Source: Streptomyces sp. NBC_00457
GTDB taxonomy: Bacteria > Actinomycetota > Actinomycetes > Streptomycetales > Streptomycetaceae
DNA: 64,000 bases
Assembly: GCF_036014015.1 (NCBI RefSeq)
Contig: NZ_CP107905.1
Span: 10,478,001 to 10,542,000 of the forward strand
Direction: 5' to 3'
The translations under genes were made by a program, and so were the position numbers. This document shows, one piece after another, positions 1-64,000 of the stretch (within the stretch, counting starts at the first letter, position 1; each line of letters begins with the position of its first letter). Under the pieces are notes generated by a model. That model was not told where the DNA came from. It searched no databases and saw nothing but the letters and a program-made list of their open reading frames with translations.

Positions 1-2
1 TC

Positions 3-905
3 GCCCTGGTGACCTTCTTCAAGGGCGGCGGCCCGGAGGGGCTGGGCTTCGCCCGCAGCTTCTCGCCTGACGCGGCCCTACAGGGGGCGCCAGGCGTGGC
101 GCTGATGTTCGCCGTAGCGTCGATGTTCGGTTTCGAGGCGACCGCGATCTACGGCGAGGAGGCGCGGGAGCCCCGTAGGACCGTCCCCCGGGCCACGTAC
201 CTGTCCGTCGTGGTCGTCACCGTCTTCTTCGCCTTCACCTCGTGGATGCTGGTCTCCGCCCATGGTGCCTCGAACGCCACCGCGGCCGCCGAGAAGGCGC
301 TGGAGAGCGGCGACGCCACGTCCTGGGTCTTCGCACCGATCACCGCGCAGTTCGGCGGCTGGGCGGGCGACGCGCTGCCGATCCTGCTGGCCACCTCCCT
401 CTTCGCCGGCGTCCTCGCCTTCCACAACTCCGCGAACCGCTACCTGTTCTCGCTCGGCCGCGACGGTCTGCTGCCGCAAGGGCTGACCGCGATCAACCGA
501 CGCCACTCGCCCTGGGTTGCGGGCAGTGTGCAGACCGTGATCTCGCTCGCTCTGGTCATCCCCTTCGCGCTGCTGGGCAGGGACCCGGTGCTGAGCCTCT
601 TCTCCTGGTTCAGCGGAGTCGCCGTGCTGGGAGTCATGCTTCTGTACTTCCTGACCTCCGTCTCGGTGGTCGTGTTCTTCCGCCGGGAACGGCTGGACAC
701 GCGCCCCTGGAACACGCTGATCGCCCCCGTCCTGGGTGCGCTCGGCATCGCCGGTGCCATCTGGCTGATCCTGGCCAACTTCACCACCCTCATCGGTGGG
801 GACCAGGACACGGCGATGTGGCTGGAGCTCACCGTCCCGGCGGTCCTCGTCCTGGGCGTCATCGGAGCACGGCCGACCCGTGGCAGGACGACGGCCGACG
901 GCTGA
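3..905 (+). CDS. APC-family amino acid/polyamine permease, 5'-truncated by window edge
   Basis: The 3' part of an amino acid-polyamine-organocation (APC) superfamily transporter; the gene begins left of the window, so its start is not visible. The frame is open from base 3 to TGA at 903-905 (about 300 residues). The block FGFEATAIYGEEAREP near visible residue 40 is typical of actinobacterial APC permeases, and at least six hydrophobic stretches follow, ending at a short hydrophilic tail. It probably imports an amine or amino acid as a proton- or cation-coupled inner-membrane carrier. It is followed 241 bp downstream by an aldehyde dehydrogenase and a gamma-glutamyl-GABA hydrolase-like gene on the same strand, which suggests a polyamine or GABA substrate. 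That is inference from context; the family call is secure, the substrate is not. Confidence 0.85.
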   Translation, partial: ALVTFFKGGGPEGLGFARSFSPDAALQGAPGVALMFAVASMFGFEATAIYGEEAREPRRTVPRATYLSVVVVTVFFAFTSWMLVSAHGASNATAAAEKALESGDATSWVFAPITAQFGGWAGDALPILLATSLFAGVLAFHNSANRYLFSLGRDGLLPQGLTAINRRHSPWVAGSVQTVISLALVIPFALLGRDPVLSLFSWFSGVAVLGVMLLYFLTSVSVVVFFRRERLDTRPWNTLIAPVLGALGIAGAIWLILANFTTLIGGDQDTAMWLELTVPAVLVLGVIGARPTRGRTTADG

Positions 906-1146
906 ACCCGCGCCCCCTGCGGTGTGGCCGGCCCGGCGCTTGCCCTTCCCCTCGGGCCCGTACCGGCCACACCGACCTCTCCGGGCCGGGGGAGGGCTGG
1001 CCCCGAGTCCGGGGTGCGTGAAGAGGCCGTCAGTCGGCCGCCTACGCCACCCGTTCCACGAAGCCGTCGACCAAGCTGCGGGCGTCGGCACCGTCGATGG
1101 TCTGTTGTTTGGGATCAAACTTTATGCTGTGAGCTGGAGGCCACGC

Positions 1147-2633
<1,487 letters not shown>

Positions 2634-2637
<4 letters not shown>

Positions 2638-3353
2638 CGACGCCCGAGCGACCGCTGATCGCGATCCCCGCCCGCTTCGCCGCCTCCACCTCCGCGCTGC
2701 GCTACGCCGCCGAGGTCAACGCCCGCGCGCTGGTCGAGGCGGTCTGGCGGGCCGGCGGCGAACCGGCCACCATCCACCCCGCCGAGCCCACCGCCACCGG
2801 CGTGGCCGCCCGCCTCGCCCGCTTCGACGGCGTCCTCCTCCCCGGCGGCGGCGACCTCGCGCCGTACCGCTACGGCGCGACCGACACCCACGACAGCGTG
2901 TACGACGTCGACGACCTCCAGGACGGCTTCGACCTGGAGGTCGCCCGCCAGGCCATCGACCTGGGCCTGCCCCTGCTCGCGATCTGCCGCGGTCTCCAGG
3001 TCGTCAACACCGCCCTCGGCGGCACCCTCCACCAGGACATGGGCGGCCCGGACCGCGAGCACCGCCATGTCGTGCACCCGGTGGCGATCCGGCGCGGTTC
3101 GCTGCTGGAACAGGCCACGGGCGCCGAGAAGGTGGAGGCTTCCTGCTACCACCATCAGCGGGTCGACCGTACGGGCGCCGGCCTCACGATCACCGCCCGG
3201 GCCGCCGACGACACGGTGGAAGGTCTCGAACTGCCCGGAGTCCCCGGCTGGTTCGCCGCCGTCCAGTGGCACCCCGAGGACACCGCCCACGAAGACCCCG
3301 CCCAGCAGGGACTGTTCGACGCCCTCGTAGGCGCCGCACGCGACCGCCACTGA
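2634..3353 (+). CDS. Gamma-glutamyl-gamma-aminobutyrate hydrolase-like (peptidase C26) protein
   Basis: A 239-residue class I glutamine-amidotransferase-fold hydrolase. It shows the nucleophile elbow LAICRGLQV with Cys near residue 118, and QWHPED with the His/Glu dyad near residues 213 and 215; the early GVLLPGGGDLAP stretch is also typical of peptidase C26. It should release glutamate from gamma-glutamyl-GABA, the last step of gamma-glutamylated polyamine breakdown (PuuD-like). The start is GTG at 2634, overlapping the aldehyde dehydrogenase stop by four bases. Gene order permease, dehydrogenase, hydrolase supports a catabolic operon. The family is clear; the exact gamma-glutamyl substrate is inferred from neighbours. 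Confidence 0.85.
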
Positions 3354-3615
3354 CAGCACGAGAACCGGCCGCCGGAAGGCTGGGACCGCGGGGCTCGTCG
3401 TCGATGTGTCCGATGGCGGCCACACCTCCGCGTACCTGAGGGGACGCGAACGAGGGCGGGCGCTCCGCCGGCACAGCTGACGCGACGCCGGGACATCTGC
3501 TGGTCCCCGACAGGGAAGACGACCTGGACCGATGCGTCCCTGACACCGAGCGCGATGCCGGCCGTCATCGCGGCGGACTCCCGCTGAGTCCTGCCCCCGC
3601 TGCGCGGGCTCCGCT

Positions 3616-4194
3616 TCACGCCTTCGGCTTCGGACGGCGGCCACTGCGACGCAGGGCGGGCTCGGCACCATTCAGGAGGGCACGCCGACGTGCCTCGCCG
3701 TGCTCCTCGACCTGGAGCACAACTCGCCGTAGTCCGTCCGCGATGCTGCGGCATTCCTCGTCGTCGAGTTGCTCGGCGACGAATGCCTCCTCCTCGTTGA
3801 ACTGCGGAAACACGCGCCGCATCAGTTCCTCGCCCTCGTCCGTGAGGCTGAGCAGAACCAGCCTCCCGTCGGTGGGATGACCGCTCCGCCGCACCAGCCC
3901 CCGCGCCTCCAGCGTGCGCGCGACCCCGGTGAGCGTGCCCTTGGAGATCCCCGCTTCCTCAGCCACATGGCGGGTCTCCGACTCGCCCCAGACCCAGACC
4001 ACCCACAGCACGACGAACGCCGTCCAGGTCAGATCGGATCCGCGGAGTACGGAGTTCTCCAGATGCTGCCGGACCGCCGAGGCCGCCCGGTAGATGTTGG
4101 CCACGACAGCCATCTGCTCATGGCGGATCGGGATGCCGCCGAGCTTCGCATCGGCCAGCTTCTCGGCTTCGGTGATGGATCGTTGGCCGGGCAC
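3616..4194 (-). CDS. MarR-family winged-helix regulator
   Basis: About 192 residues with a MarR fold: TWTAFVVLWVVWVWGESETR leads into the winged helix, recognition region EEAGISKGTLTGVARTLEARG, and the wing RRSGHPTDGRLVLLSL with the conserved D-x-R. The C-terminal tail is basic. The start is uncertain: ATG at 4236 gives a 207-residue protein, but GTG at 4194 has GAAGGGG six bases upstream and sits nearer the family N-terminus, so it is chosen. TACAAT on the minus strand near 4258-4253 could be its own -10 box. No target is evident; the gene stands between the catabolic operon and a TetR gene, both on separate transcripts. Confidence 0.75.
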   Translation of the reverse strand: MPGQRSITEAEKLADAKLGGIPIRHEQMAVVANIYRAASAVRQHLENSVLRGSDLTWTAFVVLWVVWVWGESETRHVAEEAGISKGTLTGVARTLEARGLVRRSGHPTDGRLVLLSLTDEGEELMRRVFPQFNEEEAFVAEQLDDEECRSIADGLRRVVLQVEEHGEARRRALLNGAEPALRRSGRRPKPKA

Positions 4195-4472
4195 GGGCAC
4201 ACCCCTTCGACGTCCTGCGACGCACTGGATCGACATTACCGTTCGGTCCCAAATTGTACGAAGGCCGGGGTGGGGGAGCGCTCGGCCGTCAGCCGCCGAT
4301 GTGCCCATGGGCGGTTTCGCACAGAGCTGATCACCAACGTCATCGCTCCAGGAGACGGCAGCGGATCCTCGCCCTTTCGTGCGTCTGCAGGACGAGCTGC
4401 TGAGGCGTTCGGACTGCCGCAGTTTCCGCTGTGGGCGACCCTCTCTGTCCAGCCCTGGCCCGCGTGCTCAGA

Positions 4473-5072
4473 TCATGAGGTGCTGGTCTGCAACCCCGCG
4501 ATGAGTCCGTCGAGTATCCGCAACTGGCGGGCGGGTGTGGTCAGGCGAGCCGCGAAGATCGCGTTGATCTGGAGTCCCATCAGCGTGGCCATCACAAGGT
4601 CCAAGAACGCATCGAGATCGCAGGACGGGTTGATCTCTCCTGCTTCAGCAGCAGTGCGCAGATACGAGAGCATCTGATCGCGCCACCGCGATATTGCCTG
4701 GTCGTAGACGTCGATCAGTTCCTCATCGGCCACCGCGTAGTTCCAGAAGCCGATGACAACGCGGGCCTCATTGAGACGCTCGTCGTCCAGGGGCATGATC
4801 TCGACGCAGAACTTGCGGAACGCGTCCACGCCGTCGACGCCGGCGATGGTGCGGGCGGCCCGCTGCTCGGTGGCTGCGTTGGCGCGCTCCAGCGCCGCCC
4901 GCAGAATGGCTGCTTTGGTCGGAAAGTACCGTGCGAGCGCACCGTTGGTGAACCCTGCTTCGGCGGCGAGATCCCGCATGTTCAGCGCCGCGAATCCTCG
5001 CCGCGCGACAAGGCGCCAGACAGCCTCGATGATCTCTTCGCGCCGCGCATCGTGGTCCACGATCTTGGGCAT
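4473..5072 (-). CDS. TetR-family regulator
   Basis: A 199-residue TetR repressor. The N-terminal helix-turn-helix covers roughly residues 10-50, with AEAGFTNGALARYFPTKAAI as the recognition segment; the C-terminal half is helical with the FWNYAVADEEL stretch seen in BetI-like members. The ATG at 5072 has AAGGTG five bases upstream. It is divergent from the aromatic amino acid decarboxylase at 5408, and the shared 335-bp intergenic region holds a perfect 6-bp-arm palindrome that overlaps a candidate decarboxylase promoter. It is therefore the likely local regulator of that gene (inference). Confidence 0.8.
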   Translation of the reverse strand: MPKIVDHDARREEIIEAVWRLVARRGFAALNMRDLAAEAGFTNGALARYFPTKAAILRAALERANAATEQRAARTIAGVDGVDAFRKFCVEIMPLDDERLNEARVVIGFWNYAVADEELIDVYDQAISRWRDQMLSYLRTAAEAGEINPSCDLDAFLDLVMATLMGLQINAIFAARLTTPARQLRILDGLIAGLQTSTS

Positions 5073-5238
5073 GGTGACACCTTACCAACGGGTAGACCAG
5101 GCCTGTGACCTGGTGAATCTCTTACGTCACCTTCTCGCGGAGGGGCGCACGGAGCGGGGGTGAGCAGCTGCCCTGCCCGGTCGCGTGAGAGAGGTCCAGA
5201 TGGCGCCCCCCTTCCCAGTAACCGCATGAGGGACTACG

Positions 5239-5267
5239 TTGGAGCTATTAATCTACAACTGTAGACG
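5239..5267 (+). promoter_or_regulatory. Candidate promoter with overlapping TetR-type operator
   Basis: TTGGAG at 5239-5244 and TAGACG at 5262-5267, 17 bp apart, resemble a vegetative -35/-10 pair. The palindrome TCTACA-AC-TGTAGA (5252-5265) covers the spacer and start of the -10, a normal place for a repressor site. It lies between divergent tetR and decarboxylase genes. Assignment is by eye only. Confidence 0.4.
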
Positions 5268-5407
5268 GACGTGCTCTGGTGACACCAGTCGGTATGACGG
5301 CATCGAGGCCCTCTGAATCCGGTACCGGCCACCTCACCCTGGGCACCTGATTGCCCAGGTAGGCGTCCAGCCCTCGTCATGACCATCACCACCTCATAGG
5401 ACAGAGC

Positions 5408-6853
5408 ATGCCTGATCTTGAGCCAGATGAATTCCGCCGCCAGGGCCACCAGTTGGTGGACTGGGTTGCCCGATACCGTGCCTCGCTCCCTTCCCTGCGC
5501 GTGCAGCCGAATGTCTCACCGGGCTCCGTGAAGGCTCAGCTTCCTCGTGAACTGCCTGAGCAGCCGTCCCAGGCGCTGGGCGATGATCTCATCGCCCTGC
5601 TGAACGACGTGGTCGTTCCCTCGTCGCTCCACTGGCAGCATCCGGGCTTCTTCGGCTACTTCCCAGCGAACGCGTCACTGCTGTCGCTCCTCGGTGACAT
5701 CGCATCGGGCGGTATCGGAGCGCAGGGAATGCTCTGGTCAACATCGCCGGCCGGGACGGAGATCGAACAGGTCCTGCTCGACGGCCTGGCAGACGCGCTG
5801 GGCCTTGGTGGCGAGTTCACTTTCGCCGGGGGCGGAGGCGGTTCGCTGCAGGATTCGGCCTCGTCGGCATCATTGGCTGCGCTGCTGGCCGCGCTGCAGC
5901 GCAGCAACCCGGACTGGCGCGAACGCGGCGTGGACGGCACCGAGACGGTGTACGTCACTGCCGAGACCCACTCGTCGCTGGCCAAGGCCGTGCGTGTGGC
6001 CGGGCTCGGTGCGCGAGCACTGCGGATCGTCCCTTTTACCCAGGGCACGCTGTCCATGTCGGCGGATGCCCTGGCAGACATGCTGGCCAAGGACGCAGCC
6101 GCCGGAAAGAGGCCGGTCATGGTCTGTCCGACCGTGGGCACAACCGGCACGGGTGCCATCGACCCCGTCAGAGACGTCGCCCTGGCAGCGCGTGAGTACG
6201 AGGCTTGGGTGCACGTCGACGCCGCGTGGGCGGGAGTCGCGGCGTTGTGTCCCGAGTTCCGCTGGCTCCTGGACGGCGTGAACCTTGCCGACTCGTTCTG
6301 CACCGACGCGCACAAGTGGTTCTACACCGCCTTCGACGCCTCGTTCATGTGGGTCAGGGATGCCGGCGTGCTGCCGACAGCGCTGTCCATCACGCCGGAG
6401 TACCTGCGTAACGCTGCGACGGAATCGGGCGAAGTCGTTGATTACCGCGACTGGCAGGTTCCGCTGGGCCGTCGTATGCGTGCGTTGAAGATCTGGTCGG
6501 TGGTGCACGGCGCAGGACTGGAAGGCCTGCGCGAAAGCATCCGCGGCCACGTCGCCATGGCCGACTCCCTGGCCGCCAGGATCGAGAGCGAGCCGGGCTT
6601 CGCCCTGGCCGCCCCGCCGTCACTGGCACTCGTATGTCTGTACCTCGTCGACCGGGGCGGTCGCCCCGACGACGCCGCCACCAAGGCGGCAATGGAGGCG
6701 GTCAACGCCGAAGGGCATTCCTTCCTCACGCACACATCGGTCAACGGTCACTTCGCGATTCGCGTCGCAATCGGCGCGACGACGACGCTGCCCGACCACA
6801 TCGACACCCTGTGGGACTCGCTTCGCAAGGCCGCTCGCCAGAGCGGTGGGTGA
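5408..6853 (+). CDS. PLP-dependent aromatic-L-amino-acid decarboxylase (group II)
   Basis: A 481-residue group II pyridoxal-phosphate decarboxylase, the usual length for the aromatic amino acid/tyrosine/glutamate decarboxylase family. The Schiff-base lysine is near residue 303 in TDAHKWFYT, and the Asp that pairs with the pyridine nitrogen is near residue 271 in HVDAAWAG. The substrate-side motifs HWQHPGFFGYFPANAS and GGGGGSLQDSAS are also present. It should decarboxylate tryptophan, phenylalanine, DOPA or tyrosine to the amine. AGGA lies just upstream of the ATG. It is divergent from the TetR gene, which is probably its regulator. Substrate preference cannot be read from the sequence. Confidence 0.88.
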   Translation: MPDLEPDEFRRQGHQLVDWVARYRASLPSLRVQPNVSPGSVKAQLPRELPEQPSQALGDDLIALLNDVVVPSSLHWQHPGFFGYFPANASLLSLLGDIASGGIGAQGMLWSTSPAGTEIEQVLLDGLADALGLGGEFTFAGGGGGSLQDSASSASLAALLAALQRSNPDWRERGVDGTETVYVTAETHSSLAKAVRVAGLGARALRIVPFTQGTLSMSADALADMLAKDAAAGKRPVMVCPTVGTTGTGAIDPVRDVALAAREYEAWVHVDAAWAGVAALCPEFRWLLDGVNLADSFCTDAHKWFYTAFDASFMWVRDAGVLPTALSITPEYLRNAATESGEVVDYRDWQVPLGRRMRALKIWSVVHGAGLEGLRESIRGHVAMADSLAARIESEPGFALAAPPSLALVCLYLVDRGGRPDDAATKAAMEAVNAEGHSFLTHTSVNGHFAIRVAIGATTTLPDHIDTLWDSLRKAARQSGG

Positions 6854-7060
6854 CGTAACCACCGGCATCGTGGAGTTGACCGGCAAAAGGTTGCAGCTGG
6901 GTCAGCTGATCCCGGCCGGTTGAACGGTGTGAAGGTCATCGGGGTCGATGAGCACGCCCGGTGCGCGGCGGTACGGGTCCAGCGAGGCTGCTGGACATGT
7001 AGACGGCCCTTTGGGTCGGGGACTGGAACGGAGCGTCAGCCACCGCGCCAGTCCCCGACC

Positions 7061-7345
7061 CTACTCAGACGAGACATCCGCGATCTGCACCAGTGCGTCG
7101 TCGCGCCCCGCACTGGTGAGTTCTGCCGCGTCCGGCAGCGACATTGGCTCCGGCGAGGGCAGGTGCACGATGGTCACGGTGCCCGCCGTGTCGCGGTCGG
7201 CCCAGGCGCAGAACGTCAGCGTGAACCGGCGGTCGGGTTGCTCGTCGGTGCCCTTGAGGTGCTGGCACATGAGCGATACCTCTTCGTCGCCGAAGGACGA
7301 CGGGGCACCGACGAACGCGCGGTCGGCACCTGCGGACGGCAGCAA
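7061..7345 (-). pseudogene. Hypothetical protein fragment, possible frameshift remnant
   Basis: A 94-codon frame ending with TFCAWADRDTAGTV and LPSPEPMSLPDAAELTS. The C-A-W-A-D block resembles C-terminal segments of small actinomycete exported or membrane proteins, but I cannot name a family. A separate frame starting at a TTG at 7446, overlapping the stop of the DHFR-like gene, gives a plausible N-terminus that runs out of phase. The two may be halves of one frameshifted gene cotranscribed with the reductase. Real coding status is uncertain. Confidence 0.35.
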
Positions 7346-7442
7346 GGTGGATCTTGCTGGTCTGCCCGCAGGTGCTGGGGCGGACCGGCGTCGGCTGCCC
7401 GATCAGGGACAGCGATCTTCTTCGCGTACCCGCTCAGATCGG

Positions 7443-8024
7443 TCAACGGCGCACCCGATAGCGCAGGTGAAGCACCCGGTTGCCCTGAATCACCACGTCA
7501 GGATCTTCCAACAGGTGCTGCGCGTCGACCGACCCGAAGTAGCGCTTGCCGGACCCGAGCACGACGGGTACGACGTCCATGCGCACCTCGTCGACCAGGC
7601 CCGCGGCAAGCACCTGGCCACCGACGTCGCCGGCGGCGACCTCGACGATGCGGTCACCCGCAAGCTCCTGCGCCTTGGCCACGGCTGCCTCGACGCCGTC
7701 GACGAAGTGAAACGGCGCCTCGGGGTCCCAGCCCTCGGGCTCCGGCCGGTGCGTTACGACGACCACGTGGTCGACCCCGCCCGGAGGCTTCCCGTCCCAG
7801 CCGTCCGTCATGTCGAAGACGTGGCGGCCGACGATTGTCGCCCCGATCTGGTCCCAGTACGGCCGGGTGTAGTCGTAGGACGTCTGTGACACCTTCACGT
7901 AGCCGCTCTCGTCCAACGGGACGTCACCGCTGGTCAACCAGTCGAACAGCGGTCCGGGCTGGTCGTTCTCGTCCGCGACGAAGCCGTCCACCGACACCGA
8001 GGCGTACATGACCACCTTGCCCAC
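7443..8024 (-). CDS. Dihydrofolate-reductase-like (RibD C-terminal) reductase
   Basis: A 193-residue protein of the RibD-C/DHFR-like superfamily, small NADPH-dependent reductases common in actinobacteria. It begins with the typical MYASVSVDGFVADENDQPG strand, has TIVGRHVFDMTDGW (nucleotide-binding region) and ends PVVLGSGKRYFGSV. The GTG at 8024 has GAGGAG seven bases upstream and is taken as the start. The gene follows the AraC regulator by 65 bp on the same strand, so they may be cotranscribed. Physiological substrate unknown; true dihydrofolate reductase activity is not implied. Confidence 0.8.
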   Translation of the reverse strand: MGKVVMYASVSVDGFVADENDQPGPLFDWLTSGDVPLDESGYVKVSQTSYDYTRPYWDQIGATIVGRHVFDMTDGWDGKPPGGVDHVVVVTHRPEPEGWDPEAPFHFVDGVEAAVAKAQELAGDRIVEVAAGDVGGQVLAAGLVDEVRMDVVPVVLGSGKRYFGSVDAQHLLEDPDVVIQGNRVLHLRYRVRR

Positions 8025-8089
8025 GGGGCTCTCCTCTGCTTTGGGGTGCCCCAAATTAGCGTGTCGTGAGCTGTCGCTCTTGTAAGAAA

Positions 8090-8935
8090 TCAATCGGCCG
8101 GCAGCGGCCAGCCGTCCAGCGCGTGGCCGGGATGTTCGCGCAGGAACCGCCGCCGGACTTCGACGTACCGGGTCGGCGTGAGCCCGGTGAACGCCCGGAA
8201 CTCGTGGCCGAAGTGGGCCTGGTCGAAGTAGCCTGCGCCACCGGCGAGATCGGCCCAGTCGATCGGTCCGGCGGGGTTGATCGAGAGCACGGTGGAGGCG
8301 AAGCGGTAGCTGCGGGCCAGCCGCTTGGGCGTGACGCCGATGAGCTCCTTGAACCGCTGTGCAAGGTGAGTGCTGCTGACACCGGCTGCCACGCTCAGGT
8401 CGCCGATCGCGACCGCCCCGCTGGTCGCCGCGATGACGCTGCTGGTATGGCGGACCAGCCCCAGGCCGGCTGTCTCGCACAGCCGTCGCATCAGCTCCTC
8501 CTCGAGCAGCGTCAGCATCTCGTGCGGTCCGTCCGCCATGGCCAGCCGGTCTCGCAGCTCAGCAACGGAGGACCGGCCCCAAACCTGCTCTGTCGTCACC
8601 GGCCGGTCGCACAGCTCGCTCGCAGGCATCGGCAGGAACGGTGCCACCCCCCACGGCTTGAAGTGCACGCCGACGGACCGGGTCCGGAGTGGGTAGCCGA
8701 ACTCCAACGCGCGGGTGGGCGTGGTGACCAGGCAGCCATCGGCGTACTCGGCCGTCTCGATGTCGGTGCCGGCACGGATGCGGAACGGCGCCCCGAGGTT
8801 GACGATGAGGAACGCCGCCGGCGACGGCGGCAGCGTCAACCGAGCGTACGGCGACGCACCCTCCAGGTAATAAAGGTCGTCGATCAGCCCGTCCAGCGGC
8901 GGTCGCGGCACTCGGGACACGTACTCCACGCCCAC
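8090..8935 (-). CDS. AraC-family transcriptional regulator
   Basis: About 281 residues. The N-terminal half is a small-molecule-binding-like domain (PRPPLDGLIDDLYYLEG ... GVHFKPWG); the C-terminal half is a double helix-turn-helix with AAGVSSTHLAQRFKELIGVT and GGAGYFDQAHFGHEFRAFTG followed by TPTRYVEVRR, the classical AraC signature. The start is ambiguous because no strong ribosome site is seen; GTG at 8935 is chosen near the family N-terminus, while an ATG at 9040 would add 35 low-complexity residues. It sits directly upstream of the DHFR-like gene. Confidence 0.8.
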   Translation of the reverse strand: MGVEYVSRVPRPPLDGLIDDLYYLEGASPYARLTLPPSPAAFLIVNLGAPFRIRAGTDIETAEYADGCLVTTPTRALEFGYPLRTRSVGVHFKPWGVAPFLPMPASELCDRPVTTEQVWGRSSVAELRDRLAMADGPHEMLTLLEEELMRRLCETAGLGLVRHTSSVIAATSGAVAIGDLSVAAGVSSTHLAQRFKELIGVTPKRLARSYRFASTVLSINPAGPIDWADLAGGAGYFDQAHFGHEFRAFTGLTPTRYVEVRRRFLREHPGHALDGWPLPAD

Positions 8936-9255
8936 AGTGTCGCCGACGCCCCGCCGGCATCGCGCGCCGGGATGGTCCAGCCGCCCTGCCGCCGGCATCG
9001 AGCCGGCGCCGATCCCGGACGCGCGCCCGGCCGCGGACATCTGCGTGGGCTACGCGTGCCGCGTGAGCGATGGAGGATTCTCCGCCCTCCAGTGTCGCCC
9101 TGCGCATGGGGGAGGCGCTGAACCAACCCTCTGCTGCGTCACCGTGCCCTGCTGTGCGGCCGCGGGCTGTTCGCCGCCAAAGTCGGCTACGTGGCCCTCG
9201 CGCGGTCCCGGGCCGCGGCCTCCGCGTACGCGACGTCCCGGTGACCGGTTGGTGA

Positions 9256-9597
9256 TCAGTCCTTGCCCATCTGGTCCTCGGCCGACAGGTGTTGCACGGT
9301 CCTGCCGGTTTCGGTGAACGTCCGTGTCACATGGCCCGAGGAGTACACCCACAGAATGCGCAGCGGGATGACGCCGATGTTGCGGAAGAGATGCGGGACC
9401 GGTGAGGGAATGTAGGTGGTGTCGAACCTCTCCAGCCTGGTCACCTCGCCGTCCACCCAGACCTCCGCCTCGCCCTCGATGACCGTCACGTGCTCGTCGC
9501 AGTTGTGCGAGTGCAACGGCGCGCAGGAGCCCACCGGGTACACGCTCATCCCGCTGGTGATGCGGTTCTCCCCGCCCGCCGAGGGCGTGGTGATCAT
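9256..9597 (-). CDS. Cupin-domain protein, possibly N-terminally truncated
   Basis: A 113-residue single cupin. The first motif, [20 protein letters not shown], holds the metal-binding His residues and Glu; the second is PHLFRN. A short basic tail follows. In frame, a TGA lies nine codons before the ATG at 9597 and no ribosome site is evident, while related proteins often have 20-30 extra residues ahead of this point, so the 5' end may be lost or shifted. Function cannot be given beyond a beta-barrel metal-binding or sugar/antibiotic-modifying fold. Confidence 0.65.
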
Positions 9598-9753
9598 ACG
9601 ACGGGGGCTTCGCCGCTTGGTTCACGGCCTGATGCGGAAGAGGTAGTTGCGCGGATCCCGAGCCCGGGGAATCGGGAATGGCTGGCGTCACGGGGTCTCG
9701 TAGGCCGGAAACCCGGAGGACCGGAGGCGACCGGCGCTGTTATCGTGATCGTC

Positions 9754-9798
9754 ATGGCACGAGGTATCTGGTCGCAGAAGGTTCGCTCCGCCCGCTGA
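9754..9798 (+). CDS. Leader peptide upstream of ABC-F gene
   Basis: A 14-residue reading frame, MARGIWSQKVRSAR, ends at TGA 9796-9798, 101 bp before the ABC-F gene. A perfect 7-bp-arm hairpin lies between them. Antibiotic-resistance ABC-F genes in Gram-positive bacteria (lmrC, vmlR and others) are often controlled by ribosome-mediated attenuation through such a short leader frame. Here both pieces are in place. The upstream TTATCG may be a -10 box, making the leader leaderless or nearly so. Expression is not proven. Confidence 0.5.
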   Translation: MARGIWSQKVRSAR

Positions 9799-9846
9799 CG
9801 GCGGCGCCTTCTCCCTGTTGAATCAGCGCTCGCCGTCCCGGTTCCC

Positions 9847-9874
9847 GCCGGGCGGCCACTTCTTGCTGCCCGGC
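9847..9874 (+). promoter_or_regulatory. Candidate attenuator hairpin
   Basis: GCCGGGC (9847-9853) pairs perfectly with GCCCGGC (9868-9874) across a 14-nt loop; two more pairs can form after one mismatch. It lies between the 14-residue leader and the ABC-F start, where a translation-sensitive terminator or sequestering stem would be expected. There is no clear U-tract, so it may act on the ribosome site or with a downstream stem. Confidence 0.4.
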
Positions 9875-9899
9875 TCGACTGCGAGCTGCGGAGCATCCG

Positions 9900-11579
9900 T
9901 TGAACCTCAATCCGACCCCCGAAACCATGTCCCTGCCCGTCGAGGCGGGCGGTAGTGCGCACATCCGGGCCGAGAGCGTCACCGTCACCCGCGGGTCCCG
10001 GCGTGTCCTGACCGACGTCTCGGTCACGGTCTCCGCCCGGTCACGGGTCGCCGTCGTCGGCGAGAACGGCCGTGGCAAGACGACTCTGCTGCACGTCCTC
10101 GCCGGACTCATCACGCCCGACGAGGGCAGCGTGCACCGTGCCGGTACGACCGGTCTGGCCCGCCAGGAGCTGTCCACGCGGGACGGCGCGACCGTAGGCA
10201 CCCTGACGTCGCAGGCGCTGGCCGCGTCGCTCGCGGCTCTCGCCGCGCTGGACGAGGCGACCGTCGCCATGTCGGACGGCGATCCCGCTGCCGACGACCG
10301 CTACGCCGCCGCGCTCGACGCCGCCACCCGGCTCGATGCGTGGGACGCCGAACGCCGCGTCGATGTCGCCCTCGAAGCCCTCGGCGCCTGCACCGAACGC
10401 GACCGTCCGCTGTCGACGCTGTCGGTCGGACAGCGTTACCGAGTCCGGCTGGCGTGCCTGCTCGGCGCGCGGCACGACGTCCTGCTGCTCGACGAGCCCA
10501 CCAACCACCTGGACGCGGACGGGCTGGACTTCCTCACCCGCAGGCTGCGTGAGCACGAGGGCGGCCTTGCCGTCGTGAGCCACGACCGGGCACTGCTGCG
10601 CGATGTCGCGGACCGGTTCCTCGACCTGGACCCGACCCGCGACGGGAGGCCGCGTCTGTACGCCGGCGGCTACGACGGCTGGCAGGACGCCCGGCGTCGT
10701 GAGCGTGCGCGCTGGGAGCAGGACCACGAGGAACAGCTGGCCGAGCACCGGCGGCTGAAGGACGCGGTGTCGAAGGCCCGCGACCGGCTCTCCACCGGCT
10801 GGCGGCCGGACAAGGGGACCGGCAAGCACCAGCGCCAGTCCCGCGCACCGGGCGTCGTGCAGTCCCTCAACCGGCAGCAGGAAGCGCTTCAGGCGCACCG
10901 GATCGACGTACCGGAGCCGCCGTCGCCGTTGCGGTGGCCGGACCTCGATGTCCGCCCGGGTGCGCCGCAGCTGCGGGCGTACGGCATCGCCGTCGAAGGC
11001 CGACTGGCCGGTCCGGTCGACCTCACCCTCGACGGCGGTGACCGGCTGCTCGTCACCGGACCCAACGGTGCCGGGAAGTCCACGCTGCTCGCAGTGCTGG
11101 ACGGTTCGCTCCAGCCCACCGGCGGGCACGTCCGGACGGCGAACGGCGCACGGATCGTCCGGGTCACCCAGGAGACCGCCCACCAGGACCTAGGACTCAC
11201 CGCCCGCGAAGTGCACGCCCGCCACGTTGGCCGACTGGTGGCCCACGGGGTGCTCCGCGAAGCCGAGGCCGTCCCGCTCGGGGCACTGGGTCTGCTGGAC
11301 TCCGAGGCGATGCGCACACCGGTCGGGCGGATGTCGCAGGGGCAGCAGCGGCGCCTCGACCTGGCGCTGGCGCTGGCCGGTCGGCCCGGGCTGATCCTGC
11401 TCGACGAACCGACAAACCACCTGTCACCGGCACTGGTCGACGAACTCACCGACGCGATCCGCCACACGAGCGCCGCCGTCGTCGTCGCCACGCACGACCG
11501 CCAGCTGCTGCGTGACCTCGCCAACTGGCCGCGTCTGGAGGTGGGCGGACCTGCGGCACCTGCAGCTGGAACACCGTGA
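9900..11579 (+). CDS. ABC-F ATP-binding protein, probable ribosomal protection/antibiotic resistance
   Basis: A 559-residue soluble protein with two ABC ATPase domains and no membrane segments. Domain 1 has Walker [10 protein letters not shown], signature [11 protein letters not shown] and Walker [13 protein letters not shown]; domain 2 has [20 protein letters not shown] and [13 protein letters not shown] basic linker rich in Arg/Lys lies between them, as in ABC-F proteins that bind the ribosomal E site and dislodge antibiotics. The start is TTG at 9900, supported by GGAG six bases upstream; an ATG at 9927 is the alternative. Resistance spectrum (macrolide, lincosamide, streptogramin, pleuromutilin) cannot be read from sequence. 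A leader peptide and hairpin upstream suggest drug-inducible attenuation. Confidence 0.85.
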
Positions 11580-11842
11580 GCCGATCGGCGTTCGCTTCGA
11601 TGAACTCCCGTAGTGGGGCGGTCAGATGGATGCGTACGATGTCCCGGCCGAGCTGATGCGGGTGCGATGGCGGGCTGGGCGGCTGGGGCCGGCCCGTCGG
11701 CGTGGAAGCGGTGCTTCCTGAACCCGTCGGCGGATGGCTTCCCTGCACGCGCGAACGGGTCGGGCACTTCGGCTTGTTGTGTCGAGTGTGGACGTGACGG
11801 GCGTTTTGACTTCGGCCTGAACGGCGCGGTCAGGGCGATTGC

Positions 11843-12448
11843 TCAGGTGCGCGGCGCCGTGGCCCGGATTCCGGCGAGCACCACGCCGACGATGCGCTCC
11901 GCGTCCGTGCGGGTGAAGGGGCGCATGCCGCGATTCACGATGAGGTGCACCGGGCCGGAGATCATCTCGCCGAGGAAGGAGCTGTCGACCTGGGGGAGTT
12001 CGCCCCGCTCGACGGCGGTGTCCACCCGTCGCTGCATGGCGGCCACGCGCTGGTCGAGGATCCTGGTCAGCGCCTGGACGGTGGAGCTGTGGCGGGCGGG
12101 CTGGATGGCCTGTTCGAGCGTCCGGCCGAACGGTGTTTCCAGACCGCCGGCGAGGGCCAGCAGGAAGTCCACCAGGTCCCGGTGGATGTCGCCGGTGTCG
12201 GCGACCGAGGCGAGATCCTCGGCGTAGCGCAGCAGGGCTTCGACCACCAGCTCCTCGCGGTCGGGCCAGTTGCGGTAGACGCTGGTCTTGTGCACGCCGG
12301 CGAACTCGGCGACCTCCTCGTAGCGGAAGCCCGCGATGCCGTCGCGCGCCACGAGTTCGACGGTCGCGTCGAGGATCTGCGCTCTCACGCGCGCGTTGCG
12401 GCCGCCGGGGCGCCGGGCAGGCGGCCGGTCAGCGGTCCCGTTGGCCAT
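11843..12448 (-). CDS. TetR-family regulator
   Basis: A 201-residue TetR protein: DNA-binding domain at about residues 20-65 with EFAGVHKTSVYRNWPDREEL as the recognition region, and a helical ligand-binding C-terminal domain (TetR_C_16-like). AGGAGG lies 11 bases ahead of the ATG at 12448. It is divergent from a flavin monooxygenase followed by an MFS exporter, the usual layout of a drug-responsive detoxification cassette in which the repressor controls both. A 5-bp-arm inverted repeat in the shared region is a candidate operator. Confidence 0.8.
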   Translation of the reverse strand: MANGTADRPPARRPGGRNARVRAQILDATVELVARDGIAGFRYEEVAEFAGVHKTSVYRNWPDREELVVEALLRYAEDLASVADTGDIHRDLVDFLLALAGGLETPFGRTLEQAIQPARHSSTVQALTRILDQRVAAMQRRVDTAVERGELPQVDSSFLGEMISGPVHLIVNRGMRPFTRTDAERIVGVVLAGIRATAPRT

Positions 12449-12533
12449 CGCCGCGCTCACCTCCTGTTCTGGCTCGGGTGCCGATTGTCGCCAGGTGCGG
12501 CGTTGCGGTGCAAGCCAGTGGGAAGTAGGCTCG

Positions 12534-12559
12534 CTAAAAGCGACAGTTTGTTTCTTTAG
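12534..12559. promoter_or_regulatory. Candidate TetR operator
   Basis: CTAAA at 12534-12538 and TTTAG at 12555-12559 form inverted arms around an AT-richer centre, in the divergent gap between the tetR gene (start 12448) and the monooxygenase (start 12687). Modest symmetry; assigned mainly by position. Confidence 0.3.
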
Positions 12560-12686
12560 TCGTCGGACTGCCACGTCAGCGGCCTGCCCACCCCACCCCA
12601 CCGCTCCGCCGGTTCGTCTGCCCGGCCGGCGAGCGGCAGCCGGTTCGATCGCCCACCCACCTCAGCGAAACCTGGAGCGCACACAC

Positions 12687-13820
12687 GTGAACATCCTTGT
12701 CTCCGGAGCCGGTATCGCCGGACTCGCCTGCGCACTCGAACTCGGCACCCGCGGCCACGACGTCACCGTTGTCGAGTACGGCCGCCATCTCCGACTCACC
12801 GGCACACCCATCGACATCCGCGGTGACGCGATCGAGACCGCTGACAGGATGGGACTGCTCGCGAAGATCCAGAAACAACGGGTCCGGATGTCCGAGCTCA
12901 CCCAGTTCGTCGACAGCGACGGCGAGCCGGTGGCCCGGATCCCGATGGCGGAGATCAGCGACTCCGACGACGACATCGAGCTCCTCCGCGAGGACCTCGT
13001 GCGTATCCTCGCCGACGCCCTCCCGGACACCGCGGCGATCCGCTTCGGCGACTCGATCGAGACACTGACCGACGGCGGCGTCGACGGCGGCGTCGACGTG
13101 CGTTTCGCCTCGGGCAGCACCGGGCGGTACGACCTCGTGCTCGGTGCCGACGGCCAGCATTCCGCGGTACGCAGGCTGGTGTTCGGGCCCGAGGAGGCCT
13201 ACCTCCGACACCTCGGTGTCTACTTCGCCCTCGCCGACCACCCCGGCGAGACGCAGTCCGAGGGCGCCGACTCGATGCGCAACTCGATCTACAACGTGCC
13301 TGGCCGGATGGCAGGCCTCTTCCGGTACAACGGCAAAGCCGTTGCGGTCTTCCAGTTCCGCTCGGAACGGATCGACTACGACCACCACGACCTGGACGCC
13401 CAGAAGAAGATCCTCATCGACGCCTTCGCGGGCTACCGCTCGTGGCGGATCCCGGAGCTGCTCGATGCGGCCGTTGCCGATCCCGGCTTCTTCTTCACCT
13501 CCGCGAGCCAGATCCACCTGCCCACCTGGCACCGAGGCCGCGTCGCCCTCGTGGGGGACGCCGGATACAGCCCGGCCTTCCTGTCCGGCCGGGGCACCTC
13601 ACTCGCACTCACCGGCGCCCGCTTCCTCGCCGAGGAACTCGAACGGTGCGGCAATGACCACACCACCGCCTTCGCACGGTACGAGGCCCGGCAGCGCCCC
13701 TATGTCACGTTCGCCCAGGACCGTGTCTACGGCGGTCGCGACCGCATGCTGCCGACGACCTGGGCTGCGATTGCCGCCCGCAACAAGGCACTGCGGGCAT
13801 CAGGCACCGGTGCGCCCTGA
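12687..13820 (+). CDS. Class A FAD-dependent monooxygenase (TetX/PHBH-like)
   Basis: A 377-residue flavoprotein monooxygenase. It opens with the FAD dinucleotide fold VSGAGIAGLACALELGTRG, has the mid-chain LVLGADGQHSAVRRL (DG motif) and the second FAD motif ALVGDAGYSPAFLSGRGTS. The GTG at 12687 has GGAG nine bases upstream. It should hydroxylate an aromatic or drug-like substrate with NAD(P)H and oxygen. Divergent TetR and downstream MFS genes suggest a xenobiotic or antibiotic detoxification role similar to TetX-type enzymes; this is inference. The gap to the MFS gene is 134 bp. Confidence 0.82.
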   Translation: MNILVSGAGIAGLACALELGTRGHDVTVVEYGRHLRLTGTPIDIRGDAIETADRMGLLAKIQKQRVRMSELTQFVDSDGEPVARIPMAEISDSDDDIELLREDLVRILADALPDTAAIRFGDSIETLTDGGVDGGVDVRFASGSTGRYDLVLGADGQHSAVRRLVFGPEEAYLRHLGVYFALADHPGETQSEGADSMRNSIYNVPGRMAGLFRYNGKAVAVFQFRSERIDYDHHDLDAQKKILIDAFAGYRSWRIPELLDAAVADPGFFFTSASQIHLPTWHRGRVALVGDAGYSPAFLSGRGTSLALTGARFLAEELERCGNDHTTAFARYEARQRPYVTFAQDRVYGGRDRMLPTTWAAIAARNKALRASGTGAP

Positions 13821-13954
13821 ACCCGGCGCGATGTGACTGGCTTCCGGTTCCCGGGCGTCATGCGGACAACGCCCAATGACCTTCGGTAAGTCCCGGAACG
13901 GGGCGTCCGCATGTTCCCCGGGACCTCACCCCCATCCGCTGGAGCGAATGCATA

Positions 13955-15439
13955 GTGGAAGACACGCTGGAAAAGCCCGTCCCCGGCACCCAAGAGCATC
14001 GCTGGAGCAAGCGGCTCATCATCTGGGCGGCCGTTCTCACCCTCGCCAACGTCCTGGCCGACGTGGCCATCGGCTCGCCCATGATGGTCATGCCCCAGTT
14101 ACTGGAGCACCTCGACACCGACCAGGTCGCGTGGTTGAACGCGAGCGCGATGCTGGCCGGGGCCATCTGGTCGCCGCTGCTCGCGAAGAGTTCCGACCTC
14201 TTCGGCAAGCGCCGCATACTCATCGGCACGCTGCTCCTCTCTTGCGCAGGAGCGCTGGTCTGCCTCGCTGCCTCCAACGTCTGGATCTTCCTGGTGGGGC
14301 GCTTCCTCCAAGGCGCCGCCTTCGCCGCGGTCTTCCTCACGGTGGCCCTCGCACGCCAGATCTGCACCCCGCGGGTGGCGATGGCCCTGGTCGGGCTCGT
14401 GACGTCCGGCTCGTCGATCGTCGGAGTCATTGAGCCGTACCTGATGCAGCCCGTCATTGAAGAGCTCGGCTACCGCAGCGTGTTCATCACGGCGGCGCTG
14501 CTCGCTGCGGCGGCCGCGCTCTGCGTACGTTCCTTCATTCCCGAGTCGCCGATCCGCAGCACCGGCCGGGTCGACGTGCGCGGGGCGTTCCTGCTCGGCG
14601 GCGGACTCGGCGCGGTGCTCGCCTACATCAGTCTGGGGAGAGACCTCGGATGGCTGTCCGGGGGCATGATCACGCTGCTGGCGGCCGGTGCCGCCGCGTT
14701 GGCCGGCTGGGCGTTCCTCGCGCTGCGGGTCGACGAACCCATCATCGACATCCGGGCACTCTCCCGCCCGATCCTGCTGACGCTGTTGGCTCTGGTCCTG
14801 GCAGCAGGCTCGTTCCGAAGCCTGCTGCAGCTGACGGGTGTCGTCGCGCACGTGCCCCCCGACCTGGGGCTCGGTTACGGTCTTGGCGACGGAGAGTCGA
14901 TCGCGGTGCTTCTCGCTACGCCCAATGCCGGCATCGTGATCGGCGGTACGTGCGCCGGATGGATCGCGGGGCGGTACGGTCCCGCACTGCCCCTCCTCGG
15001 CGGCATCGCCGTCGGAACAGCGGGGACCTTCGCGATGCTGGCGGGCGTATCGGCACTCCCGATGGCGATCGCCTGCGGCGCCGTGGTCGGCATGGCCGCC
15101 GGCGCGATCGGCGCCTCCGGGTACAACCTGGCGACCAGCTTCGTAGCGCCCGAGCGGCAGGGCACGATCGCCGGTCTGGTGTCGGTCGTGCTCGCTCTCG
15201 GCTCGGTCGTCTTCAACATCGCCGGCGGCGAGGTGCTCAGAGCGACCCGAACTGCCGCGACTTCTGCAGACGGTGCCCTGGTGAGCACGGCGACTGGCGT
15301 GTACCTCTACGTCGCGATGGCGGGGGTGCTCTTCGTCCTCGCCGCGGTGCCCGCGATCATGCTGGTCCGCAACCGGCCTGCCGCGCCGGCCGTACCCGGG
15401 GCACCGCAGCGTCCGGGTGCGCCTGCGGTCGGCCGGTAG
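13955..15439 (+). CDS. MFS transporter, DHA2-like drug efflux; contains a TTA codon
   Basis: A 494-residue integral membrane protein with about 14 hydrophobic segments, consistent with the DHA2 drug:proton antiporter group. The cytoplasmic-loop motif A region appears as LLAKSSDLFGKRRILIGTLL. The start is GTG at 13955, with GGAG ten bases upstream. Codon 49 is TTA (14099-14101), which in Streptomyces requires the bldA tRNA, so full translation may be delayed to later growth. It follows a flavin monooxygenase and is probably co-regulated with it by the divergent TetR. Confidence 0.82.
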   Translation: MEDTLEKPVPGTQEHRWSKRLIIWAAVLTLANVLADVAIGSPMMVMPQLLEHLDTDQVAWLNASAMLAGAIWSPLLAKSSDLFGKRRILIGTLLLSCAGALVCLAASNVWIFLVGRFLQGAAFAAVFLTVALARQICTPRVAMALVGLVTSGSSIVGVIEPYLMQPVIEELGYRSVFITAALLAAAAALCVRSFIPESPIRSTGRVDVRGAFLLGGGLGAVLAYISLGRDLGWLSGGMITLLAAGAAALAGWAFLALRVDEPIIDIRALSRPILLTLLALVLAAGSFRSLLQLTGVVAHVPPDLGLGYGLGDGESIAVLLATPNAGIVIGGTCAGWIAGRYGPALPLLGGIAVGTAGTFAMLAGVSALPMAIACGAVVGMAAGAIGASGYNLATSFVAPERQGTIAGLVSVVLALGSVVFNIAGGEVLRATRTAATSADGALVSTATGVYLYVAMAGVLFVLAAVPAIMLVRNRPAAPAVPGAPQRPGAPAVGR

Positions 15440-15654
15440 CCCGCCGGCCCAGCCCGTTGGGGGAGCGGTATGCCTCGTCACCACTGCCACTGGTCGAACC
15501 TCGTGGCGAAACGGCCAGTTTCCGTCGTAGCGGGGCTCAGTGGCCTGCTTGATGCGGGCGGCATGCCGGGAACATCGTCGAGCTCATCGGCAGCCACGGT
15601 GATGTGGACTGATCGCCCGCCTGAGAGGTGGACTGCTGTAGCGCTGTGTGTGGG

Positions 15655-16386
15655 CTATGCGCAGGGTCCGTGGCACGAGCACTCCGGGCCGCATGCGCAG
15701 CCCTCCCGGTCGCCCGTCTCCCGCCCCGCTGCCTCGGCGAGGCCGGCCGGCACGGAGCAACAGGCGTCGCCCCGCCATGCCTGGCGTCCTTCTTTGACCG
15801 CGACGGCGGCGATGATCAGGGCGGCGGCCGGGTCGGCCCAGGTCCAGCCGAACAGGGAGTTGGCGAGCAGCCCGGCGAGCAGGACTGCGGACAGGTATGT
15901 GCACAGCAGGGTCTGTTGGGAGTCCGCCACGGCCGAGGCCGAGCCGAGTTCACGCCCGGCTTTGCGCTGGGCCGCGGACAGGAACGGCATCACCGCGAGG
16001 GACAGGGAGGCGAGCACGATGCCCGGGGTGGAGTGCGCGGCCTCGCGGGCGGCGGTCAGGGCGCGGCCGGAGTCGACGGTGACGTAGGCGGCGAGCGCGA
16101 AGAAGGAGACGGCGATGATCCGCAGGGTGGTCTTTTCGCGCGCCTGGCGGACGTGGTGCTCGCGGGCGGAGAACTGCCAGGCGACGGCCGCGGCCGAGGA
16201 GACCTCGATGACGGAGTCCAGGCCGAAGCCGATCAGGGCGGTGGAGGAGGCGGTCGTACCGGCGGTGATCGCGACGAACGCCTCGATGACGTTGTAGGTG
16301 ATGGTGGCGGCGACCAGGAGCCGTATACGCCGGGCGAGTTGGGTGCGGCGCTGCGGGGCGGGTCCGACGGATATCTGCACCGCCAT
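15655..16386 (-). CDS. Cation diffusion facilitator-type metal exporter
   Basis: A 243-residue membrane protein of the cation-efflux (CDF) type with about six hydrophobic segments, FGLDSVIEVSSA in the second/third helix region where CDF proteins carry their metal site, and a cysteine-rich C-terminal tail (GDACC ... CACGPECSCHGPCA) likely to bind metal. Its ATG overlaps the stop of the upstream ArsR gene (TGATG), indicating translational coupling. With a CmtR-like Cd/Pb sensor in front, it is probably an inducible cadmium, lead or zinc exporter. Shorter than full CDF proteins, which have a larger cytoplasmic domain. Confidence 0.8.
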   Translation of the reverse strand: MAVQISVGPAPQRRTQLARRIRLLVAATITYNVIEAFVAITAGTTASSTALIGFGLDSVIEVSSAAAVAWQFSAREHHVRQAREKTTLRIIAVSFFALAAYVTVDSGRALTAAREAAHSTPGIVLASLSLAVMPFLSAAQRKAGRELGSASAVADSQQTLLCTYLSAVLLAGLLANSLFGWTWADPAAALIIAAVAVKEGRQAWRGDACCSVPAGLAEAAGRETGDREGCACGPECSCHGPCA

Positions 16387-16727
16387 CAGCAGCAGTCCTT
16401 CTCGTCGGCGTCCGGGCAGGTCCGGTCGGCCTCGACGGCCACTACGGCGCCGCGCAGGTCGTCCAGGGCGTGGCCGAGGCGGGCGTCGGCCAGCTCGTAG
16501 CGGACGCGTCGGCCTACGGGGACGGTGACGACGATGCCGCAGTCGCGCAGGCACGCGAGATGGTTCGACAGCCGGGTGCGGGAGATCTCCAGGCGCTCGG
16601 CGAGGTCGGCCGGATGGGCGGGCGCCTCGCGGAGGGCGAGCAGGATGCGGCAGCGGATCGGGTCGGCGAGCGCGCGGCCGAAGCGGGCCAGCGCGTCGGT
16701 GTCGGAGGCGAGTTTCAGCACAGACAT
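16386..16727 (-). CDS. CmtR-like ArsR-family metal-sensing repressor
   Basis: A 113-residue winged-helix repressor. ISRTRLSNHLACLRDCG is the recognition helix, and its C-x3-C pair matches the metal ligands of mycobacterial CmtR; further Cys residues at the extreme C-terminus (CPDADEKDCC) could complete a Cd(II)/Pb(II) site. The ATG at 16727 is chosen because family similarity (SVLKLASDTDALARFGRAL) starts there. It overlaps the downstream exporter gene and is preceded by a strong inverted repeat 19 bp upstream, as expected for autoregulation relieved by metal. Confidence 0.85.
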   Translation of the reverse strand: MSVLKLASDTDALARFGRALADPIRCRILLALREAPAHPADLAERLEISRTRLSNHLACLRDCGIVVTVPVGRRVRYELADARLGHALDDLRGAVVAVEADRTCPDADEKDCC

Positions 16728-16745
16728 GACGGTACATGAAATCAT

Positions 16746-16767
16746 GGATTCAGAGAATCCTGAATCC
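16746..16767. promoter_or_regulatory. ArsR/CmtR-type operator
   Basis: GGATTCAG (16746-16753) and CTGAATCC (16760-16767) form a perfect 8-bp-arm inverted repeat with a 6-bp spacer, 19 bp before the repressor start. Size and position fit an ArsR-family operator. Confidence 0.6.
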
Positions 16768-16859
16768 AGAGCTTCCGGGCAGCGAACTCGCCAAGGAGGC
16801 CAACTCCCCAGCTCAGGCGCGGCTTTGCGACGATGTGCCGCCGGACCGCCCAACGTTCC

Positions 16860-17448
16860 CGAAACGATCGGCGCTGCTCAGGCCGGTCGGCCGCGGTGTT
16901 CGAGAACTCGTTTTCGTAGTTCAGGCCGTAGGGCCAGAAGTGCCCACCACCGGTGGACAGCGTGGCGCCCGAGCCGTCGAACTGCTTGACCAGTGCCGTG
17001 GCCTGTGCGCCGCGCCAGGTTCCGCCGCCGGCGAGGTTGGACCAGCCCGAGCTCGTGCCCACGCCGATGGTGTGGGCGATCTAGTGCAGCGTGGTCCGCT
17101 CGGTCATGTAGCTGCGGTTGCCGAAGCGGATGATTCCCTTGATGTTCCCATCGACGGTCGGCACGCTACGGGTCGTAGCGGACGGTGATGCTCTTGCCCA
17201 GGTCGCTCAGGTTGTTGTACCGGGCGACCGCGGCGTTCATGGCCTTGGTGATGAGGTGGTACGCCGTCAGCTGGTCCTGAGTGGGGTTGCTCGCCCGCTC
17301 GAGGTTCCAGGTGATCTCGGCCGCCGCCACCTGTTGCCGGGATGCCGGGGCCGGACGGCACGGCCGTTGCCAGTGCGGCCATGACTACCTTGGTGCGCCA
17401 GGGGCGGAGTGCGTGCTGGGTGAGCTCCTGGGGTCGTCGTGGACTCAT
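16860..17448 (-). pseudogene. Secreted zinc metalloprotease-like pseudogene (HEXXH Glu codon is TAG)
   Basis: Reading the minus strand with two frame corrections gives a secreted protein: ATG at 17448 with GGAGG seven bases upstream, a basic-hydrophobic signal region, then ITWNLERASNPTQDQLTAYH, RFGNRSYMTERTTLH and IAHTIGVGTSSGWSNLAGGG. The zinc-binding motif would be HEIAH, but the Glu codon is TAG (17083-17081). Frames shift near 17335 (after the signal peptide) and near 17168 (an extra base after VRYDP). The gene is therefore inactive in the present sequence unless bases are misread. The closest match I can suggest is a family of exported Streptomyces metallopeptidases of unknown substrate. 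Confidence 0.6.
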
Positions 17449-17531
17449 TGAGGGTCCTCCTGAGCGTGGAGTGTGGGGGTCGGGGGAGGTGTTGATTTGC
17501 CCAGGACGCTTTAGGGTTTCTCGAGGAGTTG

Positions 17532-17545
17532 GGAAAGTGCTTTCC
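17532..17545. promoter_or_regulatory. LacI-type palindrome upstream of the broken secreted protease
   Basis: GGAAAG-TG-CTTTCC at 17532-17545 is a perfect 6-bp-arm palindrome about 85 bp upstream of the pseudogene ATG. Palindromes of this style are bound by LacI-family repressors that control secreted hydrolases. No regulator gene is adjacent. Confidence 0.35.
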
Positions 17546-18062
17546 GCTCGGCGGGACCCAGGAGTGGTTGAGGGCACGACGAAGCGCGGCCCGCCCTCGC
17601 GGCGGAGGCCGTACCACAGCGCACATCGGCTCCTGGCTGGGCCGTTGGAGGACGCGATCATGCTGCTGACCGGCGCGAGGAAGCTGTCCGCAAGTACAGA
17701 CCCGCGTGGCTGGCTACCCGGCACCGCGACCCGCGACCTCGGCGGTCACCGCGTGCCACGGGCGCCTACATCGTCTGGAGCCCCGAACTCCGCGCGCCCA
17801 GGCCATGGTGACCCACGAGCCCGACACGATGACCACGGCCTGCAGCAGCCAGCCCGAAATACCGGCTGCACCCGTGTCATGGACCCCCGCGGTTCCCGGA
17901 ACCCGGAGCCGGAGGATCTGCTCCGCCACGTCGACGATCAGCCGCGGCCCACGAGCGCGGCACGCCTGTCCCCAGCCAGAGGCGTGCCATCTTCGATCAG
18001 GCGGTTGTGTACGCGGCGCAGCAGCCAGCACCTTGAAGTGCCTTGCAGCCGGCCACCACCGC
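17546..18062. other. Intergenic stretch with no supported gene
   Basis: I see no frame here with a ribosome site and recognisable protein family. Short open frames on both strands have no coding character. It separates the broken protease from the lipoprotein gene. Confidence 0.4.
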
Positions 18063-18395
18063 TCACTCCGTGTCCGACGCGTCGACGATGCCGCCCTTCT
18101 CGTCGACAGTGTGCGTGCGCCAGTACACGTCCCACTTGTCGTCGACCTGCTGCGGCACCTTGCCCTCGGGGTAACGCGTGTACCCCTCCGGCACCTTCTC
18201 GTCATCCTTGACGCACGCGGAGCCGGTGCCCCCGATGGTCATGACGGGGTACTCGCCGTCGCTGCAGATGGCCTCCTGAAGGGAGAGAGCGGAGCAGCCG
18301 CTGAGTGCGACGACTGCGACGGCTCCCAGGAGCGCGCCGGCGCCGAGCCGGAGATGTCGGGAAGCGGGGCGGGGGCGGCTGGCGCTGGAGGTCAC
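18063..18395 (-). CDS. Small exported lipoprotein, unknown function
   Basis: A 110-residue protein with an arginine-rich N-terminus, a hydrophobic stretch LRLGAGALLGAVAVVALSGC and a lipobox ending in Cys near residue 34, so it should be lipid-anchored outside the membrane. The mature part has two further Cys residues (QEAICSDGEYPVMTIGGTG) and ends acidic. Similar short lipoproteins are widespread in Streptomyces; I do not recognise a named function. It is next to a truncated hypothetical gene and an IS110 element. Confidence 0.7.
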   Translation of the reverse strand: MTSSASRPRPASRHLRLGAGALLGAVAVVALSGCSALSLQEAICSDGEYPVMTIGGTGSACVKDDEKVPEGYTRYPEGKVPQQVDDKWDVYWRTHTVDEKGGIVDASDTE

Positions 18396-18614
18396 GGTCG
18401 TCTCCTGTCGGTTGTTCGGTCTGCCTCCACTGTGGCGGGCGGTGAACGCCGGATCTTGAGTACGCGTACTCAGGCCGTGCCAGAGCCTGTACTCAACAGA
18501 GCTGATACAAGGCGTACTTGGCCGACTTGGAGCGCTGCGGTGATCGTCCCGTCAGGGCCCTCGATCCAGCGCCTCCATCCCAGTCGGTGTCGGCCACCCC
18601 CGTGCGCACCGCCC

Positions 18615-18809
18615 TCAGTGGCCGTACGGCGGCTCGAAGCAGCCGGTCTCCGGGTACGGGCCGTTGGCCTGCACGTTGTAGTTGGACCGCGGAACGAACG
18701 CCGTGACGCAGGCGTCGGCGTGGACGCGCAGGCCGACGAGGGTGCCCTCGGGGGTGACGTATCCGCCGTTCTCGTAGCGCGAGAACATCTCCCGGACAGT
18801 GATTCCCAA
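18615..18809 (-). pseudogene. C-terminal fragment of a hypothetical protein cut by IS110
   Basis: The frame reads ITVREMFSRYENGGYVTPEG through GLRVHADACVTAFVPR to a natural stop, giving about 64 residues. It opens exactly at the left end of the IS110 copy (near 18806), so the 5' part of the gene was probably removed or separated by that insertion. Family not recognised. Confidence 0.45.
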
Positions 18810-18849
18810 TGTGGTTTGTCAAGGCGTGAGTTGACGTTCTGTGGTGTGG

Positions 18850-20054
18850 TCAGGCCGCTGCGTGGCGGGGTGCGGGCGGATCGGTGGTGAAGGTGCGTTG
18901 GTCGCGGATAAGGGCCCATAGGACGTCGAGGCGGCGTCGGGCCAGAGCGAGGACGGCTTGCTTGTGCGTCTTCCCCTCGCTGCGTTTGCGCTGGTAGAAG
19001 GCCTGGGAGGTGGGGCAGCTGCGGGCAGCGACCTGTGCGGAGAGGTAGAAGACCTGTAGTAGGCGCCGGTGGTAGCGGTGCGGACGGCGCATGTTGCCGC
19101 TGATCCGGCCCGAGTCCTTGGGAACCGGGGCGAGGCCCGCGACGCCGGCCAGGCGGGCTGGGGTGCCGAATGCGGCCAGGTCGCCACCAGTGCTGGCGAT
19201 CAGCTCGGCGCCCAGAAGGGTGCCGATGCCGGGCATGCTCACGATGGTCTTGGCGTGCTGGTGCTGGCGGAACCGGTCCTCGATAGGCGCGTCAACGCGC
19301 GCGATCTCGGCGTCCAGGTCCATGACCGCGCGGGCCAGTGTGTGCGTCATGGCGGCCGCGGTCTTCTCGCCGGGGACCTGGGTGTGCTGGGCGTGGGCAG
19401 CCTCGACCGCAGTAGCCGCGATCACCGCGGCATTGCGCACGCTGCGGTTGGCGAGCCAGCCGGCCAGACGGCTCCTCCCGATTCGCCGCAGGGCAGCGGG
19501 GGCCTGGTATCCGGTCAGCAGAACCAGTGCGCCCTTCGAGGCGTTGTAGTCGAAGGCACGCTCCAACGCAGGGAAGAACTCCAGCAGTTGGGCACGCAGC
19601 CGGTTGATGGCTCGGGTGCGGTCGGCGGCCAGGTCGTAGCGGCGGGCGGTGAGGATCCGCAGGTCGACGGCGATCTCGTCCCCCTCCTGCAGCGGCTGGA
19701 GGTCGCGGCGCATACGGGCCTGGTCGGCGATCACCCAGGCGTCCTTCGCGTCGGTCTTCCCGTCGCCGCGGTAGGAGCCGGAGGCGTGGTGCACCGTGCG
19801 GCCGGGGATGTAGAGCAGGCGCTGACCCCGGCTGGCCAGCAGGGCTATCAGCAGTGCGGCTCCTCCTGCGTTGAGGTCCACCGCCCAGGTCACTGGCGAT
19901 CCGTTGGCCAACTCGAGCACATTCCGGATCAATTCCAGCAGTTCGGGCTCGTTGTTGGCACGCGTCGCGAGAGCACCTTCACCCCGTCAGCGTCGATGAC
20001 CGTGCAGTGGTGCTCGGCCTTGCCCGCGTCCGTTCCCGCCCACAGCTCAGGCAA
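18850..20054 (-). pseudogene. IS110-family DEDD transposase, frameshifted
   Basis: Starts at TTG 20054 with GAGGAGG upstream: LPELWAGTDAGKAEHHC, containing the first catalytic Asp. After about 33 codons (near 19960) one base appears to be missing: the text GTGCCAACAACGAG should read with an extra G, and the frame then continues as NNEPELLELIRNVLE through the complete remainder, including SYRGDGKTDAKDAWVIADQ and VAGLAPVPKDSGR. The C-terminal Ser-containing domain is intact. A single-base deletion makes the gene non-functional unless the ribosome slips. About half identical by eye to copy 2. Confidence 0.7.
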
Positions 20055-20128
20055 CTTCTGCCTCCTCGAAGGTCGCTGTCCTGGTCCCAGCAGACGACCA
20101 CGCCAGCGTGTCCCTACGAAGCGACTGA

Positions 20129-20206
20129 ACCGCGTATCCCAATCAGTGGCCGTGTCGTCGCGGGACCCGGGCGGCCAATCACTGAAAGCCACGACCTTCG
20201 GCATGA
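20129..20206 (-). ncRNA. Conserved IS110 non-coding block, candidate bridge RNA (copy 1)
   Basis: This non-coding block upstream of the copy 1 transposase shares long identical stretches with 21748-21820 upstream of copy 2, such as AATCAG-GGCCG and CCGGGC-GCCA-TCACT, although the two transposases are well diverged. IS110-family elements are known to make a bridge (seek) RNA from this position that guides recombination. Strand is given as that of the transposase. No transcript evidence is available here. Confidence 0.4.
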
Positions 20207-20466
20207 GCCTTTTGAGCCACACCCGGACCCCTGGGGACTCCCGATCCTACGAATGATCGGGACCGACCCCACCACCAAGGTAGGGAGCCTTTTCAGCGTG
20301 GCTACTGATCGGATGACGGCGTCGGTGCCCGCAACGCACAAGGCTCCCGTGCCGTTGGAGGAGGTGTTCGAAGTCTCAACCCACCGGCGCAGGAGCCCTG
20401 TTGGTTGCCTATCCTGCCGCACTCGACCTGCCTCACAAGCTCGTCGAGTGAGTCTCAATGACGGTG

Positions 20467-21675
20467 TCAAGCCGATTGGGTGGCTGGTGGGGTGGGCGTG
20501 AAGTGCCTCTTGTCACGGAGCATGGCCCATAGGACGTCGACTCGGCGGCGTGCGAGGGCCAGCAGTGCCTGGGTATGGATCAGTCCTTCGGCGCGTTTCT
20601 TGAGGTAGTAGTCCCGGGAGGGTCCGGGGCGCATCATGGCGGTTTGGGCGGCCATGTAGAAGACGTGTCGCAGGCGGCGGTGGTAGCGCTTGGGCCGGTG
20701 GTGGTTGCCGGTCCGGCGGCCGGAGTCGCGTGACACCGGGGCCAGTCCCGCGTGGGCGGCCAGGCGGCCGGCGTCTGCGTAGCTGGACAGGTCTCCGACG
20801 ATGGCGAGGAACTCGGCCCCGAGGATGGGTCCCATGCCAGGGAGCGATTCGATGACTTCGGCGCGCTCGTCAAGGCGGAAGGCTTCGCGGATCTCCCGGT
20901 CGGTGTCTTTGATGCATTCGTCGAGCATGAGGAGTTGGTGTGCGAGGTCGCACACGAGTTTGGCGGCTCGCTTTTCGCCCGGCAAAGCAGTCACCTGGGA
21001 CTGGGCTGCCTCGACCGCGCGGGCGGCGACATCGGCTGCACTGCGGACCGTACGTCGTGCCAGCCAGTCCGCGAGGCGTTTGGCGCCGGCTCGCTGCAGG
21101 GCGGCCGGGGTCTGGTACTCGGTGAGCATGACGACCGGTCCCTTGGCGGCGGAGTAGTCGAAGGCGCGCTCCAGAGCGGGGCAGATGCCTACCAGGGCGT
21201 CGCGCAGGCGGTTGATCAGTCGTACCCGGTCGGCGACCAGATCGGCTCGATGCGCGGTGAGCAACTGGAGGTTGGCCATGGTCTCGTCCGGGAGGCTCAG
21301 GAGTGTGAAGTCCCGGCGCATACGCGCGGTGTCGGCGATGACCAGGGCGTCCTTCGCGTCGGTCTTCCCTTCGCCGCGGTAAGCGCCGGACATCCGGTTG
21401 ACCGTGCGTCCAGGCACGTACACCACGCTTTGGCCGTTGGCGATCAACAGTGCAAGCAGCAGCGTCGAGGCCCGGCCGCAGATGTCGACCGCCCATCGCA
21501 CCTCGTTGGCCATCTCGCACGCTGCGACGATCAGGTCCAGGATCTCGTCTTCACCGTTGACGACCTTCCTCGAAAGTACCTTCTCTCCGGTGGCGTTGAC
21601 TCCGACAGCCCAGTGATGGGCCTTGCCGGCGTCGATGCCGACCCAGACTTGCTCATGATGTTCCGTCACCGTCAT
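20467..21675 (-). CDS. IS110-family transposase (DEDD recombinase)
   Basis: A full-length 402-residue transposase. The N-terminal RuvC-like DEDD domain shows VWVGIDAGKAHHWAVGV (first Asp), RGEGKTDAKDALVIADTARM (later acidic residues) and long helices; the C-terminal Tnp_20 domain has SLPGMGPILGAEFLAIVGD and HAGLAPVSRDSGRRTGN, containing the serine-bearing region. ATG at 21675. It should catalyse seamless, RNA-guided recombination of its element. This copy has no internal disruptions, in contrast to copy 1. Confidence 0.9.
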   Translation of the reverse strand: MTVTEHHEQVWVGIDAGKAHHWAVGVNATGEKVLSRKVVNGEDEILDLIVAACEMANEVRWAVDICGRASTLLLALLIANGQSVVYVPGRTVNRMSGAYRGEGKTDAKDALVIADTARMRRDFTLLSLPDETMANLQLLTAHRADLVADRVRLINRLRDALVGICPALERAFDYSAAKGPVVMLTEYQTPAALQRAGAKRLADWLARRTVRSAADVAARAVEAAQSQVTALPGEKRAAKLVCDLAHQLLMLDECIKDTDREIREAFRLDERAEVIESLPGMGPILGAEFLAIVGDLSSYADAGRLAAHAGLAPVSRDSGRRTGNHHRPKRYHRRLRHVFYMAAQTAMMRPGPSRDYYLKKRAEGLIHTQALLALARRRVDVLWAMLRDKRHFTPTPPATQSA

Positions 21676-21747
21676 CGCTCCGTTCCCAAGGAAGCAGCGC
21701 CTTCAGGGTCCGGGAACACTCCGCCGCCAAGCCCTTAACCAGCGATG

Positions 21748-21820
21748 ACCGCAGTTCTCAATCAGCGGCCGGAGCGTCCCGGAGAACCGGGCAGCCACTC
21801 ACTCGGAGCCATCAACGGCA
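21748..21820 (-). ncRNA. Conserved IS110 non-coding block, candidate bridge RNA (copy 2)
   Basis: Lies within the 195-bp non-coding 5' region of the intact IS110 element and matches the block in copy 1 over about 70 bp with scattered changes (CAATCAGCGGCCG, CCGGGCAGCCACTCACT). Conservation of non-coding sequence beyond that of the coding region is the pattern expected for a structured guide RNA. Boundaries approximate. Confidence 0.4.
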
Positions 21821-22529
21821 GGTCACCATCAGCTACACCCAGTCCTCCCGGACCACAACCATTCTTAAGGGATCACGATGCTCATCGTCACCCGTGAGGG
21901 TGACCGCCGCTGCAAGCTTCCACCGCACCAGCGTGCTCTGGTCGGTCTGGTGTACCTGCGCCGGCACGACACCCTCACGCAGATCGCGGCCGGCTTCGGT
22001 ATCGCTGTCGGCACCGCCCACGCTTACGCGAGAGCGGTCATCGATCTGCTGGCCGACCGCGCGCCCGGGCTGCTGCGCACCCTGCGCGAGGCCGATCCCG
22101 AGTACGTCCTGCTGGACGGCACCCTCGCCGAATGCGACCGGGTCGGCGACAGTCGTGCCGACTACTCCCACAAGCACCGCCGGCACGGGGTGAACGTGCA
22201 GCTGGTGACCGACCCGGCCGGACGGCTGCTGTGGATCTCGCCCGCGGTGCCCGGCCGCGCCCACGATCTGACCGCAGCCCGCGCCCACCGGATCATCCGG
22301 ATCTGTGAGCGCCAGGGCGTCCCGGACCGTGCCTACATCGGAGCCGGCCCGTGGGTGACGACGCCCCTGAGACGGCCGCCGGGCAGCGACCTCACACCAA
22401 CGCAGCGAACCGTCAACCGCGCCCTGTCCGCTGCACGCGCACCGGTCGAGCGCGGCGTCGCACGACTGAAGTCCTGGCGGATCTTCCGTAGGGCCCGATT
22501 GCAGCCCGAATCGAATGTCGTCAACTCTC

Positions 22530-22900
22530 CTCCGCCGTCCTCACCCTGGAACGGCACCGCTGAAAGAGCTCACTGGATGACCAACCTGCCCGCCACCACT
22601 CCCGTCGCCGATCTGGTGCGCGGGGCCAAGATGCGCTGGCGCATCGAGCACGACTACCGGGAACTCAAACACGGCCTGGGCCTGGACCACTTCGAGGGCC
22701 GCACCTGGCGCGGCTGGCACCACCACGTCACCCTCGTCACCGCCGCACAGGCCTTCCTCACCCTGCGGCGTTACGACCCAAAAAGCCCGCACAGGGGCCT
22801 GAGTCTCTACCAAGTCCTCGACGCGTTACAGGATCTGCTGCGGTGCTGGGACGGCACCTGCACCACCTGCGGCCGCCCCCTCACCAGAACAAGAACCTAA
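22530..22900 (+). pseudogene. IS701-family transposase C-terminal remnant, fused in frame to IS5 piece
   Basis: From about 22530 the open frame changes to an IS701-type C-terminus: [60 protein letters not shown] and a natural stop at 22900. It is in phase with the upstream IS5-type sequence, so bases 21878-22900 read as one 340-codon chimera of two unrelated transposase families. Only the last third of an IS701 protein is left, so it cannot be active. Confidence 0.65.
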
Positions 22901-22913
22901 CGAAGCACTACTA

Positions 22914-24067
22914 GTGTCCTGCGCCAGTAGTTGATCGTTAGTTGGTGTGTGACTTCTACTGCTGGTGCGTCAGTTCCTCGTCGGGGCCCGAAGCTGCAGC
23001 CGTTGCTGCTGTCTGATGACGAGCGGGCGGTGTTGGAGCGGTGGACGCGTCGGGCAACATCGGCCCAGGCCCTGGCCCTGCGAGCGCGGATCGTGCTGGC
23101 GTGCGCGGGGCCGGAAGTACCGCCGATTGTCGCGGTCGCCCGCGAGTTGCGGGTGGCCGCGGACACGGTCCGCAAGTGGCGGCGGCGCTTCCTCACCCAG
23201 CGGCTGGACGGACTGGTCGACGAGCCCCGACCGGGCCGGCCGCCCACCATCAGCGTCGATCAGGTGGAAGCCGTCGTGGTCACCACGCTGGAACAACTGC
23301 CCAAGAACGCCACCCACTGGTCGCGGAAATCGATGGCGCAACACAGCGGCCTGTCGAAGTCCACGGTCGGCCGGATCTGGCGGCAGTTCCAGCTCAAGCC
23401 GCATCTGGCGGACACCTTCAAGTTGTCGACCGACCCGTTGTTCGTGGAGAAGGTCTACGACGTCGTGGGCCTGTACTTCAACCCGCCCGAGGGGGCGGTG
23501 GTGCTGTCGGTGGACGAGAAGTCGCAGATCCAGGCCCTGGACCGGTCCCAGCCGGTGCTGCCGATAATGCCGGGCATGCCCGAGCGGCGCACCCATGACT
23601 ACGTGCGCAACGGGCTGACCACCCTCTTCGCTGCCTTCGACGTCGCCACCGGTGAAGTCATCACCGCCCTGCACCGTCGGCACCGGGCTGCGGAGTTCAA
23701 GAAGTTCCTGATCCGGATCGACAAGGAGGTGCCCGCACAGCTGCAGGTCCACCTGATCGTGGACAACTACGGCACCCACAAGACTCCAGCGATCAAGGCC
23801 TGGCTGGCGAGACACCCGCGCTTCGAGCTGCACTTCACCCCGACCGGCTCCTCGTGGATCAACCAGGTCGAGCGGTGGTTCGGCTACCTCGCGCACCAGA
23901 TGATCCGCCGCGGCGCACACAAGAACATCCAAGCCCTCGAGGCCGACATCCGCGCCTGGGTCAAGGACTGGAACGAAGACCCTAAACCGTTCATCTGGAC
24001 CAAGACCGCCGAAGAGATCCTCGACTCCCTCGCCCGCCTCTGCCGACGGATCTCTGGCGCAGGACAC
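22914..24067 (+). mobile_element. IS630-family element with 17-bp inverted repeats and TA duplication
   Basis: CTAGTGTCCTGCGCCAG at 22911-22927 is the exact reverse complement of CTGGCGCAGGACACTAG at 24054-24070. Removing the TA target pair (22912-22913 and 24068-24069) gives an element of 1,154 bp, the usual IS630/Tc1 TA duplication. It inserted at the stop codon of the hypothetical gene to its right. Confidence 0.85.
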
Positions 24068-24070
24068 TAG
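22949..24070 (+). CDS. IS630-family transposase
   Basis: A 373-residue DDE transposase, intact. N-terminal helix-turn-helix: PIVAVARELRVAADTVRKWR. Catalytic domain: VVLSVDEKSQIQALDRSQP (first Asp), VHLIVDNYGTHKTP (second Asp), SWINQVERWFGYLAHQ (Glu). The GTG at 22949 is a reasonable start; a TTG at 22931 would add six residues. The TAG stop codon is made from the duplicated TA target plus the next flanking G, so the frame depends on the insertion site for termination. Confidence 0.9.
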   Translation: MTSTAGASVPRRGPKLQPLLLSDDERAVLERWTRRATSAQALALRARIVLACAGPEVPPIVAVARELRVAADTVRKWRRRFLTQRLDGLVDEPRPGRPPTISVDQVEAVVVTTLEQLPKNATHWSRKSMAQHSGLSKSTVGRIWRQFQLKPHLADTFKLSTDPLFVEKVYDVVGLYFNPPEGAVVLSVDEKSQIQALDRSQPVLPIMPGMPERRTHDYVRNGLTTLFAAFDVATGEVITALHRRHRAAEFKKFLIRIDKEVPAQLQVHLIVDNYGTHKTPAIKAWLARHPRFELHFTPTGSSWINQVERWFGYLAHQMIRRGAHKNIQALEADIRAWVKDWNEDPKPFIWTKTAEEILDSLARLCRRISGAGH

Positions 24071-24639
24071 GTGAAAGAGCGCGGTTCGAAGCTGATCCCT
24101 CCGCGGTCGGCCATCCGTAGCACTCGCCTGCCGTATCGCGGCGGTTGGCGCAGGTGAAGGGTGAAACTCCAGGCGCTGAACTTCAGGAGGAAGCCGGTGC
24201 CCTCCAGGTGCCACCGCCTCTCACTGCGGGGGAGCGTCGGCCCTACCTGTTGCAGCCTCCTCATTTGCAGCGGCAGTTGGATGGAGCGCAGGTCGCCGGA
24301 TATCGGCCCCATGCAGTCGAAGACCAGCGTGGCCGGTGAGACCCAGAACTTGACGTCCCGCCAGGGCGACGGCGGCTCGACCCGGCGCACGATGTAATCG
24401 AGGTCGAGGTGCAGTTGCAGGGCCGACGGTGCGGTGTCATCGATGTCGTCCTGCTCGAGGAACTCCTCGGGGGTCAGGTCGTCGGGCGGGCCCTCGTCGT
24501 CGGTGACGGCGAGGGCGTGGATCTGGCACGAGTCAAACGACATCGCGTCAAGGTCCCGCTCCGTCCAAGTGGCCTTGCTCAAGCCTGACTCGGGGTGGAC
24601 CACCATCTGCATACCGCGAGTATCGGCCAACACGAGCAC
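24067..24639 (-). CDS. Conserved hypothetical protein; stop codon lies at the IS630 insertion site
   Basis: About 190 residues, acidic in the middle (EEFLEQDDIDDTAPSALQLH), with LDLDYIVRRVEPPSPWRDVK and VSPATLVFDCMGPISGDLRS, then a basic C-terminus ending RSFT. I do not recognise a function; similar short proteins occur next to mobile elements in Streptomyces. The start is uncertain: GTG at 24639 is used, but the same frame stays open to about 24711 without ATG/GTG, so the N-terminus may be lost or misassigned. IS630 insertion kept the TAG stop. Confidence 0.5.
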   Translation of the reverse strand: MLVLADTRGMQMVVHPESGLSKATWTERDLDAMSFDSCQIHALAVTDDEGPPDDLTPEEFLEQDDIDDTAPSALQLHLDLDYIVRRVEPPSPWRDVKFWVSPATLVFDCMGPISGDLRSIQLPLQMRRLQQVGPTLPRSERRWHLEGTGFLLKFSAWSFTLHLRQPPRYGRRVLRMADRGGISFEPRSFT

Positions 24640-24888
24640 ATCGCAATAGGGATCACGACTCCAAACGCGGCCTAGTCCAGCAGATTCGGGAAGCCGTTGC
24701 CTGCTGGGACAGTCATCCCGCTACCCGACTCGTGTCACTCTTGCCCGTCCTGGGCCGCCTGGCAGGCATTGCCGGGGCGGGCCTCCCGCCCGTCTTGCCC
24801 TCGCCCACCTAGGGCGTGTTTCGAAGTGCTGGTGTCGTGTGACACCGGAGCTTGAACGGTGTGCCGGTGCTCGGGCAGGCTCACGTGC

Positions 24889-25272
24889 ATGGTCTCGGTG
24901 TTGCAGAACGTGGCGATCGACTGTGCGGATGCCTATGAGCTGGCCCAGTTTTGGAGCGAGGTGACCGGTTGTCTGCTGCATCCAGAGGACAAACCGGGCG
25001 ACCCGGAGATTGACGTGATGCTGCCGGAGGGCCCGCTGCTGCACTTCAACCAGGTGCCAGAACCAAAGACAGTCAAGAACCGGATCCACCTGTGTCTGCG
25101 CCCGAAGACCTCGCGCGAGGAGGAGGTCAAGCGGCTGCTGAGCCTCGGTGCCACCCTCGTCGCCGATCGCCGAGAACCCGATGGCGCGGGCTGGGCCGTC
25201 CTCGCAGACCCTGAAGGCAACGAATTCTGTGTTCTCCGTAGCGAGTCTGACCGCGCTGCGATGTCTTCTTGA
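24889..25272 (+). CDS. Glyoxalase/VOC-superfamily protein, possible transposon passenger
   Basis: A 127-residue single-domain protein of the glyoxalase-like VOC fold: LQNVAIDCADAYELAQFWSE at the start, PEIDVMLPEGPLLHFNQVPE in the first beta-alpha-beta unit, and WAVLADPEGNEFCVLRSES with the C-terminal Glu typical of the metal site. Members act as dioxygenases, isomerases or drug-binding resistance proteins; no substrate can be given. ATG at 24889 is chosen over GTG 24859 by family alignment. It is convergent with the transposase and seems to lie inside the element's terminal repeats. Confidence 0.75.
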   Translation: MVSVLQNVAIDCADAYELAQFWSEVTGCLLHPEDKPGDPEIDVMLPEGPLLHFNQVPEPKTVKNRIHLCLRPKTSREEEVKRLLSLGATLVADRREPDGAGWAVLADPEGNEFCVLRSESDRAAMSS

Positions 25273-25309
25273 GGCTCACCCACAAGGTCGGGAGCCCTGC
25301 TGATACTGG

Positions 25310-26184
25310 TCACAGCCACTCGTTGATGGCCGCGACCAGCACGGTCGCTTCGTAGCGGACGGCGAGCTTGTCATAGCGGGTGGCGACCGCACGGTGGCGC
25401 TCGAGGCGATTGATCCCGCACTCGACCGCGTGGCGCTCGCGGTAGTCGGCCTTGTCGAACTTCGGGGGCCGACCTCCGCGGGAGCCCCGCTTCTTGCGGT
25501 TCGCAATGTGGTCGCGTTTCTCCGGGATCGTGCAGCTGACCTTGCGTCGCCGCAGGTAGGCCCGGTTCGCCCGCGACCCGTACGCCTTGTCCGCACGGAC
25601 CTTGTCCGGCCGGGTGCGAGGACGGCCCGCCCCGAGCCGGGGCACACGGATACCTTCGAGGACCGCCTGGAACTGCGGGGAGTCGCCGCGCTGGCCGGCG
25701 GTGATGACGACGGACAGCATCTTCTGGGCCTGCTCGACCGCCAGGTGGAGCTTGGTGGTCAGTCCGCCGCGGGAGCGCCCGAGCCCGTGGTCGTCGGGCT
25801 CGGCGAAGACGCCCCCAGGCGGCTCGATCTGCAGATCCCCTTTTTGCGGGCGCCCGCCACGTGCTGGTGGGCGCGGGTGATCGTGGAGTCCACCGAGACG
25901 TCCCAGGTGATCAACCCTTTCGCGTCCGCGCGGGCCTGGAGCTGTTCGAGGATGCGGTGCCAGGTGCCGTCGCGCTGCCAGCGCCGGAAGAGGCTGTACA
26001 CCGTCTCCCATGGCCCGTACCGCTCGGGCAGGTCCCGCCACGGCATGCCCGTACGAGTCCGGAACCGTATCCCGTTGATCAGCTGCCGTTTCGTGTGCAC
26101 CGGCGGCCGACCGGGCTTGATGCCCTTCGGCAACAGCGGTTCCAGCACCGCCCACTGCGCATCCGTCAGATCACCCCGAGCCAT
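25310..26184 (-). CDS. IS5-family transposase, two frames joined by -1 frameshift
   Basis: Frame A starts at ATG 26184: [59 protein letters not shown]. It runs on past CGC AAA AAG GGG, where a -1 slip leads to frame [61 protein letters not shown] and [20 protein letters not shown] to the stop at 25310. An A-run slip site at an OrfA/OrfB overlap is usual in the IS427 group of IS5. It could instead be a simple frameshift mutation, but the site is the canonical kind. Confidence 0.75.
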
Positions 26185-26233
26185 GAGACGTGATCATGAC
26201 ACGACCTTGATCCACTTTGAAAACAGACCCTAG

Positions 26234-27196
26234 ATGAACGAGTCCGATGAGTGTGCTGGTCGCGACCATGACGAAGGACGCCCGTTGGTGAGTGTGTGAA
26301 GACAGACCTGGACGCCCTTCTGGCGGCACTCTACGTGTTCATCGACGACCACGTGGCGCCTTGTCGCCGGATCGGACGGCCCCCGAAACTCACGGACGCC
26401 GAACTGCTGTGTCTGGCGGTTGCCCAGGTCCTGCTCGGCTTCTCCTCCACACGGCACTGGATCCGTTTTCGCCCATGCCCGGCTCGGACACCTCTTCGGC
26501 TACCTGCCCCAGCAGTCGGCCTACAACAAGCGCCTCAACGCCGCCGGACCGCTGGTCAGCCACGGGATCGAGATACTCGCCCGGCAGGTGCCGACCTGGC
26601 ACGACAGCCTCCGGCTGATCGACTCCACCCCTCTGCCTTGCGCGGCCTCCCGCGAGGCCGTCAAGCGCTCCGAGTTGGCCGGGCACGCCGGATACGGCTA
26701 CTGCCGTAGCCACTCCCGCTTCTTCTGGGGGTTCCGGCTCTACCTGGTCACCACCGCCGAAGGCATGCCCGTCACCTGGTGCCTGGCCCACCCTGAACTC
26801 GGGGAACAGGAGGTGATGGCCGCGCTGCTGGAACGCGACCACCGCCTGGTCCGGGCCGGGCAGGTGATCCTGGCCGACAAGGGCTTCGCCGGCCGGGAGT
26901 TCGAAGCCTTCGTCACCGACCGGCTCGGAGCCCACCTGGTACGGCCGGACCGCAAGGACGAACCGGCCCGCTTCGGCAAGATCGCCCGTGTCCGCCAATG
27001 GATCGAAGCCGTCATCGACACGCTCAAAGGCCAGCTCAGCCTGGAACAGCACGGCGGCAGAACCCCAGCCGGTGTGTTCGCCCGCACCGCCCAACGCCTG
27101 CTCGCCCTGGTAACCGCGATCTGGCACAACTGGAACACCGGAGCCACGGTCAAACGCTCGCTGATTGCGTACGACCACTGAAGACATCGGACTCGG
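26234..27196 (+). mobile_element. IS982-family element (inactive)
   Basis: GAGTCCGATG at 26240-26249 and CATCGGACTC at 27185-27194 are exact inverted repeats near the ends. CTAG stands on both outer sides (26230-26233 and 27197-27200). It abuts the preceding IS5-type element directly. Its transposase is frameshifted. Confidence 0.65.
26296..27181 (+). pseudogene. IS982-family transposase, frameshifted
   Basis: The first part starts at GTG/ATG near 26296: KTDLDALLAALYVFIDDHVA, RIGRPPKLTDAELLCLAVAQ, STRHWIRF. One extra T near 26468 moves the rest into another frame: AHARLGHLFGYLPQQSAYNK, RLIDSTPLPCAASREAVKRS, ILADKGFAGREFEAFVTDRL and RKDEPARFGKIARVRQWIEA. The DDE residues of the catalytic core are all in the second frame. 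Without the extra base the product would be a normal 290-residue IS982 transposase. Confidence 0.7.
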
Positions 27197-27464
27197 CTAG
27201 CGGGGCGGTCTGACCTCGCGGCGCTGGACGGCCGCAGCGCCTCCAAGGGTGTCGAGGAGGTCGGCGAGCAGAGCGCGGGCGGCGTCGAGGGCCGTGGTGC
27301 CGAAGCGCTGCCGGAGGCGTTCTTCTAGTGCTGCCCGGGCATGGCGGGCGGCGGCGACGGCTTCGTGGCCGCGGGGGGTGAGCGTGACGCGGCGAATGCG
27401 GGCGTCGTGGGGGTCCGGGAGGCGTTCGGTGTAGCCCAGGCGCTCGAGTTCGGCGACCGCTTTA
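27197..27464 (-). pseudogene. MarR-family regulator C-terminal fragment
   Basis: Reads KAVAELERLGYTERLPDPHD, then ARIRRVTLTPRGHEAVAAAR and a helical tail ending VRPPR, with a stop at 27199-27197 on the CTAG at the IS982 edge. This is the recognition-helix end, wing (D-x-R) and dimer helix of a MarR protein. The 5' half is absent on the other side of the IS5 element that cuts it (28560 onward), so the gene was already broken before or during that insertion. Confidence 0.6.
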
Positions 27465-28559
27465 AAGAGCGTTTTGTCCCGGCGAGGTTGTTTGGTTCGA
27501 GGTTCAGGTGTGGCGCCAGTTCGGGGTGGATTCGCGGGTGAGCCGACGGCTTATGAGGTCGATCATTGCGATGTGGATTATGGCTTCGGAGCGGTGCGGG
27601 TGCCTCTCGTAGTCGCGGGCGAGGCGGCGGTGGTGCATGAGCCAGCCGAGGGTGCGCTCGACCACCCAACGCCGGGGGATCACTTTGAACCCTTTGGTGC
27701 CGGGATCGCGTTGGACGACCTGGACATCGATGCCGAGACGGGCGCCGTGGTCGATGGCTTTGGTGCGATAGCCGGTGTCGGCCCACGCCTTGGTCACGCG
27801 GGGGCTTGTGGTGGCGATCTGCGAGAGCAGGTGGATGCCGCCGGTGTTGTCGGAGACGCTGGCGGCGGTCACCCAGACGGCCAGCAGCAGGCCGAGGGTG
27901 TCGACACCGAGGTGGCGCTTGCGGCCTGCGATTTTCTTGCCCGCATCGATGCCTTGGCCGGCCGCGGGGACGTTGGCGGAGGTCTTGATGCTCTGCGCGT
28001 CCAGCACGCAGGCGCTTGGCTCGGCATCCCGGTTTTCGGCCTCGCGCACCAGGCGCCGCAGGAGGCCGTTGAGTTGGTCGAAGATGCCCTCCTTCTGCCA
28101 GGCGGCGAAGTAGCCGTAGACCGTCTCCCACGGTGCGAAGTCGTGCGGCAGGTACCGCCAGGGAATCCCGGTGCGGTCGACGTAGAGGATGGCGTCCATG
28201 ATGCGGCGCAGATCGTGCTCGGGCGGGCGGCCGATGTCCAGGCCCTTGCCTCTGCGCTCGGCCCGCCAGGCGGTGAGTGCGGGACCGATCAACTCCCAGC
28301 GGGCATCGGAGAGATCGCTGGGATAGGGGCGGTGTGGCGGCATGTTTCGTTAGTACCGTCGGACATGGCTTGTCCCCAGGGCGCAAACGGCGGTAATCGG
28401 GGGCGCCTTGGGATCAGACAGGAGCGACTCGACCTAAACGGGCAGAGATGCGGCGTCTGCTGTCACACAGCCCGCCTTGAGCACGCTCGCCTCACCGGTC
28501 TCATATCCACTCGCCGCCCGAAGCGCCACCAAACAACCTCGCCGGGACAAAACGCTCTT
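27465..28559 (-). mobile_element. IS5-family element with perfect 32-bp inverted repeats and TTA duplication
   Basis: Bases 27465-27496 (AAGAGCGTTTTGTCCCGGCG onward) are exactly repeated in inverse at 28528-28559. TTA flanks both sides (27462-27464 and 28560-28562), the 3-bp duplication of several IS5 subgroups. At 1,095 bp with one intact transposase, it appears recent and complete. It inserted at the extreme left end of another IS element. Confidence 0.9.
27504..28343 (-). CDS. IS5-family transposase, intact
   Basis: A 279-residue DDE transposase starting at ATG 28343: YPSDLSDARWELIGPALTAW (N-terminal domain), RRIMDAILYVDRTGIPWRYL, VLDAQSIKTSANVPAAG (first Asp), ITKAWADTGYR-like second Asp region (RVTKAWADTGYRTKAIDHGA) and RRWVVERTLGWLMHHRRLAR (Glu). 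No disruption is seen. A strongly diverged ghost of the same gene lies at about 39.06-39.72 kb, beside the biosynthetic genes. Confidence 0.9.
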   Translation of the reverse strand: MPPHRPYPSDLSDARWELIGPALTAWRAERRGKGLDIGRPPEHDLRRIMDAILYVDRTGIPWRYLPHDFAPWETVYGYFAAWQKEGIFDQLNGLLRRLVREAENRDAEPSACVLDAQSIKTSANVPAAGQGIDAGKKIAGRKRHLGVDTLGLLLAVWVTAASVSDNTGGIHLLSQIATTSPRVTKAWADTGYRTKAIDHGARLGIDVQVVQRDPGTKGFKVIPRRWVVERTLGWLMHHRRLARDYERHPHRSEAIIHIAMIDLISRRLTRESTPNWRHT

Positions 28560-28616
28560 TTAGACATCGTTTCTTTTGGTGGCAGCCTGATCGGCCTGGC
28601 TGCCAGGATGGTCGGT

Positions 28617-29027
28617 ATGGAGCTTCCCAACGACACCGTGCTCGTCTTCGACCAAACGGAAGACCTTTGCGTCTTCACGTCCTTCGTCCACGCAGCGAAC
28701 TGGCTCGAGGCGATCGATGTTGCGGAGGGCGAGTACACAGCGGCCTACACCCCAGGCGGGGGCATCGTGGCCCTGACAGCTCCAAAAGGCTGGAGAGGCC
28801 CGGTACTTCTGGCGCGGACCGATCGGACTGACCTGGCAGAATTGGATCGTCGAGTAGCCCGCTACTGGGAAATCCATCAGGTGGGTCGGCCCTCTTACGA
28901 CCCGGCGCAGACGGCACGGTTCTTGATCGACAGGGAGAACCGGCCGCAGAAGAGGTGGAAGAAGCGGCTTGCCGATGCCGTCAGCCGTGATGCCCGCAGC
29001 GGGGACAGGGGCGACGTCACCCGCTAG
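28617..29027 (+). CDS. Hypothetical protein, possible transposon passenger
   Basis: A 136-residue protein: MELPNDTVLVFDQTEDLCVF, SFVHAANWLEAIDVAEGEYT, TAPKGWRGPVLLARTDRTD, then a basic C-terminus (FLIDRENRPQKRWKKRLADA). AGGA sits eight bases before the ATG at 28617. Family not recognised; the acidic-then-basic build is like small immunity-type proteins, but nothing proves that. Its stop overlaps the end of the transposase gene, and it lies inside the inverted repeats of that element. Confidence 0.55.
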   Translation: MELPNDTVLVFDQTEDLCVFTSFVHAANWLEAIDVAEGEYTAAYTPGGGIVALTAPKGWRGPVLLARTDRTDLAELDRRVARYWEIHQVGRPSYDPAQTARFLIDRENRPQKRWKKRLADAVSRDARSGDRGDVTR

Positions 29028-29844
29028 CGATCGGTCGACCTGGCCATGCGGCGGTGGCAGATGAGGGCTGCGGCTATGCCGACGAACGCGAGGAAGTGCT
29101 CCGGCTTCCGCTCGTAGCGGCGATGCAGGCGCCGACAGCCTGCCAGCCAGGACACGGTCCTCTCAACCACCCAGCGATGACGGCCGAGTCGCTTGGACGA
29201 CTCGATGCCCTTACGGGCGATGCGGTGGCGAATACCCCTCTGACGGAGCCATTTGCGCAGGTGGTCGTAGTCGTAGCCCTTGTCGGCGTGGAGCTTGGCA
29301 GGGCGTCGGCGGCGGGGTCCGCGGCGGGAGCGGATGGGCGGAATCCCGCGCACGAGCGGCTTCAGGCCAAGGCTGTCGTGCATGTTGGCGCCGGAGATTC
29401 CCAGCGATAGCGGCAGACCGTTCCGGTCCGTGATGAGGTGGATCTTCGATCCCAACTTGCCGCGGTCGGTCGGATTCGGTCCGGTCAGTGGCCCCCTTTT
29501 GCAGCCCGGACACTGACCGAGTCGATGGCGCACCGCGACCAGTCCATCTCACCTCGGCTGCCGAGTTCGTCCAGGATCACGCGGTGGAGCCGGGCCCATA
29601 CCCGGTCCCGGCTCCACTGGGCAAAACGCCGGTAGACAGTCGGCCAGGCCGGTCCGAACACCGGCGGCAACTGCCGCCAGGTGCAGCCCGACGTGGCCAC
29701 GAAAATGATCGCAGCGAGCGTTTCGCGGTCACCCACCCGCCGCCGGCCCCCGCCCTGCGGGCGCTTCACCTCTATCGACGGCACTACCCGCCGGAACAGC
29801 ACCCACAATTCCTCCGGCACCAGCCGCTCAACCAAATCCCTCAT
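29024..29844 (-). CDS. IS5/IS427-type transposase, two frames joined by -1 frameshift
   Basis: Frame A from ATG 29844: RDLVERLVPEELWVLFRRVV, LAAIIFVATSGCTWRQLPPV, RRFAQWSRDRVWARLHRVIL and MDWSRCAIDSVSVRAAKGGH. At GCA AAA GGG GGC a -1 slip enters frame B: CKRGPLTGPNPTDRGKLGSK, IHLITDRNGLPLSLGISGAN, KLHADKGYDYDHLRKWLRQR and RRWVVERTVSWLAGCRRLH-like region to the stop at 29024. The slip lies in an A-run followed by a G-run at the usual OrfA/OrfB boundary. Confidence 0.75.
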
Positions 29845-29886
29845 GCCCGGTTCAACGGACGATCAGGCCATAAGAAACGGTGTCTA

Positions 29887-31485
29887 AGCTTGTTCTTTTT
29901 CTTCCGGCCTCGAACGGTGTCTCGTACTGAGTCGCTCACCTGAGGGTTTGCCGGACGTGGGGGCGGCCTTCGTCTGATCCTGTGCTCCGACCAAGGTGCA
30001 CGTGACCAAGACGAAGGCCGTGAGGGTGAGTCTGCTGCCTGATGGTGTGCGGAGGGATGCGTTCGCGGAAGCGTCACGCTTCCGGGGCGAGTTCTACGAG
30101 TGTCTGACCGCTCGGCGCGACGAGTTGTTCGAGCTGACGGATGCGGTGCTGTGTGCGGACGGGGCAGTGAAGTCCCCGGTGGACCTGACGCTGCTGCCCG
30201 AGCATCGGCGTGGGCACGGAGCGATGTACGGAGGCCTGAACCACGGCCGGATCGATGTCGGCCGGGTGCGGACGGTGCTGGCCGGGTTGTCGCTGCCGCG
30301 GTTCGACGGCGGGCGTCTGGTCCTGGCCGTCGATGTGTCGCCATGGCTTCGTTCGGACGCGCCGTGCTCGGCCGAGCGGCTGTTCTGCCATGTCTATGGC
30401 CGGGCGAAGACGGCGTCGCAGTTCATCCCGGGCTGGCCCTACTCCTTCGTCGCCGTCCTGGAGCCGGGTGCCACCTCTTGGACAGCGATCCTGGACGCGG
30501 TCCGGCTCGGACCGGTGGACGACGCCACCGCGGTCACCGCCGCCCAGCTGCGGGGAATCGTTGAACGGCTCATCGCCGCGGGTCAGTGGCGGGCCGGAGA
30601 CCCGGACATCGTGATCGTCAGCGATGCCGGCTACGACGTCACCCGCCTGGCCTGGGTCCTACGCGATCTGCCGGTCGAGCTGGTCGGCCGGGTCCGCTCC
30701 GACCGCGTCATGAGACTGCCGAAGCCGCCTCGTGTCTACGACCCGAAGGGCGGCCGGCCGCCAAAGCACGGTCCGGAATTCCGCTTTGCCAAGCCGGAGA
30801 CCTGGCCCGAGCCCACGATCACCACGGTCACCGCCACGACCAACTACGGCAAGGCCCAGACGCAGGCATGGGACCGGGTCCACCCAAGGCTCACCCACCG
30901 CTCCTCATGGCTCGACCATGATGGTGAACTGCCCTTGGTGGAGGGCACGTTGATCCGGTTGAAGGTCGAGCATCTGTCGAAGGACCGTGATGCCCCGCCG
31001 GTGTGGTTATGGTCCTCCAAGACCGGCGTCACTCCGGACGACGTGGACCGTTTCTGGCAGGCATTTCTCCGCCGCTTCGACCTGGAGCACACCTTCCGCT
31101 TCGCGAAGCAGACCCTCGGCTGGACCACTCCGAAGCTCCGTACTCCCGAGGCGGCGGACCGCTGGACCTGGATCCTGATCGTCGCTCACACTCAGCTCCG
31201 GCTCGCCCGGCCCCTCGCCGAGGACCTCCGCCGGCCCTGGGAGAAACCCACCCCTTCCGACCGGCTCACCCCTGCCCGGGTCCGCCGGGGGTTCAGGAAC
31301 ATCCGCGCTCACCTCGCCTGCCCGACCCGTGTTCCCAAACCTCGAGGCGCCGGCCCAGGACGGCCACCTGGCGCCAGGAACAAACACCGGGCACCCCGAT
31401 ACGACGTCGGCAAGACCGTCAAACGGCCCGAGACCCTCAAGGCCATCGGCAAGCCTGGCAGGTCCTGGTAGATAAAGAACAAGCT
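29887..31485 (+). mobile_element. Insertion sequence with 12-bp inverted repeats
   Basis: AGCTTGTTCTTT at 29887-29898 and AAAGAACAAGCT at 31474-31485 are exact inverted repeats flanking a single transposase gene. It directly adjoins the previous IS element (shared edge at 29887). No clear target duplication. Confidence 0.65.
30002..31471 (+). CDS. Transposase (IS701-like, NF041680 type)
   Basis: A 489-residue DDE-type transposase of a group common in Streptomyces. Landmarks: LPRFDGGRLVLAVDVSPWLR (first Asp region), CHVYGRAKTASQFIPGWPYS, DPDIVIVSDAGYDVTRLAWV (second Asp) and FLRRFDLEHTFRFAKQTLGW (Glu). GTG at 30002 has AAGG just upstream. Codon 336 is TTA (31007-31009), so its translation may depend on bldA. 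Intact. Confidence 0.85.
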   Translation: MTKTKAVRVSLLPDGVRRDAFAEASRFRGEFYECLTARRDELFELTDAVLCADGAVKSPVDLTLLPEHRRGHGAMYGGLNHGRIDVGRVRTVLAGLSLPRFDGGRLVLAVDVSPWLRSDAPCSAERLFCHVYGRAKTASQFIPGWPYSFVAVLEPGATSWTAILDAVRLGPVDDATAVTAAQLRGIVERLIAAGQWRAGDPDIVIVSDAGYDVTRLAWVLRDLPVELVGRVRSDRVMRLPKPPRVYDPKGGRPPKHGPEFRFAKPETWPEPTITTVTATTNYGKAQTQAWDRVHPRLTHRSSWLDHDGELPLVEGTLIRLKVEHLSKDRDAPPVWLWSSKTGVTPDDVDRFWQAFLRRFDLEHTFRFAKQTLGWTTPKLRTPEAADRWTWILIVAHTQLRLARPLAEDLRRPWEKPTPSDRLTPARVRRGFRNIRAHLACPTRVPKPRGAGPGRPPGARNKHRAPRYDVGKTVKRPETLKAIGKPGRSW

Positions 31486-31494
31486 AAGCCTGAG

Positions 31495-31600
31495 TAGGAA
31501 GGTTGCCGTCGTCGGCGGGACCGGAGTGGTGGGATCCATCCTGGTCGGCCAGCTGACACGGCAGGGACACTCGCCGGTGGTGGACCGGCGCACCGGGGAT
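31495..31600 (+). pseudogene. NAD(P)-binding (SDR/NmrA-type) N-terminal fragment
   Basis: The text immediately right of the IS reads KVAVVGGTGVVGSILVGQL and TRQGHSPVV before losing coding character; GGTGVVGS is the Rossmann glycine motif of extended short-chain dehydrogenases. The rest of the gene is absent, presumably lost during the transposon insertions. Confidence 0.45.
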
Positions 31601-32032
31601 GACAACGACGGATCGTTGACCCACCGCAGATATGGGTGCCCGCTGCCGGATTGAGCTGGCAGGACGGCCTGATGCTCGGGAGAACTGTCGCTCCTCCAAC
31701 CTCACATTCGAGGAACGGCCCCGGCCTATCGACGCCGCGCGGGAGCCTGTGAGGGTGACCTTGTGATCGCGCTCGCCGACCGCACCCGGGGTGGGGCGAA
31801 GAACCGCACGCCCCTCGACGTCGGGCGGGTTGCCGTCGCCCTGGACGGCCTCACTGACCGGCACCTGTTGCCCGATGATGCGGAGCCCGTCGTAGCAGCC
31901 AAGATCGACAGCGAGAGCAAGGCGGATTGGGCCCGAGGTGACCGCCTGGTGCCGCTGCGCGGTCGTCGAGTTCATCCCCGACCCGGTTGCGGTCAGCGTC
32001 GACGGTTCCATCCCAGAACACCTAGCGGGTGC
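31601..32032. other. Rearranged intergenic DNA, no supported gene
   Basis: Open frames exist on both strands but none shows a recognised family or a ribosome site; probably scrap between a truncated dehydrogenase, a Tn3 remnant and a lyase remnant. Confidence 0.4.
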
Positions 32033-32275
32033 TCAGTCTTCGTCGGCAGCGTCGTCCTCAACGGCGTCCGGGTCCCGGAAGGGGCGCAGGCCTTTGCCAG
32101 GGCCGCTGGCCTTGATGTTGAACAGGTAGCGGCCCAGGAAGTTGACGTGCCGGTCCTTGAGCGGGGAGAGGCGGGCGACGTCCTCGCCCTTGACGTCGTG
32201 GCCCTCGGCGCGAAGCTGGGCAACGGCGGCGTCGAGGTACCGGGTGTTCCACACGAGGACCGCTGCTACGGTCAG
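32033..32275 (-). pseudogene. Tn3-family transposase C-terminal fragment
   Basis: The minus strand reads LVWNTRYLDAAVAQLRAEGH, then DVKGEDVARLSPLKDRHVNF and LGRYLFNIKASGPGKGLRPF, followed by an acidic tail and stop. WNT-x-Y and the SP-L-H-N-LGRY block match the end of Tn3 TnpA proteins. Only the last ~75 residues are left. Confidence 0.65.
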
Positions 32276-32287
32276 GCGATCCGTCTC

Positions 32288-32719
32288 GCGTCCGACTGGA
32301 GGTTCCATGACCAGAACGTCACTTTCCAGCAGTGGTCGCCCGAGGACCCCGAAGGGCCCTGGCTGTTGATGTTCGTCATCGGGTCCACGATCCAGTTCGG
32401 CGGTTCCGGCGGCATGAGGGGCACGGCCGGGTCGGTCAGCGGCCTGCGGGGCACCTGGATCAGGATCGTCACCCGGCTGAAGCTCGCCGGCGACGGCCAG
32501 GGCGCGTTCGAGGTGTGGCTGAACGGCACGAGGACGGTGAGCCGCACCGGCATCACCGTCTTGCCGTCCACCTCGCGGACGATCCGCTGGTCCAGCGGGA
32601 TCTACTGCACCGCCTGGCGCGATGGGACGCCGAGCGGCCCGCGGACGCTGACGGTCCTGCATGACAACCACAGGATCGCCTCGTCCTATGCCCTTGCCGA
32701 ACCGGCCAACTGGGCTTGA
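32288..32719 (+). pseudogene. Heparin-lyase-I-like polysaccharide lyase, C-terminal fragment
   Basis: The frame reads ASDWRFHDQNVTFQQWSPED, PWLLMFVIGSTIQFGGSGG, WIRIVTRLKLAGDGQGAFEV, and SGIYCTAWRDGTPSGPRTLT to a natural stop at 32719. This is the beta-jelly-roll end of secreted bacterial lyases of the heparin lyase I/glucuronan lyase type. The N-terminal half and signal peptide are missing; the left edge joins Tn3-derived sequence near 32280. Confidence 0.55.
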
Positions 32720-32814
32720 CGCACCTGTCGTTTGAGCTTCACCGCACTGTCGGGTGGCCGGCGGGTGTCTTGGGCTGGTGGGTGGCTGCTGCTGCGGGCG
32801 TGTCGTAGTGCGGT

Positions 32815-32858
32815 GCTCCCCGCCTGCCGGGCGGAGCGCCTGCCGGCGGGCGGGGAGC
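32815..32858. terminator. Strong hairpin terminator at the cluster edge
   Basis: GCTCCCCGCC-T-GCCGG pairs with CCGGC-G-GGCGGGGAGC (15 Watson-Crick pairs plus one G-U) around a 12-nt loop, followed on the plus strand by GTTTGTT. It lies between the lyase remnant (plus) and the MFS gene (minus), so it may end transcription from both sides. Confidence 0.6.
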
Positions 32859-33019
32859 GTTTGTTGTGGGGGTGGTGGGTGGGTGGTGGGTGTCGGTGGT
32901 TTTCGTGGCCGGTGTCTGCGCCTGTGCTGCCGTGTACTGCTGTGCTCCGCGTCGGCTGGGACACGTGTGCTGGTGTGGGGGATGGTCTGTGCCCGGTGGG
33001 GTGTGGTCCGTCGCCGGGG

Positions 33020-34738
33020 TCAGGTTCCGGATCGGTGTCGTGCGGGTGCCTGTGGACGGGCGGTGTGTTGGGGGTGCTGGTTGGGCGGTGTTGTGTGGTG
33101 CGGGCGTGTGTGGGCGGCTGTTATCGGGTGGTGGCCATTTCGGTGTCTTCTGTCTTGTCGGGGGTGTTGGGGGTGTGGGGGGTGTTGGGTGGGGGTGGTG
33201 TTGTGGGGGCCGCGTAGGAGGATGTAGGCGAGGAGTACGGCCATGATGGCGACGCCTGCCCACATGGACTGCTGCCATCCGTCGACGTAGGACTGCTGTG
33301 CGGCGTGGATGAGGTCTGGTGCGTGGGGGCCGGCGCTGGTGGATGCCTCGATGGCGTTGGCGATGCCGTCTTGGGCGGTGTCGGCGGTTTTTTCGGGGAT
33401 GTTGTCGAGGCGGTCGTCGATGGCGTTGCGGTAGCCGGCTGTGAGGATGGCGCCGAGCAGGGCGACGCCGAGTGCGGTGCCGAATTCGCGGGTGACGTCG
33501 TTGAGGGCGGAGGCGACGCCTTGTTTTTCCTGGGGCAGTGAGCGGGTGAGGGCTTCGGTGGAGGGCACCATCGACAGGCCCATGCCGATGCCCATGAGGA
33601 TGATGCCGGGCAGGATTTTCAGGTAGCCGTCGTCGACGGAGACGAACAGGGCCATGAGGGCGAGGCTGGCGCCGGTGAGTGCGATTCCGGTGGCCATGGT
33701 GGAGCGGGGGCCGATGCGTGCGGCCATTTTGGGGGCCACGTTGGCGGATGTCATGATCCCGATGGCCAGGGGCATCAGTGCCGCCGCGGACAGCAGTCCC
33801 GACCAGTCGAGCACGGCCTGGAGGTAGGGGAAGAGGACGACTTGGACGCCGCCCTGGACAGCGAAGACGACGACCAGGGTGATCGAGCCGCCGGACAGGC
33901 CGCGCTCGCGGAAGAGGCGTACGTCCAGCAGTGCGGCGCCTTGGCGGCGCAGTTCCCAGAACACGAATCCGGCCGCGGCGGTGAGGCCGACGGCGAGGCC
34001 GGCCAGGGTCAGAGGCTGGCTCCAGCCGCTCTCGGGTCCTTCCTGCAGGACGAAGATGAGGCCGACGACGGCGACGGTGGAGGTCACTGCGCCGACGGTG
34101 TCGAAGGCGTGGGGGGAGCGCTCGTGGGAGTTGGGCACCGATTTCAGGGTCAGGGCCAGGGCCACGGCCACCAGGGCGACGGGCAGGGCGAACAGCCAGC
34201 GCCAGTCGGCGACGTCGGTGAGGAAGGCGGAGAGGAACATGCCCAGGACGCCGCCGCCTCCGGCGACGCCGGTCCACACGCCGATCGCCTTGCCGCGCTG
34301 CTCCTCGGGGAACGTGGAGGTGATCACGGCCAGGGTGATGGGCATGATCATTGCTGCGCCGATGCCGGCGGCCAGACGCGCGGCGAGCATCAGCTCGGCG
34401 GTGGGGGCCAGGGCCCCGGCGATGCTGGCGAGGCCGAAGAGGGCCAGTCCGGCGATCAGCATGGGTTTGCGGCCCAGGCGGTCACCGATCGCGCCGAGCG
34501 GCAGCAGCAGCGCGGCCAGGGCCAGGGTGTAGATGTTGATGATCCACAGGACGGTGTCCTGCGAGGCGTCGAACTCGACGGCCATTTGCGTCTGGGCGAC
34601 GATCAGTCCGGCCACGGACGCGATGACGGCCATCAGCGCTATCGAGACGGCGGTCAGGATCGCGCGCAGCTGACGTGCATCCGGCACGCCCCCGCCGCTC
34701 CCGTCAGGGGGTGCCGCCTGTGCAGGGTTCGTACTCAT
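33020..34738 (-). CDS. MFS exporter (DHA2, 14-TM), first gene of the biosynthetic region
   Basis: A 572-residue transporter. Motif A appears as LPLGAIGDRLGRKPMLIAGL, motif C region as GIGAAMIMPITLAVITSTFP; about 14 hydrophobic segments fit the QacA/DHA2 group. The last ~65 residues form an unusual His/Pro/Thr/Arg-rich hydrophilic tail (GPHNTTPTQHPPHPQHPRQD). The ATG at 34738 has AGAGGA six bases upstream. As a drug exporter beside a haloperoxidase it probably exports the cluster product or an intermediate (inference). Lies on the same strand as the haloperoxidase but 858 bp away. Confidence 0.85.
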   Translation of the reverse strand: MSTNPAQAAPPDGSGGGVPDARQLRAILTAVSIALMAVIASVAGLIVAQTQMAVEFDASQDTVLWIINIYTLALAALLLPLGAIGDRLGRKPMLIAGLALFGLASIAGALAPTAELMLAARLAAGIGAAMIMPITLAVITSTFPEEQRGKAIGVWTGVAGGGGVLGMFLSAFLTDVADWRWLFALPVALVAVALALTLKSVPNSHERSPHAFDTVGAVTSTVAVVGLIFVLQEGPESGWSQPLTLAGLAVGLTAAAGFVFWELRRQGAALLDVRLFRERGLSGGSITLVVVFAVQGGVQVVLFPYLQAVLDWSGLLSAAALMPLAIGIMTSANVAPKMAARIGPRSTMATGIALTGASLALMALFVSVDDGYLKILPGIILMGIGMGLSMVPSTEALTRSLPQEKQGVASALNDVTREFGTALGVALLGAILTAGYRNAIDDRLDNIPEKTADTAQDGIANAIEASTSAGPHAPDLIHAAQQSYVDGWQQSMWAGVAIMAVLLAYILLRGPHNTTPTQHPPHPQHPRQDRRHRNGHHPITAAHTRPHHTTPPNQHPQHTARPQAPARHRSGT

Positions 34739-35096
34739 GGATTCCTCTCGAAAAGGGGCGTGCAGGATCGGTGCAGTCGGGTCGGGGTGGCGCCCTGTGG
34801 TGCGGCGCGAGCCGTGCCGGCGCCGGCGGTGCCGGCGCAGGGCGGCCGGGGTGCCGGCCTGGGGCGGTCGCGTCGGGGGTGTTTCCCCCGCCCCGGCGCC
34901 CCGCCTGTCGGTGGTGGCGGCCCTGCCGGGGCCGAAGCGGCGCCTGATGGTGTCGGGCAGCTCCTTTACCGGCAGGTTCGGGCCGTCCAGGCCCTGGGTG
35001 TGGGCCTGTACCGGGGCTGGGCACTCGCGCGGATGCGGGGGGCCGCGACTGCGCGGTCGGTGCGGGGTGCTCATGCGGTGCGGCCGCCCTGGCTGG
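34739..35096. other. GC-rich gap upstream of MFS gene, no supported gene
   Basis: No frame with ribosome site or recognisable family. It must contain the promoter of the MFS gene; I could not pick one out. Confidence 0.35.
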
Positions 35097-35234
35097 TCAC
35101 CGGCTTCGGGTGCCGAAGCCGGTGACGGGGATGCCGACCGCCCCATCCGTCCCACCTGTCAGACCCGTCAGGCCCGTCGGGCCCGTCGGCCCTGTCAGGC
35201 CCGTCAGTGCCGGCCGGCGATTTTTGACAGCCAT
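35097..35234 (-). CDS. 45-residue small ORF with collagen-like Gly-Pro/Leu-Thr repeats
   Basis: ATG at 35234 gives MAVKNRRPALTG, then six TG[P/L/G]-type triplets (LTGPTGPTGLTGLTGG region) and ends VTGFGTRSR. The repeat is encoded by six 9-bp DNA units (35155-35208). No good ribosome site precedes the ATG, and a long perfect hairpin overlaps the 3' end. It may be a real small peptide gene or only a repeat tract that happens to be open; evidence is limited. Confidence 0.25.
   Translation of the reverse strand: MAVKNRRPALTGLTGPTGPTGLTGLTGGTDGAVGIPVTGFGTRSR
35098..35124. terminator. Perfect 12-bp hairpin
   Basis: CACCGGCTTCGG and CCGAAGCCGGTG are perfect inverted arms around a 3-nt loop. Strong enough to stop transcription from the haloperoxidase side before the MFS gene, or from the small repeat ORF. 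Confidence 0.55.
35155..35208. repeat. Six 9-bp tandem units
   Basis: Units CCTGTCAGA, CCCGTCAGG, CCCGTCGGG, CCCGTCGGC, CCTGTCAGG, CCCGTCAGT follow each other exactly. On the minus strand they encode Thr-Gly-X triplets. Confidence 0.8.
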
Positions 35235-35595
35235 AAGTAAATGGTAGTCAGTCTCGCTTGAGAGTCGGTGGAGATTGGGTGGAACTCGCCATTCCGCGGC
35301 CGGTGGGGGCCGGTGTGGCGCTGAAGGGAGCAGCAGGTCGGCGCCGTCCCGGCGCGCTGTTGGGTGAGGCGGAACCGCGGGATCCTCAACGCCCGCCGCG
35401 CCCGCCGCGCCCGCTGTGTGCGGAGTCCGGGCGGAGTCCGGATCGGGGCGGGCCGGCGGGTCGTGGGCTGTGGGGAGTTGATGTCCGCGGACCGGGCGTG
35501 GCCCGGGCGTCTTTCGCGGGACGGGGAGGGTCCGCTCGGCCGCCGGCGGGGCGGCCGTGGGCGGGGGGTCTTGTGCCGGCGCCGGCGCAAGGGGG

Positions 35596-37170
35596 TCAGT
35601 TTTTGGTGTTGCCGTTGACGTGGCGCTGGATGAATTCGTGGGCGAGGTCGCCGAACTGTTCACCGAAGGCCAGGGACCTCTCGGTGGTCTCCCGGAAGTG
35701 GACGCCGCCGTCCACCCGGCTCCTGGCGCATGCCTTGTTGAATTGGGTGAAGGTGGCGAAGTGGACCGTGACGTTCTTGGCGGGGGTGATGGTCGGCTCG
35801 ACCCGTGAGGTGCCGGCGGGGAAGTCGATCGTCCAGTCCAGGTCGTCGGAGCCGAAGTAGCGCCGTGCGGTTTGTGCCGCGGCGGCGCACAGCGAGGTGC
35901 TGCCCGAGGGGTATTCCGGGTGGTCGCTGGTGGGCAGGTAGCCGGCCCATTCGTGTGCCGGGAGGTCGTTGACGGTGCCCTTGCCCGGGCCGCCCCAGGC
36001 GGTCAGTTTGCTGCGGCCGTACACGTGCCTGACCGCGCTGATGGGCCGCACGGCGTCGAAGGCGGCCTTGTGGTGCCAGGCGGCGATCAGTGTGTCGAAG
36101 GTCGCCAGGATGTGCTGGAGCGACCACTGGACCCAGCCGTGCACGCCCATCTCGTTGTTCTGGTCGTGCTTGCGGGCCAGGACGAGGGAGTGGTGCCCGA
36201 TGCCCCAGAGTTTGTTGTCCATGATCTCGGCGAGGGCTTTGCGTTCGTCGGTGAGGGAGGCGGATGCTTCCACGATCTCGTCCACCGCGCGTTTGTAGGC
36301 GCGGGCGTTGGTGTGGTCGCTGTAGCGGGGCGCGGCGAGCTTGAACTGGGCGGGGTGGCGGAAGATGTGGGGCTTGGTCAGCGCGATCTGCGGGGTCACG
36401 AAGTGCTGGGCGACGAAGATGCCCATGTCGCCTGGGCCGCCGCCGACGCGGCGGCCGTTGTGGGGGCCCAGCTGCGGCTGCCAGCGCGAGGGGTTGACCA
36501 GCTTGTAGGGCGAGTTGACGGGCACGTAGCCGGTGTAGTCCGCCCACGGCGCGGGGTGGTATTTGCGGCCGCCCTCGTGGCCGAGGACGTTCATGCCGTC
36601 GTTCTTCAGCGCCTCCCAGGTGGCCCTGGCCGCCGTATTGCCGATACCGACCGGGGTGGTGAGGTTCTCCGACGCGTCGTCGGGGTTCAGGCCGAGCCCG
36701 GTCATCAGCTCCCGCAGGCCGCCCGTGAACTGCGGCAGCAGGCGCTTCCAGATGCCGAGCTGGACGTAGAGGGTGGCGATGTTCAGGTTGCGGTTGGTGG
36801 CGGACTCGCTGGAGGGGCGGCGGGGGATCTGGGAGTAGATGCCGACCGCGGTCTCGTGGTAGGGCGCCAGCGCGTCGAAGGCCGCCAGCATCGCCACGCG
36901 GCTCGTCCACAGGAAGACGGTCACGTCCATCGGGCCGATGAGCGCCAGCCTGCCCTCCTGGCCGACCGGCGCTTCGGTGGGCTGGGACCACTTGACGTAG
37001 TTGTCCTTGTCGAGGTCGAAGTCGATGGCGGCCGTCTTCTCGCCGGTGGCGGCACCGGCGGTACGGGAGAAGGCCAGCATGGACAGCGCAGCCGCCGAAG
37101 CACCGCCGACCAGCAGCGGCCGGCGGCCCAGCGGGGAACGTAAGCCGGGAGTGTGTCCGGACGTCGTCAT
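35596..37170 (-). CDS. Vanadium-dependent haloperoxidase (NapH/Mcl24 type) with Tat signal
   Basis: A 524-residue vanadium haloperoxidase, normal for the Streptomyces meroterpenoid group that chlorinates or brominates and cyclises prenylated naphthoquinones. Vanadate-binding residues: Lys near 368 and Arg near 375 in HKAAFDAVRP; PSGS near 421-424, where fungal and algal enzymes have PSGH and NapH-type enzymes have Ser; Arg near 485 and the metal-ligand His near 491 in ARSRVDGGVHFRE. The N-terminus LRSPLGRRPLLVGGASAAAL with a following A-x-A is a twin-arginine signal. ATG at 37170 has AAGGAG eight bases upstream. It should use chloride/bromide and H2O2. A decayed paralogue lies directly upstream, and tatB/tatC/tatA genes lie in the same cluster. 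Confidence 0.9.
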   Translation of the reverse strand: MTTSGHTPGLRSPLGRRPLLVGGASAAALSMLAFSRTAGAATGEKTAAIDFDLDKDNYVKWSQPTEAPVGQEGRLALIGPMDVTVFLWTSRVAMLAAFDALAPYHETAVGIYSQIPRRPSSESATNRNLNIATLYVQLGIWKRLLPQFTGGLRELMTGLGLNPDDASENLTTPVGIGNTAARATWEALKNDGMNVLGHEGGRKYHPAPWADYTGYVPVNSPYKLVNPSRWQPQLGPHNGRRVGGGPGDMGIFVAQHFVTPQIALTKPHIFRHPAQFKLAAPRYSDHTNARAYKRAVDEIVEASASLTDERKALAEIMDNKLWGIGHHSLVLARKHDQNNEMGVHGWVQWSLQHILATFDTLIAAWHHKAAFDAVRPISAVRHVYGRSKLTAWGGPGKGTVNDLPAHEWAGYLPTSDHPEYPSGSTSLCAAAAQTARRYFGSDDLDWTIDFPAGTSRVEPTITPAKNVTVHFATFTQFNKACARSRVDGGVHFRETTERSLAFGEQFGDLAHEFIQRHVNGNTKN

Positions 37171-37314
37171 GATGATGCTCCTTGTCGGTCTCTCAAAAGG
37201 GGAAGGAAGAGGCATGGAGGTGGCATGGAGGGCGGTGCCGTGGGCCCTGTGGGCTTTCTGGGGGCCACAGGAGCGGGAGGAAGGTGAGCGCGGCGGCGGG
37301 CTGCGCTGCCGGTG

Positions 37315-38288
37315 CCCGCCGCCAGACACGCAGGCGGTGCCCCGCAGCGTGCGGCCGAAGAGCACCGACGAGCACCGTGTGCGCGTCGGTGAGTGAGGCC
37401 GGCGCCTGCCCGGTCTCGTCCACCGGGCGTCTGCCGGGCGCGGACGCGGGTGTGGCCGGTGGGAGCGGGCGGGCGCCGGGGGAACGGGGCGCGGGCCGGT
37501 GAGGGTGTATGGGCTGTCCGGCCGTGTCCGCGGGGCGGCGGACCGCCGGCCTGCCAGGATGCCCGGGTCCCTTGGTCCTGCGCCGGCGCGGCGGCCTGCG
37601 TGCGGGCCCCTCGCCGGCTGCCGGTGCGAGGCTGGGCAGCGAGGGTTCCGCAAGCACTACGGCCGCAAGCACTACGGCCGGCCGGCCTTTCGGGGGCATG
37701 CATGCCGTGCCTTGGCCGGGCCGTGACGGCGGCCGTGCCGGCGGCGCTGCCGGTGCCGGCCGGGCTGGCCGCACTCTCCGGCGCGTCCTTGGGGTCCAGG
37801 CCGGGCGCGGCCAACAGGTTCCGCACGCCCGGCACCTGCTGGTGCGCTCTTGCCCTGGTCACCTGGAGGGGGCAGGCGGACAGGCGGTGTTCATGGTCCG
37901 GTTGGTGGGCCCGCCGCAGGGGCGGCGGGGGATTGGGGCGGGCACGCCGGCGGCGGCCGGGTGGCAGGGCGCCACCGCGTCGCGCCACGGAACAAGGACG
38001 GCGTGGGCCCTGCAGAGGATGACGGTCCTGTCCAGGGGGCCGGCGATCTGCGCCAGGGCCCGTCCCCTGGGTGTCCTGGTCCTCTGCGCCGGGCCGGGTC
38101 CCTGCGGTGTGGCTGCCGGCGCCGGGACCGAAGCCGGTCTGGGGCGGCTTGTCGCCCTGTTGGGCGGCGGCCGTTTCGCCGGTCCCCAGGCTCAGCGCCG
38201 CGGCGCCGCCGGCGTCCCCGGGCAGAGGCGACCTGTGCGGTGGTGAAAAGGCTGATACGGGAGCGGGTCTTCGTCCGGATGCCGCCAT
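37315..38288 (-). pseudogene. Decayed second vanadium haloperoxidase
   Basis: The ATG at 38288 still has AAGGAGG six bases upstream. Over several frames the minus strand reads AVAPCHPAAAGVPAPIPRRP and GGPTNRTMNTACPPAPSR (intact enzyme: ALAPYHETAVGIYSQIPRRP, SATNRNLNIATLYVQLG), LDPKDAPESAASPAGTGSAA (LNPDDASENLTTPVGIGNTA) and PVDETGQAPASLTDAHTVLV (AVDEIVEASASLTDERKALA). Co-linearity over about 970 bp leaves little doubt that this is an eroded paralogue. The C-terminal vanadate-binding part is missing. Base changes are mostly toward G and C. Confidence 0.7.
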
Positions 38289-39063
38289 GGTGCGCCTCCT
38301 TTCTTTGAGGAGCTGGATTTCCACCACGTGATGAGGAAACGCGTGCTGACCGGATGGCGGGGTCGCTGTGGCCGGTGTCCTGGCAGGGGCGCCCGTGAAG
38401 GATGCGGTCGCAGGCTCCTTTTGGCCTCAGCGGGCTTGAGCTTGTCAGGTACGGGCTTGAGGATGTCTTGGATAACGCTCACATTCCGTTGTCCCCGGTC
38501 AGGCGTGCCCGCGATGCTCGTTCAGGGGCGAATTGCCGCCTGCACTTTTCGAACTCGCGCCACGGGCCGGCCCGTCGGCCGGCTGACGCCGGAAACGCGC
38601 ACCGCCGGCGATCCCGCAGCCAATTCAGTGCTTCCGTGCCAGGGTGTGTCACGATTTCCTGGCCGTGCTGTCCTGGAGACGGAAGATGACACCACGTGTG
38701 CCGACAATCCACCCTCGCAGGTGGACACCAATCGGTCAGGCCTTAGGGCGCGAAAACGTCGCACCGGCCGGTCGGGCTGTTTCCTCGATGGCCGTATGCA
38801 TCTCTTTTCTCAATGCCTTCGGGCATCAAGCACTCCCAGCAGTCGATATCGATCATTCGTTCTAAGGAACCTCGTGTCCGTGACCCTATCAGCCGCCGCT
38901 CGAAAGTCACTCGGCATGCATTAGGGAAGGAATCTTCTCGGCATGCCGGCTGCCCGGCGCCTGAATTGCCGGGGTGGCGAAATTCGGGGGTGCCGTGCCC
39001 GTGCGGCTGGTCGCAGGTAAAAATAAATGTCAGACCGGCGTCGGTGATTCGCGTACCGGTAGT
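38289..39063. other. Intergenic region, locally lower GC, no supported gene
   Basis: The stretch 38640-38900 is visibly less GC-rich than its surroundings. A minus-strand frame from GTG 38482 begins SVIQDILKPVPDKLKPAEAK but soon turns into low-complexity sequence and matches no family I know. Promoter sequences for the leftward haloperoxidase region are expected here. Confidence 0.35.
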
Positions 39064-39720
39064 CCGGGGTTCGGGGTTCAGGTGGGGCGCCGGTTCGGGG
39101 TGGATTCGTGGGTGCGCTGCCGGATGGTGAGGCCGGTCATTGCGATGTGGAGGACGGCTTCACAGCGGTGGGGGCGGGTGGCGCGGGCGGGGCGGCGGTG
39201 GTGCAGGAGCCGGCCGGCAGTTGCGCTCGCCCTCCGGCGCCGGGGGATCACCGTGAACCCTGTGGCGCCGATCGCGTGGAACGCACCTGGACACCGGTGC
39301 CCAGACGGGCGCCGTGGCCGGTGGCTTCGGTGCGATGGCCGGTGCCGGCCCGCGCCTTGGTCACGCGCCTGTGGTGGCGGTCTGTGGGAGCGGGCGGATG
39401 CCGCCGGTGGTGTCGCGGACGCCGGCGGCGCTCACCCGGACGGCCGGCAGCAGGCCAGGGTGTCGGCGCCGAGGCGGCGCCCTCGGCCTCCTGTCTTCTG
39501 GCCGGCGTCGGTGCCCGGGCCGGCTGCGGGGACGCTGGCGGAGGTCTTGATGCTCCGCGCGTCCACCACGCAGGCGCTCGGCCCGGGGGGGTGCGGCCCC
39601 CGGCCTCGCGCACCGACCGGCGCAGGAGGCCGTCGGGTCGGTCGAAGATGCCTTCCTTGTGCCAGGCGGCGACGTGGCCGCAGAGGCGTTTCCCGCCGTG
39701 CGAAGCCGGGCGCCGGCACC
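39064..39720 (-). pseudogene. Ghost of IS5-family transposase, homologous to 27504-28343
   Basis: DNA from 39064 follows the 3' part of the intact IS5 element closely: GGTTCAGGTGGGGCGCCGGTT against GGTTCAGGTGTGGCGCCAGT, then GTTCGGGGTGGATTCG, GTCATTGCGATGTGGA and GCCGGGGGATCACC shared in order, through the region encoding the DDE core, with many substitutions and deletions that raise GC. No reading frame survives. It shows that this IS family reached the cluster long before the recent copy at 27.5 kb. Confidence 0.65.
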
Positions 39721-39775
39721 CGCACGCCGCTCACGTGCGGGGTCCGTTTCCGCGGACGCGCCTGCGCGGGCTCGT

Positions 39776-39805
39776 ACAGGACAGGACAGGACAGGACAGG
39801 GCAGG
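39776..39805. repeat. ACAGG pentanucleotide repeat
   Basis: Five perfect ACAGG units followed by GCAGG. Confidence 0.85.
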
Positions 39806-39955
39806 CCGGGCCGGGAGCCGGGTCCGGGTCCGTTTCGTGCTCCCGCCGCGGCCGTCGGATCGAGGACTGCCGCGCGGCGCCGGCCGCTGTGTGGGGCCTG
39901 CGGCCCGGCGTGCCTCTTTTGCCGGCGGGGCGGGACTGTGGTGCCGTCTGCCGGG

Positions 39956-40010
39956 GGGAGGGGAGGGGAGGGGAGGGGAGGGGAGGGGAGGGGAGGGGAG
40001 GGGAGGGGAG
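39956..40010. repeat. GGGAG microsatellite, 11 units
   Basis: Eleven consecutive GGGAG pentamers. The G-runs of three to four spaced by one A favour G-quadruplex formation and replication slippage. It lies upstream of the flavin monooxygenase, in a gene-free stretch that also has ACAGG and GGTCCG repeats. Confidence 0.9.
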
Positions 40011-40122
40011 GGCGGGCCGGCGGGTGGCGGGGTGCTGGGTCCGTCTGCCTGGGGGCGGGGCGGGGTTGGGTGCCGTCCCCGGCGCAGGCGGTGGCGCGGG
40101 TGGTGTCATGGGTGGTGTTGCG

Positions 40123-40153
40123 CGTCCGCGTCCGGGTCCGGGTCCGGGTCCGG
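40123..40153. repeat. GGTCCG hexanucleotide repeat
   Basis: GTCCG units repeat with 6-bp period (about five units, the first two degenerate). Confidence 0.7.
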
Positions 40154-40242
40154 TGGTGGCGGGCCGGGCCGGCGGGGTGAGTGTTCCGGGCGTGTGGCCG
40201 GTGGGGGGCCGGCGGGTGGGGGTGGGGGTGTCAATGCCTTGC

Positions 40243-40270
40243 AAAGAACCGTCCAACCGGTATATTTCTT
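40243..40270. promoter_or_regulatory. ARE-like gamma-butyrolactone receptor site 1
   Basis: Read on the minus strand: AAATATACCGGTTGGACGGT followed by TCTTT. This fits the ARE pattern (A-rich, ATAC, two CGGTT half-sites, T-rich). It lies about 150 bp upstream of the flavin monooxygenase start. Confidence 0.6.
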
Positions 40271-40420
40271 TTCGTTCGTGTGCATGGGTGAGCTGGGCAG
40301 CTCAACTCCCTGTGGGGGGTGCGGAGTTGTTCTGGACGGGGGCGGCCGCTTAAGTCTTCGTGCGCCGCGGCTGCTGTTTCCTTGGCTTGTGTGCTGGTCC
40401 GTGACTGGGGGAGGTCGTAG

Positions 40421-41965
40421 ATGGTGCGGGGGATGCGGGCGCAGGTGGTGATCGTCGGCGGGGGGCCGGTGGGCATGGTCCTTGCGTGTGAGCTGGCGGG
40501 GTACGGGGTGCGGACGGTGGTGGTGGAGTCGCAGCGCGGGGTGTCGCGGTGGCCGAAGGCGACGACGTTGCATGCCCGTACGGTGCAGTGTCTGGTGCGG
40601 CGGGGTTATCTCGCCGGGCTGGTGAGCGCGGACCAGGGCGGCGGCGCGGACCAGGGCGGCGGTTCGGCGCGGGTGAGCAGTGCGTTTCATTTCGCGGGGA
40701 TTGCGGGGCTGGCCATTTCGGCGCCGGCCGCGGAGCCGGAGCCGATCTTGAAGTGTGCGCAGGAGGAGCTGGAGCGCCATTTCGAGCAGCGGGCGCGGGC
40801 CGCCGGTGCGCGGATCCTGCGCGGGTACCGGGTGACGGGGGTGCGGCAGGGGCCGGGTGGGGTGCGGGTCACGGCCGCGGGGCCGCGCGGGCGGGTGATC
40901 TGCACGGGCGGGTATCTGGTGGGGGCGGACGGGGCGCGCAGTCTGGTGCGGGAGCAGGCGGGTTTCGCCTCCCGGACGTACCCGGCCACCGTGTCGGCGA
41001 TGGCGGGCGATGTCCGTGTTCAGGGGGCGGGGGTTCTGGGGGCGGGGTGGCATCGCACGCCGCGCGGCTGGATCGTCGCCAAGGACGTGGCGTCGGGTGT
41101 GGTGCGTCTGCGGACGCTGAACTGTGAGGGCGCGGACCTTGAGCGGCGTGTGCCGCTCACTGTGGAGGAGCTGCGCCGGGAGGTGGGCTGGATCGCGGGC
41201 CGGGACATCGCGATGGGGGAGGCGAGGTGGCTGAGCCGGTTCAGTGACTTCTCCCGGCTGGCGGCGTCGTATCGCAGGGGGCGGGTCCTGCTGGCGGGGG
41301 ATGCGGCGCATGTGCACTTCCCGATCGGCGGGCAGGGGCTGAGCACCGGTCTGCTGGACGCGGTCAATCTCGGCTGGAAGCTCGCGCTCACGGTGCGCGG
41401 CAGTGCGGGCGCAGGGCTGCTGGACACCTATGACGCCGAGCGCCGGCCCGCTGCCCGGCGGGTCATCGACTCCGCGCGGGCCCAGCTCGCCCTGATGCGG
41501 CCGGGGCCCGAACTGGATCCGCTGCGGGAGCTGTTCGGGGAGCTGCTGGCCGGCCAGGGGGAGAGCGGTGTGCTGGCGTCGATGGTCAGTGCGCAGGACA
41601 CGGTGCTGCCGGGGCGCGGCGCGCAGGGCCCGCCGTGGGAGGGAAGGTTTCTGCACAATGTGGGGCTGGTGACCCGTCAGGGTCCGGCCGATGTCATCGG
41701 TCTGCTGGGCGGGGGGCGGCCGCTGCTGCTGCTCTTCGGTGAGCGGGGCGCCGGCCGGTATGCGGAGCAGGCCCGGGGGTGGGCCTCCCTGCTGCGGGTG
41801 GTGCATTGCGAGCCGGTGCCCCAGCTGTCGTGTGATGCGCTGCTGGTGCGGCCCGACGGCTATATCGCCTGGGCGTCGGGGGCGGGCGGGCCGGCCGCCG
41901 CCCTGACGGCGTACTTCGGTGCGGGGGCGGGGGCCGGGGGTGTGCTCGCCGGGGCGGTCAGCTGA
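40421..41965 (+). CDS. Class A flavin-dependent aromatic hydroxylase
   Basis: A 514-residue FAD monooxygenase of the aromatic-polyketide hydroxylase group (PgaE/RdmE/MtmO-like). FAD motif 1: VVIVGGGPVGMVLACELAGY; DG motif: YLVGADGARSLVREQAG; GD motif: RVLLAGDAAHVHFPIGGQGL; plus a thioredoxin-like C-terminal domain. ATG at 40421 with GGGGAGG eight bases upstream. A short duplicated stretch (SADQGGGADQGGGSARV) near residue 70 is unusual. It should insert oxygen into a polyketide or quinone using NAD(P)H. An ARE lies upstream, and the 3' end overlaps the convergent receptor gene by 8 bp. Confidence 0.85.
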   Translation: MVRGMRAQVVIVGGGPVGMVLACELAGYGVRTVVVESQRGVSRWPKATTLHARTVQCLVRRGYLAGLVSADQGGGADQGGGSARVSSAFHFAGIAGLAISAPAAEPEPILKCAQEELERHFEQRARAAGARILRGYRVTGVRQGPGGVRVTAAGPRGRVICTGGYLVGADGARSLVREQAGFASRTYPATVSAMAGDVRVQGAGVLGAGWHRTPRGWIVAKDVASGVVRLRTLNCEGADLERRVPLTVEELRREVGWIAGRDIAMGEARWLSRFSDFSRLAASYRRGRVLLAGDAAHVHFPIGGQGLSTGLLDAVNLGWKLALTVRGSAGAGLLDTYDAERRPAARRVIDSARAQLALMRPGPELDPLRELFGELLAGQGESGVLASMVSAQDTVLPGRGAQGPPWEGRFLHNVGLVTRQGPADVIGLLGGGRPLLLLFGERGAGRYAEQARGWASLLRVVHCEPVPQLSCDALLVRPDGYIAWASGAGGPAAALTAYFGAGAGAGGVLAGAVS

Positions 41966-42626
41966 CCGGTGCCGGCTGCGGCCGGGGGCGCAGGGCCTCC
42001 AGTTCGGCCTGTACCGCAGCCCCCCTGCTCTCGGTGAGGTCGACGGCGGCGAGCACGGAGGGGACCACCACGCTGGGCAGCAGGTGCCGCAGCAGGGCGG
42101 CGACCCTGCGTGGCAGGTCCTGGTAGTTGTGCAGGGCCTGGGACATGGCCTGGACGCCGGCGAAGGCGCCCACCGCGACGTCGGCGGTCTCGGCCGGGAT
42201 GACGTGGGGCATCAGTTCGCCCTGGGCCTGGGCCTTTTCCAGCAGTTCGATCCCGATGTCGCTCCAGCGCCTGAAGGGCCCGCTGCGGTCCAGGCCCTGG
42301 GCCTGCTGGTCGAGGGCGAGGCGTACGCCGGCCCGGACCATGGGGTCGGTCTGCAGGAGGTAGGCGTGCAGGACCATGGTGTCCACGAACTGCTGTACCT
42401 TGCAGGCGCGGTCGGGGATCGGCAGCCGCTGGTCCTGCTCGTGCAGGACGCCCTCGGCGAGGTGTTCCTTCGAGGGGAAGTGGAAGTACAGGGCTCCCTT
42501 GGTCACGCCGGCGGTGGCGAGGATCTCGCTGATGGTCGCGGCCTGGTAGCCGTGTTCCTCGAAGGCCTTGGCCGCCGCCGAGAGGATCACCTGCCGGGTC
42601 CGGATCGCCCGGTCCTGTTTCACCAC
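41958..42626 (-). CDS. Gamma-butyrolactone receptor (ScbR/ArpA-type TetR)
   Basis: A 222-residue TetR protein with the characteristic receptor N-terminus KQDRAIRTRQVILSAAAKAF, recognition helix TAGVTKGALYFHFPSKEHLA, and a ligand pocket retaining Trp in GPFRRWSDIGIELL. Such proteins bind AREs and leave DNA when a gamma-butyrolactone or butenolide binds. Its start is 38 bp from an ARE in the gap shared with the divergent NmrA-like gene, indicating autoregulation and control of that gene. Confidence 0.88.
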   Translation of the reverse strand: MVKQDRAIRTRQVILSAAAKAFEEHGYQAATISEILATAGVTKGALYFHFPSKEHLAEGVLHEQDQRLPIPDRACKVQQFVDTMVLHAYLLQTDPMVRAGVRLALDQQAQGLDRSGPFRRWSDIGIELLEKAQAQGELMPHVIPAETADVAVGAFAGVQAMSQALHNYQDLPRRVAALLRHLLPSVVVPSVLAAVDLTESRGAAVQAELEALRPRPQPAPVS

Positions 42627-42663
42627 GTTCGGCCTCCTTTGTTCGGTGAGCCCCGGAGGCCCA

Positions 42664-42687
42664 GAAAAAACCGCACAGTTTGTATCT
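42664..42687. promoter_or_regulatory. ARE-like gamma-butyrolactone receptor site 2
   Basis: On the minus strand it reads AAGATACAAACTGTGCGGTT then TTTT, almost the textbook ARE. It is in the divergent gap between the receptor gene and the NmrA-like gene. Confidence 0.75.
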
Positions 42688-42835
42688 TACAGCCGGTTGG
42701 GGGTTCTCGTACCCCCTCCAGCCGTACGGCATTCAATGAGGTGCTCAAAACCGTCGCGGCAGGAAGGCCAAGAGCGTTGAGTGGATCATGGTGTGCCGGG
42801 GGGCTGTCCCCCGGCCGGACGGGGGAGGGGCCGCG

Positions 42836-43690
42836 GTGATCCTGGTGACGGGCGGCACGGGGACGGTGGGGCGTCAAGTGGTGGGGCGGCTTCCGGCCGA
42901 CCTGCCGGTGCGCATCATGGCCAGGGATCCCGCCAGGGTCACGGGGGCGGCGGCGACGGCGGAGACGGTCGCCGGGGACTACGGGGATCCGCGCTCGCTC
43001 GCCCGGGCTCTTGCGGGTGTACGGGCGGCGTTTCTTGTCACCACCCGCGTGGGCGGCGATGACGACGCCCGTTTCCTGCGCGCTGCCGAAATGGCCGGAG
43101 TGCAGCGGGTGGTGAAGCTCTCCGCGGCGGCCGTCCTGGACGGGCAGGCGGGTGATCTCATCACCCGGTGGCAGCGTGCCGGCGAGGAACGGCTGTGCGC
43201 CTCCGGCCTGGAGTGGACCCTGCTGCGTCCGCGCGCGTTCATGTCCAACTGCCTGTCCTGGGCGGCGTCCGTCCGCGCGGAGGGCACCGTCCGGGCGCTG
43301 TACGGGCAGTCGGCCCACGCCTGTGTGGATCCCGCGGACGTCGCGGAGGTGGCGGTGCGGGCGCTGGTGGAGGAGGGGCACGCCCAGCGCGCCTACACCC
43401 TGACCGGGCCGCAGGCGCTCACCGCGGCCGAGCAGGCGCGGCAGCTGGGCGAGCTGCTCGGTGTCGCGCTGAGGTTCGAGGAGCTCAGCCCCGGCCAGGC
43501 ACGCGCCGCGCTGGCCGGGCGCTATCCGGCGCCGGTGGTCGAGGCGCTGCTTCAGAGCGCCGGGCGGCTCAGGGCGGGGGCCAAGGCCGGGGTGCAGGAC
43601 ACGGTCCGGCGGGTGACGGGCCGTGAGGCGGGCACCTTCCGTGCCTGGGCCCAGGCACATCTCGCGGCGTTCGGGCCGCTGCCCGCCTGA
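42836..43690 (+). CDS. NmrA-like NAD(P)-binding reductase/epimerase, possible butyrolactone pathway enzyme
   Basis: A 284-residue atypical short-chain dehydrogenase of the NmrA/NAD(P)H-quinone-reductase-like type. It begins VILVTGGTGTVGRQVVGRL (Rossmann motif) and continues FLRAAEMAGVQRVVKLSAAA. GTG at 42836 has GGAGGGG six bases upstream. Placed between receptor and afsA homologue and divergently controlled through an ARE, it could reduce the butenolide intermediate in signal synthesis or act in product tailoring. The family is clear; the role is inference. Confidence 0.75.
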   Translation: MILVTGGTGTVGRQVVGRLPADLPVRIMARDPARVTGAAATAETVAGDYGDPRSLARALAGVRAAFLVTTRVGGDDDARFLRAAEMAGVQRVVKLSAAAVLDGQAGDLITRWQRAGEERLCASGLEWTLLRPRAFMSNCLSWAASVRAEGTVRALYGQSAHACVDPADVAEVAVRALVEEGHAQRAYTLTGPQALTAAEQARQLGELLGVALRFEELSPGQARAALAGRYPAPVVEALLQSAGRLRAGAKAGVQDTVRRVTGREAGTFRAWAQAHLAAFGPLPA

Positions 43691-43743
43691 GCAGGCACGC
43701 GGGCACCGCGCCGCAGGCCCGCGGCCCGCAGCCGCGGGCCCGC

Positions 43744-43892
43744 GGCGCGCAGAACCCGCCCTCCGGCGGCGCGCAGAACCCGCGGGCCTGCGGCGCGCAG
43801 AACCCGCCCTCCGGCCGCGCGCAGAACCCGCCCTCCGGCGCGCAGAACCGTGCCGTCCGGCGGCGCGTAGAACCCGCCCTACGGCGCGCAGC
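43744..43892. repeat. Six imperfect ~24-bp tandem repeats between convergent genes
   Basis: The motif GCGCGCAGAACCCG recurs at about 43745, 43770, 43793, 43818, and, altered, near 43839 and 43863, each followed by CCCTCCGG-like sequence. The block lies between the stop codons of the convergent NmrA-like and afsA-like genes. Confidence 0.75.
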
Positions 43893-43953
43893 CAGCCGTC
43901 CGGCGTGCCCGGGCCCGGCGGCGTGCCGGGCCCGGGCACGGGCGGCGGGTGTC

Positions 43954-44949
43954 TTAGGCGGGCAGCGGCGCCATGGTCACCGTGGACCGGAAGACGGCCG
44001 CCTCGTCCTGGTGGGCGGTCACGAGCACGGACTCCTCGCGGCCCGGGCCGGCCGCGGGCAGGCGGCGCGCTTCGATCACGCACGGTGTGTCCAGTTCGAC
44101 GTACCGGTGGAATTCACTGGTGACGGCGAGTGGCAGGGAGGCATGTCCCAGGGTGGCGGCCGCGGCCTGGCGGGCGGCTTCGAAGAGCATCATGCCGGGC
44201 ACGTGGTCGACCATGTGGTCGAAGAGCACCGGGTGGCGGGTGTCCACCCGCAGCTGCCAGCGGTTCGGCGTGCCGGTGGGGGACAGGACCACGTCGGTCG
44301 GCGACATGCGCCCGACGGTCTGCGGGGGCACCGGGGCCGTCAGCGCCATCACCGGGGGCCGGGTGCCGTCGGGGACGCGGGCGGCGCGCAGCCGCTGGTA
44401 GACCCGGGGGGTGATGCAGGTGTGCGCGCCGCCGCCGGTGGCGGCGAGGTGGCCGTCGCGGTAGATGTCCACCTCGATCCTGAATCCCTGCACCGTGCCG
44501 CCGCGCTGTTTGATGTCGCGGCACCTGACGTCGAGTTCGAGCGAGGCGGGTGCCGCGGCGACGCGCAGGTGCCGGGGGCGGACGGCCACGCTGAGATCGC
44601 TCACCAGGAAGTGGTGGCCGAGGGGGACCCCGTACTCGGTGTGCGCCAGGAGAATGCCGGCCTGGCGGATCGTTTCGGCAGCGATCAGCGGGTCGTGGCA
44701 GCCGTCCACGTTGACGAAGAAGCTGTGTCCGCGGGGCCACTGGGCCGCGAGGCGGAAGCGGTCCTCGCCTGCGCGCGCCCAGTCCGTCAGCATGACCTCG
44801 GCGACGCTCGCGCGGTGGACGAATTCCTTGGGGACCGTGGTGGTCAGGGACCGGTAGGGGAGGGCGCCGGCCCCGGTGGCAGTGGTGTCGTTCTCGGTGT
44901 GTGCCGCGCCGCGTATCGCGCGGTTCCTGTGGAACGTGCTCGCAGACAT
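43954..44949 (-). CDS. AfsA/ScbA-family gamma-butyrolactone synthase
   Basis: A 331-residue AfsA-type protein with two hotdog-like repeats: repeat 1 around FVHRASVAEVMLTDWARAGE and FFVNVDGCHDPLIAAETIRQ, repeat 2 around RVDTRHPVLFDHMVDHVPGM and EFHRYVELDTPCVIEARRLP. AfsA enzymes condense a beta-ketoacyl thioester with dihydroxyacetone phosphate, the first committed step to gamma-butyrolactone signals. AGGGGGG precedes ATG 44949. A near-consensus ARE 58 bp upstream shows that it is under receptor control. With the ScbR-type gene 1.3 kb away it forms a complete signalling pair. Confidence 0.9.
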   Translation of the reverse strand: MSASTFHRNRAIRGAAHTENDTTATGAGALPYRSLTTTVPKEFVHRASVAEVMLTDWARAGEDRFRLAAQWPRGHSFFVNVDGCHDPLIAAETIRQAGILLAHTEYGVPLGHHFLVSDLSVAVRPRHLRVAAAPASLELDVRCRDIKQRGGTVQGFRIEVDIYRDGHLAATGGGAHTCITPRVYQRLRAARVPDGTRPPVMALTAPVPPQTVGRMSPTDVVLSPTGTPNRWQLRVDTRHPVLFDHMVDHVPGMMLFEAARQAAAATLGHASLPLAVTSEFHRYVELDTPCVIEARRLPAAGPGREESVLVTAHQDEAAVFRSTVTMAPLPA

Positions 44950-45006
44950 GATTCCCCCTGAGCCGCTTTGGCTTGAATGTCAGTGGCGGAGCCTCTCAGG
45001 ACAGCG

Positions 45007-45031
45007 AAGATACATACCACCCGGTTTAATT
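45007..45031. promoter_or_regulatory. ARE-like gamma-butyrolactone receptor site 3
   Basis: AAGATACATACCACCCGGTT followed by TAATT, essentially the consensus ARE. It is upstream of the afsA homologue (minus) and of accE (plus). Confidence 0.85.
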
Positions 45032-45285
45032 TCTAGAAGGAACGCGGCACTCCGCCCGGTGCGATATGGAACGGTCCATTCCCACATGTGGAGCCGATCA
45101 TCGGCGGCCTCGGGACCCGCCCGCAACGCGCAGGTCGTCCGCGCACGCCGGGCCGTGTGACGGCTGTGGTGTGCCGGTGCGGTGAGAGGGGCGGCCCGCC
45201 CGGTACCTCAAGTGAGCTCAAAGCCATTCTTGAGCGGTCTGTCCGACCGTGTCCTTGAGGCCCGAGGCGAAGGGGGAGCGGTCGG

Positions 45286-45474
45286 ATGGACGGGAGGGAA
45301 GTCCTGATCAGGGTGGAGCGGGGCCGGCCCGACGAGGCGGAACTGGCCGCCGTGGTCGCGGTGCTGCTCGCGCTGCGGGCGGGTGCCGGGCAGGAGCCCG
45401 GGCAGCCGCCGGCGGCCGCCATGCGGTGGTGGCGCACGCCGGACGCCTATGCGGCGCCGGACGGCTGGCGCTGA
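45286..45474 (+). CDS. accE: Acyl-CoA carboxylase epsilon subunit
   Basis: A 62-residue protein with the epsilon-subunit pattern: IRVERGRPDEAELAAVVAVL at the start and RWWRTPDAYAAPDGWR at the end. In Streptomyces this small subunit strengthens the complex of the biotinylated alpha chain and the carboxyltransferase beta chain. ATG at 45286 with GGGGGAG upstream. It is followed by the beta-subunit gene on the same strand; no alpha subunit is in this window, so a housekeeping AccA is probably shared. Confidence 0.8.
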   Translation: MDGREVLIRVERGRPDEAELAAVVAVLLALRAGAGQEPGQPPAAAMRWWRTPDAYAAPDGWR

Positions 45475-45512
45475 CGGCCGGTGGTGATCTCCTCCACGTG
45501 TTCACCGGATCC

Positions 45513-45543
45513 AAAATAGAAACCGCGCATGCGGTTTGTTATT
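45513..45543. promoter_or_regulatory. ARE-like gamma-butyrolactone receptor site 4
   Basis: AAATAGAAACCGCGCATGCG then GTTTGTTATT: AAACCGC and GCGGTTT are perfect inverted arms. It lies 57-87 bp upstream of accB, overlapping the expected promoter. Confidence 0.7.
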
Positions 45544-45599
45544 ATGCTGTCACGATCCGGGACGGGGCCTGACGGTCTTGTCCCAGGAAGGCACCTGAC

Positions 45600-47192
45600 A
45601 TGGCGATGACGACTGCCCCGGCCCCCGTCGGACCGGGGCCCACCGATCTGCGCGGGCGCGTGGCGGAACTGCACAGCATCCGTGAGCAGGCGCTGGCCGG
45701 GCCGAGCGAGAAGGCGAGCGCGGCGCAGCACGCCCGGGGCAAGCTGACCGCGAGGGAGCGCATCGAGCTGCTGCTGGACGAGGGTTCGTTCCGGGAGGTC
45801 GAGCAGCTGCGCCGGCACCGGGCGACCGGCTTCGGGCTGGAGCTGAAAAAGCCGTACACGGACGGTGTGGTCACCGGCTGGGGGACGGTGGAGGGCCGCA
45901 CGGTCTTCGTCTACGCCCACGACTTCCGCATCTTCGGCGGCGCGCTGGGCGAGGCGCATGCCGAGAAGATCCACAAGATCATGGACATGGCCCTGGCCAC
46001 CGGGGCGCCGCTGGTGTCGCTGAACGACGGCGCCGGCGCCCGCATCCAGGAGGGCGTCAGCGCGCTTGCCGGCTACGGCGGCATCTTCCAGCGCAACACC
46101 CGGGCCTCGGGGGTGATCCCGCAGATCTCGGTGATGCTGGGCCCGTGCGCGGGCGGCGCGGCCTACAGCCCGGCGCTGACCGACTTCGTGTTCATGGTCC
46201 GCGAGACCAGCCAGATGTTCATCACCGGCCCGGACGTGGTCAAGGCGGTCACCGGCGAGGAGATCACCCACAACGGCCTGGGCGGCGCGGACGTGCACGC
46301 CGAGACTTCCGGCGTGGCCCACTTCGCCTACGACGACGAGGAGACCTGTCTGGCGGAGGTGCGCTACCTGCTGTCGATGCTCCCGCAGAACAACCGTCAG
46401 GCCCCGCCGAAGGCGCCCGGCGGCGACCGGGCCGAGCGGCGCTCGGACGTGCTGCTGGACCTGGTGCCCGCCGACGGCAACCGGCCCTACGACATGGCCA
46501 AGGTGATCGAGGAGATCGTCGACGACGGTGAGTACCTCGAGGTCCACGAGCGCTGGGCCCGCAACATCATCTGCGCGCTGGCCCGGCTGGACGGCCAGGT
46601 CGTCGGCATCGTCGCCAACCAGCCGCAGAGCCTGGCCGGGGTGCTGGACATCGAGGCGTCGGAGAAGGCCGCACGCTTCGTCCAGATGTGCGACGCCTTC
46701 AACATCCCGCTCCTCACCCTGCTGGACGTCCCCGGATTTTTGCCCGGCGTCGGCCAGGAGCACGGCGGGATCATCCGGCACGGCGCGAAGCTGCTGTACG
46801 CCTACTGCAACGCGACCGTGCCGCGGATCTCGCTGATCCTGCGCAAGGCCTACGGCGGCGCGTACATCGTCATGGACTCGGCGTCCACCGGCGCCGACCT
46901 GACCTATGCCTGGCCGACGAACGAGATCGCCGTGATGGGCGCCGAGGGCGCCGCGAACGTCATCTTCCGCCGCCAGATCGCCGAGGCGGAGGACCCCGAG
47001 GCCATGCGGCACAAGATGGTCAAGGAGTACAAGGCCGAGCTGATGCACCCCTACTACGCGGCCGAGCGCGGGCTGGTCGACGACGTCATCGACCCGGCCG
47101 CCACCCGCGAGGTCCTGATCCGCTCCCTGGCCATGCTCCGCAGCAAGCACGCCGACCTGCCCTCCCGCAAGCACGGCAATCCCCCGCAGTAG
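45600..47192 (+). CDS. accB: Acetyl-CoA carboxylase carboxyltransferase beta subunit (AccB type)
   Basis: A 530-residue carboxyltransferase beta subunit of the AccB/PccB family. Landmarks: KLTARERIELLLDEGSFREV, GGALGEAHAEKIHKIMDMAL, PCAGGAAYSPALTDFVFMV and LILRKAYGGAYIVMDSASTG. In Streptomyces the residue after GGAY decides substrate: Ile in acetyl-CoA-preferring AccB, Asp in propionyl-CoA-specific PccB. Ile here predicts acetyl-CoA to malonyl-CoA. It would raise malonyl-CoA for polyketide synthesis and for the NphT7-type enzyme in the same cluster. An ARE sits in its promoter region. Confidence 0.9.
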   Translation: MAMTTAPAPVGPGPTDLRGRVAELHSIREQALAGPSEKASAAQHARGKLTARERIELLLDEGSFREVEQLRRHRATGFGLELKKPYTDGVVTGWGTVEGRTVFVYAHDFRIFGGALGEAHAEKIHKIMDMALATGAPLVSLNDGAGARIQEGVSALAGYGGIFQRNTRASGVIPQISVMLGPCAGGAAYSPALTDFVFMVRETSQMFITGPDVVKAVTGEEITHNGLGGADVHAETSGVAHFAYDDEETCLAEVRYLLSMLPQNNRQAPPKAPGGDRAERRSDVLLDLVPADGNRPYDMAKVIEEIVDDGEYLEVHERWARNIICALARLDGQVVGIVANQPQSLAGVLDIEASEKAARFVQMCDAFNIPLLTLLDVPGFLPGVGQEHGGIIRHGAKLLYAYCNATVPRISLILRKAYGGAYIVMDSASTGADLTYAWPTNEIAVMGAEGAANVIFRRQIAEAEDPEAMRHKMVKEYKAELMHPYYAAERGLVDDVIDPAATREVLIRSLAMLRSKHADLPSRKHGNPPQ

Positions 47193-47266
47193 CACTACGC
47201 CCACGGGACGTGGGACGCCGGTGCGGTGCCGGCTTTCGGCCTCCCGCCTTCTGTAGGAGACAGCAC

Positions 47267-47956
47267 ATGGTCAAACAGGAGCGAGCGGCCCGCACCCGGC
47301 ACGCGCTGATCCAGGCCGCGGCCGCGGTGTTCGCCGAGGAGGGCTTTGTCGCCGCGTCGCTGAGCGCCATCAGCAGCCGGGCCGGTGTCAGCAACGGAGC
47401 GCTGCACTTCCACTTCGCCAGCAAGAACCGGCTCGCCGAAGCGGTCCGGGCCGAGGCCGCCGAGGCCGTCGGGCGGATCACCGAGGCGGCGCGGGCCCGC
47501 CACGGCGACTCCCTGCAGACGGTGGTGGACGCCACGCACGCTCTGATGGACAGCCTCGCCCGCGACATCGTGGTCCGCGCCGGCTTCGAACTCGCCGGCG
47601 ACGTCGCGCGCCGGGGCGGGCCCTCCCTGCGCAGGCAGTGGCAGCGCTGGGTCGAGGACAGCCTTGGGCGGGCCGAGCGCAGCGGCGCTCTGGCGCCCGC
47701 CGTGTCCGCCGCGGACGGGGCCCGCGTCATCGTCGCCGCGACCGCGGGCTTCGAGATCCTCGGCGGCGAGGACGCCTCCTGGCTCTCCCGCCGCAGCGTC
47801 ACCCGCTTGTGGGAGGTTCTCCTGCCGCTGCTCGCCGGCCGGCAGGCCAGGGACCAGCTGGTGTGCGCGGGCTCGAACCTGCTGAACGCCGTCCCCGCGC
47901 AGGAGCAGTCCGCGCAGGTGAACCCCCAAAATTTGCATACCAAGAGGTTTGTTTAA
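47267..47956 (+). CDS. Second gamma-butyrolactone-receptor-like TetR (pseudo-receptor type)
   Basis: A 229-residue TetR protein similar to the first receptor: KQERAARTRHALIQAAAAVF and RAGVSNGALHFHFASKNRLA. Clusters of this sort often keep a second receptor homologue (JadR2/ScbR2-type) that does not answer gamma-butyrolactones but binds the antibiotic or its precursors and represses the SARP gene. AGGAGA six bases before ATG 47267. Its 3' end contains an ARE within the last codons, ahead of the SARP gene. Which of the two roles applies cannot be decided by eye. Confidence 0.82.
   Translation: MVKQERAARTRHALIQAAAAVFAEEGFVAASLSAISSRAGVSNGALHFHFASKNRLAEAVRAEAAEAVGRITEAARARHGDSLQTVVDATHALMDSLARDIVVRAGFELAGDVARRGGPSLRRQWQRWVEDSLGRAERSGALAPAVSAADGARVIVAATAGFEILGGEDASWLSRRSVTRLWEVLLPLLAGRQARDQLVCAGSNLLNAVPAQEQSAQVNPQNLHTKRFV
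47928..47954. promoter_or_regulatory. ARE-like site 5, inside the 3' end of the second receptor gene
   Basis: AAATTTGCATACCAAGAGGT then TTGTTT. It overlaps codons for QNLHTKRFV at the end of the TetR gene and lies about 270 bp upstream of the first SARP gene. Confidence 0.6.
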
Positions 47957-48091
47957 TGCCCGGATCCCGGTCACGCCCTCCCTGCTTTCCCTTGAGAAGC
48001 CCTCGAGGATGCCCCGCGAACACCTTGAGTCCCGCCGGAGATCAAGCGTTTGCCCTGCTCAATGAGTGCATGACCTCGACTCGGGACCAAA

Positions 48092-48116
48092 GAGATACAG
48101 GACGCGCGGTTTGGTA
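48092..48116. promoter_or_regulatory. ARE-like site 6 upstream of SARP gene 1
   Basis: GAGATACAGGACGCGCGGTT then TGG. First of two sites in tandem, about 106-130 bp before the SARP start. Confidence 0.65.
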
Positions 48117-48117
48117 T

Positions 48118-48141
48118 TGACATACCGCGCGTGCTGTTTTT
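48118..48141. promoter_or_regulatory. ARE-like site 7 upstream of SARP gene 1
   Basis: TGACATACCGCGCGTGCTGT followed by TTTT; directly follows site 6. TTGACA at 48116-48121 may also be the -35 box of the SARP promoter, so binding here would block transcription. Confidence 0.6.
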
Positions 48142-48221
48142 ACCCTGGGTGAGGAGCCGGAGTGGCCTCCGCTGGCGGCCACGGAATGACCGGAGCTCGT
48201 GCATAAGACAGGGGAGATCGC

Positions 48222-49061
48222 GTGGACATCAAGGTACTCGGGGCACTGGCCGTCACGGAGAACGGCGTCTCCATAACGCCGACGGCTCCCAAGCCGCGCC
48301 AGGTTCTGGCCCTGCTGGCGCTGCACGCCGACCGGGTGGTGCCCGTGGCCGCCCTGATCGAGGAGCTCTGGGGCGTCACCCCGCCGCGCAGCGCCCGCAC
48401 CACCTTGCAGACGTACGTCCTGCAGCTGCGCGAACTCATCGCCGTGGCCCTGGACCAGGACGAGCGCGGCGGTGCGCACGGACCCGGCGCACCGCGCACC
48501 GCCAAGGAGGTGCTGGTGACGATGCCCGGCGGCTATCTGCTGGCCAGCGGCGGCGGCCCCAGCGATGTCCGCCTGTTCGAGCGGCTCGCGGGCACGGGAT
48601 ACCGGGCCATGGACGCGGGTGACTTCCCCGGCGCCGCGCGCCAGCTGCGCGAAGCGCTCGCGCTGTGGTCCGGCACCGCCTTCGCGGACGTCCAGGTCGG
48701 GGAGCAGCTGGAGACGGAGATCAAGCGCCTCGAGGAGAGCCGGCTGTGCGCTCTCGACCAGCGCATCGAGGCCGACCTGCGGCTGGGGCGCCACCGTGAA
48801 CTGCTGGCCGAGCTGACGGTCTTGGTGAACCGTTACCGCACCCACGAGAGCCTGCACGGCCAGTTCATGCTCGCGCTGTACCGCTCGGGGCGGCGCGGAG
48901 AGGCCCTGGAGGCCTATCAGCGGCTGCGGGTCACGCTCGTCCGCGACCTCGGCCTGGAGCCGTCCGCGGCGCTGCAGCGCCTGCAGCGGTCCGTCCTCAC
49001 CGCCAGCCCCGAGCCGGCGGCAGCCGGCGCGGCCAAGGAGCGGCTCGTCGCGACGAGTTGA
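48222..49061 (+). CDS. SARP-family pathway activator 1
   Basis: A 279-residue Streptomyces antibiotic regulatory protein. Winged-helix domain in the first ~95 residues (KVLGALAVTENGVSITPTAP, LIEELWGVTPPRSARTTLQT, TYVLQLREL), then the BTAD helical domain (ALALWSGTAFADVQVGEQLE, RHRELLAELTVLVNRYRTHE, LYRSGRRGEALEAYQRLRVT). GTG at 48222. SARPs bind 11-bp-phased repeats and recruit RNA polymerase. Two or three AREs upstream put it under butyrolactone control, the normal hierarchy. Confidence 0.92.
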   Translation: MDIKVLGALAVTENGVSITPTAPKPRQVLALLALHADRVVPVAALIEELWGVTPPRSARTTLQTYVLQLRELIAVALDQDERGGAHGPGAPRTAKEVLVTMPGGYLLASGGGPSDVRLFERLAGTGYRAMDAGDFPGAARQLREALALWSGTAFADVQVGEQLETEIKRLEESRLCALDQRIEADLRLGRHRELLAELTVLVNRYRTHESLHGQFMLALYRSGRRGEALEAYQRLRVTLVRDLGLEPSAALQRLQRSVLTASPEPAAAGAAKERLVATS

Positions 49062-49755
49062 GTGAGGGCCCGTTCCCGGACGCCTGCGTGCTGCGGGGGA
49101 GCCCCGGTCCGCCGGCGCCCCGGACAGCGGCAGGCACCCGCCCTTAAGACCGCTGAGCTCTCCCTGCTCTCCCTGCCGCCCGGCCCGCGGGGGTCCGCCG
49201 CCGCCCCTGGCGCAACGGCCTGAACACGCCGGCCGCCGCACAGGATCCGGCAGTGGCCCGGAAGCTGCGGCCCGCACGGACCGTACGCCGGCTCTCACCC
49301 CGTGGCCGCCACCGTCTTCGCCGTCATGGTCCTGACCGCCCACAAGGACACCGCAGCCCGGCCCGCCCGACCCGCCGGGGGCCGCCTCGCCGCCGGCAAA
49401 CGTCCCGGAGCGCCGAAGCCAGGACGCGCGCCGCGCCCGGCGTGCGCCGCCCTGCCCGTGCCGTGGCCGGGCGCCCCGCACCCGGGCCGCTGAGCACACC
49501 TGCGGGCCGTCACCGGCGGCGCCGAAACCGCGCGCTCTTCCCCTGACGCGTGCGCACCGGTGACACCCCTCCCCACGGGACATGCCCGCCAGACGGAATT
49601 TCGAGTTCCGCACATTCGGTTTCTCTGCAGTAAAAACTCCATGGGAAGGGCGGCCGGGAAGAGCATCCCGTGATACGCCGGACGCAATTGTGCGGATCCA
49701 GGTGTTCCGCTGAAACCTCCTCGAGCTCTGGTCGAAGAAAGGAGGGTGTGGCGCG
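49062..49755. other. Intergenic region between SARP genes
   Basis: A CGGGG-GAG-CCCCG stem near 49095-49108 could end SARP 1 transcription. No protein family is seen in the many GC-rich frames. The stretch 49595-49700 is less GC-rich and probably contains the promoter of the leader frame and second SARP. Confidence 0.35.
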
Positions 49756-49830
49756 ATGTTGGCTAGTGTGCTGACGGTGACGGAATTCAGCCATGAGAGG
49801 AACTCGGCGAGCTACGGAGGAAAGCAGTGA
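49756..49830 (+). CDS. 24-residue leader ORF coupled to SARP gene 2
   Basis: ATG at 49756 is preceded by AAGGAGGG. The frame reads MLASVLTVTEFSHERNS, then ASYGGKQ, and its TGA overlaps the GTG of the SARP gene (GTGA). The peptide's last codons contain the SARP ribosome site (GGAGG). This is the layout of a translationally coupled leader; whether the peptide itself matters is unknown. Confidence 0.5.
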   Translation: MLASVLTVTEFSHERNSASYGGKQ

Positions 49831-50648
49831 AGATTCAGGTTCTGGGTCCGTTGAGTGCCGAGGTCAATGGGGGATCGATTGTCCCGACGGCCGGAAAGCC
49901 GCGGCAGATTCTTTCCCTGCTGGCCCTCTACCCCGGACGGGTGATGCCCGTTCCCATGCTCATGGAGGAAATCTGGGGAACCGAGCCGCCGCAGAGCGCG
50001 CTCACCACGCTGCAGACCTACATCCTCCAGCTGCGCCGGCGCCTGGGCACCGCGATGGGGCCCGACGCCCCCGGCACGGCCAAGGAAGTGCTCGCCACCC
50101 GCCACGGCGGCTATCTGCTGCAGATACCGCCCGAGAGCGTCGACGTGCACGAGTACGAACGCATGGTCACCGAAGGCAGGTCAGCCTTCGAGACCGGGGA
50201 CGACGCGACCTCGGCTGCCCGTTTCCGTAAGGCGCTGGAGCTGTGGCGCGGGCCCGCGCTGGTCGACGTACGGGTCGGACCGATCCTCGCCATCGAGGTC
50301 ATGCGCCTGGAGGAGAGCCGGCTCGGCACCGTCGAGCGGCGCATCGACGCCGACCTGCGGCTCGGCCGGCACGCCGAACTCATCGCGGAACTCGCCGAGC
50401 TGACGGCGCGCTACCCGCAGCACGAAGGGCTGCACTCGCAGGCCATGGTGGCCATGTACCGGTCGGGGCGGCAGGCCTCGGCCCTCGCCGTCTACCGGCA
50501 ACTGCGCAACCGGCTGATCGACGAGCTGGGTGTCGAGCCCTCGCCGCAGGTGCAGCGCCTGCACCAGGCCATGCTGGCCGTCGACCCGCGACTGGATGTC
50601 GTCGCCGGAGAGCGGCGCAGCTCGACCTTCGACCTGTATGCCGCCTGA
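49827..50648 (+). CDS. SARP-family pathway activator 2
   Basis: A 273-residue SARP, clearly a paralogue of SARP 1: KIQVLGPLSAEVNGGSIVPT, LMEEIWGTEPPQSALTTLQT, then BTAD with LELWRGPALVDVRVGPILA and MVAMYRSGRQASALAVYRQL. GTG at 49827 with GGAGG nine bases upstream, inside the end of a 24-residue leader frame. Two SARPs in tandem suggest a cascade or control of different parts of the cluster. Confidence 0.92.
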   Translation: MKIQVLGPLSAEVNGGSIVPTAGKPRQILSLLALYPGRVMPVPMLMEEIWGTEPPQSALTTLQTYILQLRRRLGTAMGPDAPGTAKEVLATRHGGYLLQIPPESVDVHEYERMVTEGRSAFETGDDATSAARFRKALELWRGPALVDVRVGPILAIEVMRLEESRLGTVERRIDADLRLGRHAELIAELAELTARYPQHEGLHSQAMVAMYRSGRQASALAVYRQLRNRLIDELGVEPSPQVQRLHQAMLAVDPRLDVVAGERRSSTFDLYAA

Positions 50649-51495
50649 GGCCGGCCGGAGCGGGGGCCTGCGCCGTACTCAGCGCCTAGGAGTGATCCCG
50701 GAGTCAGAGGCCTGGCGGCCCGAGCACGGTGGGATCTGCGAGGAGGCCGGGCGTGCCTGCCCGGGCAGCGGCGAACGGCCGCAGCCCGGGCACCCGGTCT
50801 GACGCCCCGTACCGCCCGGCCGTGGTGGTGGGCGCACCGTCCATGTCCCGAGCCGGCGCGGCCCTTTGCCGCCGGGACGGTGGGCCACCCGCAGGGCGGC
50901 AGACGCGTGCGCGAGGCGGTGCACCGCAGGTTTCGGACGGGGCGCGGGCGCACTCGGACGGCTGCACCGGGTGACGGCCCTCGCGTGCCGGGACACCTGG
51001 GGGGATCCGTGCGCACCGCCGTCCCGATGACCTGCCGAGGTTTTCCGGGCTCATTCACTTGGTGGCCGGGTGGGCCAGTCGAAGCCGGCGAGCCGTAACA
51101 AGACGCTGCTGCGCGGAAGGTGCCGGCCGATCCCGGTGTCCAGGGACATGCGCGATCTGTGGTCACGAGGCGTTCGTTCCAGATGCTCGTTGGGCGTTCC
51201 ACCGACACCGAGTCCCGTCTCCACCGTGGAAGGGCCGGTGAGCTACGCGTTCATGCGTGATCCTGGCGTGCTTCCCCCTGCTGAAGCGGACTACCCGACG
51301 GGTACGGGCTCCGGCGGCCGCACAAAACCAGGCTCCCGTCGGAATCGAGGGTCTCTCACGTCGCCTGGCACCGGAGGTCTTCGCGCCCGCTCGCCTTCGC
51401 GCGGGCCTCAGCCCGCTCTCCAGGGATGCTTGAGGCCCTCCGGCGATTCTCGAACCGCACCCCTGCGCCCCAGGGGGGAGGCCAAGGAGGATGCC
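50649..51495. other. Intergenic region without supported gene
   Basis: About 850 bp of GC-rich sequence with open frames on both strands but no recognised family or convincing start. Likely holds the promoter of the thioesterase-aromatase-tatB genes. Confidence 0.35.
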
Positions 51496-52248
51496 ATGTC
51501 GGACGAACAGCCCGTGCGACTGCACTGTTTCGCACACTCCGCAGGGGGTGTCTCCGTCTTCGACGGCTGGGCCGAGAGCACCGGACCCGGGGTGGAGGTG
51601 AGGGCGGTCTCCCTGCCGGGGGAGCAACGGCGGCGATCCGAACCCCGGGTGACCACGCATGAGGCGCTGCTCGCCGATCTGCTGCCCCCGTTCACCGGCC
51701 CGCGCTGCGGCCCGTACGTGCTGTACGGGCACGGTCTGGGCGCCCTGGTTGCCCTCACCGTGACGCGCGCCCTGCACGAGGCGGGGGTGCCCGGCCCCGC
51801 GCTCCTTGCCGTCAGTGCCTGCCCGCCGCCCCACACGCCCTCCGCGCTGCCGGATGTCCGCGGGGCGACGGACGCCGACGTGCTGCACCTGTTGGGCGGC
51901 CAGGGCGCCGTGCCGCCCGGCAGCGACGAAGGGATCGTGCTGCGGGCCATGCTGCCGGTGCTCCGCGCCGACCTGGAGCTCGCCAAGGCCCTGGAAGAGG
52001 CGGCCCGCACACCCTCTTCCACGGGCCCGCTCACCACACCGGTCCTCGTCGTCTCCTCGCAGGCGAACCCGCTCGCGCCGCCCACGATCACCGACGGCTG
52101 GTGGCAGTGGACCCAGGGGCCCGTCCGCTCGCGCACCGTCCCCGGGCGTCACTTCTTCGTACGCGGCGGCCGTGAACTGCCGCGGCTGCTGGGCCGGGCC
52201 TGCCGCGTCGCCGGCCGCCTCGCCCGCCAGCGCGTGCCCGTCGGCTGA
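51496..52248 (+). CDS. Type II thioesterase-like protein lacking the catalytic serine
   Basis: A 250-residue alpha/beta-hydrolase of the type II thioesterase (RifR/GrsT) group: RLHCFAHSAGGVSVFDGWAE and PGRHFFVRGGRELPRLLG (catalytic His kept). AGGAGG five bases before ATG 51496. The nucleophile elbow, normally GHSxG, is YGHGLGALVA, with Gly for Ser; the usual G-D-x-D-P loop reads SSQANPLAP, with Asn in place of Asp. Normal editing hydrolysis by this triad is therefore unlikely. It may be an inactive scaffold, bind acyl-ACP, or use another residue. Lies just upstream of the aromatase/cyclase. Confidence 0.8.
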   Translation: MSDEQPVRLHCFAHSAGGVSVFDGWAESTGPGVEVRAVSLPGEQRRRSEPRVTTHEALLADLLPPFTGPRCGPYVLYGHGLGALVALTVTRALHEAGVPGPALLAVSACPPPHTPSALPDVRGATDADVLHLLGGQGAVPPGSDEGIVLRAMLPVLRADLELAKALEEAARTPSSTGPLTTPVLVVSSQANPLAPPTITDGWWQWTQGPVRSRTVPGRHFFVRGGRELPRLLGRACRVAGRLARQRVPVG

Positions 52249-52433
52249 ACCCGCGCCGCGGTCACCCGGTGCGGGCCAGGGGCGCCTGCGACCCCCCTGC
52301 ATCACCGTGCGAGGCACGTCAGCCGGCGGATACGGGGGCAGCGCTTCACCCCCTCGTGCATCAGCGGTGTCGTCCGGCCGTCTGAAAATTCTGTTTGCGT
52401 CCCCGTCGGCGTAAGGCAAGGAGAGGTGTTCAG

Positions 52434-53387
52434 ATGTCTGCTGAGCTCGCGGACAAGACCGCGCACACGGTGCACGTGTCCGCACCCGCCGGTGTGGTCT
52501 ACGCGCTGATTACCGACGCGGCGAAGTGGCCGCTGTATTTCTCCCCGGTCATCCATGTGGAGCAGCTGGAGTTCGACGGCGAACGGGGGTGGCTGAGGAT
52601 GTGGTCCCTCATGAACGGCCAGCTGAAATCCTGGACCTCGTGGCGGCACCTGGACCCGGTGGAGCGCCGCGTGGAATTCCGGCAGGAACTGCCCGCGTCG
52701 CCGTTCAACTCGCTGGGCGGCACCTTGAACGTGCGTTCCCAAGGCCCGCACCGCAGCGAGCTGGAGCTGCGGTACGACTTCAGCGTCACCGGGGACCGGC
52801 CCGACGACGTGGCGTGGGCGCAGCGCGCCACCGGCGCGAACAGCCGCGCCCAGCTCGCCGACGTGAAGGCCTTCGCCGAGCGGTGGACGCGCCTGGACGA
52901 ACTGGTCCTGTCCTTCGAGGACTCGGTGCGCATCCACGGCCCGGCCGAACTGGTCTACGACTTTCTCTACCGGGCCGAGGCCTGGCCCCAGCTGGTCCCG
53001 CACGTCACCCGGGTCGACCTGACCGAGGACGCGCCCGGAGTGCAGCGCATGCAAGTGAAGACGCTGACCGAGTCCGGTGCGCACAGCGCCGACTCGGTGC
53101 GGATCTGCTTCCCGCACGCGGGCCGCATCATCTACAAGGAGACCGCGGCCTCCCCCCTGCTGAAGGCACACACCGGCGAATGGTCCGTCGTCCCGGACGA
53201 GACGGGGGTGACCGTCCTCGCGCAGCACAGCGTCGTGCTGCGCGAGGAGAACATCGCCGCCGTGCTGGGCGAGGACGCGGGCCTGGCACACGCCCGCTGG
53301 CATGTGCGCCAGGCGCTCGGCCAGAACTGCCTGGCCCTGCTGACCCTGGCCAAGCAGCATGCGGAAAGCGCCGTCCGCATGCTGTGA
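52434..53387 (+). CDS. Two-domain polyketide aromatase/cyclase (START/Bet v1 fold)
   Basis: A 317-residue protein with two helix-grip (polyketide cyclase) domains: domain 1 about residues 10-150 (HTVHVSAPAGVVYALITDAA, WKSWTSWRHL-type region NGQLKSWTSWRHLDPVERRV), domain 2 about 165-310 (DSVRIHGPAELVYDFLYRAE, WPQLVPHVTRVDLTEDAPGV). Didomain enzymes of this type (ActVII-like) close and aromatise the first ring of type II polyketides. GGAGAGG seven bases upstream of ATG 52434. Its presence argues for an aromatic polyketide part of the product, though no ketosynthase is in the window. Confidence 0.88.
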   Translation: MSAELADKTAHTVHVSAPAGVVYALITDAAKWPLYFSPVIHVEQLEFDGERGWLRMWSLMNGQLKSWTSWRHLDPVERRVEFRQELPASPFNSLGGTLNVRSQGPHRSELELRYDFSVTGDRPDDVAWAQRATGANSRAQLADVKAFAERWTRLDELVLSFEDSVRIHGPAELVYDFLYRAEAWPQLVPHVTRVDLTEDAPGVQRMQVKTLTESGAHSADSVRICFPHAGRIIYKETAASPLLKAHTGEWSVVPDETGVTVLAQHSVVLREENIAAVLGEDAGLAHARWHVRQALGQNCLALLTLAKQHAESAVRML

Positions 53388-53556
53388 CGGCGACGAGGGG
53401 CGGGCGGCCGCGCCCCAAAGCAGCCCTGCGAACGGCGACGACCGCGATGTGCTGCGGGAATACTTGGAATGCAGTCGAGCCGCGGCGGAAAGAAAGCAGT
53501 GCCTCCTCGGCTACCCCGTACCGTGGCTTTTTGCCCGGACACGGCGAGGAGCTGCA

Positions 53557-53919
53557 ATGTTCAATGACATAGGCGCGCTTGAGCTGGTGATGCTCGCGAT
53601 TCTTGCCGTGCTCATCTTCGGCCCGGACAAGCTGCCGAAGGTAATCCAGGACGCGGCCAGGATCATCCGGAAGGTCCGTGCCTTCTCGGACCAGGCCCAG
53701 CAGGACATCCGCGAGGAACTCGGCCCCGAGTTCAAGGACGTCACCTTCGAGGACCTGAATCCCAAAACGTTCATCCGCAAGCAGCTGGGCAGCGACGAAC
53801 TGGGGCTAAAGGAGATCCGCAACAGCTTCGACCTGCGCAAAGAAGCGGCAGACGTCGCCGACGCGGTGAACGGCCCCGAGAGCGAGCCGGCCCGCAGGCC
53901 CAGGCCCCCCTCACCGTAG
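53557..53919 (+). CDS. tatB: Sec-independent protein translocase subunit TatB (cluster copy)
   Basis: A 120-residue TatB: short N-terminus, membrane helix IGALELVMLAILAVLIFGPD, hinge GPDKLPKV, amphipathic helix QDAARIIRKVRAFSDQAQQD, then the actinobacterial C-terminal region ELGPEFKDVTFEDLNPKTFI. ATG at 53557 with GAGGAG six bases upstream. TatB joins TatC to form the receptor for twin-arginine signals. Streptomyces normally have one chromosomal tatB outside clusters; this copy stands behind an aromatase gene, and tatC/tatA homologues lie 6-7 kb further on. Confidence 0.88.
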   Translation: MFNDIGALELVMLAILAVLIFGPDKLPKVIQDAARIIRKVRAFSDQAQQDIREELGPEFKDVTFEDLNPKTFIRKQLGSDELGLKEIRNSFDLRKEAADVADAVNGPESEPARRPRPPSP

Positions 53920-54152
53920 CCGCCCCCTGAACGTCCACGTCCCCTGCCCCGGCCCTCGTGAGGCAACGCCCGACGGGCCGGGGCAGGCGTCGGCCCGCCC
54001 CCGCCCCGGCGGGTGGGTGCACCGGCCCTGCCGGCTGGGGCACCGCTCGGCCCCCGCTGCACACCCGCTTGGGAAAACGGACGCCGGGGCGGTGCGGCAA
54101 CTAGCGTGCTGAACCCGACCGTTGTGGACGTCAGGCAGGCCAGGAGGCCGTC

Positions 54153-54305
54153 ATGAGGCAGAGGCAGTACGGCCCGGCCCACGTATACGCCGCCTGGCGC
54201 CGCCCGCGCCGCATCCACCCCTGCCACCCCGCCTCGGGCCTGCGCGTGACCTTCCACAGTGCCGCCGCCCCGGGCACGGCGGGCACGGCGGCCGGGCCGT
54301 TCTAG
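54153..54305 (+). CDS. 50-residue basic hypothetical protein
   Basis: ATG at 54153 is preceded by AGGAGG six bases upstream. The frame reads MRQRQYGPAHVYAAWRRPRR, then IHPCHPASGLRVTFHS and an Ala/Gly-rich end, stopping at TAG 54303-54305. Strongly basic N-terminus; no family recognised. It comes right before the large condensation-like gene, with 80 bp between, and may be cotranscribed with it. Confidence 0.5.
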   Translation: MRQRQYGPAHVYAAWRRPRRIHPCHPASGLRVTFHSAAAPGTAGTAAGPF

Positions 54306-54385
54306 GAGCCTGCCTGCCCGTTCAGCGCCCGCAGAAAGGAGAGAAGGGTACCCGGCCCCGCGACGGACCGCACACCCCGGCCACC

Positions 54386-57300
54386 ATGACTGTTCACCGT
54401 TGCCCCCACGCGCCGATCTCCGTGCTCGTCGACCCCGGCCCCGCCCCGCAGGCGAGCCGGTGGGACCTCGAGCTGCGCGGGCCGCTCGACCGTGCCGCCC
54501 TGGACCACATCCTGGGCGAACTCATCGCCGACGGCCGGGAGCGGCCCGTGCCGCGGCACCAGCTGCTGCGGCACGGCCCCGACCACCACACGCTGCGGTT
54601 GTGGGCGGCGGAGGCAGGGCCCGCCGCCCTCGTCTCGGGCCGCATCGCCGACCGGCTCACCGAGCCGCCGCCCGCCGCCGACCACCCGCTGACCACCGCC
54701 CAGCGCGCCCTCCTCGCATCCGGCGGGGCGCACCGTTATGAGACGGTGCTGCTCGAAACGGACGCCGCACCGGACGCGGGCGCGCTGCGCGAGGCCCTGG
54801 GCGCCGTCCTGGCCGCCCACCCTCAGCTGCGCTCCCGCCTCGCCGCGGACGGCTGGCTCACCACCCGGGCCGGCAACGGGCCGGCCGGCCGGCCGGATCC
54901 GCTGGTGGAGAGGGAGTTCACCGACGAGGCCGGCTTCGGTGCGGCGGTGGACTTCACCGGCCGCACCCTCGACGTGCGCGCCGGCCTCCAGCTGCGGGCG
55001 CTGCTCGCCCGGGACCGCCGTCCGGCCGGACCGCGCGCCGACCGGCTTGCCCTGGTCGTGCATGAGCTCGCCGTGGACGCCGCGTCCTGGCCCGTCCTGC
55101 TCGACGACCTGAGCGCCGCCCTCGACGCGGCCGGCGCCGGACGTCCGGCGCGGCCCCGGCGCCGGCCCGGCCACCTGGCCGACTGGGTCGGCGAACTGCG
55201 GGAGCTGGCCCATGACCCCGCCGAGGCGCGGCACTGGAGCCTGGTCGCCGGGCGCAGGCTGCGGACGGGCGACTCCCACCGGCCCGCCCCGCCCGCCCCG
55301 CCCGCCCAGTCCGCCCCGCCGGCCGGGCCGGGCGCCGGGCCCGGCCAGGTCCGCCACACCGGGTTCGTCCTGGACCAGGACCGCACCGAGCGGATCGTCC
55401 AGGTCCTGGCCCGGCGGCTCGCGCTGACCCCCGCACAGGTGCTGACCGGCGTGTTCGCGCTCGCCCTGGCCCGCTGGCAGGGATCCGACGAGGTCAGCTT
55501 CGACCTGCGCGGCGACCCCCGCAGCGGCCGGCCCGGCCTGCGCGAGCACGTGGGCCGGCTCGCCGACCCCTACCCGGTCCATCTCACACCGGACCCCGGC
55601 CTCGACGCCCTTGGCCAGCTCACCGCGCTGGCCGGCCCCCTGGCCGACTGCGCGGGCGGCGCCCCCGGCGGCGCCGGCTTCGGAGCCTGCCGCGAGTGGG
55701 GCCCCGATCCGCTGCTGCGGCGCCGGCTGCGTGAACTGCCGCCCGCCCCCACGTGTCTGAGCGTGCCCGGCCCCGGCGAACTGCTGCCCGGCTTCGCCCG
55801 GCCCGCGCACGGCAGCACACCGGGCCGGCCCGCACACCCCATCGAGGTCCGCGCCCAGGTCGCCCACGGCCGGCTGCACATCACTCTCGACTGGGCCACC
55901 GCCCCGGCGCACGGCGTCACCGACACGACGGTGGCCGCCCTCAAGGACCTGCTGCGAGAACTGCTGGGAGAGCTCGCCGACGCGCCCGCCGCCCCGGCTC
56001 CGCTCGTCCTGCGGGCCACCCCCCAGCAGTCGGCGCTGTACACCGGCGGCGCGGGACGGCCCGGCACCGGACGCCATGTCGAACAGCTCGTATGGCTCTG
56101 GCACGGCCCGCTCGACGCCGCCCGCTTCGCCGCGGCCTGGCAGTCGGTGTTCGACTGCGAGACGGTGCTGCGCACCGCGTTCACCGGCGGCGGCGAACCG
56201 CTGCTCGTGGTGCACGACCGGGTCGTGCCCGAGATCACCCGCCGGGCCGTCAGCGACGACGACTGGCACCCCTTCCTCGAGCGGGACCGGCTGCGCGGTT
56301 TCGACCTGCACTGCCCCGCACTGCTGCGCCTGACCCTGCTGGACGCGCAGCACACCCCGCCCGACACCACCCCCGCCCCCACCCGGATCCTGGTCAGCTA
56401 CCACCGGGCCCTGCTCGACACCTGGAGCGCGCACCTGTTGCTGCGCGAGTTCTACCGCGCCTACCTCGCCGGCGGCACCCTGCCCGGCGGTGAGCGCCGC
56501 CCCGACCTGCGCGACTACACGGCCTGGGTCGCGGCCCAGAACCCGGAGCCCGCCCGCGGGTTCTGGGCGCGCAGCGCACCCCCCGACGGCGCGGCCTCAC
56601 GGCCCGGCCGGCCCGCCGCCACCGGCCTGACCGGCGCCGGCCGTGCCCGGCTGCGCCTGGACCCCGCCGACACCGCCCGCCTCGCCCGCTGGGCCGGCAC
56701 CTGGGGCACCGCCGAGAGCAGCGTGCTGCAGGCCGTCTGGGCCATGCTGATCTACTGGGCCTCCGGCGCCACCCAAGCGGCCCCCGTCTGTTTCGCGGTG
56801 ACCGTGTCGGGGCGCGGCATACCGCTGGACGGCGCGGCCCGGATACCGGGGCCGCTGCGCAACCCGCTGCCCATGACCGTCGAGGTGGACCCGGCGGGCC
56901 CGGTGCCGCACCTGCTGCAACAACTGCGCGACCGCGCCCTGGAGATGTCCGCATACGAATGGGTACCCGCCGACTGGATCCGCGCCTGGAGCCACAGCAG
57001 CGCCCACGCCGACACCGTCATCGCCTTCGAGGACCCGCCCCATCCGGTGCAGGGCCTGGAGACCGAACTCGCCGCCCACGGCCTGGGGGCCGAGTTCCCG
57101 GGCATCCTGCCCGCCCACTCCGTACTCCCCGTCGGGCTGCTGGCCCACCACGACAGCGCGGGCGGCCTGGTCCTCACGGAGGTCCACGACCGGGCCCAGC
57201 TCGGGGAGGAGGCGGCCGGCGAACTGCTGGCGCACAGCGTCCTGCTGCTGCGGGAACTTCCCCTGTGGGCAGACGAGTCCACCACCGTCGACGAAGCCCT

Positions 57301-57754
57301 GCAGCTCCTCGAGTCCAGCACCGCCCCCCTCATGGCCGACGCCCTCCACGACGGCCAGGACACCCCCTGGATCACCCTGCGCGCGGCGCGCCAGGACCAG
57401 GCGGGAACGATCTGCCTGATACCGCCGCCGGGCGCCCCCCTCACCTGCTACGACCTGCTGGCCCACGCCTATGAGGGCCCCCAGGAACTGCTGGTGCTCC
57501 CCGCCGACGCCGGCCCGGGCGGCGCACCGGGCGCCCTCACCGCGCTCGGCCAGGGCCCCTTTCTGCTGCTCGGCGGATTCTCCGGAGCCGGTGCCCGCGC
57601 CTGTGACATCGCCCGGCGCATCGCGGCGGACGGCCACCGCCCGCCGCGGGTGGTACTCGCCGGTGCGACGGCAGACGAGTGGGAGCGGGCCCGCGAACTG
57701 GCCGCAGCCCTGAACGCCGCCACCGGCTGGCCCTTGGACGCCGACGGCGCGTAG
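54386..57754 (+). CDS. NRPS-like protein: E-like, C-like and thioesterase-like domains, no A or carrier domain
   Basis: A 1,122-residue protein. Region 1 (about residues 90-540) looks like an NRPS epimerisation-type condensation fold: PLTTAQRALLASGGAHRYET, LGAVLAAHPQLRSRL and LVVHELAVDAASWPVLLDDL, where the HHxxxDxxSW motif has Glu for the second His (His 226). Region 2 (about 545-960) is a condensation-type domain: AWQSVFDCETVLRTAF, SYHRALLDTWSAHLLLREFY (second His is Arg 674) and DYTAWVAAQNPEPARGFWA. Region 3 (about 1010-1122) is a short alpha/beta-hydrolase piece, LLLGGFSGAGARACDIARRI, with Ser 1066. No adenylation or phosphopantetheine site is seen. ATG at 54386 has no good ribosome site; AAGGAG lies 40 bp earlier. 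Role unknown; an acyl or ester transfer function is possible. Confidence 0.75.
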   Translation: MTVHRCPHAPISVLVDPGPAPQASRWDLELRGPLDRAALDHILGELIADGRERPVPRHQLLRHGPDHHTLRLWAAEAGPAALVSGRIADRLTEPPPAADHPLTTAQRALLASGGAHRYETVLLETDAAPDAGALREALGAVLAAHPQLRSRLAADGWLTTRAGNGPAGRPDPLVEREFTDEAGFGAAVDFTGRTLDVRAGLQLRALLARDRRPAGPRADRLALVVHELAVDAASWPVLLDDLSAALDAAGAGRPARPRRRPGHLADWVGELRELAHDPAEARHWSLVAGRRLRTGDSHRPAPPAPPAQSAPPAGPGAGPGQVRHTGFVLDQDRTERIVQVLARRLALTPAQVLTGVFALALARWQGSDEVSFDLRGDPRSGRPGLREHVGRLADPYPVHLTPDPGLDALGQLTALAGPLADCAGGAPGGAGFGACREWGPDPLLRRRLRELPPAPTCLSVPGPGELLPGFARPAHGSTPGRPAHPIEVRAQVAHGRLHITLDWATAPAHGVTDTTVAALKDLLRELLGELADAPAAPAPLVLRATPQQSALYTGGAGRPGTGRHVEQLVWLWHGPLDAARFAAAWQSVFDCETVLRTAFTGGGEPLLVVHDRVVPEITRRAVSDDDWHPFLERDRLRGFDLHCPALLRLTLLDAQHTPPDTTPAPTRILVSYHRALLDTWSAHLLLREFYRAYLAGGTLPGGERRPDLRDYTAWVAAQNPEPARGFWARSAPPDGAASRPGRPAATGLTGAGRARLRLDPADTARLARWAGTWGTAESSVLQAVWAMLIYWASGATQAAPVCFAVTVSGRGIPLDGAARIPGPLRNPLPMTVEVDPAGPVPHLLQQLRDRALEMSAYEWVPADWIRAWSHSSAHADTVIAFEDPPHPVQGLETELAAHGLGAEFPGILPAHSVLPVGLLAHHDSAGGLVLTEVHDRAQLGEEAAGELLAHSVLLLRELPLWADESTTVDEALQLLESSTAPLMADALHDGQDTPWITLRAARQDQAGTICLIPPPGAPLTCYDLLAHAYEGPQELLVLPADAGPGGAPGALTALGQGPFLLLGGFSGAGARACDIARRIAADGHRPPRVVLAGATADEWERARELAAALNAATGWPLDADGA

Positions 57755-57881
57755 CGCACCCCGCAGGAGGGCCGGGCCCGAGCACCGCGTGCCCTGCCGC
57801 CGCGGCATGCGGGGCAGCCGCACCCGCGGTGCGCCCGGTGGCCGGCGAGGCGGTGCCCGCCCGCCGTTTCCCCACCGTTCC

Positions 57882-57910
57882 TCGAGCGTTTCTCGTGCGA
57901 CGTTGTGCAG
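57882..57910 (+). promoter_or_regulatory. SARP-type triple direct repeat
   Basis: TCGAGCG (57882), TCGTGCG (57893) and TGTGCAG (57904) follow each other at exact 11-bp spacing, the pattern bound by SARP activators upstream of -10 boxes. It lies about 230 bp before the 46-residue gene at 58140. Confidence 0.5.
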
Positions 57911-58139
57911 GGTGGCTGATGCATGGGCGGCCCCGTCGGGAGTCTTAGGCACTGCCCCGCAGGTACGGCCCACCGCTGCCCCACAGGTGCGGCCCTCGGG
58001 GCCCACGCGGCCGCGGCGTACGCCCGGTGTGCGCCCCGCCGCCGGGCCCCAGGAGCAGGCCTGCTGCGCCGGCGTCACGGCCGAGGGCCCTACAGGCCCG
58101 GCCGCTGCCCCACGTGAGCCGGCCGGACAGGAGGATCAG

Positions 58140-58280
58140 ATGTACGACACCGAAGAGGAGGGCAGCAGGATGCCCAACGAGCGCAGGGATCTTTCCCTGC
58201 CGCACGTGCCGCCGCTCCTGCTGGCCGGAATCGACGAGGACGACACCTGGGAGCCCCACGTCGTGCGCGGCATCGACTGA
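58140..58280 (+). CDS. 46-residue acidic peptide gene
   Basis: ATG at 58140 with AGGAGG five bases upstream. The peptide begins MYDTEEEGSRMPNERRDLSL, has a Pro/Leu-rich middle (PHVPPLLLAGIDEDD) and ends TWEPHVVRGID. It is acidic and has no Cys. No family recognised. A SARP-type repeat is upstream and a DUF6059-like gene follows within 120 bp, so it belongs to a cluster transcript. It could be a small accessory protein or a precursor peptide; no modification enzyme for a RiPP is seen nearby. Confidence 0.6.
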   Translation: MYDTEEEGSRMPNERRDLSLPHVPPLLLAGIDEDDTWEPHVVRGID

Positions 58281-58400
58281 CGTGCCGGGACGGCTCGCGC
58301 GGCGCGGCCCGCTGCTGCGGCCCGGGCATCCTCGACCGATGTGCGAGTGGACCTTGACAGCCTGCAAAGACAGCCGCGAGCGAAGGTACAGGGAGCGGTC

Positions 58401-58700
58401 ATGAAACGGTTGTTGCGTCGCGGCCGGCAGGCGGTGGTGGACCATTGCCTGCGCCCGCTGTGGCGATCCCTGGTGACCTTCGGGGCCATGTACGCCAGCA
58501 TCGAGGCCTATCACGCGGCGGGCGAATACTCTTTTGCCGCGTACACGCAGGATCCCTTCGCGCACGCCCGGCACGGGCCGCCGCCCGCCCACCCCGAGCG
58601 CGTGCGCGCGGACCTGCCGCTCTCTGCGACGGAGCGGCAGCTCGCCCGTGAGCTGTGGCCGGCGTACCCCGCCGAAGGGCGTGTCCCCGACGGCAGTTGA
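58401..58700 (+). CDS. Small DUF6059-like protein
   Basis: A 99-residue protein: basic start MKRLLRRGRQAVVDHCLRPL, a weakly hydrophobic middle (WRSLVTFGAMYASIEAYHAA) and PPPAHPERVRADLPLSATER with a final Glu/Leu helix. The G/P-P-P-x-H-P-E-R-x-R-x-D-x-P-L-S block matches what I remember of DUF6059 proteins, short genes often found in Streptomyces biosynthetic clusters and without known function. GGAG six bases before ATG 58401. Converges with the nitroreductase gene (20-bp gap). Confidence 0.6.
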   Translation: MKRLLRRGRQAVVDHCLRPLWRSLVTFGAMYASIEAYHAAGEYSFAAYTQDPFAHARHGPPPAHPERVRADLPLSATERQLARELWPAYPAEGRVPDGS

Positions 58701-58720
58701 CCGCCGCCGGGGCCGGCCGG

Positions 58721-59311
58721 TCAGACGGTGGTGATGACCTCGCCGATGTCCAGCCGCGGGGAGCGCGGCAACCAGGCGTCCGGGCCCGGCTTGCCGATGT
58801 TGACGATCATCAGCGGGCTGTGGTCGTCGTCCAGGAAGTCCTTTTGGACGCCGGCGAAGTCGAAACCGGTCATCGGGCCGGCGGCCAGGCCGGCGGCGCG
58901 GACGCCCATGATGAAGTACGCGGCCTGCAGGGCGCCGTTGACCAGGGCGGACCGCTCGCGGACCGGGCGCTCGGCGTAGAGCAGGTCCTTGACCTGCGGC
59001 AGGCGGGGGAGCAGCTTGGGCAGTTCCTCGTGGAACTCGTTGTCCACGGCCAGGACCGCGACCAGCGGGGCGGTGGCGGTCTTCGCGCGGTTGGCCTTGG
59101 CCATGTGCTCCACCAGGCGGCCGCGGGCCTCGGCGGAGCGGACCAGGGTGATGCGCAGCGGGGTCTGGTTGTAGGCGGTCGGACCGTACTTGACCAGGTC
59201 GTAGATCGCCTGGATCTGCTGCTCGGTCACCGGCTCGTCGGTGAACGTGTTCGCGGTCCGGGCCTCGCGGAACAGGAGGTTCTGGGCGGTGGTGTCAAGG
59301 ACAAGCGACAT
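58721..59311 (-). CDS. Nitroreductase-family flavoprotein (RutE/HadB-like)
   Basis: A 196-residue FMN-dependent nitroreductase: QNLLFREARTANTFTDEPV, the FMN-binding YDLVKYGPTAYNQTPLRITL, and VNGALQAAYFIMGVRAAGLA. Length and the YGPTAYNQTP motif place it in the RutE/HadB (malonic semialdehyde reductase-like) subgroup. GAAGG six bases before ATG 59311. Within the cluster it could reduce a quinone, an enoyl group or an aldehyde. It is the last gene of the leftward set mvaA-mvaS-nphT7-tatA-tatC, although 309 bp separate it from tatC. Confidence 0.85.
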   Translation of the reverse strand: MSLVLDTTAQNLLFREARTANTFTDEPVTEQQIQAIYDLVKYGPTAYNQTPLRITLVRSAEARGRLVEHMAKANRAKTATAPLVAVLAVDNEFHEELPKLLPRLPQVKDLLYAERPVRERSALVNGALQAAYFIMGVRAAGLAAGPMTGFDFAGVQKDFLDDDHSPLMIVNIGKPGPDAWLPRSPRLDIGEVITTV

Positions 59312-59620
59312 GGCTGCAACCTTCGTGTCAGGGGCGGTGGACCGGCTTGCGCGCACGGCGCACAGCACGCTTCGACTCTCCAGGCGGCCAAAGCGGCCTT
59401 CACGCGCTTCGTGCCCGTGAGGTCTGCGTGCTCGGGCGGGCCGCCGTCTTCGCCCGGCCGCGAAGACCGCGGGACGCAGCACGGCGAACCCGGCGGTACA
59501 GGTCGTGACAGGTCGTGGCAGGGCGGCCGGGGCGGACGGCGTGACCCCCGGGGCCGCCCGGGCCCCGGGGCCGCCTGGCTCGTCTGCGCGCTGGGAGCTG
59601 CTCGGCACCGCTGCGGCCCG

Positions 59621-60568
59621 TCAGGTGACGTCGCCGTGAGCGGTCAGCCGCCGCCCCTGGTCCGGGCCGGCCTGCGCGGTGACGTGCGGTGCGGCACCGA
59701 CCGGCTCGGCCGCGCCCACGTCCTGCGGGCCCGGGCCGAGGGGGGACGCTTCGTCGTCGCCGAGGCCGGCGTCGGGGTCGCTGCGGGCGCGGCGTCTGTC
59801 GTTGAGCAGGCAGATGACCAGCGCGATGACGCACAGGAGCGCGATCGGGGCGGCCAGCGACAGCATGGTCAGCGGGTCACCGGTCGGCGTGGCGAACGCG
59901 GAGAACAGGGCGATGCCCATGAGCATGCCGCGCCACCAGCCGGCCAGCCGCTTCCCGGTCAGCGCTCCGGTGATGTTGAGCAGCACGAGCAGCAGCGGCA
60001 GCTCGAAGGCGAGCCCGAAGACGATCACCATGCGGGTGATCAGGTCGAGGTAGTCGTCGACCGGGAGGAGATTCTTGGTGTCCTGGGGGGTGAAGCCCAA
60101 AAGGACGGTCGCGGTCTGCGGAAGAATCACGTAGGCGAGCACGGCACCGCCGAGGAACAACGGCACACCGGCGCCGACGAAGGTCAGCGCGTACGTCCTC
60201 TCGCGGGTGTGCAGGCCGGGAGCCAGGAAGGCCCACAGCTGGTACAGCCAGATCGGCGATGCCAGGACCACGCCGGACATGAGCGAGACCTTGAGCGCGA
60301 TCGAGAAGGGCGCGATGAGGCCGTTGATCGTCATGTCGGCGCACGGCTCGCCGTTCGCCTGCCGCAGCGAGCCGTCCACACAGCCCACGGAGTCAAGGAT
60401 CGGCCTCAGCAGGAAGTCGATCAGTTCCTGGTAGAAGACAGCGGCGACGACCGTGACGACCAGGACCGCCAGGAGGGACGTCAGCAGCCGGTTGCGCAGC
60501 TCACGCAGGTGCTCCGCGAGAGGCATCCGCCCCCCGGCGTTCTTCTGCTTGCGGGCAGTGGTGAGCAC
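59621..60568 (-). CDS. tatC: Sec-independent protein translocase subunit TatC (cluster copy)
   Basis: A 315-residue TatC with six membrane segments. The cytoplasmic N-terminal signal-binding region is RMPLAEHLRELRNRLLTSLL; other family landmarks are FLAPGLHTRERTYALTFVG and GLAFELPLLLVLLNITGALT. An acidic/Pro-rich tail of about 60 residues follows the last helix. It is 40 bp downstream of tatA on the same strand. Together with tatB at 53.6 kb, the cluster has all three parts of a Tat translocon. The cluster haloperoxidase has a twin-arginine signal and is the obvious candidate substrate. Confidence 0.9.
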   Translation of the reverse strand: MLTTARKQKNAGGRMPLAEHLRELRNRLLTSLLAVLVVTVVAAVFYQELIDFLLRPILDSVGCVDGSLRQANGEPCADMTINGLIAPFSIALKVSLMSGVVLASPIWLYQLWAFLAPGLHTRERTYALTFVGAGVPLFLGGAVLAYVILPQTATVLLGFTPQDTKNLLPVDDYLDLITRMVIVFGLAFELPLLLVLLNITGALTGKRLAGWWRGMLMGIALFSAFATPTGDPLTMLSLAAPIALLCVIALVICLLNDRRRARSDPDAGLGDDEASPLGPGPQDVGAAEPVGAAPHVTAQAGPDQGRRLTAHGDVT

Positions 60569-60608
60569 CCCGCGTTCCTCACTCTCGTGCGGCGGCCGTC
60601 GGTCGGCG

Positions 60609-60881
60609 TCAGCTGTGGACGGTGCGGTGCGGCTCGGTCACCGCAACCGAGCCCGTCACGTCCCTGGGCGCGGCCTTCAGGGTGCGAGGCGCGGCCTGTG
60701 CCGGATGGTGCGGGTCCGCCGTCGCCTCGTCGTCCTTCTTCATCGCCTTGGCCTCACTCCTGAGAATGCGAGCGGACTTGCCGAGCGACCGGGCCATTTC
60801 CGGGAGCTTCTTCGCGCCGAAAAGCAGCGCGATGAGAGCAATGATCAGAACGATCTCCAGGGGCTTCAGATTGCCTATCAT
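60609..60881 (-). CDS. tatA: Sec-independent protein translocase subunit TatA (cluster copy)
   Basis: A 90-residue TatA: MIGNLKPLEIVLIIALIALL (membrane helix), FGAKKLPEMARSLGKSARIL (the F-G-x-x-x-L-P hinge and amphipathic helix), then a charged tail. TatA multimers form the passage for folded proteins recruited by TatBC. ATG at 60881; tatC follows after 40 bp, so the two are probably one transcript reading away from the mevalonate genes. Confidence 0.9.
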   Translation of the reverse strand: MIGNLKPLEIVLIIALIALLFGAKKLPEMARSLGKSARILRSEAKAMKKDDEATADPHHPAQAAPRTLKAAPRDVTGSVAVTEPHRTVHS

Positions 60882-61028
60882 GTGCCACTTCCTTTATGCC
60901 GAAGCAGGGATCCGTTGCGCATGTGGAGGTGCCGGCACCGAAGGGAGCACGACGAGAGGAGAATAGGACGCAACAAAGGCCGCCGGGCGCCCGTGCAACT
61001 GTCTCTTGAGCCGTTTTCCAGGGCCCTT

Positions 61029-62063
61029 TCACCATTCGACCAGCGCGAAACTCGCCGCCATGCCACCGCCGAAGCCGGCCAGGAGGATCAGCTCGCCCGG
61101 GCGGAAGGCGCCGGCGCGGGCGGCCGCGTCCAGGGTGATCGGGATGGAGGCGGCTCCCGTGTTGCCGTAGTGCGTCAGCGTGCGGTGCAGGGTGGCGCGG
61201 GGCATGGCCAGGTCCTCGACGACTTCGTCGAGCATGACGCCGTTGGCCTGGTGCGGGATGAAGTGGCTGATGTCGGCGGGCTCGACACCGGCCTCGTGGA
61301 GGAAGCCCTTGACCAGCTGCGGCAGTTGCTCCACGACGAAGCGGCGCACTTCCCGCCCGTCCATCGCGAAGTACTGCGCTCCCGCGTCGAGTCCGGCCTG
61401 GTCCAGGGGCAGCCGGCTGCCGCCCGCGGGCACCTGGATCAGGCTGGAGAGGTCACCGAACGTGTGCAGCGCGACATGCCGGACGAGCGGGCCCGTCTCT
61501 GTCGTGCCGAGGACCATCGCGCCGGCGCCGTCCCCGAACAGCACGACCGTCCTGCGGTCGGCCGGGTTCAGGATGCGCGAGTACACGTCCGCGCCGATGA
61601 CCAGCGCATAGCCGCCCCGCCGCAGGATCACGCTGCCGACCGCGGAGAGCGCGAACACGGTGCCGGAACACACCGCGTTGACGTCGAACGCCGCGGTGCC
61701 GGACGCGCCGAGGTTTTGCTGGACATAGGCCGCCGTGGGCGGCTGGGGCCGGTCCGGCGTGGACGTGGCGACCGCGATCACGGACAACTGCTCGGCGGTG
61801 ATGCCGGCCGACTCCATCGCGGCATGCGCCGCGGCCGTCGCCAGATCCGACGTGGCCTGCCCGCCGGCGGCCCAACGCCGCTCGCGGATCGCGGTCTTAC
61901 GGGTGATCCAGGCGTCGTCCACCCCGGCCGGCGCACCGACTTCGTCGTTGGAGACGATCCTTTCCGGCACGTAGGCGCCCGTACCGAGAATCCTGACATC
62001 GATGGCGCCGACGATCCGGTCCGGCCCGTCGGCACCCGAACCGAGGTTCTTGACATCCCTCAT
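61029..62063 (-). CDS. nphT7: Acetoacetyl-CoA synthase, NphT7-type ketoacyl synthase III
   Basis: A 344-residue KAS III-like enzyme very close by eye to NphT7 of Streptomyces CL190, which condenses malonyl-CoA and acetyl-CoA to acetoacetyl-CoA and so feeds HMG-CoA synthase without a thiolase. Catalytic Cys near residue 132 in NAVCSGTVFALSA, His in ISHFIPHQANGVML, Asn in HYGNTGAASIPI. AAGGGAGGG eight bases before ATG 62063. Compared with NphT7 it has about 17 extra N-terminal residues: DVKNLGSGADGPDRIV looks like a duplicate of the following DVRILGTGAYVPERIV. Lies in an operon-like row with mvaS and mvaA. Confidence 0.9.
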   Translation of the reverse strand: MRDVKNLGSGADGPDRIVGAIDVRILGTGAYVPERIVSNDEVGAPAGVDDAWITRKTAIRERRWAAGGQATSDLATAAAHAAMESAGITAEQLSVIAVATSTPDRPQPPTAAYVQQNLGASGTAAFDVNAVCSGTVFALSAVGSVILRRGGYALVIGADVYSRILNPADRRTVVLFGDGAGAMVLGTTETGPLVRHVALHTFGDLSSLIQVPAGGSRLPLDQAGLDAGAQYFAMDGREVRRFVVEQLPQLVKGFLHEAGVEPADISHFIPHQANGVMLDEVVEDLAMPRATLHRTLTHYGNTGAASIPITLDAAARAGAFRPGELILLAGFGGGMAASFALVEW

Positions 62064-62195
62064 GCGCGTGCCCTCCCTTCCATGGGTCTGTGAACACAAG
62101 GTGTGAAAGGCCGGCGGGTAGGCGGCCATGACTGACCCGTCACGGGGGCAGCCGACGCAGGCTGCCCACGCAACGCACGGGTGCGGAAGACGCCG

Positions 62196-63365
62196 CTAGC
62201 GCGTCTCGTAGAGGCGCTTGTGGCCGCTGAGCCCGGCCAGCCGGAAGGGTCCGGTGGTCTGCGCCTCGGTGGCGTGGTGGCCGCCGTCGGTCGGGAAGGA
62301 CCGCTCGTGCAGCGCGCGGTAGCCGGTGTAGTCGACGGGCCTGCGCCGGGCGATCGTCTCGCGGTTGTGCTCGGTGCGCAGGTGCGTGCGGTAGCCGGCG
62401 ACCACGGTGGCGGCGAAGAACTCGGCGACGCTGCCGGAGCCGTAGCTGAACATGCCGACGGACTTGCCGGTCAGGTCGCCGGCCTGGTCGAGCAGCGCGG
62501 CCAGCGCGAGGTACACCGACGCGGTGTAGCTGTTGCCGATCACGGTGTTGTAGGCCGTGGTCTGTGCGATGGCGCGCGCGATGTCGTTCTTGTCGGTGTC
62601 GTAGCCGCAGTAGTTCAGCAGGTGGCGGTGGGCCTTGTAGGCCATCTTGGTGAACGGCTGGTGGTAGCAGAACGCGGCGAACTCCTCCAGCGTGCGGCCG
62701 CCCTGCTCCGTGTAGTCCTTCCAGGTGCCCTCCACCGCCTGGAGATAGGCGTTGATGGACTCGTGGCCGTCGACCAGTGCCTCGTTGCGGTAGTTGGGCC
62801 GCCAGAAGTCCATGACGTCGGCGGTGAACAGGCCCGAGGGGTCCTCGATGCGCAGCAGGGCGGGATCCAGGCTGACCAGCATGGCCACCGCCGCCGCGCC
62901 CTGGGTGGCCTCACCGGGGCTGTCCAGCTCGTACTTGGAGACGTCGCTGGCGATCACGAGGACCTGCTGGGCGGGGTCGCGCTGTACCAGGCCGATGGCG
63001 AACTGGAGGGCCGCCGTCGCCCCGTAGCAGGCCTGCTTCAGCTCGACGACGCGGGTGGCCGACGGCAGCTGGAGCAGGGAATGGACGTACACACCGGCCG
63101 ACTTCGCCTGGTCGATGGAGGACTCGGTGGCGAACACGACCGTGCGGATCCGGTCGCTGCCGTGCCGGGCGATGATGGGCGCGGCGGCCGCCGCCCCCAT
63201 GGTCACGATGTCCTCGTCGGCGGCCGGGATGCTCATCGACTCCTGGCCGATGCCCACATGGTATTTGCCGATCTCGGTGCCGTTGTAGGCGGCCAGTGCC
63301 GTGTGCGGCAGGACGAACTCGGCTGTCGCGAACGACAGGTCGTGTATTCCGATGGAGAGGGACAT
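62196..63365 (-). CDS. mvaS: Hydroxymethylglutaryl-CoA synthase
   Basis: A 389-residue HMG-CoA synthase, normal bacterial length: starts SIGIHDLSFATAEFVLPHTA, general-acid Glu in VVFATESSIDQAKSAG, nucleophile Cys near residue 113 in VVELKQACYGATAALQFA, and His in FCYHQPFTKMAYKAHRHLL. It adds acetyl-CoA to acetoacetyl-CoA to give HMG-CoA. It begins 3 bp after the HMG-CoA reductase stop, so they are in one operon; the NphT7-type gene follows after 132 bp. Together they make the upper mevalonate pathway; kinases and isomerase are expected beyond the right edge. Confidence 0.95.
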   Translation of the reverse strand: MSLSIGIHDLSFATAEFVLPHTALAAYNGTEIGKYHVGIGQESMSIPAADEDIVTMGAAAAAPIIARHGSDRIRTVVFATESSIDQAKSAGVYVHSLLQLPSATRVVELKQACYGATAALQFAIGLVQRDPAQQVLVIASDVSKYELDSPGEATQGAAAVAMLVSLDPALLRIEDPSGLFTADVMDFWRPNYRNEALVDGHESINAYLQAVEGTWKDYTEQGGRTLEEFAAFCYHQPFTKMAYKAHRHLLNYCGYDTDKNDIARAIAQTTAYNTVIGNSYTASVYLALAALLDQAGDLTGKSVGMFSYGSGSVAEFFAATVVAGYRTHLRTEHNRETIARRRPVDYTGYRALHERSFPTDGGHHATEAQTTGPFRLAGLSGHKRLYETR

Positions 63366-63367
63366 GC

Positions 63368-64000
63368 CTATGCACCTACCTTTACGGTCGTGTTGTCGCG
63401 TTCCAGCGCCACGTGTGCGCGCATGAGTTCACCGGGGTTCGTCTGGGCCGCGAGCAGCGAGAGTTCACCGCACAGCACGGTGGCCGCGGCGAGGACGGCG
63501 AGCCGGCGGGCGTTCTCGCCGGGCGCGGCGTCGGCCCGGCAGCCGAGCCGGGTCAGGTTCGTCTCCACGAAGGCCAGGCCCTTGCCGTTGCCGACCGTGC
63601 CGACGATCAGGTTGGGCAGGGTGCAGGCGAAGTAGAGGTCGCCGTCGCGGTCCTCGGCCATGACGACGCCCTGGGAGCCTTCGATGATGTTGGCCGCGTC
63701 CTGGCCGGTGGCCAGGTAGAACGCGAGCAGCATGTTCGCGTAGTGGGCGTTGGCCGAGCGGATACCGCCGGCCAGCAGGGTCCCCAGCAGGTTCTTGCGG
63801 ATGTTCAGCTCGACGATCTTCGCGGCACTCGTGTGCAGGACGCCGGCCACCACCTGGCGCGGTACGAGCAGTTCGGTGACCACGTTCTTGCCGCGGCCGA
63901 GGATGCCGTTGATCGCGGTGGCTTTCTTGTCCGTGCAGTAGTTGCCGGAGATCGATCCGTAGGAGATGCCCGGGACGGTCTGCAGCAGGTGCGCCAGCAG
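63368..64000 (-). CDS. mvaA: Hydroxymethylglutaryl-CoA reductase, 5' end beyond window
   Basis: The last ~210 residues of an HMG-CoA reductase of the class I type found in Streptomyces mevalonate clusters. Visible blocks: GISYGSISGNYCTDKKATAI (catalytic Lys region), INGILGRGKNVVTELLVPR, NAHYANMLLAFYLATGQDAA (catalytic Asp nearby), and VGTVGNGKGLAFVETNLTRL. The C-terminus ends TTVKVGA. Reduces HMG-CoA to mevalonate with NADPH. Gene order reductase, synthase, NphT7 is that of the CL190 mevalonate cluster. The start lies right of the window. Confidence 0.93.
   Translation of the reverse strand: MLAHLLQTVPGISYGSISGNYCTDKKATAINGILGRGKNVVTELLVPRQVVAGVLHTSAAKIVELNIRKNLLGTLLAGGIRSANAHYANMLLAFYLATGQDAANIIEGSQGVVMAEDRDGDLYFACTLPNLIVGTVGNGKGLAFVETNLTRLGCRADAAPGENARRLAVLAAATVLCGELSLLAAQTNPGELMRAHVALERDNTTVKVGA

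Follow-up and report, generated by a model that had tools for sequence, protein, structure and literature searches.

The Accessory tat Genes in the Window

The analyzed window is a stretch of 64,000 nucleotides, C1:10478001-10542000, from the single-contig genome (10.80 Mb) of Streptomyces sp. NBC_00457. It codes for TatA, TatB and TatC, a vanadium haloperoxidase (VHPO) and further biosynthetic enzymes (Table 1). The three Tat proteins each score above the curated cut-off of their NCBIfam models, and their reading frames are intact. The VHPO gene is 16.4 kb from tatB. The ketoacyl synthase III is, by its position, presumably NphT7-like.

Table 1. Features of the window, with positions counted from its first nucleotide.
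Feature	Position	Strand	Evidence and remarks
Part of terminal inverted repeat, continuing beyond the window	32855-64000		99.7-100% identical to left arm
MFS efflux transporter adjoining the VHPO	33020-34687	-	NCBIfam MFS models, none above cut-off; 72-77% identical genes in related clusters
NapH1-type VHPO, 524 aa	35596-37170	-	NapH1 (3w35) 825 bits; PF22778 (VCPO_2nd) 237 bits; RR leader ~37048-37170
Aromatase/cyclase adjoining tatB	52434-53387	+	70-73% identity to plasmid genes so annotated; no NCBIfam match
tatB, accessory copy, 120 aa	53557-53919	+	NF002374 196 bits (cut-off 162); PF02416 25.4 (cut-off 21)
Condensation-domain protein adjoining tatB	54422-57754	+	PF00668 118.6 bits; kept near tatC in plasmids
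Malonic semialdehyde reductase-type nitroreductase, downstream of tatC	58721-59311	-	NF003768 243 bits (cut-off 152)
tatC, accessory copy, 315 aa, GTG start	59621-60568	-	TIGR00945 178 bits (cut-off 132.7); SH-aLRT 96 clade with two plasmid TatCs
tatA, accessory copy, 90 aa	60609-60881	-	NF001854 88.7 bits (cut-off 72)
Ketoacyl synthase III	61029-62063	-	NF006829 320.6 bits; adjoins tatA in plasmid clusters too
HMG-CoA synthase, first gene of the mevalonate block in this reading direction	62196-63365	-	83-84% identity to plasmid genes so annotated
HMG-CoA reductase, running past the window end	63368-64000	-	86-88% identity to plasmid genes so annotated; full gene in extended reading

A sequence-only reading of this DNA had described the tat genes as an extra, full-length tatA/B/C set away from the housekeeping loci. 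The curated models bear this out, and the housekeeping copies were found elsewhere. Pfam finds three TatC matches in the whole genome, the housekeeping one (8586473) and an equal-scoring pair (264097 and 10537846). The seven TatA/B matches are the housekeeping tatA (8586090), the cluster tatA and the cluster tatB (twice each), a TatA-like gene (1560790) and the housekeeping tatB (4022358). The housekeeping tatA/tatC pair occupies C1:8586090-8587342, and the housekeeping tatB is found in a separate place, near C1:4022358. That the cluster set might be the only tat genes of the strain, named beforehand as a refutation of the proposal, is ruled out by these separate loci. The lone TatA-like gene (L014:7701-7943, C1:1560790) has no adjoining tatC.

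The whole tat set is present twice, and the left arm of the terminal inverted repeat holds identical copies of the VHPO, tatB, tatC and tatA. In the extended region, blast pieces are 99.7-100% identical to the left arm over 32855-83928 and 99.99% identical over 94572-103500, in a comparison with the left arm apart from its positions 230001-240000. The part of the window at 17000-32855 is transposase-rich (by eye) and ends at the repeat edge, 32855.

The accessory set resembles the housekeeping TatABC of Streptomyces in having all three subunits, of the same families, and its proteins are 60-69% identical to the strain's own. It differs in being part of a biosynthetic cluster, with tatA-tatC after the ketosynthase III gene and tatB apart, and in its location on plasmids (see below) and in a terminal repeat. 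Comparison of the window genes with their plasmid counterparts gave approximate dN/dS values of ~0.3 for tatC, 0.44-0.57 for tatA and 0.47-0.64 for tatB; the set is under purifying selection. A promoter-like scan of 53300-62300 returned 0 sites, and a motif upstream of tatB that is common to two plasmids was not found in the window. No shared promoter or regulatory motif was thus found.

The Host Cluster

Past the window end follow the mevalonate block, a type III synthase, a cupin, a DegT-type aminotransferase, an AMP ligase, a prenyl synthase, three aromatic prenyltransferase-like genes and two further VHPOs. The synthase, cupin, ligase, lyase, cytochrome b and DUF3099 genes were confirmed by Pfam; the remaining cluster gene names are assumed, in part from similarity to annotated plasmid genes. 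The match of the window VHPO to NapH1 (PDB 3w35) spans residues 1-523, and its NapH3 match scores 517 bits. The second VHPO (L012:8115-9671, beyond the window) scores slightly higher with NapH3 (620 bits) than with NapH1 (597 bits), yet has an RRSLL leader. The third (L012:16487-18055, also beyond the window) is NapH1-type (756 bits) and has an RRSLL leader as well. A type III synthase, a mevalonate block, aromatic prenyltransferases and several VHPOs are thus all found together, and the host cluster is, by its genes, a meroterpenoid cluster of the napyradiomycin type that extends beyond the window.

A paralog of QcrB-type cytochrome b is also encoded in the cluster (L011:12926-14683, C1:10554426-10556180, beyond the window), along with a DUF3099 gene. 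It is possibly a self-resistance gene. There are four more cytochrome b places in the genome, two of which have a stop inside the match. The region L011:7054-10655 codes for an FAD-NAD(P)-binding protein and an adenylosuccinate-lyase-like protein (Pfam), which are kept in the plasmid clusters. We take this pair to resemble a nitrite-making pair; the aminotransferase and the AMP ligase presumably point to diazo chemistry.

The nap cluster of MAR4 Streptomyces contains a type III synthase, three VHPOs and the mevalonate pathway, according to the consulted excerpt of PMC4650096. The NBC_00457 cluster agrees with these listed contents and has NapH1/NapH3 homologs. It is set apart from the published description of nap, within that excerpt, by its Tat set, and differs further in that no leaderless NapH3-type enzyme was seen in the strain. 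Genomes with nap-like VHPOs have no linked tat. The furaquinocin cluster of Streptomyces sp. Je 1-369 shares genes for a cycloisomerase-type lyase, a polyprenyl synthetase, a prenyltransferase and cytochrome b (excerpt of PMC9686526). It differs in that "haloperoxidase" and "translocase" have 0 mentions in the main text of that paper. The parts are already known; a Tat set joined to a VHPO cluster, or conserved as a member of one, was not found in print in the open-licence literature, as listed by title and abstract. Nor did the excerpts consulted discuss where bacterial VHPOs act in meroterpenoid pathways.

Twin-Arginine Leaders on the Haloperoxidases

A twin-arginine signal had been proposed for the window VHPO, and its N terminus indeed combines an RRPLL leader with a hydrophobic stretch and an A-G-A/A site. 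The leaders described here were assigned by eye and with a sequence pattern combined with hydropathy. NapH1 itself has an RRRSM leader, and NapH3 has none. In the VHPO tree, the RR is kept in all 20 rows of the NapH1 clade (19 genes, two rows being one gene of genome G105), and a leader is found in 0/6 rows of the NapH3-like clade. L056 and L264, the remaining rows without a leader, fall in other parts of the tree, which implies repeated gain or loss of leaders.

All three VHPOs of NBC_00457 have a leader, as have three of the four in each of the related strains NBC_01298, NBC_01147 and NBC_01137 (see below). The fourth is leaderless in each of these, and that of NBC_01298 is NapH3-type (940 bits). 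A scan of the tat-bearing clusters flagged 17 proteins as Tat-tagged, namely nine VHPOs and eight MFS-type transporters; we consider the VHPOs to be the only convincing candidates among them. Retention of the RR across the NapH1 clade suggests that VHPOs of this family are really exported, with or without a cluster tat set.

Related Clusters on Linear Plasmids

The VHPO matches 44 plasmid records, 8 of which are from Streptomyces. TatC matches 13 plasmid records, and the best three (71.5-77.1% identical) belong to the 8 Streptomyces VHPO records. These are linear plasmids of Streptomyces sp. NBC_01298 (NZ_CP108416.1) and of Streptomyces xanthophaeus NBC_01147 (NZ_CP108623.1) and NBC_01137 (NZ_CP108630.1). 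They carry the same tatA/B/C plus multi-VHPO cluster, with four VHPO genes each. The gene order on NZ_CP108416.1 is tatB, mvk, mvaD, phosphomevalonate kinase, fni, HMG-CoA reductase, HMG-CoA synthase, ketosynthase III, tatA, tatC, a DUF6059 gene, a condensation-domain protein and an aromatase/cyclase. The tat, mevalonate and VHPO genes of the other two plasmids are as in NZ_CP108416.1. The placement of tatB differs, being beside the aromatase/cyclase in the window and ahead of mvk in NZ_CP108416.1.

A plasmid of strain KMM 9044 (NZ_CP113912.1) has a decayed tatB (L293:7841-8173; 86.6 bits, cut-off 162) in a cluster with one leader-bearing VHPO. This remnant is located between an SRPBCC gene and a malonic semialdehyde reductase, a place that matches that of tatB in the window. 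No match to tatA or tatC was found on this plasmid. The plasmid of S. xanthophaeus KPP03845 (NZ_CP116357.1) is the same replicon as that of NBC_01147, with 98% identity over 18.8 kb of its backbone and 89% identity in the mevalonate block. Neither of its two VHPO genes codes for a leader. Queries with TatA and TatC of the plasmids matched nothing on it, and TatB had only a chance-level match. As one contrast, the comparison of KPP03845 with NBC_01147 strengthens the proposed pairing of tat and VHPO genes. On NZ_CP109481.1, tat genes are 1.58 Mb from the mevalonate block and were counted as unlinked. The AD2-2 VHPO, whose match is split in two, is possibly broken.

Origin of the Accessory Set

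In a TatC tree (90 rows, quick method), the TatCs of the window and the plasmids group together as a clade (SH-aLRT 96). This is nested in a clade of 35 rows (SH-aLRT 96), the others being from Streptomyces bambusae, Streptomyces goshikiensis, Streptomyces katrae, Streptomyces roseus and their kin or congeners. The comparison with the host's own Tat, called for by the sequence-only reading, thus groups the cluster TatC with the plasmid copies and places the strain's housekeeping TatC elsewhere in the tree. Among the best 80 of at least 505 confirmed TatC loci on GTDB contigs, 79 have at least four genes that best match the strain's housekeeping tat stretch, a count that takes in the tat genes themselves; the remaining locus (L138) has one such gene. 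TatC was probably captured from a housekeeping gene of the xanthophaeus/katrae type. The TatA and TatB trees are poorly resolved; they do not reject a grouping of the three cluster copies (p-AU 0.85 and 0.79), but this is no proof of a single origin. Among 5.8 billion proteins, the best 120 of 3259 TatC relatives are mostly unplaced Streptomyces TatC and added no context.

Co-Occurrence of tat and Leader-Bearing Haloperoxidases

Fifteen plasmid records cover at least 80% of the mevalonate query. The cluster contains a tat gene in 4/4 records with a leader-bearing VHPO (one being the decayed tatB) vs 0/11 others, which divide into 0/4 with leaderless VHPOs only and 0/7 without a VHPO match. The one-sided Fisher p is 0.0007 by record, 0.003 when the S. 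xanthophaeus pair is counted once, and 0.033 for complete sets only. Over 21 lineages, the signal is weak, with a linked tat in 4/12 leader-bearing vs 0/9 leaderless lineages (one-sided p 0.083) or, for complete sets, in 3/12 (p 0.17). These tests were devised post hoc and take no account of common ancestry. A cluster tat is hence seen only with leader-bearing VHPOs, and eight of the 12 leader-bearing lineages have no linked tat, so that host Tat must suffice there.

A search of 392 congeners gave VHPO matches at 1e-30 in 27, and 20 of the 392 have more than one TatC. Besides the strain's own genome, 13 have VHPOs at least 43% identical over most of their length. Two of these, G047 and G087, have a second TatC, which is unlinked (at a distance of 2.1 Mb and on a different contig). 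The single TatC of G105 lies 71 kb from one of its VHPOs and is regarded as the housekeeping copy. In a family sample of 394, there were 13 VHPO matches at 1e-60; nine of these genomes were new, and each has one TatC. A linked extra tat set was thus found in 0/22 of these other VHPO genomes (13 congeners and nine family genomes, several being drafts). The pairing proposed in the sequence-only reading therefore stands in part. The intact extra set under purifying selection, its conservation in syntenic VHPO clusters on plasmids of two other lineages, the VHPOs as the only convincing Tat-tagged proteins and the covariation among plasmids speak for it. The eight leader-bearing lineages without linked tat and the weak signal over 21 lineages speak against a fixed pair.

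Possible Roles of the Cluster-Borne Tat Set

We lean, if only slightly, towards an accessory Tat set that derives from housekeeping genes of the xanthophaeus/katrae type and is kept as extra capacity for the NapH1-type VHPOs of the cluster. A napyradiomycin-type cluster would have acquired a complete Tat translocase from such a Streptomyces and retained it. TatBC would bind the twin-arginine leaders of the NapH1-type VHPOs, TatA would complete the pore, and the folded VHPO would be placed outside the cytosol. Peroxide and vanadate would be available there. With family-wide export, the cluster set would add capacity or timing. This proposal builds on the genes and their intactness, the origin of TatC, the conservation in three clusters, the leaders and the covariation among plasmids. 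We infer from these that the cluster Tat proteins may carry these VHPOs, that the genes may be expressed jointly and that the strain may benefit. Several results weigh against this proposal: the eight leader-bearing lineages without linked tat, the weak signal over 21 lineages, the lack of enrichment of Tat-tagged neighbors at accessory tat loci (see below), the negative search for a common promoter or regulatory motif, the 16 kb between VHPO and tat in the window, and the reported action of NapH1 ahead of a prenylation.

It is tempting to speculate that the pathway is split across the membrane by the cluster-borne Tat, and this extension is tentative. The prenyltransferases and the leaderless NapH3-type enzymes would remain inside, and the NapH1-type enzymes would be exported folded. 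The tat genes and the leader-bearing enzymes would be gained and lost together on linear plasmids. If true, the split would keep chloronium chemistry, peroxide and vanadate outside the cytosol. The chief difficulty lies in the chemistry. Prenyl donors are cytosolic. With NapH1 reported to act before prenylation by NapT8, it would have to be present on both sides of the membrane or act before its export, or the products here differ. As described in the excerpt of PMC8407142, geranylated THN is hydroxylated and chlorinated by NapH1; prenylation by NapT8 and a rearrangement by NapH3 follow, after which NapH1 and NapH4 act once more. Because NapH1 precedes both the NapT8 prenylation and the NapH3 step in this excerpt, halogenation that takes place entirely outside is hard to reconcile with it, and the earlier idea of a halogenation separated from the cell is, taken in full, doubtful.

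Extra capacity for the VHPOs has to be weighed against a tat set that is a passenger. Duplicates of housekeeping tat genes may have been taken up by a linear plasmid and retained, either by chance or because they add general Tat capacity, with any exported VHPOs using host Tat. The nearest TatCs are housekeeping ones, eight leader-bearing lineages manage without linked tat, and more than one TatC is present in several congeners (see above). We nevertheless find this unlikely: all three subunits, from two separate housekeeping loci, were united and are kept under purifying selection in three clusters, and the leaderless sister plasmid of KPP03845 is without tat.

The leaders may also be unused for export. 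Halogenation would then be cytosolic or membrane-associated, the leader would have another role (e.g., in the dimer), and the tat set would be unrelated. The order of steps in the excerpt of PMC8407142 would fit, and the NapH1 chain in PDB 3w35 takes in the leader region. Retention of the RR throughout the NapH1 clade, set against the leaderless NapH3-type enzymes, makes this improbable. We give the least credence to respiratory self-protection, in which the product attacks cytochrome bc1, and cytochrome b and the Tat set (placing the Rieske subunit) keep the complex working: cytochrome b is encoded in the NBC_00457 and plasmid clusters, and Rieske assembly depends on Tat in Corynebacterium glutamicum, with Tat acting together with Sec in Streptomyces coelicolor (excerpt of PMC4383559), but cytochrome b is found without tat in KPP03845, on a contig of G217 and in the furaquinocin cluster (excerpt of PMC9686526), and four more places with cytochrome b are present in the genome.

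With a conserved cluster Tat set and a clean leader difference between NapH1-type and NapH3-type enzymes, the site of VHPO action becomes a testable question. This bears on heterologous expression of halogenating pathways, and accessory Tat sets are possible cluster members to consider in genome mining.

Other Accessory tat Loci in Streptomyces

In one TatC group, accessory tatA/tatC/tatB genes are directly beside a protein with a twin-arginine leader in four of six loci (L206, L192, L201 and L202). The client-like neighbors in two tested loci are an alpha/beta hydrolase and an epoxide hydrolase. These loci resemble the window in having an extra tat set next to a possible client; they differ in having no haloperoxidase cluster and in belonging to another TatC clade. 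Over the accessory tat loci, Tat-tagged neighbors were not enriched (0.47 per 20 kb vs 0.9 at housekeeping tat loci).

Another accessory TatC group has 11 loci (L190, L193, L196, L208 and relatives) with conserved neighbors, which are sigma-factor-like, cupredoxin-like (by eye) and metallophosphoesterase genes. In G388 (L209:19465-19971 and L210:20 onward) and G146 (L194), tatB and tatC adjoin a type I polyketide synthase (KS, AT, KR, DH) that looks iterative. This is another accessory tat in a biosynthetic locus, and its TatC match holds one stop.
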